37,322 nucleotides of DNA from an uncultured Flavobacteriaceae bacterium. GTDB lineage: Bacteria; Bacteroidota; Bacteroidia; Flavobacteriales; Flavobacteriaceae. The notes beneath the pieces were generated by a model. That model searched no databases, was not told the origin of the DNA, and saw only the letters and a list, made by a program, of their open reading frames with translations. The position numbers and the translations under genes are program-made. Shown one piece after another: positions 1 to 37,322 of the stretch; position 1 is the first letter of the stretch; the number at the start of each line of letters is the position of its first letter. The stretch lies in assembly GCA_905479745.1 (NCBI GenBank), contig CAJQNO010000009.1:1-37322 (forward strand). The letters are read 5' to 3'.

Positions 1-141
1 TCTCCTATAACAGCAGCAGGTGCCTTCCCAAGAGGGTACAGATATCCTGTTGATGAGGTAGAAAACAACCCGAACATCCAACAGCGTCAGCTTACCGACC
101 AGGTATTCTGGGATAATAACCCTGGCGGATTTATTGACTAA
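1..141 (+). CDS. C-terminal end of a probable SusD/RagB-like outer membrane lipoprotein (partial)
   Basis: An open frame enters from the left edge and ends with TAA at 139-141, giving the last 46 residues of a protein. The tail contains FPRGYRYPVDEVENNPN and ends in QVFWDNNPGGFID. The RYP..E...NPN pattern followed by a late VFWD is typical of the C-terminus of SusD/RagB family proteins, which are surface lipoproteins that partner SusC TonB receptors in glycan or peptide uptake. A terminator follows after about 20 bases, so this is the last gene of its unit. The SusC partner would lie to the left, outside the window. The family call rests on a short tail only. Confidence 0.6.
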   Translation, partial: SPITAAGAFPRGYRYPVDEVENNPNIQQRQLTDQVFWDNNPGGFID

Positions 142-161
142 ATGTTCAAAATAATAGTAAA

Positions 162-188
162 GCCCCTGTTCTTCAGGGGCTTTTTTTT
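162..188 (+). terminator. Rho-independent terminator after the SusD-like gene
   Basis: The arms GCCCCTG (162-168) and CAGGGGC (174-180) form a perfect 7-bp stem with a 5-base loop, followed by eight T. It ends the plus-strand gene and lies immediately downstream of the minus-strand gene ending at 187. The minus-strand T run is poor, so it should act mainly on plus-strand transcripts. Confidence 0.9.
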
Positions 189-870
189 ATTCAAAGAATC
201 TAAACCCTTCAAGTTTATTGAGGTCTGGTGCGGTATCTACAACCACCAGATACGGAATTTTCTTGCCGCTGCTAAAAACCAGGTACGACTGAAACTGATA
301 TGCAGCGCCTAAGGCATCACTCACTTCAGCAATACCAAAGGGTTCGTATGCTATTAATGAGCCGTATTTCTCCTTATACTCCCCCATGGTTATTATAATC
401 CGTTCCCCGATGGGAGGAGCTATGGATTTTTCATTTCTTATATCATCTATAGAAGCAGCATCACTATCCATTAGGCTTTGGGAGAAAGTTGTGTATACTT
501 CCGACTTCCTGTTTAATTTTTTCAATACATCTAAAGGATAGGTATAATCTGCAGTATCTCCTTTTTTGTTCAACATTTCAACATTGATGTAATTGTACTT
601 TTCTTTCTCATCATCTTCAAACCCCTGGTAGACCAATAAAGCAATATTGGCAGAGGTAACATTAGGATTTAAACTGTCTATAAGATTGCTTTCTGAGACT
701 TTTGCAGTAAAATTCCTCACGGTTTCGGTGCCAGCAGAACTGCTAAATCCTTTGGAATATGAGGTTTTGGCGTCGTAAATATCGGCTATTCTGTCCAGGC
801 TTTTTTGTTCGGTTTCCGAAGCACATCCCAGCAAAAATACTGTTGCAATTATAAGAACTAATTTTTTCAT
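187..870 (-). CDS. Hypothetical lipoprotein, last gene of the two-kinase operon
   Basis: This 227-residue protein begins with a lipoprotein signal, MKKLVLIIATVFLLGC, with the acylated Cys at residue 16, so it should be anchored in an envelope membrane. After the Cys comes ASETEQ, which is not an obvious surface-export signal. The rest is mixed charged and beta-prone sequence with no domain I recognise. The gene starts 17 bases after the response regulator stop in the same direction and is probably co-transcribed with the two kinases and regulator. It may be a sensory accessory or an output of that system, but nothing in the sequence decides this. Confidence 0.7.
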   Translation of the reverse strand: MKKLVLIIATVFLLGCASETEQKSLDRIADIYDAKTSYSKGFSSSAGTETVRNFTAKVSESNLIDSLNPNVTSANIALLVYQGFEDDEKEKYNYINVEMLNKKGDTADYTYPLDVLKKLNRKSEVYTTFSQSLMDSDAASIDDIRNEKSIAPPIGERIIITMGEYKEKYGSLIAYEPFGIAEVSDALGAAYQFQSYLVFSSGKKIPYLVVVDTAPDLNKLEGFRFFE

Positions 871-887
871 GATCTTTATTTTAGAGG

Positions 888-1529
888 TTATGTGTGTAAT
901 TCGTATTCAAGTGCTATTCGTACCAGGCCGGCAGTATTTCTCGCCCCGGTCTTTATAAGCATATTTCGTCTGTGAGTTTCTACGGTTCCGAAGCTGATAA
1001 ACAACTTCTCTGCTATCTCATGCGTAGTATGTTCCTTCAGTATTAATTGTAGTATTTCTTTTTCGCGCCGCGACAATGTGGGAAACGGACTCCGCTGTTT
1101 TGCCTCGTTGCCATTCGCCACACTGTTCACCACGATCTCGTTTACCGTGTCATCCAGGTACATTTTACCATCGTTCACCATTTTTATGGCCTCTATCACT
1201 TCATCCTGTCCGGCGTTTTTTAATACGTAACCTTTTGCACCACTGGAAAGCATCAATTTAATCAGGCTGCTTTCCTTGTGCATCGAAATTGCCACGATCT
1301 TCAGATCTGGATGACGCGCAATGAGCTCTTTACAGGTTTCAATGCCGTTCATGTCGGGCATATTGATATCCAGCAATACCACATCGGGCTGCTTGATATC
1401 AATTTGCTCTAAAGCGTCTTTCCCACTCAGGGCGGATCCTATCACAGTGATGTCTTCTTCATTTTGAAGTAACAACTGTAATCCTTCTATGACCATTTTA
1501 TGATCATCAACTATAAAGACCTGTATCAT
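888..1529 (-). CDS. NarL/LuxR-type DNA-binding response regulator
   Basis: The start at 1529 (MIQVFIVDDHKMV) was chosen because the ATG overlaps the upstream kinase stop as ATGA and places the receiver's VDDH at residues 7-10. An in-frame ATG further upstream, at 1580, would add 17 residues from inside the kinase gene. The product is 213 residues. The receiver domain (about 1-120) has the acidic pair D8/D9, the phospho-acceptor D54 in LLDINMPD, and the conserved Lys in YVLKNAG. A LuxR-type helix-turn-helix follows (about 145-210, LSRREKEILQLI and ISFGTVETHRRNM). It should be phosphorylated by one or both upstream HisKA_3-type kinases. Candidate target sites are the CTAC-AATT elements upstream of this operon and of the two secreted-protein genes; that link is inferred. 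Confidence 0.95.
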   Translation of the reverse strand: MIQVFIVDDHKMVIEGLQLLLQNEEDITVIGSALSGKDALEQIDIKQPDVVLLDINMPDMNGIETCKELIARHPDLKIVAISMHKESSLIKLMLSSGAKGYVLKNAGQDEVIEAIKMVNDGKMYLDDTVNEIVVNSVANGNEAKQRSPFPTLSRREKEILQLILKEHTTHEIAEKLFISFGTVETHRRNMLIKTGARNTAGLVRIALEYELHT

Positions 1530-3394
1530 AACGGTATATTTATACTTATTGAAGTGCCATTTCCCGGCTTGGAGTCCCATTCTATGGTACCATCCAGAAA
1601 GTCAACCCGACTATTTATACTCTTAATTCCGAGCCCGTTCTTTGAAACAGCCTCCCTATAATCGAATCCCTTGCCATTGTCTTCAATAATTAGATTAACT
1701 TCATTTTTAAACCCGATCAACTGTAGTAGGATAGTATCGGCATCGGCATGCTTGCGGATATTAGACACTATTTCCTGAACCAATCTGTAGATCATCACTT
1801 CTTTAGTGCTATCCATTTCCGGATGAAGATTTTTAATTTCCAGAGTTACATCGAAACCGTCTTCCTTCAGGTTCTGTGTGATATCTTCAAGTGCACCTTT
1901 TAATCCGGAAATACTCAGAGCATGCGGCATCATATTATGTGAGATCCGCCGCACTTCAATACATGCCTCATCTATAAGTGTATTGGTCTTTTCGGTAAGA
2001 TTGAAATTGGCCAATTGATGTATTTGTTTCTGAATTGTGGTAAAATGAGCTTTAACAGTACTTAATAGCCCTCCCAGGCTGTCGTGAAGATCCTTTGCAA
2101 TTCGAAGTCGTTCTGCTTCCTGGCCTTCTATCATACTGCTAAGTGCTAATAATTTATTCTTTTGCTGAAGTTCGGTGATCTTCTGCCGCTGTAGGGAGGC
2201 ATTCTGACTGGCAATAGTTTTTTGATACTGCAGGCGTTTTCGGAAGAACAAGAACAGCATTACGGAAATAGAAACCGCCGATATTAGTAAGATAAGGATG
2301 GTGTTCTTCTGTCGGGTATTCTTCTCGATCGTGAGGGCCTGTGCCAATAAGGCTTTGTCCTTTTTTTCTGCTTCGTATTTCTGAAGCGCCTCTGTAAGGT
2401 TCTTTTCCTTTTCCGAATTAAAGATCGAGTCCTTGGCTTCTGTATACTCGTAGAACAAATTCATACCCTTCAATGTCTCCTTGTTCTCGTAATATGCATC
2501 GATAAGGAAAGGCATGGTTTCCAGGCGTTCGTCGTAAAACCCGTGGTCGAGAAAAGCTTTATATGCGCGTTCGTAATAGGCCAGGCCTTTACGGCTGTTT
2601 CCTTCCTGGGTATACACGCCTCCAAGTCCGCGCAACAGGGATCCGTAATGGAGGATATCCTGGGTCGAATCTATAGTTTTAAGCGTGGCTTCGAAGATCT
2701 TTTTAGCATCCTGGGTTCGCTCTATATCTACGTAACCATTCCCCAGATTAATACTTATAGGGATAAAATACTTGGCATATTGGGGCGCTGCCAAATGGTT
2801 GCGGGCTTTTTCCAGGTATTCGATCGAAGTCTGTAGATCTCCGCGGTTTCGGTAGATATTGCTTATGTTGTTAAGAGCAATACCCATACGCCGGCTATCA
2901 TTTTGTTCTTTGCTAATCTCGTAGGACAGCTCGAAATACTTTAGTGAAAGCGAATCAACGCCGTGTTTTTCGTAGGCGGCGGCGATGCCATTGTACACAG
3001 AGCTCAGCCTGCCGGGATCACCCGAATATTCGAAATACTTTGCCGCAAGCAGATAATTGGGTAAAGCTTCTTTATAATTCCCCAATGTTATATCGGCATT
3101 ACCCATATAGTATTGAGCCAGGGCAATTCGGAACGAATCCTGTACACGTTTGGCGAGTTCCAGGTATTCCCTGGTATAATTTTTAGAAATTTCCGGCTCC
3201 GAATAGAATGTTGCCTTACGCAATTCGTTATAGAGATCCATTTTTATCGAATCGTTGGTAGTGACCGCAAGTACTAGCTTAAGACTGTCTTCTACCTTAT
3301 TCGATTGAGCCGTAAGTCCGCAACCAACAAACAGTGCACAAAGTAGAAGTAAACTTTGTGTGACCTTTGCGATATGTTTGCTAAATATTATCAT
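1526..3394 (-). CDS. TPR-containing sensor histidine kinase (HisKA_3/HATPase), copy 1
   Basis: This 622-residue protein starts with a signal-like hydrophobic segment (MIIFSKHIAKVTQSLLLLCALFVGCG). A periplasmic TPR-type helical sensor region (about 45-320) follows, then a charged coiled coil and one membrane segment near 364-384. The cytoplasmic kinase core has the NarX/LytS-like dimerisation motif ERLRIAKDLHDSLGGLL with phospho-acceptor His437, the N-box QEIVSNIRKHA, and the ATP-lid motifs DNGKGF and GLGIKSINSRV. All key residues are present, so it should be active. Its ATG follows the stop of the second kinase with no gap, and its TGA overlaps the regulator start. It is a diverged paralogue of its neighbour: the kinase cores are very similar and the sensor halves differ. 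Confidence 0.95.
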   Translation of the reverse strand: MIIFSKHIAKVTQSLLLLCALFVGCGLTAQSNKVEDSLKLVLAVTTNDSIKMDLYNELRKATFYSEPEISKNYTREYLELAKRVQDSFRIALAQYYMGNADITLGNYKEALPNYLLAAKYFEYSGDPGRLSSVYNGIAAAYEKHGVDSLSLKYFELSYEISKEQNDSRRMGIALNNISNIYRNRGDLQTSIEYLEKARNHLAAPQYAKYFIPISINLGNGYVDIERTQDAKKIFEATLKTIDSTQDILHYGSLLRGLGGVYTQEGNSRKGLAYYERAYKAFLDHGFYDERLETMPFLIDAYYENKETLKGMNLFYEYTEAKDSIFNSEKEKNLTEALQKYEAEKKDKALLAQALTIEKNTRQKNTILILLISAVSISVMLFLFFRKRLQYQKTIASQNASLQRQKITELQQKNKLLALSSMIEGQEAERLRIAKDLHDSLGGLLSTVKAHFTTIQKQIHQLANFNLTEKTNTLIDEACIEVRRISHNMMPHALSISGLKGALEDITQNLKEDGFDVTLEIKNLHPEMDSTKEVMIYRLVQEIVSNIRKHADADTILLQLIGFKNEVNLIIEDNGKGFDYREAVSKNGLGIKSINSRVDFLDGTIEWDSKPGNGTSISINIPL

Positions 3395-5359
3395 TTAAAC
3401 GGCTGGGATCTTAATGCTTACCGAAGTACCCTCACCTTCTTGAGTATCCCAATCAATATGTCCATCCAGGAATTGAACCCTGCTATTGATACTTTTAAGG
3501 CCTAACCCACCTTTTTTCAGGGCCTGCTCAAAATTGAAACCTTTTCCATCATCCTCGATGAGTAAATTAAGGTCGTCCTTGTGGGCCAATAGCTGTATGA
3601 GAACAGATTTCGCTTCGGCATGCTTTCGGATATTGGCAACGATCTCTTGTATAAGCCTATAGACCATTACCTCGCGGGTTTTTTCAATGGTGGGAAGATC
3701 TGCTATCTCTAGGGTGACTTTAAATCCTTCTTCCTGAAGATTGGATGCAATATCCTGTACAGCACCTTTTAATCCCGATAAGCTTAACGCATGCGGCATC
3801 ATATTGTGAGAGATCCGTCTTACCTCAAGGCAGGCTTCGTCTATCAGCGAGTTGGTCTTTTCGGTTATATTGAGTTTTTCCAGTTCTTCTATTTCTTTCT
3901 GAATCGTTGTAAAATGAGCTTTCACAGTACTGAGCAATCCTCCCAGGCTATCGTGTAGATCTTTAGCAATTCGAAGGCGCTCGGCTTCCTGGCCTTCTAT
4001 CATACTATTTAATGCGAGTAATTTATTTTCTTGCTGAAGTTCCCTGATCTCCTGCTTCTGAATAGCTTCGGTTTGGGCGGCTATGGTTCGCTGGTATTTT
4101 AGTTTATTTCTGAAGAAGAAGAAACTCATAATAAGCAATATGCCTAATGCGATAAGTCCCGTAAAGATCATATTCTTCTGCCTGGCTTCCTTCTCAAGCT
4201 GAAGGTCTTGTTGCGCGATCTTACGCTCCTTCTGTTCGGTGTCGAATTTTACTTCCAGTTCGGCAACATTACGTTGCATCCTATCCGATTTAATACTGTC
4301 CCGGAGTGCGGTTTCCTTCCGGAAATATTTAAAAGCTTCTTTATAATTTGAAGTTTGTGCATGCATCCGGCTCAACTCGGAATAAAGCTCAAGTTTCAGC
4401 TGAGGTTTGTCTACAGAATCTATTTTTCTTACCGCCTTTTTTAAAACTGATAATCCATCGAATGGCTGCCCAATCTTCTCATATATCCTGGCTAAAGTTA
4501 TTGATGAGAATGTAAGGGTGTTCACACTATTGGTACTATCGCTTATGGCGATTGACTTTCTTAGTAAGGGTATATTCGATGGGTCCGATCTTTTTTCAAA
4601 TAAACTCTTAATAGGCATATGCCCCTCAGGCATATTAGGATTGGCCTCCTCATACAACCCAGAAAGTATTTCTGTGTATTTGGCAAGGTCTTCCGGGTAA
4701 TTGGTCTGACTCAAAAAATCTACCAGAACATATAAGTAGAAACGTTTGGTGGATGTATTCTCAAAATCTTTGGCATACTGCCACATTTTAAGATAGTGGT
4801 AGTATTGTCCTTTTTCGTTTTCCAATAAACTCTCCAATAAGCCCCGGTTGTAAAAAATAGCAGCATTATAATGTTGCAGTTCTTCGTTTTCTGCAAGAGC
4901 CTGAGCCTTATTGATGTGATACAATGCTTTATCAGGGAGATTTTGATAGATATACAAATTCGCTATATCATTATTGTAAACGAGTATAAATTTTTTATCA
5001 TTTAATTTTTCGGCTACTTCAAGACCTCTCTTTTTAATATTAAGCGCTTCGTTGGTATCACCTTTTCTCGAGTAGACCGTTGACATGGATTCGAAGTAGA
5101 CCATCTTCGCATGGTCCGAGCTGTCCTTCGAAATAGCATACTTAAAAAGTGCTTCGGCATTGTTGCCGCCCTGTCTTAATATTAGCTTATTCAGGTCGAA
5201 ATAAGAAGATTCCTTGTCTTTGTAGTCCTTATCTTTAAGGGATGAAATGATGCTATCAATTTTATGCTTTATATGTTCTTGAGAAAACGCAGATTGCGGC
5301 TTTGTTAGCAAAGCCGCAAATGCGATAAGTAAAACAAACAATTGGTTAGTTGATAACAT
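3395..5359 (-). CDS. TPR-containing sensor histidine kinase (HisKA_3/HATPase), copy 2
   Basis: This 654-residue paralogue of the downstream kinase has the same layout. There is a signal peptide (about 1-26, ending SAFSQ), a periplasmic TPR-like region (about 45-350), a coiled coil, and a membrane segment near 396-416. The kinase core has KDLHDS with phospho-acceptor His469, the N-box QEIVANIRKHA, DDGKGF and GLGLKSINSRV. The core matches copy 1 almost residue for residue around the His, while the sensor domains are much less alike. That suggests duplication followed by divergence of the input. It starts 26 bases after the upstream small secreted-protein gene and ends exactly where copy 1 begins. 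Only one response regulator follows, so both kinases probably feed it. Confidence 0.95.
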   Translation of the reverse strand: MLSTNQLFVLLIAFAALLTKPQSAFSQEHIKHKIDSIISSLKDKDYKDKESSYFDLNKLILRQGGNNAEALFKYAISKDSSDHAKMVYFESMSTVYSRKGDTNEALNIKKRGLEVAEKLNDKKFILVYNNDIANLYIYQNLPDKALYHINKAQALAENEELQHYNAAIFYNRGLLESLLENEKGQYYHYLKMWQYAKDFENTSTKRFYLYVLVDFLSQTNYPEDLAKYTEILSGLYEEANPNMPEGHMPIKSLFEKRSDPSNIPLLRKSIAISDSTNSVNTLTFSSITLARIYEKIGQPFDGLSVLKKAVRKIDSVDKPQLKLELYSELSRMHAQTSNYKEAFKYFRKETALRDSIKSDRMQRNVAELEVKFDTEQKERKIAQQDLQLEKEARQKNMIFTGLIALGILLIMSFFFFRNKLKYQRTIAAQTEAIQKQEIRELQQENKLLALNSMIEGQEAERLRIAKDLHDSLGGLLSTVKAHFTTIQKEIEELEKLNITEKTNSLIDEACLEVRRISHNMMPHALSLSGLKGAVQDIASNLQEEGFKVTLEIADLPTIEKTREVMVYRLIQEIVANIRKHAEAKSVLIQLLAHKDDLNLLIEDDGKGFNFEQALKKGGLGLKSINSRVQFLDGHIDWDTQEGEGTSVSIKIPAV

Positions 5360-5385
5360 ACATAAAAGATATAACTTTTTTAGCC

Positions 5386-5922
5386 TTATCTACCCTTCGT
5401 ATTTATTACCAATGTGAAATCACCTTCATCCAATTCTTCAGCTCCAACCACTCCGATAACAACTCGATATGGCCTAGTAATCGCGACCAAGTACTTTACA
5501 GTTCGGGTATGATCCTGGGTTTTACCAACATAATTTCTATCCCATTTGTGATCTGCTTCACACCTTATACAAGATGAAAGATCCGGAGGAAGAGCATTAT
5601 TGTCCACGCCAACTTCATAAGCATAAAGACTGAAATTAGCTTCGGGATCTTTGGGAATGACGGTCACCGTGGATTCACTATATGCGGGTAAAATACCCGT
5701 AAAGAATACATGATTCCCTGTGAACTTGTGATATTGAGTAGCCGGGAAACAGGCATTGTTACTTTGCCAGGCCCATGATAGATCTTCGATCTTCTGACCC
5801 TGGTTGAGGTTTCCTTCGTATCGAACCTCCATGTTCGAGACTGGTTCAATTTCGTATACAGTTGGTTCTTGCGCCATGATTAATGATGGTATCAATGCGA
5901 TTAAAGTTATTAGTATTTTCAT
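5386..5922 (-). CDS. Small secreted protein of unknown function with a CxxC motif
   Basis: This 178-residue protein has a clear Sec signal peptide (MKILITLIALIPSLIMAQ). The mature part is beta-rich and resembles a small pre-peptidase-type beta sandwich, although I cannot place it in a family with confidence. It has an isolated Cys in NNACFP and a CIRCEADHKW motif that could form a disulfide or bind metal. The gene lies 11 bases after the Ig-like repeat gene and 26 bases before the second kinase, all in one direction. The packing suggests that it and the Ig-like protein belong to the signalling system, perhaps as ligand-binding or envelope-stress components. That role is inferred from context. 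Confidence 0.75.
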   Translation of the reverse strand: MKILITLIALIPSLIMAQEPTVYEIEPVSNMEVRYEGNLNQGQKIEDLSWAWQSNNACFPATQYHKFTGNHVFFTGILPAYSESTVTVIPKDPEANFSLYAYEVGVDNNALPPDLSSCIRCEADHKWDRNYVGKTQDHTRTVKYLVAITRPYRVVIGVVGAEELDEGDFTLVINTKGR

Positions 5923-5933
5923 TTTATAAAGTA

Positions 5934-7418
5934 TTAGGATTTAATTTTTATATCATAAGTTTTTGTACTGCCCATTTTATCACCTTTATAGTACACATTG
6001 AATTGCAACCGTATTGATGTTTCCCCGGACACTTTAGGAGCCTTAATGCTCCCATTAACGTACTTAGATTCTCCCGATTTCATGTCTATTCCATCGAGCT
6101 CTATATCAAATACACCCCTGGGAGGTCTATAATTGGAAGGTTTTAATGACCGGGTCTTGCATTTTATTACCCAGTCGTCACCGTTAGCCATTACATCTCC
6201 ATAGTTCTTCATATCAATACGTAATTTATATGTCTTTCCAGGTACCATCTCATCTTCCAGAGTTACTCTTCCAATATTTAGCTCTGGAAGGAGTTCAACG
6301 ATTTCGTAATTTATTTTCACCTCGCCACCTTCCATATCTGCAGACCTACCATCCTTCATAATCTCGTATTTTACTTCTACTCGTCCAGGGATGGAAGGAA
6401 CATTAATATCGTTAAAGGAAATATCGTCACCTTCACCAACTTCTAATTCGTCACCATCAAATTTTACTTCCTGTTCGAAGATGTCATCACTAAGATCGTT
6501 CGATGGTTTTCTTACTACCGTGGATTTAAGGCTGTAACTTCCGTCTTCCCATTGTACCTCTCCCGAATTTTTTATTGAAAATGAAACGGAATACGACTTT
6601 TCCGGATAAAGCTTTGTTGTTACCTTGCTGCTAATTTCGGCTTCCGGCTCCTCAATCTTAACATTTGTATCTTTTCTAATGGTACCGTCCTGTGCGTCGA
6701 ATTTTTTTCCATCCTTATAGATACTTACTTCAATACTGTACGACCCTCCGGTAGACGGTGTTTCAAGTTTTTCTGAAAATCCGATACTTTTTGAAGCACC
6801 AGGCGCTAAGTTTGAAAGGTCTATACTCTCTTCAAATTCAAAAGCTTCCTCATCCTCATCTTCTGCATTAGATGGTGCTCCCGTTACTTCTCCCTTAAGT
6901 TCGTAGTCCCCTTCGGGCCATTGGGTCTCGCCACTGTTCTTTACAGTTGCGCTCATAGGGGGGTATATCTTCTCAGGTTCTAGGCTAATGGGAAGATTAA
7001 CAGATACATCAGCCATATAATCCTCATCTATAGTCACAGTAACATCCTGGCTATCCAGGGTATTGCTCCCATTGGTAATAGCGAGTTTTACTTTATAGAC
7101 TCCTGGTACTACAGGGGATTCCATACTCCACTTGAATGTAAATTCTTTGCCGGGATCGATATTGGTAATAAGATCTCTTTCTACTTCAAAGGCTTCACCT
7201 GCGTCTGCATCAGGGCCACTTACATAACTCATTTTAAGCACACAATTGCTTCTGTTGAGTATGGCGTTTCCGGTATTCTTCATTGTGAGATCCAGTTGAT
7301 AAGTATTCGAAGGATCCATTTTAGCGGGTACGTCATAGTTAGCAATCTCAGCGCTATATTGAGACCACCCGGTCCAAGCATAGCTTATTAGCATAAAAAA
7401 TAAAATGTGTTTCTTCAT
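5934..7418 (-). CDS. Secreted protein with four tandem Ig-like (NBR1/CARDB-like) repeats
   Basis: This 494-residue protein has a signal peptide ending in SYAWTGWSQ (about 1-20). Four repeats of 100-120 residues follow, at about 27-130, 134-250, 256-370 and 375-494. Each carries a version of the pattern kNsGe.qW..G.Y.Lk, seen as TMKNTGNA, TVKNSGETQWPEGDYELK, SIKNSGEVQWEDGSYSLK and DMKNYGDV. Each ends in a strand pair like G.Y.ievsi.kdGk. This resembles NBR1-type or CARDB Ig-like folds, which act as spacers or binding modules on exported proteins. It is very acidic, with runs such as EDEDEEAFEFEE. It is the first gene of the kinase operon. No anchor or T9SS tail is evident, so it is probably periplasmic or released. 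Confidence 0.8.
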   Translation of the reverse strand: MKKHILFFMLISYAWTGWSQYSAEIANYDVPAKMDPSNTYQLDLTMKNTGNAILNRSNCVLKMSYVSGPDADAGEAFEVERDLITNIDPGKEFTFKWSMESPVVPGVYKVKLAITNGSNTLDSQDVTVTIDEDYMADVSVNLPISLEPEKIYPPMSATVKNSGETQWPEGDYELKGEVTGAPSNAEDEDEEAFEFEESIDLSNLAPGASKSIGFSEKLETPSTGGSYSIEVSIYKDGKKFDAQDGTIRKDTNVKIEEPEAEISSKVTTKLYPEKSYSVSFSIKNSGEVQWEDGSYSLKSTVVRKPSNDLSDDIFEQEVKFDGDELEVGEGDDISFNDINVPSIPGRVEVKYEIMKDGRSADMEGGEVKINYEIVELLPELNIGRVTLEDEMVPGKTYKLRIDMKNYGDVMANGDDWVIKCKTRSLKPSNYRPPRGVFDIELDGIDMKSGESKYVNGSIKAPKVSGETSIRLQFNVYYKGDKMGSTKTYDIKIKS

Positions 7419-7485
7419 AATTATTATTCGAACGTTGATTCTACATTTGCTTTTTTACCAAGACGTAGGTTATCTGGCTATTAAA

Positions 7486-7539
7486 GTCTACACAATTGTG
7501 ATATATTAATTCAAGTCGTTTATTTTTAATTGAGTAGAC
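7486..7539. promoter_or_regulatory. Long inverted repeat upstream of the six-gene kinase operon, candidate operator
   Basis: GTCTACACAATT (7486-7497) and AATTGAGTAGAC (7528-7539) are inverted copies matching at 11 of 12 positions. Their centres are 42 bases apart, about four helical turns, so they would face the same side of the DNA. The left arm runs into a perfect palindrome, CACAATTGTG (7491-7500). The pair lies 68 bases upstream of the first gene (start 7418). The half-site YCTACnCAATT resembles the CCTACnTGAATT box in front of the two neighbouring secreted genes. Confidence 0.55.
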
Positions 7540-7551
7540 AAGACTCTCATA

Positions 7552-8103
7552 TTATTTTTTCTTGGCGTTAATTCGATACTTGAATTTATTTCCTACCGAT
7601 TTATTCCTCATTGCAACGATGATGATCTTTCCTCTAACATTGTTCAATGTGAATTTCTTTACTTTCCCATTCTTATCGTTAGGAAATTCGTAGGTGGCTT
7701 TTTGGGTGGTTACCCCATCGCGACCTTGTACACAGATCACTACTCCGGTCTTAGCTTTTCCATCGTATTTATTAATAGTGAGCTCTACTTTATTATCGAA
7801 GGACGGAGGAGTAACGAACGTACTTTTGGTCTGCCCGGTTATACTACCCGTTTCGTTTCCACCATCAATTTCAAGGAATCTTGGTCCTATGGTAGCGCCA
7901 CCATTTGCCGCGATCCAGTTCCAAACATTCTTGATCTTCTGTACTTCTGCTTTAAAGGGGATCAATTGAATATTCGGTTTCCATGGCCCCCATTTTTCCC
8001 AGGTTTTTTCGGCTAGTTTCTTCCCCTGATTACAGTTTTGGGCTTCCGCCTGAAAGCTAAAAGCAAAAAGGGCGATCGTAATAATTGCGATTAATTTTTT
8101 CAT
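7552..8103 (-). CDS. Secreted protein with one copy of a repeated ~90-residue domain
   Basis: The start at 8103 (MKKLIAIITIALFAFSFQAEAQ) gives a proper signal peptide and a 183-residue protein; an in-frame ATG 66 bases upstream would bury the signal. After cleavage comes NCNQGKKLAEKTWEKWGPW, then a C-terminal domain (about 95-183). It runs from GSITGQTKSTFVTPPS through KVELTINKYDGKA to NNVRGKIIIVAMRNKSVGNKFKYRINAK. The same domain occurs twice in the next gene upstream (8269-8979). Its ending, RNxSVGNxxxY, is nearly identical between the two proteins. No known family is recognised. A long leader of about 60 bases separates it from a conserved regulatory block, so it is probably expressed separately from its neighbours. 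Confidence 0.8.
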   Translation of the reverse strand: MKKLIAIITIALFAFSFQAEAQNCNQGKKLAEKTWEKWGPWKPNIQLIPFKAEVQKIKNVWNWIAANGGATIGPRFLEIDGGNETGSITGQTKSTFVTPPSFDNKVELTINKYDGKAKTGVVICVQGRDGVTTQKATYEFPNDKNGKVKKFTLNNVRGKIIIVAMRNKSVGNKFKYRINAKKK

Positions 8104-8165
8104 GATGTCTATATTTTTATATTTAGAGGTTATTGCTAAGTTATTGATCAATAAAATGTTAGGGT

Positions 8166-8210
8166 TCAAAGAATACCCTTAGTAATCAAAAATGTATGAA
8201 TTCATGTAGG
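8166..8210 (-). promoter_or_regulatory. Conserved activator box plus promoter core, copy A
   Basis: On the minus strand, CCTACATGAATTCATA followed by CATTTT (8189-8210) is spaced 15 bases from TTCTTTGA (8166-8173). The same arrangement with the same spacing lies at 9066-9110. The 22-base box matches at 20 of 22 positions and TTCTTTGA at 8 of 8. The downstream part resembles the TTTG end of a Bacteroidota -7 element. The box would sit near -50 to -30, a usual place for an activator. It reads toward the gene starting at 8103. Confidence 0.65.
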
Positions 8211-8221
8211 TGAATTCCTTA

Positions 8222-8260
8222 GTTTGCGAACGACCCCCAAAAGGAAGCCGTTCGCCAAAC
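8222..8260 (-). other. Large RNA hairpin between the two secreted-protein genes
   Basis: GTTTGCGAACG (8222-8232) pairs with CGTTCGCCAAAC (8249-8260), giving 11 base pairs with one bulge and a 16-base loop. It lies just after the stop of the gene at 8269-8979. No T run follows on the minus strand, so it is not a classic terminator. It may protect the transcript's 3' end or be a Rho-dependent stop; the function is inferred. Confidence 0.5.
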
Positions 8261-8268
8261 AAGATTAT

Positions 8269-8979
8269 TTAATTGGCCGCCAGGGCATTCATGATGTAGT
8301 GCAGATTATTTCCCACGGAAACATTGCGAAGTTCAACCTTTAATTTACGGTTGGAATTTACCACGAAGATCTTTTTGTCCTGGTTCTTTTCGAACGTATA
8401 GCTGTGGTTGTTAAGCAAATTCCACGATGAACCGTTTTTCTCCCATACCCGAATGTTACCTCTCGCATTGCCATCGGTACGTCTTACAATAATGCGTGCC
8501 TTCCCGGTACATGAAGGGTTGGTGTAGATGGTCTTATTTGTCTGCCCCAGTAATCTTCCGGAAACTTTACTCCCGGTAGTGGTTACGTTATTACTGTTCC
8601 CTTGGATCTTGGCGTCATACTTAAAGGTATTCGCCACAGATTGATTAACGATCTTTACCTTGATCTGCTTTCCATTAACCCCGTTAAGAGTTCTGGTCTG
8701 CCATCCTGATGGGATATAGGTACCATTATCGTATTCGATAGGATTGGATTGCATTACATTGTTTACATAAACATTTACCTGAGTTTCAGCACGTCCTCCC
8801 GTTTTTTTGATACGGATAGTCACCTGGTCTGAGGTTGCAGTGGTTGTTAATGTTCCCGGGTTGGCAGAATACACAGTTCCGGATTTCGAGGTTAGCGTAC
8901 GACTACATGTTTGTGCGATAGTCGTAAATGGCATGGCACAAAGTGCCAGCACGGCGATTAGAATACTTACTTTTTTCAT
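8269..8979 (-). CDS. Secreted protein with two copies of a repeated ~90-residue domain
   Basis: This 236-residue protein has a signal peptide (about 1-22, ending MPFTTIAQ) and a Cys soon after. Two related domains follow. Domain 1 (about 25-125) has VTIRIKKTGGRAE and then RTLNGVNGKQIKVKIVNQSV followed by ANTFKYDAK. Domain 2 (about 133-236) has GRLLGQTNKTIYTNPS, ARIIVRRTDGNARG and KLKVELRNVSVGNNLHYIM. The neighbouring gene at 7552-8103 carries one more copy. The fold looks all-beta and no catalytic motif is visible. I do not recognise the family. It has its own upstream regulatory block (9066-9110) and a leader of about 86 bases, so it is not simply the tail of the TonB receptor operon ending at 9132. 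Confidence 0.8.
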   Translation of the reverse strand: MKKVSILIAVLALCAMPFTTIAQTCSRTLTSKSGTVYSANPGTLTTTATSDQVTIRIKKTGGRAETQVNVYVNNVMQSNPIEYDNGTYIPSGWQTRTLNGVNGKQIKVKIVNQSVANTFKYDAKIQGNSNNVTTTGSKVSGRLLGQTNKTIYTNPSCTGKARIIVRRTDGNARGNIRVWEKNGSSWNLLNNHSYTFEKNQDKKIFVVNSNRKLKVELRNVSVGNNLHYIMNALAAN

Positions 8980-9065
8980 AATTGAAATTTAATTTGGTTA
9001 CTATTATTTGAATAGGGATAATTCTAATTATGATGCTAAAGTACGCGTGCATAACCACCTCACTA

Positions 9066-9110
9066 TCAAAGAAATCTGATAGAAATTTAAAATCTATGAA
9101 TTCAGGTAGG
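9066..9110 (-). promoter_or_regulatory. Conserved activator box plus promoter core, copy B
   Basis: On the minus strand, CCTACCTGAATTCATA followed by GATTTT (9089-9110) is spaced 15 bases from TTCTTTGA (9066-9073). This is the same architecture as the block at 8166-8210, with the rest of the intergenic DNA unrelated. It reads toward the gene starting at 8979. The core TGAATTCA is a perfect 8-base palindrome. Confidence 0.65.
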
Positions 9111-9131
9111 GGAAGAAGTTACCCTTATATT

Positions 9132-11681
9132 TTAGAATAAAAGTTGTAGTGAAAAATTGGGAGAAAGCCCCAGAGAGGTTGTTCTAACTTCGTTTATAGT
9201 ACTCTCTCCATTTGTATTCTCTGTGATAACGTAGCGAATATTTAAGGTATTTCGGGTGTCCAGAACATTTAGTACTGCCAGATTGATCTTTGCATCAACA
9301 TTCTCGGAGATCTCCCAGTTGTATTCCGCCGAAAGATCTACGCGATAATAATCGGTGAGGCGTTCTGCATTTGGGTTACCATAAGCTATGGTTTCGTTTA
9401 TGCCATCGGTAATGATCGCATCTTCGGTTAAAGGGGTAGTATAGGGTTTACCCGAATGATAATTAATCCCCGACGCCACTTTCAGGCGATCGAAGATTAG
9501 AGATCCGGCAAAAGTTGCAGTATGAGTTACGTCTAGATTGTGCGGGAAAGAAGTTGGTTGAAATGAGTTGAATTCGTAAGTATTATTGAGATACGCATAA
9601 CTTAACCAGATGCTATAGTTTTTCTCCTCTTTGTTAACCACAAATTCTGCGCCATTAGCCAGGTAACTTCCGCTACTGCGTAAGTATTGAAATTGGTTTT
9701 GAAAACCCTGGTTACCGGAGGAAATACCTTCCACTTCCTTATAAAAGCCTTCGGCATTTAGCAGCCACCCGTTTTTCTCAAAAAGTAGCCCCAGGGATGC
9801 CTGTCTACTCGTTACAATGGGAATATTTTCTTCATCGGCCAATACCCATCTGCGTTTTTCTACACCAAGAAAATCACTATCAAAATCGATGCGCTGAGTG
9901 GTAGCCTGACTTTTAAATTCTCCCTGTGCCTCCAGGGATAATCCGCCCACCAATTTCTGATGAAGCGCAATTCGCGGTTCGATAAGGAGCTTGTCGAACT
10001 TGGTAAAATAATTAAATCGTACACCACCGTTCAGCGTAGTATTATTATTAGAGGTATAGGTGAGTCCGGCAAATGCCGCATGAGTACGAAGTACATTTTT
10101 CTTAAAATCGACAAATCGCGGTAAATTAACTTCCTGTTCGTTCGTTATACCCGTTTCTACAAACTGGTAACCTCCCGATGCCGAAATATTATCGGACAGC
10201 TCCAGATTACCATCCAATTTAATTCCCGTCTCGAGCACATCATTTTCTTGAAAAACTTCCTGTGTAGTTAACAAGTCACGGTTAAGGGCCCTTAAGTAAT
10301 AGGTTGTAAGATAGGTGAGAACTCTGGTGCTGAAGGTGTCACTCCAGGCTCGTTCCCAACTCAATCCCCCCAGGATACTCTTTAGATCCAATTCACTGTT
10401 TTTAGATCGCTCGGTGTCCAAAATGGTTTCATTAAAAGTAAGGGTGTTGTTCATTGCTAAAAAATTCACCCGGAATTTATCTTTGTCGTTCATATCCCAT
10501 AGAAACCTTGTACTTACATCGTAAAAGCTAAAATCTTCCTCTGCAGCGATCTTTAAACCGCTTTCTGCAGGATCGGTATTTGAGATTTCGGTATCCTGAA
10601 AAACTTTTTCAGAATAGGTTTGATAGACTGGCGATTCCCATAACGCATTAAACGAACTACGCCCCGAAACTTGTATCGCTGCTTTCTCCGATACAGGAAG
10701 ATATGCAAAGGCGCTTCCGTTGATAAGGTTGAGACCCGCCCCGCCGTGAAAGCCTTCACTTAATTGGTCCCGCGACTTCATGGCTATCACACTCGATATT
10801 CCATCACCGTAACGAATTGGTGTACCATTCTTGTGCACCTTCACGTCTTGGGTGATGTCTGGATTAAAAGCAGAGATCAACCCGAAGAAATGCCCGCTCT
10901 GGTAGGATTTAATATCATTCCAGAGGATAAGATTTTCGTCGTGAGTACCTCCTCGAACATTAATATTGGAAATGGTCTCATTCACACTTTGTATTCCGGG
11001 CAGGGCCTGAGTAACAAATAGGATGTCGTTTTCCACCTGTCCTGGCAGTAAACCAAATTCGGATGTATTTATTCCGAAGGATCCATCCATATTCTTAGAG
11101 AGACCTTTAACGAGGAAATTTTTTATAAACACGGTTTGTAGGGTGGAAACTTCGGCGGGAACTAGTATAGCTTCGCAATTTAAATTTAGATCGGATACCG
11201 CGATCTGCCAGGGCTGATAACCAACAAAACGGATAAGCAGTTCTTCATTCAGTAGTGCCTTCGGAATAAAAAAAGTTCCATCTTCATTCGATAGCGTTCC
11301 GAAGGAAGTAAGATTGGAAACGATAGTCGCATTTTCCAGGGGTAATCCTGTATCTGCTGCAAGGATTCTTCCGCAGAGAAATTCGGAAGTATTTTTTACA
11401 ACAGTAATATATCGATCATCAATTTTATTAAATGTAAAAGGGATATTCTTTGAGAGATAATTCAGGGAAGCCTCGAGGGAGGGTTGAGGTTCGTACAATA
11501 AGGTAACATTGGCAATATCATCCACAGCATACGAAAAACGTACATTGAATGCCTGCTCTATAGATTGCAAGACCACAAGTAGGTTTTTATTCCCACCTTC
11601 CTGCGCTCTGCAAAACACTGTGGAAAGAGAAAGACAAATAATTAAGACGATCGTCCGCCCTTGCACAGCGCTATTTCGCAT
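9132..11681 (-). CDS. FecA-type TonB-dependent receptor with STN domain (cassette 1)
   Basis: This 849-residue outer membrane receptor should import an unknown ligand and signal its presence to FecR. It has a signal peptide (about 1-27, ending FCRAQ). An STN signalling domain follows (about 28-97), then a carboxypeptidase-regulatory-like beta domain (about 103-165, with GTLSNEDGTFFIP and FVGYQPW). The plug (about 200-310) contains LPGIQSVNETISNINVRGG, GHFFGLISAFNP and a YGDGISS turn. A 22-strand-type barrel ends in Phe (SLQLLF), as expected for Bam-assembled proteins. The ATG overlaps the fecR stop by 11 bases, so the two are translationally coupled. No SusD partner follows. It is a clear paralogue of the receptor at 17682-20189. 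The substrate cannot be read from the sequence. Confidence 0.95.
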   Translation of the reverse strand: MRNSAVQGRTIVLIICLSLSTVFCRAQEGGNKNLLVVLQSIEQAFNVRFSYAVDDIANVTLLYEPQPSLEASLNYLSKNIPFTFNKIDDRYITVVKNTSEFLCGRILAADTGLPLENATIVSNLTSFGTLSNEDGTFFIPKALLNEELLIRFVGYQPWQIAVSDLNLNCEAILVPAEVSTLQTVFIKNFLVKGLSKNMDGSFGINTSEFGLLPGQVENDILFVTQALPGIQSVNETISNINVRGGTHDENLILWNDIKSYQSGHFFGLISAFNPDITQDVKVHKNGTPIRYGDGISSVIAMKSRDQLSEGFHGGAGLNLINGSAFAYLPVSEKAAIQVSGRSSFNALWESPVYQTYSEKVFQDTEISNTDPAESGLKIAAEEDFSFYDVSTRFLWDMNDKDKFRVNFLAMNNTLTFNETILDTERSKNSELDLKSILGGLSWERAWSDTFSTRVLTYLTTYYLRALNRDLLTTQEVFQENDVLETGIKLDGNLELSDNISASGGYQFVETGITNEQEVNLPRFVDFKKNVLRTHAAFAGLTYTSNNNTTLNGGVRFNYFTKFDKLLIEPRIALHQKLVGGLSLEAQGEFKSQATTQRIDFDSDFLGVEKRRWVLADEENIPIVTSRQASLGLLFEKNGWLLNAEGFYKEVEGISSGNQGFQNQFQYLRSSGSYLANGAEFVVNKEEKNYSIWLSYAYLNNTYEFNSFQPTSFPHNLDVTHTATFAGSLIFDRLKVASGINYHSGKPYTTPLTEDAIITDGINETIAYGNPNAERLTDYYRVDLSAEYNWEISENVDAKINLAVLNVLDTRNTLNIRYVITENTNGESTINEVRTTSLGLSPNFSLQLLF

Positions 11682-12570
11682 ATATGGTTACATCATTTCC
11701 ATCGACAGTGTAGCCCAATTGTAATGGATCGCATATCGACCGCAGGGCAGAGTTCAGATTTTCGTGAGTGAAACTACCGGTAAATCGTTTGTTGGCTATA
11801 CTGTGAGGTGAGGTTATAGTAATAGGATAATGAGATTTTAGTTCGTTCAGTACTGTTATCAACGAAGCATTTTCAAAGCTACTTTCGTTATAGATCCAGG
11901 CAGGCTCCTGTGTTGTGGTAGTGGTATAAACAACTAGTTTATTGTTTTCTACCTTCAGTTTATTGCCTGCTGGCAATTTTATTAGGGTATCGTTAAATGC
12001 AACGCTTACCAGTCCTTCAAAGCATTTCACATTAAAAATTGTGTCCCTGGAAAACACATTGAACTGCGTTCCCAGAACCGTAACATCTCCCTGAGGAGTT
12101 TCAACTGTAAATGCATTTCCCTTACTCACTTTAAAGTACGCTTCTCCTTCTAACTTTAATAAACGGTTATTTTTCCAATTTCTTTTCTTATAACTTATTT
12201 CTGAATTTGAATTCAGCTGAACAATAGAATTATCAGGTAATGTGAACGTCTCCTTTTGGGCAACATCGGTGGAAACCGTCGTGCTTAAGGAGGATATGAA
12301 CACATAACTTACTACAACCAATACCATGATGGCTGCGATCTTGAGTAACCGGTTGTAAGCAGGTTTAGCTTGTCCCGATAGTTTCTTCTCTCTTCTTGAT
12401 TGAATGGCGTCGAAATTGGCTAAAGCATTAAATTGTGGTGGTTCAAAACCACTACTTGCTTCTGCCAGTCTGAGGTAATCCGCGAATTCGGGATCGGACC
12501 TCAACTGGGCGATCTCATCGGGGGTTGCCTCTTTATTGAGGTATTTATGTAAAATGTAATGTTTGTCCAT
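11671..12570 (-). CDS. fecR: FecR-type anti-sigma factor with DUF4974 tail (cassette 1)
   Basis: This 299-residue protein should hold the neighbouring ECF sigma factor at the inner membrane and release it when the TonB receptor is occupied. The cytoplasmic N-terminus (about 1-73) is followed by a single membrane helix (about 75-95, KIAAIMVLVVVSYVFISSL). A periplasmic FecR domain comes next (about 105-200, FTLPDNSIVQLNSNS, GEAYFKV, TVLGTQFNV). The C-terminal DUF4974 region (about 228-299) has RFTGSFTHENLNSALRSIC and would contact the STN domain. The gene lies 51 bases after the sigma stop, and that gap holds its own GGTAGG promoter (12589-12619). It overlaps the receptor gene. Confidence 0.95.
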   Translation of the reverse strand: MDKHYILHKYLNKEATPDEIAQLRSDPEFADYLRLAEASSGFEPPQFNALANFDAIQSRREKKLSGQAKPAYNRLLKIAAIMVLVVVSYVFISSLSTTVSTDVAQKETFTLPDNSIVQLNSNSEISYKKRNWKNNRLLKLEGEAYFKVSKGNAFTVETPQGDVTVLGTQFNVFSRDTIFNVKCFEGLVSVAFNDTLIKLPAGNKLKVENNKLVVYTTTTTQEPAWIYNESSFENASLITVLNELKSHYPITITSPHSIANKRFTGSFTHENLNSALRSICDPLQLGYTVDGNDVTIYAK

Positions 12571-12588
12571 AAGTCTGGTTTATCAAAC

Positions 12589-12619
12589 GTATAACAGTTC
12601 GAGCTGTTTTTACCCTACC
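12589..12619 (-). promoter_or_regulatory. ECF-sigma promoter in front of fecR, cassette 1
   Basis: On the minus strand GGTAGGGTAAAA (12608-12619) is separated by 10 bases from CTGTTATAC (12589-12597). The start of fecR is 18 bases further on. Three other sites in the window share this bipartite pattern and exact spacing. The upstream block begins only 2 bases beyond the sigma gene's stop codon (12622), so fecR and the receptor have a promoter separate from that of the sigma gene. Confidence 0.8.
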
Positions 12620-12621
12620 TG

Positions 12622-13137
12622 CTAAATATTTTTAAACTCTAATCGCAATTGCTTCAATGCCTGGCTCATACGTTTTTCAACAGCCTTTACACTTATATTA
12701 AGGTGTTCTGCGATCTCTGCATACTTCATTCCGTCTATACGGTTCAATAAAAAAGCGGTTCGTTGTGCTTCACTAAGATTGGAGATCGCATCCTGCAGTT
12801 TTTTATGATATTGCTTTTCTTCCAACACAAATTCGGGGGACTCATTATCTACTTTACTCGGAGTTAATTGAGCATGTTTCAATACCACCTTCTTATGTGC
12901 GATCTGGTTTAAGAAAGCATTGTTGGTAACTGTGAATAAAAAAGATTTTGCCTTTGCTAAAGCTACCTTGGCACAATTACTCCATAATTTTATGAAAGCA
13001 TCCTGTACCAGGTCATCCGCCTGTGCCTCATCGCCACATTTATAATATGCGAATCTCCATACAGACTGAGAAATATCATTGTACACCTGGTTAAATACCG
13101 CTTCATTGCAAACAGAATCAGGATCTTTCATAAACAC
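12622..13137 (-). CDS. ECF sigma-70 factor, FecI-like (cassette 1)
   Basis: This 171-residue protein carries sigma region 2 (about 15-85, with YYKCGDEAQADDLVQDAFIK) and sigma region 4 (about 110-168, with LNRIDGMKYAEIAEHLNISV). Region 3 is missing, as in ECF factors. It should direct RNA polymerase to the cassette promoters once FecR releases it. A second in-frame ATG six bases downstream (MKDPDS) is an equally possible start. The gene is divergent from the lipoprotein at 13234. Both flanks carry the GGTAGG bipartite promoter, the upstream one pointing away from it. Its own promoter looks like the housekeeping type (TATATTTG at 13154-13161). It is a close paralogue of the factor at 21142-21657. 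Confidence 0.95.
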   Translation of the reverse strand: MFMKDPDSVCNEAVFNQVYNDISQSVWRFAYYKCGDEAQADDLVQDAFIKLWSNCAKVALAKAKSFLFTVTNNAFLNQIAHKKVVLKHAQLTPSKVDNESPEFVLEEKQYHKKLQDAISNLSEAQRTAFLLNRIDGMKYAEIAEHLNISVKAVEKRMSQALKQLRLEFKNI

Positions 13138-13153
13138 ATTTCGAGGTTTGGAT

Positions 13154-13161
13154 CAAATATA
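13154..13161 (-). promoter_or_regulatory. Housekeeping-type -7 element of the cassette 1 sigma gene
   Basis: TATATTTG on the minus strand matches the Bacteroidota TAnnTTTG element exactly and lies 16 bases before the sigma ATG at 13137. No clear TTTG partner is seen at the usual upstream spacing, so the assignment is tentative. Confidence 0.4.
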
Positions 13162-13181
13162 TCAAATAATTTAGCATATGG

Positions 13182-13212
13182 GGTAGGGTAAAATCTAACT
13201 CTGCTGTTTTAC
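13182..13212 (+). promoter_or_regulatory. ECF-sigma promoter of the divergent repeat lipoprotein, cassette 1
   Basis: GGTAGGGTAAAA (13182-13193), 10 bases, then CTGTTTTAC (13204-13212), 21 bases before the ATG at 13234. The first block is identical over 12 bases to the one in front of fecR in the same cassette, and the spacing is the same. Confidence 0.8.
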
Positions 13213-13233
13213 TAGTAAATAATCCCAAAAAAA

Positions 13234-15018
13234 ATGCTACGAATGGAAAAGCTTACTAAACTACTTTTATTTACACTCCTCATATTTGGCGCGACCTTTA
13301 CCTCCTGCCAGAAGGAGGAAGAGATATTTATCGATGAAACCAACGAAGAAACGATCACGGCTAATTCGGTACTTGCAAATTTGCTTATCCGAACCTCTCA
13401 GAATTCGGGTAGTATAGATGATATAATAGATGGAAACAGTTGTGTGTCTGTAAAATTTCCGGTAACGGTGATCGCCAACGGACAGGAAGTGATCCTCACA
13501 GACGAGGACGACCTGGAAATCGTGGAGGCGATATTCAATCAGTTTCCTAACGACATAGATACCCTGGAGATCGTATTCCCAATTACGGTCATTCTCGATG
13601 ATTATACCGAAGTTGTTGTTAACAGCCAGGCCGAACTTGATGCTTTGATCGCCGCCTGTGAAAGCAGTGGTGGAGATGACTCCATAAGTTGTCTGGATTT
13701 CGAATACCCAATCACTTTCTTCATCTTCGATAATAACCAGCAACAAACCGGGACAGTAACGGTAAATAACGACCTGGAATTATACCTTTTCTTAAATAGC
13801 TTAGGCGACGATGACTTCTTCAGTATAGATTATCCAATCAATGTGATCCTTGATGATAACAGTGTGGTTACCGTTACCAACAATGCTCAACTACAACAGC
13901 TTATAGACGATTGTGAGAACAATAGTGGTAGTAATGATCCTATAGATCCCGTGGTGTTTGAACAAAACCTAACTAATGGGGTTTGGTATATTACCTATTT
14001 CTTTGACGATTTCGACGAAACTGATAATTACAACGGATACGAATTCAGCTTTGCTACAGATAATACAGCCCAGGCAACCAATGGCACCAATACAGTTCCC
14101 GGTACCTGGATGTTCGAGGGAGGAAGTACACCCGACCTGGTATTATTCTTCGGAACAAACTCACCTTTCGATGAATTGGACGACGACTGGGATATTATCG
14201 AAGCTACCAATGATATTATCAGGTTACGAGATGAAAGCGGTGACGGAAGTATAGATTATCTTACTTTCGAGAGAACTCCTCCTACAGGTGGAGGCGGTAA
14301 CACCAATGCACTTATCACCGAATTAACCACAGGTGTGTGGTACGTTAACTTACTGGATGACGATGGAAATATCGAAACCTGTGATTATGTGGATTACGTA
14401 TTCACCTATAACCTCAATGGTACAGCCACAGCGGTAAGCTCTTCTACAACCGTAAATGGTTTCTGGAGCGTGGAAGTTGATGATGGCGTGCTAAATCTTA
14501 TTCTAAATTTCGATATCACGGCAGATCCTAATTTCGACGACATTAATGACGACTGGGATGTCTCCAGCTTCAATTCGAACCTCATTAGCCTGCTTGATGT
14601 TAGCGGTGGCGGCGGTGGAACCGATATCCTCGAATTTGGAAGAAGTCCGGCCACAGGTTGTGGAGGCGGTGGAGGTACTGCCCAGGCCTTAATAGATACC
14701 CTTGAAGACGGGCAGTGGTTTGTAGCCGAGTACCTGGACGACGGGATCGATGAAACCATAGACTATAATGGCTATACCCTTACTTTCAATACAGGTGGAA
14801 CGGTAGTGGCGACAAACGGAACAAATACCTTCAATGGTAGTTGGGCAGTCACCGGTACAACCACCCTCGACCTTCTCCTGGATTTCGGAACCCAGTTCCC
14901 CTTCGACGAATTCAATGACGACTGGGATGTGCTAAACTTTACCAGCACATTGGTGGAACTTGAAGATGTAAGTGGCGGTGGCGGCGGAACAGATAACCTT
15001 ACATTTCAAAAATTATAA
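13234..15018 (+). CDS. Surface-type lipoprotein with two sets of tandem repeats (cassette 1)
   Basis: This 594-residue lipoprotein has its acylated Cys at residue 25 (TFTSC). QKEEE follows at once, close to the QK(D/E) surface-export signal known from Flavobacteriia, so it is probably exposed outside the cell. A second ATG at 13243 (MEKLTKLLLF) is a plausible start. Part A (about 60-235) has four repeats of roughly 45 residues with the pattern FPiTVi.dd...vvn...eLd.li, and Cys at the repeat boundaries. Part B has three lipocalin-like repeats of about 110 residues (about 243-352, 358-476, 483-594), each with G.W.v.y, gy.f.F..nG, DDWD and a D.SG...D.L.F ending, joined by poly-Gly linkers. It is divergent from the sigma gene and carries the cassette promoter. 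The ligand is unknown; a role with the TonB receptor is inferred. Confidence 0.85.
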   Translation: MLRMEKLTKLLLFTLLIFGATFTSCQKEEEIFIDETNEETITANSVLANLLIRTSQNSGSIDDIIDGNSCVSVKFPVTVIANGQEVILTDEDDLEIVEAIFNQFPNDIDTLEIVFPITVILDDYTEVVVNSQAELDALIAACESSGGDDSISCLDFEYPITFFIFDNNQQQTGTVTVNNDLELYLFLNSLGDDDFFSIDYPINVILDDNSVVTVTNNAQLQQLIDDCENNSGSNDPIDPVVFEQNLTNGVWYITYFFDDFDETDNYNGYEFSFATDNTAQATNGTNTVPGTWMFEGGSTPDLVLFFGTNSPFDELDDDWDIIEATNDIIRLRDESGDGSIDYLTFERTPPTGGGGNTNALITELTTGVWYVNLLDDDGNIETCDYVDYVFTYNLNGTATAVSSSTTVNGFWSVEVDDGVLNLILNFDITADPNFDDINDDWDVSSFNSNLISLLDVSGGGGGTDILEFGRSPATGCGGGGGTAQALIDTLEDGQWFVAEYLDDGIDETIDYNGYTLTFNTGGTVVATNGTNTFNGSWAVTGTTTLDLLLDFGTQFPFDEFNDDWDVLNFTSTLVELEDVSGGGGGTDNLTFQKL

Positions 15019-15041
15019 TTAATCCTCTTAAACTATATAAA

Positions 15042-15515
15042 ATGAAAAAGAAATTTTTAAATATCACAATGACGATCTTTTTTACAGTACTCCTGGTAGC
15101 ATGTTCAAAAGACGACTCTAACGATAGCTCGAATAACAGCAGTAGCGACCAGATCGCTCAGGCAAACCAGGTAGCTCAAAACGGCACCTGGAGGATCTCA
15201 TATTTCTGGGACACCGATAAAGATGAGACTTCCAACTTTACCGGTTATGAATTTAGTTTTAATAGTGATGGATCCCTGGTGGCGGTAAAAAACACAACAA
15301 CTGTAAATGGAACATGGTCTGTGACAAATAGTTCATCTTCCTCAAGCAGTAACGATGTAGATTTCAATATCTTTTTTTCGGTGCCCCAGGATAGTGATTT
15401 CGATGATCTAATAGATGATTGGGATATTATTTCTATCACCGATAACACGATAGAATTGACCGACGTAAGCGGAGGTAATGGTGGTACCGATTTCCTCACT
15501 TTCACTAAAATATAG
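15042..15515 (+). CDS. Small surface-type lipoprotein with one lipocalin-like repeat
   Basis: This 157-residue lipoprotein has its Cys at residue 21 (TVLLVAC) followed by SKDDSND, another likely surface-export signal. A Ser/Asn-rich linker leads into a single domain of about 110 residues (about 45-157). Its features are NGTWRISYFWDTDKDET, FTGYEFSFNSDGS, VNGTWSV, DDLIDDWDI and DVSGGNGGTDFLTFTKI. This is the same domain found three times at the end of the upstream gene. The gene begins 23 bases after that gene and is surely co-transcribed from the promoter at 13182-13212. The layout suggests that a repeat unit of the large protein duplicated into a stand-alone gene, or the reverse. No enzymatic motif is seen. 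Confidence 0.8.
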   Translation: MKKKFLNITMTIFFTVLLVACSKDDSNDSSNNSSSDQIAQANQVAQNGTWRISYFWDTDKDETSNFTGYEFSFNSDGSLVAVKNTTTVNGTWSVTNSSSSSSSNDVDFNIFFSVPQDSDFDDLIDDWDIISITDNTIELTDVSGGNGGTDFLTFTKI

Positions 15516-15711
15516 ATTGTTTGATTAGTTAGTGGAAAGGCCTTCAATTTAGGGATTTGGAATCAGTAGTGGATACTTTCTTGAATCGTTGTTCAAATTG
15601 ATTATGAAAAAGAAGAATCCCTCAACAGGAACGTAAAGATACCAGACGAGATCTATTTAGGAGGCCTTTATAAAAAATTTGCATGTCCTCCATTTTTTGC
15701 CCCACAAAAAG

Positions 15712-15743
15712 AAAGCCATCCGGGATATGGGATGGCTTTTATC
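15712..15743. terminator. Bidirectional terminator between cassettes 1 and 2
   Basis: AAAGCCATCC (15712-15721) pairs perfectly with GGATGGCTTT (15730-15739) around an 8-base loop, with T-rich DNA on both outer sides. It separates the plus-strand lipoprotein unit from the minus-strand unit ending at 15755. The 196 bases before it (15516-15711) hold no gene that I can support. Confidence 0.85.
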
Positions 15744-15754
15744 TTTGTAAGGAT

Positions 15755-16156
15755 TTATTGTTTTACTTTCTGAAGTAGCTCCTCCAACGCACTTCGTGCT
15801 TCCGAACGTTTTAATATCGCTTTTCGGCTTTTACCCTCTTCCGAAATAACTAGTACTGAAGTAAGCATTTCGCGTTTCATTTCATTTCCTTCCGAAGCTT
15901 TCATAATTTTTTCCGACAGGCTAAGAATAGTATTGAATTCATCTTTGGTAAGTTGTACTTCCGCAGGATCTCCTCCACTGTATACACCCGAAGAACTTTC
16001 TTCAGGAGTAACGGGACTGTAGATCAATGAAGTCCGGGTTATAGAATAATGATTGTTATTCTGATCGGAATATTGAATGCTCTTCACCGCCATAGATTTA
16101 CAGTTACACATAAGTATAGGAAGAAACATAAATGCCAGCAAATACTTTCGTCTCAT
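15755..16156 (-). CDS. Small hypothetical lipoprotein at the end of cassette 2
   Basis: This 133-residue protein has a hydrophobic leader ending in PILMCNCKS, so lipidation at one of the two Cys (17 or 19) is likely. The body has a short beta-prone part, then helical charged sequence (LTKDEFNTILSLSEKIMK, SEARSALEELLQKVKQ). No family is recognised. Its ATG overlaps the M28 peptidase stop by one base (TAATG), so translation is coupled and it is the last gene of the cassette 2 transcript. It may be an envelope partner of the peptidase, but that rests on position only. Confidence 0.7.
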   Translation of the reverse strand: MRRKYLLAFMFLPILMCNCKSMAVKSIQYSDQNNNHYSITRTSLIYSPVTPEESSSGVYSGGDPAEVQLTKDEFNTILSLSEKIMKASEGNEMKREMLTSVLVISEEGKSRKAILKRSEARSALEELLQKVKQ

Positions 16157-17634
16157 TAGTTTCCGTAAAGTGTTTTACCGGCGGCCTCATATTTATCTCC
16201 ACTTACCCAAACCGCGGTTTTTGTATCGTTGGCGATATTTCGGCCTGCCATCACATATGCCCTGAAAAATTTCAGTAAATAATCGTAATCTAAAGAGTCG
16301 GCATGGTCTCCGGGCTGATGATAATATTTTGTCACTTCCCCGTCAAAAGAGGTAAATCCCATCGAAAAGGTAGGTGCCGGAATTCCTTTGGCCGCGAAAT
16401 GAACATTGTCACTTCTGTCAAATAAACCCTGTTCGGGCGCAGGATCCTCTATAGCTTTTAAACCGAAATCGGCTGCCGCCATCTCTATATTCTTCTGTGC
16501 GGTTGTACGCTCCAGTCCCACAATGGTTGCCAGGGATGTATCGTTATAACCACCGTTATCACTATTAAAGCAATACACCATTTGTTTTAAAGGAAGCACT
16601 GGGTTTTCCACATAATATTTACTCCCAAGAAGGCCTTTTTCTTCCGCTGTAAAAAGAATGAATAGCGCAGATCGCTTTGTGGGGTATTTGGCAAGATTCT
16701 TCGCCATACTTAGAACCGTAGTCGTGCCAACTGCATTATCGCGGGCACCGTTATAGATGGTATCTCCTGTAGCATCCGGGCCACCAATACCTACGTGATC
16801 GTAATGAGCAGAATAGATCACATATTCGTTTTTAAGTTTGGGGTCTGTGCCTTCCACGACGCCAATTACATTTTGCGATATGATCTTACTCACAGGGCTT
16901 AATGACATATCTACTTTTACCGATGGATTAGGAGCTCCGTCAAGTTCGTTGGCCAGGCTACCTTTTTCATCCATCATCCAGATATAACCAAACCTGCCAT
17001 CTTCATTCGTTTTTTCACCGCTGGCCAGTTCGAGACGAGGCGAATTGACAAAATGATCAATTCTCCCCCAGGTTCTCTGGTCTGTGTCTACAAGTTCTAT
17101 TACACCCAGCGCTCCTGCGGCCTTCGCCAGTTGTTCTTTTTGCTGTGTTAAGCCAAATGCTGCCCGAACAGAAGGCGAATTAGCACTTCCCGACTTAACG
17201 ATCACAAACTTTTTGCGAAGGTCTTTACCCTCGAAATCAGATTCCATCCCATAGCCCAGATAGACCCCTTCCGTGGTCACTTCCAATTTGGCCGATTTCA
17301 TCGGCAACTTGTATTTATATTCTTTACCGTTTATAGTGAGATAGATAGGTTTAGGCGCTGGTTTTTTCTCCATAGGAACGGTTTGATAATAGGTGCCGGT
17401 CTTGGGATTTGGTTTCACCCCATAACTTCGCAGTGTATTAGCGAGGTAGGAAGCAGCGATCTTATTCTCTGGCGTTCCGGCCTCTCTACCTTTTAACAGG
17501 TCGTCTGCCAAAAAGTATATATGGCCTTCAATTTCGGCTTTCGATACTGTCTCTTTTACCTTATCTATTTCTGTTTGGGAGTAAGTTCCAACAGCACTTA
17601 GTGCCATTAAGAAACAAAGGAAAATTTTCTTCAT
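16156..17634 (-). CDS. Secreted M28-family zinc aminopeptidase
   Basis: This 492-residue protein has a signal peptide (about 1-19, ending VGTYSQ) and a peptidase M28 catalytic domain split by a PA-type insert (about 120-255). Expected two-zinc ligands are visible in order: SAHYDHVG near residue 278, GARDNAVG, the catalytic Glu pair in LFTAEEKGLLGS, an Asp in FNSDNGGY, and a late His in YYHQPGDHAD. It should trim amino-terminal residues from peptides in the periplasm or outside. The gene starts 47 bases after the TonB receptor stop, in the same direction, with no terminator between them. It therefore belongs to the cassette 2 operon. This hints that the receptor may take up peptides, but substrate evidence is lacking. 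Confidence 0.92.
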   Translation of the reverse strand: MKKIFLCFLMALSAVGTYSQTEIDKVKETVSKAEIEGHIYFLADDLLKGREAGTPENKIAASYLANTLRSYGVKPNPKTGTYYQTVPMEKKPAPKPIYLTINGKEYKYKLPMKSAKLEVTTEGVYLGYGMESDFEGKDLRKKFVIVKSGSANSPSVRAAFGLTQQKEQLAKAAGALGVIELVDTDQRTWGRIDHFVNSPRLELASGEKTNEDGRFGYIWMMDEKGSLANELDGAPNPSVKVDMSLSPVSKIISQNVIGVVEGTDPKLKNEYVIYSAHYDHVGIGGPDATGDTIYNGARDNAVGTTTVLSMAKNLAKYPTKRSALFILFTAEEKGLLGSKYYVENPVLPLKQMVYCFNSDNGGYNDTSLATIVGLERTTAQKNIEMAAADFGLKAIEDPAPEQGLFDRSDNVHFAAKGIPAPTFSMGFTSFDGEVTKYYHQPGDHADSLDYDYLLKFFRAYVMAGRNIANDTKTAVWVSGDKYEAAGKTLYGN

Positions 17635-17681
17635 TCTAAAGGGTTGCGTTTTTTTAATTCGGCTAAAGATACATATTTCAC

Positions 17682-20189
17682 TTAAAAGCGAATTCTGAAC
17701 GTGGCATTGGGGGTGAAGGCCAGGGAATTCTCTGTAACTTTTTCGTGCTCACCATCGTTATTGATACGGTAAAAACTGTTTAGTTCGTTTTTAGTGTCCA
17801 ATAAGTTCCAGAATGAAATTCCGGCAAAAGCATTCAATTTTTCTCCAATAGAGAAACTGTAAGTACCCGATATATCTACCCGAATGTAGTCGTCTATATT
17901 GGAGGCGTTGGGAAGATCGAAATTCAATTGTCCGTTCACAACCTGGTTACCAGGGACCAGGGTGGTGATTGGTTTTCCACTATGATAGTTGAAACCTCCC
18001 GATATATTAAATTTATCGAAGCTGTAATTGATCCCATAAGTGATGGTATGCCGAATGTCGATATTATTGGGAAATGACGAAGGAGTAAGCTGTTCGAAGG
18101 TGTAGTCGTTCTTTGCGTACGAATAACTAAACCATGTATTCACATTTCTAAGTCGTTTGTTTATAAGCAGATCCACTCCTTTAACCATATAACTACCATG
18201 AGTACGGGCATTCTCAAACTGATTCTGAAATCCCTGGCTCTGCGTGGTAATTCCTTCAATCCTCTTTATATAAGGTTCGGCATTTACCAACCAACCGTTT
18301 CTACTGTAGTTGATCCCCACAGAAAATTGCTGTCCTTTTAGAATTGGGATATCGTTTTCCCTTGATAATACCCACCGTCGGTTCTCTACCCCGAGAAAAT
18401 CGTTTTGAAGGTCGATGATCTGGGAGGTGGTCTGGCTCTTTAATTCACCGGCCACATCGATGGAAAAATAATTCAGGAAGCGGTAGTTTATACTTAATCT
18501 TGGTTCTAGCAATACTTGGTTAAATTTACCAATGTGGTTAAGCCTAAGACCAGCTATTATGGTGGTGTTCCAATTAGCTGGGCTGAGATTAGATTGTGCG
18601 AAAACACTATGAGTTCTCAATACCTGTTTATCGGTTCTTTCAAAGAACGGGTTATTAATCTGTTCGAAATTGGTAATACCCGTTTCATTGAATTGATATC
18701 CCACCATCAGCATCGCATTTTGTGAGATCACAAAATTTCCACTAGCCTTTAAACCACCCTCAAGTACATCGTTGTTTTGAAGTAATCGCTGGTTATTTCG
18801 AATATCGAAATTGGTCGCTCTCAAGCCGTAGGTGGTCCCGTATAATTGAATATTTGTGCTGAAATTGTTGTTCCATATACGACCGTAATAAAGTCCTCCC
18901 GAATAATTTTCCTGGGTTAGTTCGCTCTGCCTGGATTGGCGTACATTGTCGATCACTGCATTTTCAAGAAAATCCAGCCGATTTCCCAATAGCAGAAAAT
19001 TTACCCTCAGGTAATCCTTTTCGGTAGGTTTATATACAAATCGCAAATGCGCGTCGTAAAAAGTAAAATCGTCATTGGAAGCAGACTCCGCCTCCGAATT
19101 GACAAGAACTTCAGTATTCTGAAATGCTTTTTCAAAATACTCGGTGTAGGTTGGGGTTTCAATAAGATTATTGAAAGATTTTCGTCCGGCAAGTTGGAGA
19201 GAGGCTTTGTCACTTAATGGGATCTCCAGATAGGCATCTGTGCTTATCGCGTTTATACCCCATCCTCCGGAAATTTGAGACCCGATCGTATCGTCTCCCT
19301 GCATGCTTATGATCCCGGAAACGCCATCCCCATATTCGGCGCTACTACCATTTTTAATGATGTTCACCTCGGTAGTTAGGAACGGATTAAATGCCGAGAT
19401 AAGACCAAAAAAGTGCCCGCTCTGATACATTTTTATCCCGTCCCAGAGTACCAGATTCTGGTCGTTAGTTCCTCCGCGTATATTTATAAAGGAAACGGTT
19501 TCATTCACACTTTGAATTCCCGGCAAGGCCTGAATGGTCTGCAGCACGTCGGGTTCTATGAGTCCGGGAAGGATGTCAAATTCCTTGTAATTTACATTTA
19601 AGGCACCATTGGTGCTTTTAGTGATCCCTTTAGCCAGGTAGTTCACCAGGGTAACGGTGTTGAGATATTCGATCTTTCGCAACAACCTGAAGGTGGAACA
19701 ATCGTTCGTAGCTAGTTTGGCTGCTGTGGTTCTTATCGTTTCGAAGCCAGTGTATCTTATGGTAATTTCTTCGGAAGTGTTCGCGACCTCCAGATCGGCT
19801 CTACCCGCGCTATCTGTTATGAGCTGTTGGTATGGCGTGACAATTGCCACATTAACCATGGGTAGATCAATTTCAGAAGTAATAACAACACATCTGCGTA
19901 CTAATCCATCCTTTTTTTGAACGGCCACAGTGCGGTCCTCCAGGATGGTGAAATTAAATAAAGTACTTTTTGATAACGTCTGGACCGCTAGTTCAAGATC
20001 ATTTGCTTTGGGAACAGAAGTGTAGTGATATCTTAGATCGATATCCTTATAGCTGAATGTGCATTGGAAAGTTTGCTCCAGATATGTAAATACTTCCTGC
20101 AAAGACCTGGAATCGGTCTGATTTTGCCCGGACAAATAATTAAAACTGAATAAGATAAAAAGTACTGTAAACTTCCTTATTTGGGTCAC
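17682..20189 (-). CDS. FecA-type TonB-dependent receptor with STN domain (cassette 2)
   Basis: This 835-residue outer membrane receptor is paralogous to the one at 9132-11681. It has a signal peptide (about 1-22, ending NYLSGQ), an STN domain (about 25-93) and a carboxypeptidase-regulatory-like domain (about 97-160, with GRADLEVAN and YTGFET). The plug (about 190-300) has LPGIQSVNETVSFINIRGG, GHFFGLISAFNP and YGDGVSG. The barrel ends in Phe (TFRIRF). The start codon is GTG at 20189, overlapping the fecR TGA as GTGA. This start is preferred because the signal peptide begins right there. Plug motifs shared with cassette 1 but differing barrel loops suggest related systems with different ligands. 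Confidence 0.95.
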   Translation of the reverse strand: MTQIRKFTVLFILFSFNYLSGQNQTDSRSLQEVFTYLEQTFQCTFSYKDIDLRYHYTSVPKANDLELAVQTLSKSTLFNFTILEDRTVAVQKKDGLVRRCVVITSEIDLPMVNVAIVTPYQQLITDSAGRADLEVANTSEEITIRYTGFETIRTTAAKLATNDCSTFRLLRKIEYLNTVTLVNYLAKGITKSTNGALNVNYKEFDILPGLIEPDVLQTIQALPGIQSVNETVSFINIRGGTNDQNLVLWDGIKMYQSGHFFGLISAFNPFLTTEVNIIKNGSSAEYGDGVSGIISMQGDDTIGSQISGGWGINAISTDAYLEIPLSDKASLQLAGRKSFNNLIETPTYTEYFEKAFQNTEVLVNSEAESASNDDFTFYDAHLRFVYKPTEKDYLRVNFLLLGNRLDFLENAVIDNVRQSRQSELTQENYSGGLYYGRIWNNNFSTNIQLYGTTYGLRATNFDIRNNQRLLQNNDVLEGGLKASGNFVISQNAMLMVGYQFNETGITNFEQINNPFFERTDKQVLRTHSVFAQSNLSPANWNTTIIAGLRLNHIGKFNQVLLEPRLSINYRFLNYFSIDVAGELKSQTTSQIIDLQNDFLGVENRRWVLSRENDIPILKGQQFSVGINYSRNGWLVNAEPYIKRIEGITTQSQGFQNQFENARTHGSYMVKGVDLLINKRLRNVNTWFSYSYAKNDYTFEQLTPSSFPNNIDIRHTITYGINYSFDKFNISGGFNYHSGKPITTLVPGNQVVNGQLNFDLPNASNIDDYIRVDISGTYSFSIGEKLNAFAGISFWNLLDTKNELNSFYRINNDGEHEKVTENSLAFTPNATFRIRF

Positions 20190-21085
20190 TGTTGGTTAAT
20201 TTTAAGAACCACATTTTTACCATTAATAGAATAAGACAAGTTAAGGGGAATAGTAACGGCCTGCAAGGCAGTTTCGAGGTTTTCGTTATTGAAACTTCCG
20301 GTAAACAAAGTGTCGTTGTCTGTTCCTGCTCCCGAAATCACAATATCGAATTGCCGCTCCATTTCCTGAAGAACGAATCGATATGGTATACTCTTAAAAG
20401 TAGATTTCTGGTCAAGCCAGGCGGGTTTACTCGCTGAGGTAGTTTCATCCACAAACCGATCATCAAACACTTTAAAGACCTTTCCCGCCGAAAGATGTTG
20501 TTCTTTTCCCTGGTATATTACCTTCACTAATCCCTCGTAGCAGCTTACCTCGAAATAATCTTTTCGGTCGTTCACCTTGAATTGTGTTCCCAACACCGAA
20601 ACGCTACCCTGCGATGTATAAACGGTAAAAGTTTCGCCTTTTGCCACTTTAAAATAGGCTTCTCCATCTAGATTGAGCTGGCGTTCTTTCCCCCAGTTTT
20701 TTTGGTTGAATGAGACGGAGGATCCGGAATTTAGAACAACTTCAGAATTGTCGGGTAAAATAAATTGGGTGGTCTCACTGTTGGCCGCGAGATATTCCAC
20801 ATCCGATGAATTATTGAGAAAATAGAATAGTCCAAATGCGACAATTAGAGTAGCGGCAATACCGGAAACATAGTAGTTTGTCTTTCGGGAAGACCTCTTG
20901 GTTCCTAGTTTCTTCTTAAGACGATAAAAGCTCGTTTCCCGGTCGAAATCCGGTGCCTTGAAGTGTTTAGCAGCCCGGTCTATACGGTGATAGGAAGAGG
21001 AAACATCTAAGTTGTTAAATGTTTCCAGTTCCTCATCACTAAGGTTAAAGTTTAACCATTTAGAAATTAAATCCTTCTTTTTCAT
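20186..21085 (-). CDS. fecR: FecR-type anti-sigma factor with DUF4974 tail (cassette 2)
   Basis: This 299-residue protein is the same length as its cassette 1 paralogue. It has a cytoplasmic sigma-binding segment (about 1-70, very basic at 54-70) and one membrane helix (about 72-91, SGIAATLIVAFGLFYFL). The periplasmic FecR domain (about 100-195) has FILPDNSEVVLNSGSSVSF, GEAYFKVAKGETF and SVLGTQFKV. The DUF4974 tail has LFTGSFNNENLETALQAV. It should sequester the sigma factor at 21142-21657 and sense the STN domain of the receptor with which it overlaps by four bases. It lies 56 bases after the sigma stop, and its own GGTAGG promoter is in that gap (21101-21131). Confidence 0.95.
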   Translation of the reverse strand: MKKKDLISKWLNFNLSDEELETFNNLDVSSSYHRIDRAAKHFKAPDFDRETSFYRLKKKLGTKRSSRKTNYYVSGIAATLIVAFGLFYFLNNSSDVEYLAANSETTQFILPDNSEVVLNSGSSVSFNQKNWGKERQLNLDGEAYFKVAKGETFTVYTSQGSVSVLGTQFKVNDRKDYFEVSCYEGLVKVIYQGKEQHLSAGKVFKVFDDRFVDETTSASKPAWLDQKSTFKSIPYRFVLQEMERQFDIVISGAGTDNDTLFTGSFNNENLETALQAVTIPLNLSYSINGKNVVLKINQQ

Positions 21086-21100
21086 AGTTAATTTCTATTT

Positions 21101-21131
21101 ATATAACAATCGAACGTGTAAAATTCCTACC
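21101..21131 (-). promoter_or_regulatory. ECF-sigma promoter in front of fecR, cassette 2
   Basis: On the minus strand GGTAGGAATTTT (21120-21131) is separated by 10 bases from TTGTTATAT (21101-21109), 15 bases before the fecR start. The spacing matches the other three copies. The last six bases of the first block differ from cassette 1 but are identical to the other cassette 2 copy. Confidence 0.8.
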
Positions 21132-21141
21132 TCGATCTCAA

Positions 21142-21657
21142 TTAAATTCCATCAATCTCCTGCCTTAGTTTTTCCAGGGCGGTATAAATTCTTTTTTCAA
21201 CAGCCTTTCGCGAAATATTGAGCATTTCGGCAATCTCCTTATGACGTTTTCCTTCCACGCGATTCAGTAGAAATGCAACCCGTTGTCCTTCGGGTAATTT
21301 TGCCAGGGCTGCCTCATATTTTTCCAGATATTCTGTTTCCTCCATAATGAACTGAGGAGTTTCGTGGGTGTGCTCTTTTGGTTTTAATTTTTGGTGCTTT
21401 AAAACCACTTTTTTGTGTTTTATATCATTGAGCGTAATATTATTAATCACGGTAAATAGGAAGCTTTTCGCTTTATCGGGAGCCACACGCTTACAATTTT
21501 TCCAAAGTTTTATAAATGCCTCATGCACCTTATCTTCAGGGTCGAAATGCTCTCCATATTTGTAATAGATGAAGTCGTGAAGATCCTTCGAATATTGGTC
21601 ATACAATTTCGAAAAGAACTGCTCGTCGCAGACATTCTTGAAAAGAGGTGTGGGCAT
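21142..21657 (-). CDS. ECF sigma-70 factor, FecI-like (cassette 2)
   Basis: This 171-residue factor is the same length as its paralogue at 12622-13137. Region 2 (about 12-85) has YYKYGEHFDPEDKVHEAFIKLW, and region 4 (about 108-168) has LNRVEGKRHKEIAEMLNISRKAVEKR. The shared blocks KAKSFLFTV and HKKVVLKH support recent common ancestry. It should transcribe from the two GGTAGGAATTTT promoters beside it. It is divergent from the lipoprotein at 21741. Its own promoter region has TATATTTA (21672-21679), a near match to the housekeeping -7 element, so its basal expression need not depend on itself. Confidence 0.95.
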   Translation of the reverse strand: MPTPLFKNVCDEQFFSKLYDQYSKDLHDFIYYKYGEHFDPEDKVHEAFIKLWKNCKRVAPDKAKSFLFTVINNITLNDIKHKKVVLKHQKLKPKEHTHETPQFIMEETEYLEKYEAALAKLPEGQRVAFLLNRVEGKRHKEIAEMLNISRKAVEKRIYTALEKLRQEIDGI

Positions 21658-21671
21658 TGTGTGAATTTCAG

Positions 21672-21679
21672 TAAATATA
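21672..21679 (-). promoter_or_regulatory. Possible housekeeping -7 element of the cassette 2 sigma gene
   Basis: TATATTTA on the minus strand is one base away from TAnnTTTG and lies 14 bases before the sigma ATG. The surrounding DNA is very AT-rich, so a chance match is possible. Confidence 0.3.
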
Positions 21680-21693
21680 AAAATATAAAACGG

Positions 21694-21724
21694 GGTAGGA
21701 ATTTTTATACATTAGTTGTTATAT
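21694..21724 (+). promoter_or_regulatory. ECF-sigma promoter of the divergent lipoprotein, cassette 2
   Basis: GGTAGGAATTTT (21694-21705), 10 bases, then TTGTTATAT (21716-21724), 16 bases before the ATG at 21741. Both blocks are identical to those in front of fecR of the same cassette, while the ten bases between them differ. Confidence 0.8.
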
Positions 21725-21740
21725 TACCAAAAAGGAGAAG

Positions 21741-22391
21741 ATGAAATACATTGTGTATTTTATGATGATAGTGATGATCGCTGGTTGTCAGAAAGAAGAG
21801 CTAACCATAGTAGAGGGAGAGGATGATGAAGCCTTTACCGATGATAGGCAGCTGAAATCCTTGCTCATGTCTGTGGTTTCCCACGACGGCTCCTTTGACG
21901 ATATCGTAGACAGCTCTTCCTGCTTTAGTATCGATTTTCCGTATACCTGTTACTACAAAGGATATCCATATCCGGTAAATTCTATTGATGATCTCGCGGT
22001 CTTTAAGAACGGGGATGAACTTATACCCAAGTTTCCTGTGAACATCACCTTTGCCGATTACCTCCAAGCCGAGGTTCCGGATGTAACTGCATTCAATCAA
22101 TTGATCGATCTATGTGCCAATGGCTCCCTATATAACGATATTATAAACTGTGTGGATATTATATATCCGGTTCGAATTTCGGTGTACGATCCGTCCAATT
22201 CGAGTTTCGAAACCATCATTTTCGAAAATGATAAACAGACTTTTCTTTCCATTGAAGATTTCGATGTAGATCGGATAGCAAGTATACAATACCCGATTCA
22301 GCTACGAATGCAAAATGAGGTTGTTCTCACAATCAATTCGAATGATGCTTTAAAGACAGAGATTTTAAGCATGATACCGTTTTGTGAGTAA
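21741..22391 (+). CDS. Surface-type lipoprotein of four short repeats (cassette 2)
   Basis: This 216-residue lipoprotein has Cys16 in MIAGC followed by QKEE, the same likely surface-export signal as the cassette 1 protein. It corresponds to part A of that protein only: a DGSFDDIVDSSSC linker, then four repeats (FSIDFPYTCYYKG, KFPVNITFADY, VDIIYPVRISVYD, ASIQYPIQLRMQN). The repeat-boundary Cys fall at the same places as in the paralogue (SSSC, DLC, INC, PFC). The lipocalin-like part B is absent. An AAAGGAGAAG stretch sits right before the ATG, an unusually good ribosome site for this phylum. It is driven by the cassette promoter and ends at a strong terminator. The function is unknown; partnership with the receptor is inferred. 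Confidence 0.85.
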   Translation: MKYIVYFMMIVMIAGCQKEELTIVEGEDDEAFTDDRQLKSLLMSVVSHDGSFDDIVDSSSCFSIDFPYTCYYKGYPYPVNSIDDLAVFKNGDELIPKFPVNITFADYLQAEVPDVTAFNQLIDLCANGSLYNDIINCVDIIYPVRISVYDPSNSSFETIIFENDKQTFLSIEDFDVDRIASIQYPIQLRMQNEVVLTINSNDALKTEILSMIPFCE

Positions 22392-22419
22392 CCCACTTAT
22401 GTTTAGTTATGTTAATTGG

Positions 22420-22442
22420 CCCTCCGCAAGGAGGGTTTTTTT
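22420..22442 (+). terminator. Rho-independent terminator after the cassette 2 lipoprotein
   Basis: CCCTCC (22420-22425), a GCAA tetraloop and GGAGGG (22430-22435) are followed by seven T. It lies 28 bases after the lipoprotein stop and just before the convergent gene ending at 22452. Confidence 0.9.
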
Positions 22443-22451
22443 GTGTAAGCG

Positions 22452-23633
22452 CTACAAATAACTCAACCACCACTTGTCCCTGTTATTCGCCTTATATTTC
22501 ATATACCAATTGCAAACAGGGTACAAAGCCAGCACTATACATATCCATACCAGGTATGTTACGCCCAGGGAATATCCATATCCCGCCAGTTCGCCACTCA
22601 TAAAGCTCTCCATGGTGAGTATCATTAGTTGCCAGTCTTTTCCGGTTAGAACAAGACCGGCCATCGCTGCAAGGTGAATCAACAGCACATGTAAAGCATA
22701 ATAGAAGAACGGTACTCTTCCATAGACCAGGAAGAATCTGGACGCAGGAGTACGTACTTTTTCAGCAACATAAAGAAAAATAAAAGAGGGTCCCAGGGTT
22801 ACTAGTAAGAACAATAAGGACGGCGGATATTTTGTTAGTTGTAAAAATGAAAGTACAGTATAAGTATTGTTTTGCTGAACAGCCCATGGTATCATATCGC
22901 CATAAATATTTATTGCTCTTAGAACGATAAATAGAACAGTAGACCCAATCCCGAGGTAAAGTAACCACCTCTTTCGCGTAGGGGCTTGATAATCTCGATG
23001 ATAAAGGGTTCCGAAGCAATATCCTAACACAATAACTCCTATCCATGGAAGTATTGGATAAAGAAAGCTTACCCATGTATCTCCAAATTGTATAAAAGCC
23101 GATTGATGCAGTACATACCAAAGGATCGAGCCTGGGCCGTTTCCTTCAACTGTTATACCGTCCAATAGATTATGCCCGAACACGATCAAGAGGCCTAAGG
23201 GTATTAATGCCTTTATCGGCAGAAAGATCAGGAAAGAAAGTACAACCATACAAAGGCCAATGGCCCATATCACCTGCAGATTGAAAAATTGGAATTTGAT
23301 ATCGAACCACCAAAGAAAACTCATCAATGTGATCTCTATGAATATGAGCCATAGTCCTCGGGTAAATAAAAACCTGAACAGCTGGTTTTTGGTTTTATTC
23401 CGGCCGTATAAAAACGCCGAGGTTCCCGCCAGGAATACAAACACCGGTGCACAGAAATGTGTGATAAATCGCGTAAAGAAAAGTATGGGGGTAGTGGTTT
23501 CCAGATTGCTGGGGTCCGACACAAATGCTCCGGCATGAAAATAGTCGCGCACATGGTCCAGGGCCATGATCACCATTACGATTCCTCTTAGGATATCGAT
23601 GGACTGGATTCGTGTACTTTTGGTGGGTACCAT
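22452..23633 (-). CDS. DUF1624/HGSNAT-like multi-pass membrane acyltransferase
   Basis: This 393-residue integral membrane protein has about ten hydrophobic helices. The N-terminal motif RIQSIDILRGIVMVIMALDH followed by VRDYFH is characteristic of the DUF1624 and heparan-alpha-glucosaminide N-acetyltransferase group. Those enzymes pass acetyl groups across a membrane to an amino sugar, using a His near this position. A second motif, PVFVFLAGTSAFLYGRN, also fits. In bacteria the substrate is usually unknown and could be a cell-wall or surface glycan. The gene stands alone, 58 bases from the next gene upstream, and converges on the cassette 2 lipoprotein. Length and topology are normal for the family. 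Confidence 0.85.
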   Translation of the reverse strand: MVPTKSTRIQSIDILRGIVMVIMALDHVRDYFHAGAFVSDPSNLETTTPILFFTRFITHFCAPVFVFLAGTSAFLYGRNKTKNQLFRFLFTRGLWLIFIEITLMSFLWWFDIKFQFFNLQVIWAIGLCMVVLSFLIFLPIKALIPLGLLIVFGHNLLDGITVEGNGPGSILWYVLHQSAFIQFGDTWVSFLYPILPWIGVIVLGYCFGTLYHRDYQAPTRKRWLLYLGIGSTVLFIVLRAINIYGDMIPWAVQQNNTYTVLSFLQLTKYPPSLLFLLVTLGPSFIFLYVAEKVRTPASRFFLVYGRVPFFYYALHVLLIHLAAMAGLVLTGKDWQLMILTMESFMSGELAGYGYSLGVTYLVWICIVLALYPVCNWYMKYKANNRDKWWLSYL

Positions 23634-23691
23634 GATCTTGGTTTTTCATTTGGCTAAAATTCTCAACCCTACGATTCCTGGCTAAATCGTG

Positions 23692-24195
23692 TTATTGAGG
23701 TTCGAAGGAAATTTTATAAGAGTCCATTTTCACTCCGTCTATCTCTACAGTTTTTGTTCTTATCACTGCGATCAGGCTGTCCTTGCGCTTCTCGGTTTCC
23801 GTCACTATATTAAAGCTGAAAGGAATTCGTTTAAGCGAATCTGAAACTATCTCAACATCATCCATCCGCGTAATATTCGAGATCGTAACCGCTTCGTTAG
23901 CACTAAAGATAAGACTATCCCTGGCTAATTGTTCCAGAGATTTTTGAAGTTCCCCTCTAAATTCGGGATGTTCTATCAGTAAATTTTGTAAATCAACATA
24001 TTCCTGAAGCTTCTGAGTAATAATCTTATCATACAGAAAAGTACCATCCAATGAAAGCGTAGCCTCATCATTCATATCGGTTTCCGATACAGACACCGCT
24101 TCTTCAGCCTCCATGTTCTCAAGCGCATCTGCCTTGGTGCCACTGTTACAGGTATATAGTAAAAAACTCAGCAGTATGTAATATATAGCTCTCAT
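23692..24195 (-). CDS. Hypothetical lipoprotein coupled to a membrane protein gene
   Basis: This 167-residue protein has a lipoprotein signal (MRAIYYILLSFLLYTC, Cys16). It then has an acidic segment (ALENMEAEEAVSVSETDMND) and a C-terminal half of mixed helix and strand (KLQEYVDLQNLLIEHPEFRG). No family is recognised. Its ATG overlaps the stop of the gene at 24192-25097 as ATGA, so the two are translated together and probably act together at the envelope. Nothing indicates a specific function. Confidence 0.7.
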   Translation of the reverse strand: MRAIYYILLSFLLYTCNSGTKADALENMEAEEAVSVSETDMNDEATLSLDGTFLYDKIITQKLQEYVDLQNLLIEHPEFRGELQKSLEQLARDSLIFSANEAVTISNITRMDDVEIVSDSLKRIPFSFNIVTETEKRKDSLIAVIRTKTVEIDGVKMDSYKISFEPQ

Positions 24196-25097
24196 TCTAT
24201 ACTGAATTTTAGTTTCACGATCTTTCCGTCCCTGTATCGCTTGTCCAGGATATTGATGTTTTTCAGGCTACTTGTAGGGACGGTAAGTTTATTTATAAAC
24301 TCTTCTTTCGAATATAACTCAATACCAGACTGTGCAGGAAATATCTGGTAGATCTGCGCATCATCTGCAATGAGATTGTTCAATTGTTGTTTCCGTTTTT
24401 TTAACTCTCCAAGATTCCCATTGCTGTAATACCGGAGCATCAGCGCGTAATCATCTGTGGCGAGAGGTACGTTGGCATTTTCATTCGCATCAATGTGCCT
24501 GATGATGGTGTCTGTTTTATGGTAAGGTGACTGCACCACAAAACGAATTATTTTTTCTTTACTGGAATATTCGAAACATCCGCTACTATCAGTTTTTAGA
24601 TAGATAGGGGATTGGCCTTCAGAAAGGATCTTAACATCCAGCGGAATCTGGGTAATAGGTTCGCCTCGATCTTCATCGATCATACAGAATCGGAAACTGT
24701 TTTCAGAATTCAGTAAAAAATACATAGCTATCAGGATTGGAAGGACCGGCAGGAACAACCACAAAAACTTATTGTTCTTACGTTTTGGGTTTTCTTCTAA
24801 AGCAAGAAGATCTCCATGTTTACTTCTGAAAGTGTTCCAATTTTCGTATCCGGCGTATTCACTCAGCAAGTTGAGCATATCTATCCTGGGAAGTTTTTCG
24901 GCTTCATTCTTAAAATAGGTATAAAACCACTTCTCGCTCACCCGTCCACGTGTACGTAGAAACAAATCTTCCTGAAATCTTTCTATCTCTTCACCTTTCC
25001 AGTCACCAATTGCTATAGGTGCGTGATTTTCTTTCAGAAAAGTATCCGAAACGGCTTGTTTCAATAATTCGAAAAGTTTTTTGTTTGCTGCCTCCAA
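24192..25097 (-). CDS. Single-pass membrane protein with a cytoplasmic helical N-domain
   Basis: This 301-residue protein has a cytoplasmic helical domain (about 1-105) with FQEDLFLRTRGRVSEKWFYT and LPRIDMLNLLSEYAGYENW. This region is common in Bacteroidota proteins and looks like a small regulatory or DNA-binding-like helical module. After a basic stretch (KRKNNK) comes one membrane helix (about 112-128, FLWLFLPVLPILIAMYFLL). The periplasmic part (about 130-301) begins with a carboxypeptidase-regulatory-like beta fold (DEDRGEPITQIPLDVKI, KTDSSGCFEYSS). The layout, inside helical module to membrane helix to outside beta domain, is that of a transmembrane sensor. It is followed by an overlapping lipoprotein gene. 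The sensing role is inferred. Confidence 0.7.
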   Translation of the reverse strand: MEAANKKLFELLKQAVSDTFLKENHAPIAIGDWKGEEIERFQEDLFLRTRGRVSEKWFYTYFKNEAEKLPRIDMLNLLSEYAGYENWNTFRSKHGDLLALEENPKRKNNKFLWLFLPVLPILIAMYFLLNSENSFRFCMIDEDRGEPITQIPLDVKILSEGQSPIYLKTDSSGCFEYSSKEKIIRFVVQSPYHKTDTIIRHIDANENANVPLATDDYALMLRYYSNGNLGELKKRKQQLNNLIADDAQIYQIFPAQSGIELYSKEEFINKLTVPTSSLKNINILDKRYRDGKIVKLKFSIE

Positions 25098-25228
25098 AAA
25101 CTATAAAATGTTGAAAATCAGTTAAATGAAAATTGTAAAATAGAATACAATTGGTTTACAAGACGTTTGCAATCAGCCCTAGCTCTTTGGTTTTAGGTTT
25201 GTCGTGTAATAATTAAAAATATGAAATT

Positions 25229-26095
25229 ATGAAGACAAATCGTTTTAAATCAGTTTGGAAAATAAGTATGTTCCTTTTACTATTTGGTTTTCTTTACGGC
25301 TGTGGGCAGGGAGGAAGTTATAGTGAGAAACTTAAAATGGGAGATGTAGATCTCAATGAGTCATTCGAGGCTATCGAGGTTGAAGAAGATGGTATCGCAA
25401 GCTTTAAACCGGATGCCACCTTAATAAAAACGCCGGATAACTTAAAGATCATCAAATCGGCTTCGGCTAGATACAAGGTGAAAGATGTAAAGGTTGCCAC
25501 CGCCCAGATACGGAAGATCGCCTTGCAGTACAACGCTTATATAAGTGATCTGCGTTATGAGAACAACCTGTATCAGAAACAAAACCGCTTTACCATCAAA
25601 GTACCTCAGGAAAGTTTCGATAATATCATGGACAGCATTGGTAATGTGGTGGAATTTGTCGAGTATGAGAACATCACCACCAAGGATGTTACCGAAGAGT
25701 ACATCGACTTGCAAGGTCGACTGGAAACGAAGCTTGAGGTAAAGAAACGTTATGAAGATATCTTGCGGAAAAATGCGAAAACAGTAGAAGATATATTAAA
25801 TACCGAGGAAAAACTACGGGTATTGCAGGAAGAGATCGAATCGGTTCAGGGGAGGCTTAAATATTTAACCAATAAGGTAGCGTATAGCACCATTCAGATA
25901 GATCTGTACGAGACTGTTGCGTATACCAAGGAACCTACTGCTTATAAAAAGACCTTTGGCGATAAGGCAAAGGATGCCTTATCCTTCGGCTGGAAAATGA
26001 TCGAATCCATTGTCTTGTTCTTTATTCATATATGGCCACTCATGCTGCTGGGGATCATTGTGATCCTGGTATTGAGAAGATGGTTGAAGAAATAA
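25229..26095 (+). CDS. DUF4349 family membrane lipoprotein
   Basis: This 288-residue protein has a lipoprotein leader (about 1-25, LLFGFLYGC). A DUF4349 domain follows: SARYKVKDVKVATAQIRKIA, IKVPQESFDNIMDSIG, VEYENITTKDVTEEYIDLQG, then a coiled coil (about 165-215) with KRYEDILRKNAKTVEDILN. A C-terminal membrane helix (about 255-285) ends in RRWLKK. DUF4349 proteins are widespread envelope proteins without a settled function. The order of domains and the length are normal. The gene stands alone between a minus-strand unit and a bidirectional terminator. A TAGGTTTG sequence (25194-25201) upstream matches the -7 element, but no well-spaced partner is visible. Confidence 0.88.
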   Translation: MKTNRFKSVWKISMFLLLFGFLYGCGQGGSYSEKLKMGDVDLNESFEAIEVEEDGIASFKPDATLIKTPDNLKIIKSASARYKVKDVKVATAQIRKIALQYNAYISDLRYENNLYQKQNRFTIKVPQESFDNIMDSIGNVVEFVEYENITTKDVTEEYIDLQGRLETKLEVKKRYEDILRKNAKTVEDILNTEEKLRVLQEEIESVQGRLKYLTNKVAYSTIQIDLYETVAYTKEPTAYKKTFGDKAKDALSFGWKMIESIVLFFIHIWPLMLLGIIVILVLRRWLKK

Positions 26096-26104
26096 ACAAA
26101 AAAA

Positions 26105-26131
26105 GCCGCGGAAATACACCGCGGCTTTTTT
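26105..26131. terminator. Bidirectional terminator between the DUF4349 gene and the NTF2-like gene
   Basis: GCCGCGG (26105-26111) and CCGCGGC (26119-26125) form a perfect GC-rich stem with a 7-base loop. It is flanked by an A run on the left and a T run on the right, so it should stop transcripts from both sides. Confidence 0.92.
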
Positions 26132-26144
26132 AATTTAAACCGAA

Positions 26145-26678
26145 TTAATCACTAGTATCGGTTACATCTGTTTCATCTTCAGCTGCTTCGGCAGCAGCCG
26201 CTGCTGCTTCCATAGCCTTCATCAATGGAGCGTTATCCCAGTATCCGTATTCCTTTACTACTTTACCATCAACAAACTGAGCGGTAACATGAACGGGGAT
26301 CATTAATTTCTGTCCGTTGGAGGCGATGGTCGCATTCCAAACTCCCCAGAAATTAACCCAGGTTTCACCTTTGTCTGTTACCACCATTTCCATATCGCCC
26401 TTTTCATCGTCAAAACCGTAAGACGATAGAGCCGCTGTGTTTTGCTTATGAGTCTCTACTGTTTCGGCCGGGGTCATTGCCTTGTCATCCGAATTGTGAT
26501 AAACTTTTGCCGTATCGGCAAACTTTGATGTATAGGTTTTCCAATCGGCAGCCTCGTAAGCATCCACTAAGGCTTTAAATGTATCTATCTCGGGAGAGCT
26601 TTGCGTGTATCTCGTTTCACCCTGTTTGCAGGCAAAGAGTAACAAGCCCACCACTGCTAATAATGCTAATTTTTTCAT
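26145..26678 (-). CDS. NTF2/SnoaL-like lipoprotein
   Basis: This 177-residue protein has a lipoprotein signal (VVGLLLFACKQGE, Cys17) and a domain of about 120 residues. Its pattern FKALVDAYEAADWKTYTSKF, ADTAKVYHNSDD and FWGVWNATIASNGQKL, with a final VVKEYGYWD strand, fits the cone-shaped NTF2/SnoaL fold. In secreted bacterial members the function is usually unknown. The tail is low-complexity Ala/Glu/Asp (EAAAAAAEAAEDETD). It follows the gene at 26704 by 25 bases in the same direction, suggesting a two-gene operon. The fold call is from pattern only. Confidence 0.75.
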   Translation of the reverse strand: MKKLALLAVVGLLLFACKQGETRYTQSSPEIDTFKALVDAYEAADWKTYTSKFADTAKVYHNSDDKAMTPAETVETHKQNTAALSSYGFDDEKGDMEMVVTDKGETWVNFWGVWNATIASNGQKLMIPVHVTAQFVDGKVVKEYGYWDNAPLMKAMEAAAAAAEAAEDETDVTDTSD

Positions 26679-26703
26679 ATGTTCTATTGTTTTGTTTAGT
26701 TAA

Positions 26704-27468
26704 TTAATTCCCTGTGTAACTAAGATCTGTACGCATCCAGCCTTGCATTTCATCCATCTTTGAGATTATACCCAGAAGTTCCTGGTTTAACTTGGCTCCC
26801 TCTTCACCCAGTAATTTGCGGTTCTCGGCAGACATGCGCTCGTAATCTTCAGGGCTTTCTGCCGCCATAGCGACCATGAAAAAGGTACCGTTGGATCCAA
26901 AGCTACTGCGATAGACCCGGTAATACATCTTAGATCCTTTCTCACTAAATAACTTCTTGTATTTCTTGGCAATCTCATATCCCTTGGCGTAGTTTTCCGG
27001 CGTGACATAGTATCGTACATTATTACGATAGTATTTACCTTCCGGCATTTGATTTATTCCCGAAGGTTGGTACGAGAGATCTTTGTCCAGGGTAATGATG
27101 TAGTCCAGGTGGTCTGTATAACATTTGTCCATTCTGGTAAATAGGTTTGAGAACGCTTCTTTCCCCATCTTTTCAGATAGACCGGCAAAGATATTCTTAT
27201 CCAGGTCGGCCATTTTATCTATCTCACCCACATAGATATAATTAAAATTATCTGTAGCTAGAGTGAGCCATTTAGCTTCTTTCACACCGTGCTTCTTGCA
27301 GGCAGCAACCAAGTCTTTAGAAACGGCTTCGTATTCGCCAACCATGGAAGGTTTAACATGATCTTCATGGATCCAGTACATCTGGGTGGATTTTTCCTGA
27401 GAAATTCCAGTGAACATGAAGAACAGGAAGATCATTAAAAGCGAGTTGATAAAGTGTTTGTTTTTCAT
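26704..27468 (-). CDS. Secreted protein of unknown function, possibly a duplicated ferredoxin-like fold
   Basis: This 254-residue protein has a signal peptide (about 1-23, ending FTGISQ). Two halves each start with an aromatic strand and contain Y-rich helix signals: MYWIHEDHVKPSMVGEYEAV and later YYRNNVRYYVTPENYAKGYE. Each half then has a strand such as NYIYVGEID or GTFFMVAMAAESPEDYERM. This suggests a duplicated dimeric alpha/beta barrel, like ABM-type proteins, but I cannot confirm it. No catalytic or metal motif stands out. It is the first gene of a pair with the NTF2-like lipoprotein. Confidence 0.7.
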   Translation of the reverse strand: MKNKHFINSLLMIFLFFMFTGISQEKSTQMYWIHEDHVKPSMVGEYEAVSKDLVAACKKHGVKEAKWLTLATDNFNYIYVGEIDKMADLDKNIFAGLSEKMGKEAFSNLFTRMDKCYTDHLDYIITLDKDLSYQPSGINQMPEGKYYRNNVRYYVTPENYAKGYEIAKKYKKLFSEKGSKMYYRVYRSSFGSNGTFFMVAMAAESPEDYERMSAENRKLLGEEGAKLNQELLGIISKMDEMQGWMRTDLSYTGN

Positions 27469-27694
27469 TTTATATTGGTTTAGTTAATAACACATTCAGC
27501 ACCGACTTTGATCATATAAATCGATGTTACCAGCAATAGTACGGATGGAAAATGGGGAGAGAAGTTTAAATTATTGATTTACAATAAATTAAAGGTACAA
27601 CAATTAGAAGTATTAAACCTGAATGAATTTTCTTTCAGAATTTTTTCTGAAGGAATTGCCACTCATTTAATCTGTTTATAATCTGGAGCCATAG

Positions 27695-27725
27695 TTTGTA
27701 ACAACCTCCTCAATTTGTATCTTTG
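27695..27725 (+). promoter_or_regulatory. Consensus Bacteroidota housekeeping promoter of ffh
   Basis: TTTG (27695-27698), 19 bases, then TATCTTTG (27718-27725) matches the -33 TTTG and -7 TAnnTTTG consensus exactly, 25 bases before the ffh ATG. The rest of the 282-base gap (27469-27694) is AT-rich and holds nothing else that I can name. Confidence 0.8.
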
Positions 27726-27750
27726 CGATTCTTAAAACCGAAGCAAGCAA

Positions 27751-29079
27751 ATGTTCAATAATTTAACCGATAAACTCGATAAGGCCTTACACGTATTAAA
27801 AGGGCACGGTAGTATTACGGAAGTCAATGTAGCCGAAACTCTGAAGGAAGTCCGTCGCGCATTACTGGATGCCGATGTGAATTTTAAAACGGCAAAGGAA
27901 TTCACCAATCGCGTTAAAGAAAAAGCATTGGGTCAAAACGTATTGACCACCTTGCAACCGGGACAGCTCATGGTGAAGATCGTAAAAGACGAACTCACCG
28001 AGCTTATGGGAGGCGATACCGCTGGTTTAGATCTAAGTGGTTCACCCAGTGTGATACTAATGTCTGGTCTTCAGGGTAGTGGTAAAACTACCTTTTCAGG
28101 GAAGCTTGCAAATTTTCTGAAAACAAAGAAATCCAAAAAACCACTGCTCGTAGCCTGTGATGTTTACAGGCCTGCGGCAATAAATCAATTACATGTTGTA
28201 GGTGAGCAGATCGGGGTGGAGGTTTATTCGGAAGAAGGGAATATGGATCCCGTTGAGATTGCCACAAAGGCAATCGCTCATGCCAAACAGAACGGATTTA
28301 ATGTTGTGATCGTCGATACGGCCGGTCGCCTAGCAGTGGACGAGGAAATGATGACGGAGATCGCTAATATCCACGCCGCCATCAAACCTAATGAAACCTT
28401 ATTCGTGGTGGATTCCATGACAGGGCAGGATGCAGTTAATACGGCAAAGACCTTTAACGACCGACTTAACTTCGAAGGGGTAGTACTCACCAAATTGGAT
28501 GGTGATACACGTGGAGGTGCAGCCATCTCCATTAAAAGCGTAGTAGATAAACCCATTAAGTTTATAGGGACCGGCGAAAAAATGGAAGCCATCGATGTCT
28601 TTCATCCCTCCCGTATGGCAGACAGGATCCTGGGGATGGGTGATGTTGTTTCCCTAGTAGAACGTGCTCAAGAGCAATTTGATGAGGAAGAAGCCAGGAA
28701 ACTTCAGAAGAAAATAGCAAAGAATCAATTTGGTTTCGACGATTTCATGAAACAGATCCAACAGGTGAAGAAGATGGGAAGTATGAAGGACCTAATTGGT
28801 ATGATCCCAGGTGCGGGAAAAGCCATAAAAGATATAGATATAGACGACGATGCGTTCAAGGGAATTGAGGCGATCATCAATTCTATGACTCCTCAGGAAC
28901 GATCCACTCCCGCAGTTATCGACGGGAACAGGAAAAAGCGTATTGCCAAGGGAAGTGGAACTTCAGTTCAGGAAGTAAATCAGTTATTGAAGCAATTCAA
29001 TCAAATGAGTAAAATGATGAAGATGATGCAAGGTGGTGGAGGTAGAAAGATGATGCAGATGATGAATAAAATGAAATAA
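27751..29079 (+). CDS. ffh: Signal recognition particle GTPase Ffh
   Basis: This 442-residue protein binds signal sequences of nascent membrane and secreted proteins and, with SRP RNA and FtsY, delivers ribosomes to the membrane. The N domain (about 1-90) is followed by the G domain, with P-loop GLQGSGKTTFSGKLA (near residue 105), DVYRPAA, DTAGRL (near 190) and TKLDGD (near 248). The Met-rich M domain (about 325-442) includes GSGTSVQEVNQLLKQF and ends in GGGGRKMMQMMNKMK. All family motifs are present and the length is normal. It is followed 18 bases later by folD, an order I know from other flavobacteria. No 4.5S RNA gene was recognised nearby. Confidence 0.98.
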   Translation: MFNNLTDKLDKALHVLKGHGSITEVNVAETLKEVRRALLDADVNFKTAKEFTNRVKEKALGQNVLTTLQPGQLMVKIVKDELTELMGGDTAGLDLSGSPSVILMSGLQGSGKTTFSGKLANFLKTKKSKKPLLVACDVYRPAAINQLHVVGEQIGVEVYSEEGNMDPVEIATKAIAHAKQNGFNVVIVDTAGRLAVDEEMMTEIANIHAAIKPNETLFVVDSMTGQDAVNTAKTFNDRLNFEGVVLTKLDGDTRGGAAISIKSVVDKPIKFIGTGEKMEAIDVFHPSRMADRILGMGDVVSLVERAQEQFDEEEARKLQKKIAKNQFGFDDFMKQIQQVKKMGSMKDLIGMIPGAGKAIKDIDIDDDAFKGIEAIINSMTPQERSTPAVIDGNRKKRIAKGSGTSVQEVNQLLKQFNQMSKMMKMMQGGGGRKMMQMMNKMK

Positions 29080-29097
29080 GAATTTAAAGCGAATCAA

Positions 29098-29976
29098 ATG
29101 ACAATCCTCGACGGTAAAAAAGCTAGTAGCGATATTAAAGATGAGATAAAGATAGCCGTGGACGCTATGAAATCGAGAGGCGAAAAGGTTCCGCATCTAG
29201 CTGCAGTTTTGGTTGGGGACGACGGGGCGAGCCTAACTTATGTAGGTAGTAAAGTACGAGCCTGCGAGCGTGTGGGTTTCGACTCGACACTGGTCCACAT
29301 GCCGGAGTCGACTACCGAGGATGAGCTTCTGAAGAAGATCAATGAACTCAATAATGATAAGAATATTGATGGCTACATAGTCCAGTTACCGTTGCCGCGT
29401 CATATAGATTCACAAAAGGTATTAATGGCCGTCGATCCTAACAAGGATGTGGATGGATTTCATCCTGAGAACTTCGGAAAAATGGCTCTGGGAATGGAAA
29501 CCTTTATTGCCGCAACACCTTACGGAATTATCGAATTACTGGAACGTAATAATGTCGAGACTCAAGGGAAACACGCCGTGGTGATAGGTAGAAGCAATAT
29601 CGTAGGTCGGCCCATGAGCATTCTTTTGAGTAGAAAAGGTTATCCGGGCGATTGTACGGTAACACTAGCGCACAGCCGAACCAAAGATATGGCCGAACTT
29701 ACGCGAAACGCAGATATTATCGTTTCTGCTCTAGGAGTGCCAAAATTTCTGAAAGCCGATATGGTGAAGGATGGAGTGGTAGTAATAGATGTGGGCATTA
29801 CACGTGTTCCGGACCAATCGCATCCAAGAGGATATGTGATCACCGGCGATGTGGATTTTGAAAACGTGAGCAAGAAATCTTCCTTTATAACCCCGGTACC
29901 CGGCGGGGTTGGCCCAATGACCATCGCCATGTTACTAAAAAACACATTACTTGCACGGGAAAATAGGTTGACTTAA
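29098..29976 (+). CDS. folD: Bifunctional methylenetetrahydrofolate dehydrogenase/cyclohydrolase
   Basis: This 292-residue cytosolic enzyme oxidises 5,10-methylene-THF to methenyl-THF with NADP and hydrolyses that to 10-formyl-THF, feeding purine and formyl-Met synthesis. The catalytic Tyr and Lys are in YVGSKVRACERVG, the folate site in VQLPLPRHI, and the dinucleotide loop in GRSNIVGRPMSILL. The C-terminal signature is PVPGGVGPMTIAMLLKNT. The length is normal and no residue is missing. It lies 18 bases after ffh and shares its promoter. It ends three bases before a convergent gene, with no terminator visible between them. Confidence 0.97.
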   Translation: MTILDGKKASSDIKDEIKIAVDAMKSRGEKVPHLAAVLVGDDGASLTYVGSKVRACERVGFDSTLVHMPESTTEDELLKKINELNNDKNIDGYIVQLPLPRHIDSQKVLMAVDPNKDVDGFHPENFGKMALGMETFIAATPYGIIELLERNNVETQGKHAVVIGRSNIVGRPMSILLSRKGYPGDCTVTLAHSRTKDMAELTRNADIIVSALGVPKFLKADMVKDGVVVIDVGITRVPDQSHPRGYVITGDVDFENVSKKSSFITPVPGGVGPMTIAMLLKNTLLARENRLT

Positions 29977-29979
29977 GAA

Positions 29980-31002
29980 CTATTCTTTGGCATTGGAAGA
30001 CAGGTATTCTTTCCGATAAATATTCACGATCACGATAAAAAGGCTAATAAGTAAAGGCCCGAATATTAGTCCGATAAAACCAAATAACGGCACCCCCACA
30101 ATTACTCCTATAAGCGTGATCAATGGGTGAACATTATCTAGCCGTTTCAAGACGTATAATCTAATGATGTTGTCTGTAGATCCCACTACGATAAGACCGT
30201 ATAAAAGTATTCCCCAGGCCGAAAAATTATTTCCGGTTGAGAGTTCAAGAATAAAGACCGGAAGGATCCCAATAAGTGTACCCACAAAGGGGATCATAGA
30301 TCCTATTGTTACGATCACAAACCAGAAGAAAGGATCCGGAATTCCGAAGATAAAAAAACCGATCAAAGCGATAATTCCTTGTGCCAAAGCTACCAGGGGG
30401 ATTCCCAGTGCATTGGAGCGTACCATCGCCTGAATCTCATTTCCAATAACTTTCAGATTAGGTTTGTTAATGGGAATATAATCTCCTACCGAGTTTTTCA
30501 CCATGCGGCGATTAGTAAACATATAGAATAGGATAAAGTACATTAAACCAATTGCGATCACAATATCGAAGGTACTTCCTGCAACAGCCTGTAAATTGTT
30601 AGACAACCAGTTGGAGATCGCACTAACATCTATTTGAGAGGCTAGATCGAAGTGATATCTGGTTTCCATAGCAGCTAGCTGATCTTTCAGGGCCTGAACC
30701 ACCTTTTCGGAGTTTTTCACAGCGTTTCCAATCTTGTTTCCTAACATGAATATCACCCCGGTAACCGGGATTAAGATACCTACAAATGAAACGACTATAA
30801 GGAAAGAGGCCGCCAGATTAGGATTCCATCCCTTCCGTACCAGCCGGAGCATCCAACCCCGCATAAGTACGTAAATGGTAATGGCGCCCAACACCCCGGA
30901 AAAATAAGGAAGCAACTCTCTAAAAATGAGTCCACCAATTATTATGATTAGCAGAAGAATAAAGATCTGCTGAATTATGTGCTGTGGAATAGGTTTCGCC
31001 AT
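29980..31002 (-). CDS. AI-2E/PerM family membrane permease
   Basis: This 340-residue protein has about eight hydrophobic helices and the typical AI-2E order: a helix pair near the N-terminus (FILLLIIIIGGLIFRELLPY), a long soluble helical segment (about 95-150), and a C-terminal group. That group includes GIPDPFFWFVIVTIGSMIPF, VGTLIGILPVF and VPLFGFIGLIFGPLL. The family includes exporters of autoinducer-2 and sodium/proton antiporters, and many members have unknown cargo. The gene stands alone, convergent with folD. A TATCTTTA sequence just upstream of the start could be its -7 element. Confidence 0.9.
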   Translation of the reverse strand: MAKPIPQHIIQQIFILLLIIIIGGLIFRELLPYFSGVLGAITIYVLMRGWMLRLVRKGWNPNLAASFLIVVSFVGILIPVTGVIFMLGNKIGNAVKNSEKVVQALKDQLAAMETRYHFDLASQIDVSAISNWLSNNLQAVAGSTFDIVIAIGLMYFILFYMFTNRRMVKNSVGDYIPINKPNLKVIGNEIQAMVRSNALGIPLVALAQGIIALIGFFIFGIPDPFFWFVIVTIGSMIPFVGTLIGILPVFILELSTGNNFSAWGILLYGLIVVGSTDNIIRLYVLKRLDNVHPLITLIGVIVGVPLFGFIGLIFGPLLISLFIVIVNIYRKEYLSSNAKE

Positions 31003-31100
31003 AGATCTTTCGTTTTTGTTTTAAAGATAGGGATTTCCCAATGTAATTTTAATTTGTAGGTATTTTCGTCGATTTTATATCCAATTGGTCTAAAAAGTCA

Positions 31101-31129
31101 TTGACGAATGAGTAATAATTGTACCTTTT
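31101..31129 (+). promoter_or_regulatory. Possible promoter of the Cys/His-rich small protein
   Basis: TTGA (31101-31104), 17 bases, then TACCTTTT (31122-31129) is a near match to TTTG and TAnnTTTG, 25 bases before the ATG at 31155. Confidence 0.4.
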
Positions 31130-31154
31130 TTCTATCTAACTAATTAAATGAAAA

Positions 31155-31427
31155 ATGAGAAGAATTATTTTAATTGCAGCACTTGTATCCATAGGTGTTG
31201 TGACTGCCGTAGGAATGCGTAATAATAGCGATGGACCTAAAGTCACTATCTGTCATATTCCACCGGGGAACCCTGCCAATGCCCATTCTATTACTATAAG
31301 TATAAATGCATTGCCGGCCCATCTGGCTCATGGAGATAGTGAAGGTGCTTGTGAAGCACAGTGTACTCTGGAAACAGATCCCGAATGTTACTGCGCTTTG
31401 TTTCCGGATGATATGGAATGTAATTGA
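31155..31427 (+). CDS. Small secreted Cys/His-rich protein
   Basis: This 90-residue protein has an N-terminal hydrophobic segment (about 4-20) that should direct export or membrane anchoring. The core VTICHIPPGNPANAHSI and PAHLAHGDSEGAC places Cys33, His34, His44, His56, His59 and Cys66 in a pattern that I recognise as recurring in secreted bacterial proteins, often appended to larger ones. Here it is nearly the whole protein. The tail adds Cys70, Cys78, Cys80 and Cys89. The residues could bind metal or form disulfides. The gene is alone on its strand between convergent and divergent neighbours. No function is assigned. Confidence 0.75.
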   Translation: MRRIILIAALVSIGVVTAVGMRNNSDGPKVTICHIPPGNPANAHSITISINALPAHLAHGDSEGACEAQCTLETDPECYCALFPDDMECN

Positions 31428-31438
31428 TCTGGAAATCG

Positions 31439-31864
31439 TTATTTCGCGAAGAGCTGATCTAGGTTTTTAAAGGCTTTAAATTCCAGGGCATTTCCACTGG
31501 GATCCTTGAAGAACATAGTTGCTTGTTCACCTGTTTCTCCTTCAAACCGAACGTAAGGTTCGATTATAAATTTTACGTTTCTTTTCTGAAGGGATTCCGA
31601 AAGCTTACCGAATGTGGGCATATCCAGTACTACACCAAAGTGAGGAATAGGTACTTCTTTACCATCCACAGGATTACTTTGTTGTTCTTTCGGTGAACGT
31701 TCCTTAAGATGGATCACCAGCTGATGGCCGTAAAAATCGAAGTCCACCCAGTGATCACTGCTCCGGCCTTCTTTACAGCCAAGAATATCGCGATAAAAAC
31801 TGCGATTAGTTTCAATATCATCTACAGGAATAGCCAGGTGAAAGGGTCTTAATTTAGTTGTCAT
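31439..31864 (-). CDS. VOC/glyoxalase-superfamily protein
   Basis: The start at 31864 ([16 protein letters not shown]) begins one base after the methyltransferase stop and gives 141 residues; an ATG at 31873 would add three residues and overlap that gene. Two beta-alpha-beta-beta-beta modules are visible. They carry possible metal ligands in PFHLAIPV (His), GHQLVIHL (His), IPHFGVVL (His) and [12 protein letters not shown] (Glu). Such proteins include extradiol dioxygenases, glyoxalases and resistance proteins, and the substrate is not readable. It is coupled to the upstream methyltransferase gene. Confidence 0.88.
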
Positions 31865-31865
31865 G

Positions 31866-33485
31866 TTAATCATTTACAGTTAAATAATGAATACTCACGG
31901 TTGCCAAATCGTTATTAGGGAATTTAGAAAAATGAGCGGGATCTGAAAACAGCCCAATTTCTTTCAGGATATGGTTGAACACATCCAGCTCCAGGATATA
32001 TTGGTCGCTAAAACCATGGGTAGCATCGTAGGCTGTGGCCGCGGTCTTCCCAATGTTTGCGGCTGCTATCATCGGATCGATGGTATGCAACTCTATTAGC
32101 AGTAAACCAAACTTTCCGATATACCGCTTCCAGTTCTCGAAGTGTTCTTTTAGATTCTGTTCCACCAAAGCGTTGGGCAACCTTTCACCTGCCGATGCGA
32201 ACGCACCTGTACTCAAACTAGTTTCTCCCTCTACAGATCCTTCGGGCATGGTCCATGGCCTGTTGTGGTCGAGAAAGGTGCGTACATTAAGTAGATCGTT
32301 GAGGTTGATATCATAACTTGATTGTATGTCTTCCTCAAGCTGTTCGGGGTCTCCAATGTCTCCCCAAATTACCTTAGCCCAGATATCGGCCTTTACCAGG
32401 TTGGCTCGAGTTGCTTTTAGAGCTGCACGGTTAAAATCCACTCCAACCAGGAAGAGCGGATATTCCTCTAACATGCTACCACGATGGGTTCGTTGTTCGA
32501 TAACTTCGAAAAGATGGATTAGAAAGGCTCCATTCCCGCATCCCATATCCAGGATGCCCTTGGGTTGCTCTTCAATAGGCTTATTGAATAGTGAAATAAT
32601 GATATCGTCTATCTTTTTGAAATAAGCCGAATGCGCTCCCCCGCTTCCCCATACGTTCATTTCCCTATCCACATGGATCTCGGTAGCCGTAGTGACCGAA
32701 CTTTTAAAGATAAGGGCATTCCCAAACATTAATTCGTCCACTCGTCTGAAAGTGGGGATGTAGGAAACCGTAACCCCATAGGCGGTAGACCGTCTTGCAA
32801 AAAACAACCCTTTGTCTGTAAATCGATAGTGATCGTTCTTTTTTCGGAACCAGCCCAAAAAGGTGAAAAAATCCAAGAGTTTGCTGAAACTTACAGGATC
32901 CTCATGAAATTCGTCTGCGCTAAAGGAAGCTTCCATGAAGTACTTGTGGAACATTCCGTCCATTCCAAGGAATACAGAGATCGGTCCCACTAGTACTCCT
33001 TCAATATGTTTTTCTATCTGAATTTCAACCTCCCGTACCAGTTCATCATCGGAAGTGGGGGAGTAATCCCCATTCTTATATTTATTAAAGATCCTATTCA
33101 GGATAGTAAACTGTTCCAGTTCGAAATGACGTGGGTGAAATTCGGCAGAAATCTTCATAAAATTCACCACATCCTCGTAGCGATTCGCCATTAAAAGCCC
33201 AATACTGCTTTTGTTATTTATACGCAGCGTCACCGAATTATCATGCCTGTTAAGATCGTATTCCAGCCAGCCCTGTGATGCTAACATCCGAAGGCCGATG
33301 TTTAAATACCCTTCATTGGCAGAGAAATGATCACATAGAGATTGCAGCGAACATTCCTTTTTCTCAAGTAGATAATCAAATACACCTTTTTCGTGAAGGG
33401 CTGTTACTACCGGAGCGAAGGCGATTCCATCGAGGTGACGAAAAAGTTCACTGCGATACAAGGTTTTTTCGGCAATTGAAAGCAT
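31866..33485 (-). CDS. Class I SAM-dependent methyltransferase with winged-helix-like N-domain
   Basis: This 539-residue protein has an N-terminal helical and winged-helix-like region (about 1-110, [40 protein letters not shown]). The SAM-binding core (about 300-520) has motif [21 protein letters not shown], an acidic strand [18 protein letters not shown], and VIWGDIGD. It is longer than simple methyltransferases and resembles stand-alone polyketide-type (AprA MT2-like) methyltransferases. No polyketide or peptide synthetase genes are nearby. It is the middle gene of a possible unit between the gene at 33542 (56 bases upstream) and the VOC gene. The methyl acceptor is unknown. Confidence 0.85.
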
Positions 33486-33541
33486 ATATCAGGTTCTCAG
33501 CTATGTAAATATATGCCTTTTCGTATTATTTAATTACAAAG

Positions 33542-34486
33542 TTATAATCTGTTCCAGATATCCAGATAGATTTTCCAGTCTCCATTCTCTTTCCGCCAAA
33601 CGATCACATATTTACCCTTGAAATCGGTAACCTTTTTATCCTTATTTGTAATACTACCCTCATAGTATCCATAGTCGTATGCGTAGTTATTCAGTATCCT
33701 TATTTCCACAGGCGTGACTTTATGGAAGAGGTTGCTTGCACCCTCGGCGAATTGCCACCTTTTTTCTATTTCGGGTCTGCCTGAAACGATATCCGAATTA
33801 CCCGGGAAGATCTTCCCATCACTAGTATAAAAGCTTGCGATCTTTGCCGCGTCTGCATTCATGTATGCCTCCGAAAAAGCCTTAACTTTCTCACGGATCT
33901 TGTCTTCTTCCGAAATTGCGAGGCGTTTCTTGCAATCGATCTTCCAGGTGGGGTATCTTATAGTCTCTGCTGTGTCTACCCATTCACCTAACCAGTTATA
34001 CCCTAATTCGTTTATGTTGCTAAAGGTTATCCTGTAGAAACCCTCCATTCCGTTAGGTGCTTTCTGCTCTCTGTACAGCACTATGCTGTCACCTCTTTTA
34101 CCACCTTCCCAGGCGGGTAGTTTTGTACTAGGGGATTTATTAGAATAGTAGTGTACATACCACTTACTGCTGTCGGCTATATACTGGCGTATACTACCAC
34201 TATGGCTACCATCCGGCTTATAGGTTTCGTCTTGCACGGCGGTACCGTCCATGATGTATTTCCACTTCCAAACAATATTTTCGGGTTCTGCCCAATTTCC
34301 GTCCTGATTCCTGAGGATAGATACACAATCGCATGTCCCTATAAGAGGTGCGTAGTCTGCCAACTCTTCCGGGGCATCAGGGTTTAACTTACCATAAGGA
34401 TTGGATGAATCTGCAGAATATTTCCCCTGGGCTGTGGCCATTAAAATAGAAACGAGGTACAAGATGAGATATATAAAAGTTTTCAT
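33542..34486 (-). CDS. Secreted two-domain protein: DUF1579-like plus SnoaL/DUF4440-like
   Basis: This 314-residue protein has a signal peptide (about 1-20, ending ILMATAQG). A beta-rich domain follows (about 40-190) that looks like DUF1579-type lipocalin-like proteins (LIGTCDCVSILRNQDGNW, VWKWKYIMDGTAVQDE, RITFSNINELGYNW). The second domain (about 195-314) has the SnoaL/NTF2 pattern (KVKAFSEAYMNADAAKIASF, YTSDGKIFPGNSDIVSGRPE, KGKYVIVWRKENGDWKIYLD). Both domain types often occur in exported proteins with unknown ligands. It may be co-transcribed with the methyltransferase 56 bases downstream, but a possible promoter lies in that gap. Confidence 0.78.
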   Translation of the reverse strand: MKTFIYLILYLVSILMATAQGKYSADSSNPYGKLNPDAPEELADYAPLIGTCDCVSILRNQDGNWAEPENIVWKWKYIMDGTAVQDETYKPDGSHSGSIRQYIADSSKWYVHYYSNKSPSTKLPAWEGGKRGDSIVLYREQKAPNGMEGFYRITFSNINELGYNWLGEWVDTAETIRYPTWKIDCKKRLAISEEDKIREKVKAFSEAYMNADAAKIASFYTSDGKIFPGNSDIVSGRPEIEKRWQFAEGASNLFHKVTPVEIRILNNYAYDYGYYEGSITNKDKKVTDFKGKYVIVWRKENGDWKIYLDIWNRL

Positions 34487-34633
34487 AATTGAAAAGATTG
34501 AATATTGCCTGATATAAAAGTAGCTGTAAGGTACAAACTCACAGGTTTATATTATTCAATAACAATCACAACCAGAGTTTATTTGGGATTGGAAATAGAC
34601 TTCATGAATAACATTCTGAAAAATAACAAAAAA

Positions 34634-34650
34634 GCCTCTTTAAAAGAGGC
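34634..34650 (-). terminator. Terminator of the HerA-like/lipoprotein unit
   Basis: GCCTCTT (34634-34640) pairs with AAGAGGC (34644-34650). On the minus strand a run of T follows directly. It lies just after the lipoprotein gene ending at 34661. Confidence 0.85.
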
Positions 34651-34660
34651 CTTAATTAAA

Positions 34661-35251
34661 TTATTCTTCCGAAGCGGTGTCCGCTTCCTCTTCATCGGCA
34701 TCCCAACCCACCATAAAATATTTAAAGGTGGCGGCATCGGGAATTTGCGAAGCTTCAATCTTCGCATTGTAATTGTACCGGATGTTTTCGGGTAATTGTT
34801 TCTTATCAATGGTTATAAAGACATCGCTGTCTTTGATAAAGATCACAACCGAATTGATAGCATTCTCGATAGCGGCGATCTCATAATTTGCTTTTAGTTC
34901 ACCAAAAGTACTTCCTTTACCCAGGCCTTTTTCTGTGATATAGCGCTCGTCGAAGATCTGGATATTGGTGATCACCGAGTTAGGATCTTTCTCATCTTCG
35001 GGAGATAGTAACATGAGTTTCTTCCCGCCTTTTTCGTAGATCTCGACCTCTCCCTGCGTCTCGGGAGCATCTTCGATCTGCCCAACCTTTACTATAGAAT
35101 CGTTAGCGAATATCGAATCCAGTTGTTTCATCTGGGTCTTTTTATTGAGTTGTCCTATACTTCCGTTTCCTATTAAGAAAGGATCTGTTTCTTTACCACA
35201 TTGTGTTAATAATACGGCAACGATGGACGCAAATAATAGTGCTTTTTTCAT
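34661..35251 (-). CDS. Hypothetical lipoprotein downstream of the HerA-like ATPase
   Basis: This 196-residue protein has a lipoprotein signal (IVAVLLTQCGKETD, Cys18). The body contains GLGKGSTFGELKANYEIAAIE, a pattern seen in small flavobacterial proteins that predict a trajectory-like repeat of beta strands, and an acidic tail (DADEEEADTASEE). No family can be named with confidence. It starts 37 bases after the HerA-like gene in the same direction and is followed by a terminator, so it is the second gene of a two-gene unit. The functional link to a cytosolic ATPase is unclear. Confidence 0.7.
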   Translation of the reverse strand: MKKALLFASIVAVLLTQCGKETDPFLIGNGSIGQLNKKTQMKQLDSIFANDSIVKVGQIEDAPETQGEVEIYEKGGKKLMLLSPEDEKDPNSVITNIQIFDERYITEKGLGKGSTFGELKANYEIAAIENAINSVVIFIKDSDVFITIDKKQLPENIRYNYNAKIEASQIPDAATFKYFMVGWDADEEEADTASEE

Positions 35252-35288
35252 TGAGTTACTTATTATGTTGTTTGTGAGTTTATAATCT

Positions 35289-36821
35289 TTATTTAAGCAT
35301 TTTCGTGAGTATCCCCAGGACGCTTCGTATAACCGTGGGGCTGGTGAGTACTTTTTCCAGGGAACTTTTACCGCGTCTTCTCGTGGTGGTTCTGCTCCGC
35401 CCCGTGCTGGATCGCTGTGCCTCCTTTTGTTCTTTTAGAGCCTTTTCTTTGGCTTCTTCCTTATTTGCTGTTTCTATCTTTTTGTTGAGTAATTCGTATG
35501 CGCTTTCGCGGTCCGGTTCTTCGTTGTACTTCTTAATGAGTTTAGACTCGCCCAGTAGATCCTTAATTTCATCGTCTTCTAATACATCCATCCTGCTCAT
35601 GGGTGCGCGTAGCAGGGTTGCTGCCAGCGGGGTAGGGATCCCTTTTTCATTAAGAGCAGAAACCAGGGCTTCTCCAATTCCCAGAGACGTTAAAACTTCG
35701 TCTGTTTTATAATATTCAGAGATCGGGTAATTCTCCGCTGTAAGTTTAATTGCCTTTCGATCCCGCGCGGTAAAGGCTCTCAATGCGTGTTGGATCTTTA
35801 AACCTAACTGACTCAATACAGCATCCGGTACATCGGTTGGGTTTTGCGTTACAAAATACAACCCTACGCCTTTCGATCGAATTAATTTTACAATACTCTC
35901 AATCTGGTCCAGCAACGCATCACTAGCTTCTTTAAATATCAAATGAGCTTCGTCTATGAAGATCACAAGTTCCGGCCTTCCGCTGTCGCCCTGCTCCGGG
36001 AACGTGCTGTATACTTCGGCTAAAAGGCATAACATAAAGGTTGAGAATAATTTTGGTCTATCCTGAATATCGGTTAGGCGAACGATATTGATATATCCCA
36101 TTCCATTTTCATCCACTCGAAGCAGATCGTCTGTGTCGAAGGATTTTTCTCCGAAAAAGAGATCCCCGCCCTGTTGTTCGAGTTCGACGATCTTTCTTAA
36201 AATAGCTCCCGAGGAGGCCGGAGATATACGGCCGTATTCCCTAGCGATCTCTGCCTTGCCTTCTTCGGTGGCATATTGAAGAATTTTCTTAAAATCCTTA
36301 AGGTCCAGCAAGGGTAATTTGTTATCGTCACAATATTTAAACAGAATAGAGATGATTCCAGCCTGTGTTTCTGAAACGCCCAGAATTCTAGAGATCAAGA
36401 CCGGACCAAATTCACTTACTGTGGCTCGTAGCCGAACTCCGTTTTGTTTGGATAAAGTAAGGATCTCTACAGGAAATTTTTTAGGTTCGAAAGGGATGCC
36501 GATCTTGGCATGTCGCTCATCGATCTTGGGATGTCCCGGACTTGGCTGCGCGATCCCACTTAAGTCGCCTTTCATGTCCATAAGAAGCACAGGAATTCCT
36601 TTCTCTGATAGATTTTCGGCCAGTACCTGGAGGGTTTTGGTCTTACCCGTTCCCGTAGCACCGGCTATAAGTCCGTGTCTGTTTAAGGTTTTTAGCGGAA
36701 TTCTAACGAGTGCGTTCGTTACTGCTTCGCCATCAAGCATACCCGCACCAAGAGTGATCGCATCCCCTTTTGTCTTGTATCCGTTATTGATATGATCGAA
36801 AAATACCTGAGTATCTGCCAT
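35289..36821 (-). CDS. HerA/VirB4-like ATPase, DUF853 (YjgR) family
   Basis: This 510-residue cytosolic ATPase of the FtsK/HerA superfamily has Walker A GLIAGATGTGKTKTLQVLA near residue 60, MDMKGDLSGIAQPSPGHP after it, and Walker B ELVIFIDEAHLIF near residue 290. The sensor region GVGLYFVTQNPTDVPDAVLS follows. These match the DUF853/YjgR family, whose biological role is not settled. The tail is basic (STGRSRTTTRRRGKSS), then a short conserved end (VIRSVLGILTKMLK). Length and motifs are normal. It lacks a NurA partner, so a DNA-end-resection role like archaeal HerA is not supported. It shares an upstream region with the divergent RidA-like gene. Confidence 0.93.
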   Translation of the reverse strand: MADTQVFFDHINNGYKTKGDAITLGAGMLDGEAVTNALVRIPLKTLNRHGLIAGATGTGKTKTLQVLAENLSEKGIPVLLMDMKGDLSGIAQPSPGHPKIDERHAKIGIPFEPKKFPVEILTLSKQNGVRLRATVSEFGPVLISRILGVSETQAGIISILFKYCDDNKLPLLDLKDFKKILQYATEEGKAEIAREYGRISPASSGAILRKIVELEQQGGDLFFGEKSFDTDDLLRVDENGMGYINIVRLTDIQDRPKLFSTFMLCLLAEVYSTFPEQGDSGRPELVIFIDEAHLIFKEASDALLDQIESIVKLIRSKGVGLYFVTQNPTDVPDAVLSQLGLKIQHALRAFTARDRKAIKLTAENYPISEYYKTDEVLTSLGIGEALVSALNEKGIPTPLAATLLRAPMSRMDVLEDDEIKDLLGESKLIKKYNEEPDRESAYELLNKKIETANKEEAKEKALKEQKEAQRSSTGRSRTTTRRRGKSSLEKVLTSPTVIRSVLGILTKMLK

Positions 36822-36901
36822 TATTCAAATTTTGGTTAAAAATAGCGATTGTGCCTAAGCTATTGAAATATTCTTTACTTTAAAATCTAAATTTTTAGAT
36901 T

Positions 36902-37322
36902 ATGAAGACCATTATTTCAAGAATTTTTGTCCTACTGTTATTTGTTCTCTCTATTTCCTGTGAAGATTCACCCTCGCATACCAAGGACAACGGAATTGTA
37001 CTGCCGTCGGGATTCGAATTTCACCTCGATGAACCGGAATTCTCTGCGGCACAATCCGGTACAGATCCGGATGTGGCCTTTAGTAAGATTGTTAAAGTAG
37101 GGGAAATGTATTTTCTTTCCGGACAGATAGGGAAGGACCTTACGACCAACCAACTCGTGCCAGGTGGTATTGAGGCTGAGACCCGGCAGGCTATAGAGAA
37201 TATCAAATCGGTGTTGGGTGAGTATGGTGTGTTGTTAGAAAATGTGGTCAAGGTGACGGTGATCCTGGATGATATTGAAGATTTCGCAACCTTTAATAAA
37301 ATCTTTATGGATTACTTTCCAC
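36902..37322 (+). CDS. RidA/YjgF-family protein with lipoprotein signal (partial, runs off the end)
   Basis: The frame opens at 36902 and is still open at the window end after 140 codons. The first 20 residues (MKTIISRIFVLLLFVLSISC) form a lipoprotein leader with Cys20, followed by EDSPS. From about residue 55 the sequence is RidA-like: FSKIVKVGEMYFLSGQIGKD, GGIEAETRQAIENIKSVL, ENVVKVTVILDDIEDFATFN. RidA proteins normally deaminate reactive enamines and imines in the cytosol, with a conserved Arg late in the domain. That residue lies beyond the window. An exported version is unusual. It is divergent from the HerA-like gene. Confidence 0.85.
   Translation, partial: MKTIISRIFVLLLFVLSISCEDSPSHTKDNGIVLPSGFEFHLDEPEFSAAQSGTDPDVAFSKIVKVGEMYFLSGQIGKDLTTNQLVPGGIEAETRQAIENIKSVLGEYGVLLENVVKVTVILDDIEDFATFNKIFMDYFP

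Follow-up and report, generated by a model that had tools for sequence, protein, structure and literature searches.

Two matched pairs of likely ECF sigma promoters in flavobacterial lipoprotein cassettes suggest a simple code separating sister switches

Introduction

In an uncultured Flavobacteriaceae bacterium, four copies of a two-block motif stand before two fecR genes and two divergent lipoprotein genes, next to genes for ECF sigma factors. The initial annotation proposed that the sites form one regulon, which raises the question of what reads them and whether both gene sets answer to the same factor. We analysed the window, that is, the whole stretch of 37,322 nt (assembly GCA_905479745.1, contig CAJQNO010000009.1, positions 1 to 37,322, forward strand), together with related cassettes from the family.

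Results

The features of the two cassettes are listed here with their coordinates, strand and basis.

Cassette 1
9132..11681 (-), TonB-dependent receptor 1, FecR_C/STN-like N-terminal stretch (below cut-off)
11671..12570 (-), fecR1, FecR-family anti-sigma factor (PF04773 6.6e-21, PF16344 2.2e-11)
12589..12619 (-), promoter-like site before fecR1, GGTAGGG...CTGTTATAC (pattern match, class match, covariation)
12622..13131 (-), sigma1, ECF sigma factor of TIGR02985 type, ATG at 13131 (Pfam, NCBIfam)
12898-12900 and 12664-12666 (-), key codons A78 and S156 of sigma1 (residue alignment position)
13154..13161 (-), TATATTTG, possible housekeeping -7 box (TAnnTTTG) of the sigma1 gene (sequence match)
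13182..13212 (+), promoter-like site before the divergent lipoprotein gene, GGTAGGG...CTGTTTTAC (pattern match, class match, covariation)
13234..15018 (+), divergent lipoprotein 1, 594 aa, export-signal-like CQKEEE
15042..15515 (+), small lipoprotein, one lipocalin-like repeat (matches profile A1 positions 224-344)

Cassette 2
17682..20189 (-), TonB-dependent receptor 2, FecR_C-like N-terminal stretch (below cut-off)
20186..21085 (-), fecR2, FecR-family anti-sigma factor (Pfam)
21101..21131 (-), promoter-like site before fecR2, GGTAGGA...TTGTTATAT (pattern match, class match, covariation)
21142..21657 (-), sigma2, ECF sigma factor (Pfam)
21418-21420 and 21184-21186 (-), sigma2 codons for Lys at the A78 position and Tyr at the S156 position
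21694..21724 (+), promoter-like site before lipoprotein 2, GGTAGGA...TTGTTATAT (pattern match, class match, covariation)
21741..22391 (+), divergent lipoprotein 2, 216 aa, made up of just the four-repeat domain, with CQKEE following the lipobox

Both sigma factors, of about 170 aa each, match Sigma70_r2 and Sigma70_r4_2 above cut-off and contain only sigma2 and sigma4 domains, which identifies them as ECF factors; the match of sigma1 to Sigma70_r3 falls short of its cut-off. Against the curated cut-off of the Bacteroidetes sigma-70 factor model TIGR02985 (126.4), sigma1 scores 127.3 and sigma2 scores 116.9, below the cut-off yet its best match. PF04773 and PF16344 are above cut-off in both FecRs, each encoded beside a sigma gene and each carrying LGTQF, a form of the [VIL]GT.F pattern that occurs in 109 of 134 FecRs and contains a putative Gly-Thr self-cleavage motif. 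The FecR_C matches at the N termini of the receptors reach 20.1 and 22.0 bits, below the curated cut-off of 24.4, and the start of receptor 1 overlaps the end of fecR1 by 11 bases.

Lipoprotein 1 is modelled as four strand-strand-helix repeats of about 40 aa and three lipocalin-like domains. The small lipoprotein gene, which starts 23 bases after it and lacks a site of its own, is probably co-transcribed with it. No SusD Pfam match was found in either divergent lipoprotein, nor any NCBIfam match in the window lipoproteins. The export motif C-X-K-(D/E)2 (LES), described for surface-exposed Bacteroidetes lipoproteins (PMC5080379), follows the lipidated cysteine in the window as CQKEEE and CQKEEL, and this signal indicates that the cassette lipoproteins are probably surface-exposed; among the 106 family members with a recognised lipobox, only 17 carry the strict form of this motif. 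The cassettes are paralogous, with identities of 52% for the sigma factors, 41% for the receptors, 36% for the FecRs and 29% for the lipoproteins. A third FecR locus of the same genome has a third, different motif and a divergent SusD-like gene (SusD Pfam match).

The window contains exactly four copies of the pattern GGTAGG-N16-yTGTTwTAy, against 0.01 expected from 100 dinucleotide shuffles, none of which contained four. The coordinates and spacing of the sites in the initial annotation, its estimate of 15 to 21 bases to the ATG (18, 21, 15 and 16 bases in coordinate order), its claim that the motif lies nowhere else in the window and its judgement that chance is very unlikely were all confirmed. 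The six bases that it places after GGTAGG are not free letters but fixed per cassette: GTAAAA at both cassette 1 sites and AATTTT at both cassette 2 sites. The second block likewise reads cTGTTwTAC in cassette 1 versus tTGTTATAT in cassette 2, leaving GGTAGG-N17-TGTT as the identical core. The fixed spacing also extends beyond the window. In a search that let the spacer vary from 13 to 19, run on the window's own locus L014 and on 29 loci from relatives, 35 of 36 matches kept the spacing seen in the window, and 8 of these 30 loci yielded no match to the relaxed pattern.

In the whole-genome scan that the annotation had suggested, exact sites (YTGTTnTA) number five in the window's own genome versus none for the reversed pattern, four of them being the window sites and the fifth lying inside an opposite-strand gene, but the 13 sites with exactly one mismatch amount to background, the reversed control having 10. 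On these grounds we reject a genome-wide regulon for the window's own genome, the scope of the rejection being that genome and not its relatives. Summed over 149 genomes, the motif occurs 292 times versus 30 for the reversed pattern.

The lipoprotein family is present in at least 100 of 149 Flavobacteriaceae genomes, own genome included. From the matches listed, 138 were used, with weak partial matches omitted and two fragments of one G080 gene merged. Counting the window and its relatives together, 140 lipoprotein ORFs were parsed, and a sigma gene lies divergently upstream of 138 of them; the exceptions are L131 and L059, the latter having its lipoprotein ORF begin 233 bases into the contig. 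A fecR gene is also present in 134 of these 138 cassettes (all but L094, L140 and the two ORFs of L161), and a TonB receptor is found in the locus in 134/134. Both sites were detected in 129 of the 138; the nine cassettes without one or both sites at the threshold used were excluded from the covariation analysis, and a few of the sites that passed the threshold are of low or questionable quality (one below 8 bits in each of L058 and L082). The sites were chosen by fixed-spacing models, so the spacing count within the 129-cassette set is partly built in, which does not affect the test with spacers of 13 to 19. Of 134 cases, 123 have two sites of one class and 11 have sites of different classes. 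Across the seven genomes of the genus, own included, 13 of 14 cassette 1 sites are exact, all 13 of these have G7 and C23, and A78 and S156 of sigma1 are kept in 7/7.

The motif is directed at the lipoprotein gene in 120/138 cassettes and at the sigma gene in 0/138, while the anti-sigma gene does have one. Positive sigma autoregulation, a trait of canonical ECF circuits, was thus not found in these cassettes; FecI-like systems are a known exception to it according to PMC8103513. Upstream of the sigma gene, TAnnTTTG occurs in 52/138 cassettes versus 8.35 in shuffles, with no exact copy for sigma2.

Covariation was tested with 1000 phylogenetic simulations on the tree because independent-pair tests on the sigma tree are too weak: well supported branches gave three independent pairs for 78/23 and one for 156/7, too few for significance, with the opposite direction almost never seen among the pairs listed. 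Between the two sites of a cassette, no simulation reached the observed value at columns 2, 3, 4, 7, 8, 23 and 27, two did at column 1 and eight at column 31. For spacer columns 9-22, between 40 and 966 simulations did, so that they show no excess over the phylogenetic null, including columns 9-12, which covary weakly under simple shuffling (z 2.1-5.2).

Between sigma residues and letters, the links 78-23, 156-7, 131/147/150/153-2 and 57-27 were reached by 0/1000 simulations, versus 3-45 of 1000 for the comparison residues 77, 86 and 145 against column 23. The strongest links join the -10 letters to sigma region 2 and columns 2-3 of the -35 to region 4; lineage effects remain, given that region 2 residues 38, 73 and 28 also score high for columns 7 and 8. 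Position 78 (region 2) pairs with the base before TGTT: in counts that stem from related cassettes, K78 goes with T (57/64 fec sites, 62/64 lip sites), R78 with G (5/5 and 5/5) and A78 with C (42/56 and 39/56), although A78 tolerates T (13/56 and 15/56). Position 156 (region 4) pairs with the base after GGTAGG, Y156 with A (72/78 fec sites, 68/78 lip sites) and any other residue with G (51/51 and 51/51). Few residues thus appear to set the promoter letters: position 78 the letter before TGTT (A to C, K to T, R to G), position 156 the letter after GGTAGG (Y to A, S or H to G), and residues 147, 150 and 153 the initial half of the -35 element, GGTA versus TTCA or TTTG. Outside the training set, every site read agrees (one in L206, two in L210 and two in L186, the last for position 78 only); L220, which has V78, yields no prediction.

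A promoter key common to sister cassettes of one genome was found in 0/41 comparisons (29 genomes; 39 distinct sigma pairs underlie the 41, since the two lipoprotein genes of L108 cause two repeats), versus 1615/8214 between genomes. By 81 to 1, the lip site resembles the fec site of its own cassette more closely than that of the sister; the same comparison for the spacer gives 39 to 29, with 14 ties. The differences between sigma1 (A78, S156) and sigma2 (K, Y) parallel those between the site pairs, from which we predict that each cassette is insulated from the other, with the proviso that the classes may be ancient lineages, in which case unshared keys need not reflect continuing selection.

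These results bear on the proposal of one common regulon, in which both sigma factors read all four sites and the letter differences are neutral. It would account for the identical core, and the tolerance of A78 sigmas for T would permit some cross-reading. We nevertheless judge it unlikely: the letters that separate the cassettes are the very ones tied to sigma residues, no sister comparison shares a key, and every exact cassette 1 site in the genus keeps G7 and C23. The annotation's single regulon over both cassettes therefore gives way to two pairs that differ at specificity letters, and the cassettes should be split into separate four-gene circuits (sigma, FecR anti-sigma, TonB receptor and divergent lipoprotein), each with its own site pair.

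Two blocks at a fixed spacing could also be the binding site of an activator or repressor, and the sites would then be operators. Their placement where a -35 and a -10 are expected before the ATG makes this reading very improbable, as does their covariation with the adjacent sigma factor, in which region 2 tracks the -10 letters and region 4 the first columns of the -35. Least credible of all is chance or recent duplication of a cassette: the paralogy fits copying, but spacers devoid of covariation beyond the null disfavour it for the boxes, and both the shuffles of the window and the reversed pattern in 149 genomes speak against chance. The annotation's assignment of the sites to the -35/-10 of the adjacent ECF sigma factors, on the other hand, gains strong comparative support from their position in relatives, their fixed spacing and their covariation with sigma regions, and the four sites are very probably ECF sigma promoters.

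Discussion

We consider it likely, from comparative evidence, that the four sites form two matched -35/-10-like pairs, each serving as the promoters of one self-contained switch read by its own ECF sigma factor. Our current model is that FecR would hold the sigma factor of its cassette until a ligand at the TonB receptor, perhaps at the lipoprotein too, sends a signal to FecR by way of the receptor's N-terminal domain. The freed sigma factor would transcribe the fecR-receptor operon to one side and the lipoprotein gene to the other, and would also make more FecR, so that the anti-sigma factor may reset the switch. The sigma gene itself would stay under another promoter, probably a housekeeping one.

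The system is of a known kind, FecIR-type surface signalling, here with a non-canonical promoter. As in FecI/FecR/FecA, the cassettes combine an ECF sigma factor, an anti-sigma factor with FecR and FecR_C domains and a TonB receptor with a FecR_C/STN-like N terminus (below cut-off), and the sigma gene has no site dependent on its own product. E. coli fecIR is described as not autoregulated and as transcribed by sigma70 under Fur control, with FecI driving the fecA promoter (PMC9249621), and in the Fox system the receptor signalling domain is reported to bind the anti-sigma C terminus (PMC11637429). The present cassettes differ from FecI/FecR/FecA by a dedicated lipoprotein, predicted to be divergently driven, and by the site between sigma and fecR, which places the anti-sigma gene inside the predicted regulon. 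The canonical ECF hallmark, AAC in the -35 and CGT in the -10 as given in PMC8103513, is replaced here by GGTAGG/TTCAGG/TTTGGG and TGTT/TGTC. According to the same review, the code of Todor et al. 2020 links sigma2 and sigma4 residues to bases using pairs of autoregulated ECFs and promoters; our links also fall in sigma2 and sigma4, but the sigma genes here have no site and the two promoters of each cassette serve as checks on one another in the analysis. This mutual check makes the specificity letters readable from sequence alone.

Prediction of ECF-controlled promoters in Bacteroidetes is described as challenging and in need of start-site data (PMC3878776), and PMC7366714 gives a motif for B. 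fragilis EcfO but no known one for any B. thetaiotaomicron ECF. The P. gingivalis SigP motif, as presented in PMC4800418, was considered as a counterpart and rejected, being unlike the present motif, and our literature search for GGTAGG linked to a sigma factor in "Bacteroid-" organisms found none. Bacteroides Sus-like loci also unite sigma, a FecR-type anti-sigma and a TonB receptor, and the third locus of the present genome has its divergent SusD-like gene, whereas our cassettes carry an unnamed lipoprotein in place of SusD. The sigma-I factors of cellulolytic clostridia are a different sigma set, which controls cellulosome genes and is not known to involve FecR or a TonB receptor. In these bacteria, sister sigma-I factors are reported to have limited cross-talk and differing promoter elements (PMC6056542), a likeness to the distinct elements of our sister factors. 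BtuB-BtuG (PMC10404256) and SusC-SusD likewise pair a TonB receptor with a surface lipoprotein; unlike SusD, the window lipoproteins have no SusD match, and their partnership with the receptor is presumed.

The letters of the sites in 94 family genomes change with single sigma amino acids, which suggests a simple code separating sister switches. With somewhat more confidence than doubt, we extend this to a family of surface-sensing circuits in Flavobacteriaceae, each complete in itself, with promoter pairs that may act as naturally orthogonal channels: the letters would be written by two or three sigma residues, both promoters would be rewritten together, sisters would be kept on different channels, and the channel of some genera would also recruit T9SS cargo and lipoprotein genes. 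The site pairs yield single-residue predictions within reach of one reporter experiment. If upheld, the code would supply natural, apparently non-crossing sigma/promoter pairs and would give a widespread lipoprotein family, so far unnamed, a link to a sigma switch and a TonB receptor.

Paired probable promoters of the two cassettes

One strand of each cassette encodes an ECF sigma factor, FecR and a TonB receptor, the start of the receptor gene overlapping the fecR end; the other strand carries a lipoprotein gene. Identity between cassettes 1 and 2 is 52% for sigma, 36% for FecR, 41% for the receptor and 29% for the N-part of the lipoprotein. Each cassette has one promoter-like site between sigma and fecR and another before the lipoprotein gene:

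12589-12619 (-), cassette 1
13182-13212 (+), cassette 1
21101-21131 (-), cassette 2
21694-21724 (+), cassette 2

The initial annotation had placed the four sites correctly, 15-21 bases before an ATG, and the GGTAGG-type pattern matches four times in the window versus 0.01 expected in shuffles. Its view of them as a single set gives way to two pairs, since each cassette's two sites read alike: GGTAGGGTAAAA-N10-CTGTTwTAC is common to those of cassette 1 and GGTAGGAATTTT-N10-TTGTTATAT to those of cassette 2. A whole-genome scan found five exact sites (0 for the reversed control); four are the window sites, and the fifth lies within a gene on the opposite strand.

A third sigma-fecR-receptor set of this genome, next to a SusD-like gene in divergent orientation, is on contig C178 (L186, G000:C178, 1-5766); its sites have in common, by eye, GAGGTA and AACTGTTCTA, a third paired motif. 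A single-contig genome from the genus has three sigma genes of this kind inside 23 kb, so the third locus probably sits beside the window's left end. In the window, sequence reading indicates a response-regulator-like gene and a pair of adjoining histidine-kinase-like genes that resemble each other (888-5359), and two adjoining small, apparently secreted proteins that look mutually related are encoded next to the cassette 1 receptor gene (7552-8979).

Distribution and predicted regulation

Of 149 genomes of the family (one per genus, the window's own among them), 100 contain relatives of the cassette 2 lipoprotein. Together with the window, the 134 regions fetched gave 140 parsed lipoprotein ORFs. 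A sigma gene lies divergently to 138 of them; 134 of these also have fecR, and all 134 loci a TonB receptor. The cassette 1 lipoprotein profile matched 26 of 198 genomes of the phylum, 10 of them beyond the family in the same class. Most of these 10 matches were weak or fell in the lipocalin-like part; the strong one is a lipoprotein relative in another family of that class (G195:C18:262097-263017, E 1.2e-66).

When spacers of 13-19 were permitted across 30 loci (one of the window and 29 from relatives), the window's spacing recurred in 35 of 36 matches; 8 of the loci gave no match. Exact sites numbered 292 in the 149 genomes, versus 30 for the reversed pattern. Four motif classes were distinguished (GGTAGG+TGTT, TTCAGG+TGTT, TTTGGG+TGTT and GGTAGG+TGTC), and both sites belong to the same class in 123 of 134 cassettes. 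One lipoprotein gene (L061) has two promoter-like sites upstream, of the TGTT and TGTC classes; as its genome includes a TGTC-class cassette as well (L060), this double site is possibly a cross-input.

For the site classes included in the search, 120 of 138 cassettes have a site directed toward the lipoprotein gene (reversed control, 0) and none of the 138 has one directed toward sigma. Upstream of sigma, 52 of 138 carry TAnnTTTG (8.35 in letter shuffles), described in PMC7366714 as the Bacteroidetes housekeeping -7 box. With a site before fecR, none toward sigma and TAnnTTTG upstream of sigma, we predict that the anti-sigma factor and the receptor are sigma-dependent and the sigma gene is not. 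All of the mechanism beyond the sequence is what we infer from it.

Covariation and a proposed sigma code

Columns 1-31 denote site positions, column 7 following GGTAGG and column 23 preceding TGTT. In the 129 cassettes where both sites are present, shuffling showed high mutual information of the lipoprotein site with the fecR site at columns 1-4, 7, 8, 23, 27 and 31; columns 9-12 gave weak values and 13-22 values no better than chance (z -1.3 to 2.7). In 1000 simulations of independent column evolution along the sigma tree, the observed value was reached in none for columns 2, 3, 4, 7, 8, 23 and 27, in 2 for column 1, in 8 for column 31 and in 40 to 966 for spacer columns 9-22. Common ancestry as the sole cause of box covariation should have marked the spacer too, yet the spacer stays within this phylogenetic null, and that explanation is disfavoured.

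Sigma alignments (numbered from the sigma1 ATG at 13131) link box letters to sigma residues, with few independent switches on well supported branches of the sigma tree. Region 2 holds the best links of the -10 letters, and region 4 those of columns 2-3.

Links between promoter letters and sigma residues (exceptions occur)
Column 23: C with A78, T with K78, G with R78; corrected score 0.50 for residue 78, 0.14 for the next best
Column 7: A with Y156, G with S156 or H156
Columns 2-4: GTA mostly with K153, TCA mostly with Y153, TTG with H153
Column 27: C mostly with D57 or E57

For column 7, the scores of some region 2 residues come close to that of 156, and lineage effects may contribute to that link. 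The code fits all four window sites (sigma1, A78 and S156; sigma2, K and Y there) and three loci beyond the training set: the genome's third FecR locus (A78, C at both sites), L206 (K78 and Y156, agreement at the one site read) and L210 (K78 and H156, agreement at both). For V78 of L220, the code makes no prediction; L220 is a related sigma-fecR-receptor set, preceded on its own strand by a gene that bears a site.

Lipoproteins

In lipoproteins 1 and 2 alike, the lipobox is followed by CQKEE, which fits C-X-K-(D/E)2, a surface export signal according to PMC5080379. The lipobox was recognised in 106 of 138 cassettes; there, +2 is Q in 84 and R in 19, and +4 is E in 102. Predicted models have four strand-strand-helix repeats in both window proteins and three lipocalin-like domains in lipoprotein 1, whose sole Pfam match over cut-off is META (24.4 bits, cut-off 24), located in one of the C-terminal repeats. 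Pfam gave nothing for lipoprotein 2, and neither protein has an NCBIfam match. The lipoproteins would be the receptor's surface partner, occupying the position of the SusD-like protein at the third locus.

Sites outside cassettes

We took the first 40 exact sites outside parsed cassettes of relatives, among the matches listed. An ORF starts within 130 bases of 25 (none for 15); these 25 include the fecR gene of a further cassette (L210) and a lipoprotein relative (L209). Six of the 19 genes scanned from the 25 encode a T9SS sorting domain; in six genomes, the number of such genes ranges from 26 to 110.

GGTAGG-N17-TGTT before T9SS-sorted proteins: L191, L195, L200, L202, L216, L218

As some out-of-cassette sites precede T9SS-sorted genes, a small extended regulon may exist in some relatives; the whole-genome exact-site scan revealed none in the window's own genome. 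Look-alike targets recur across genera: L195 and, by eye, L219 share LTD/CotH, L191 and L218 share 'FGHSLIVHA', and L201 and L226 share 'KKSGQALLA'.

Predicted insulation of sister cassettes

Twenty-nine genomes have at least two cassettes, giving 41 sister comparisons (39 distinct sigma pairs). Sisters had the promoter key, the specificity letters of the site, in common in 0 of 41 comparisons, versus 1615 of 8214 between genomes. By box columns, 81 of 82 comparisons placed the lipoprotein site nearer to the fecR site of its own cassette than to that of the sister; by spacer, the count was 39 versus 29, with 14 ties. Selection against cross-talk or ancient class divergence would each give such unshared keys, and either fits.
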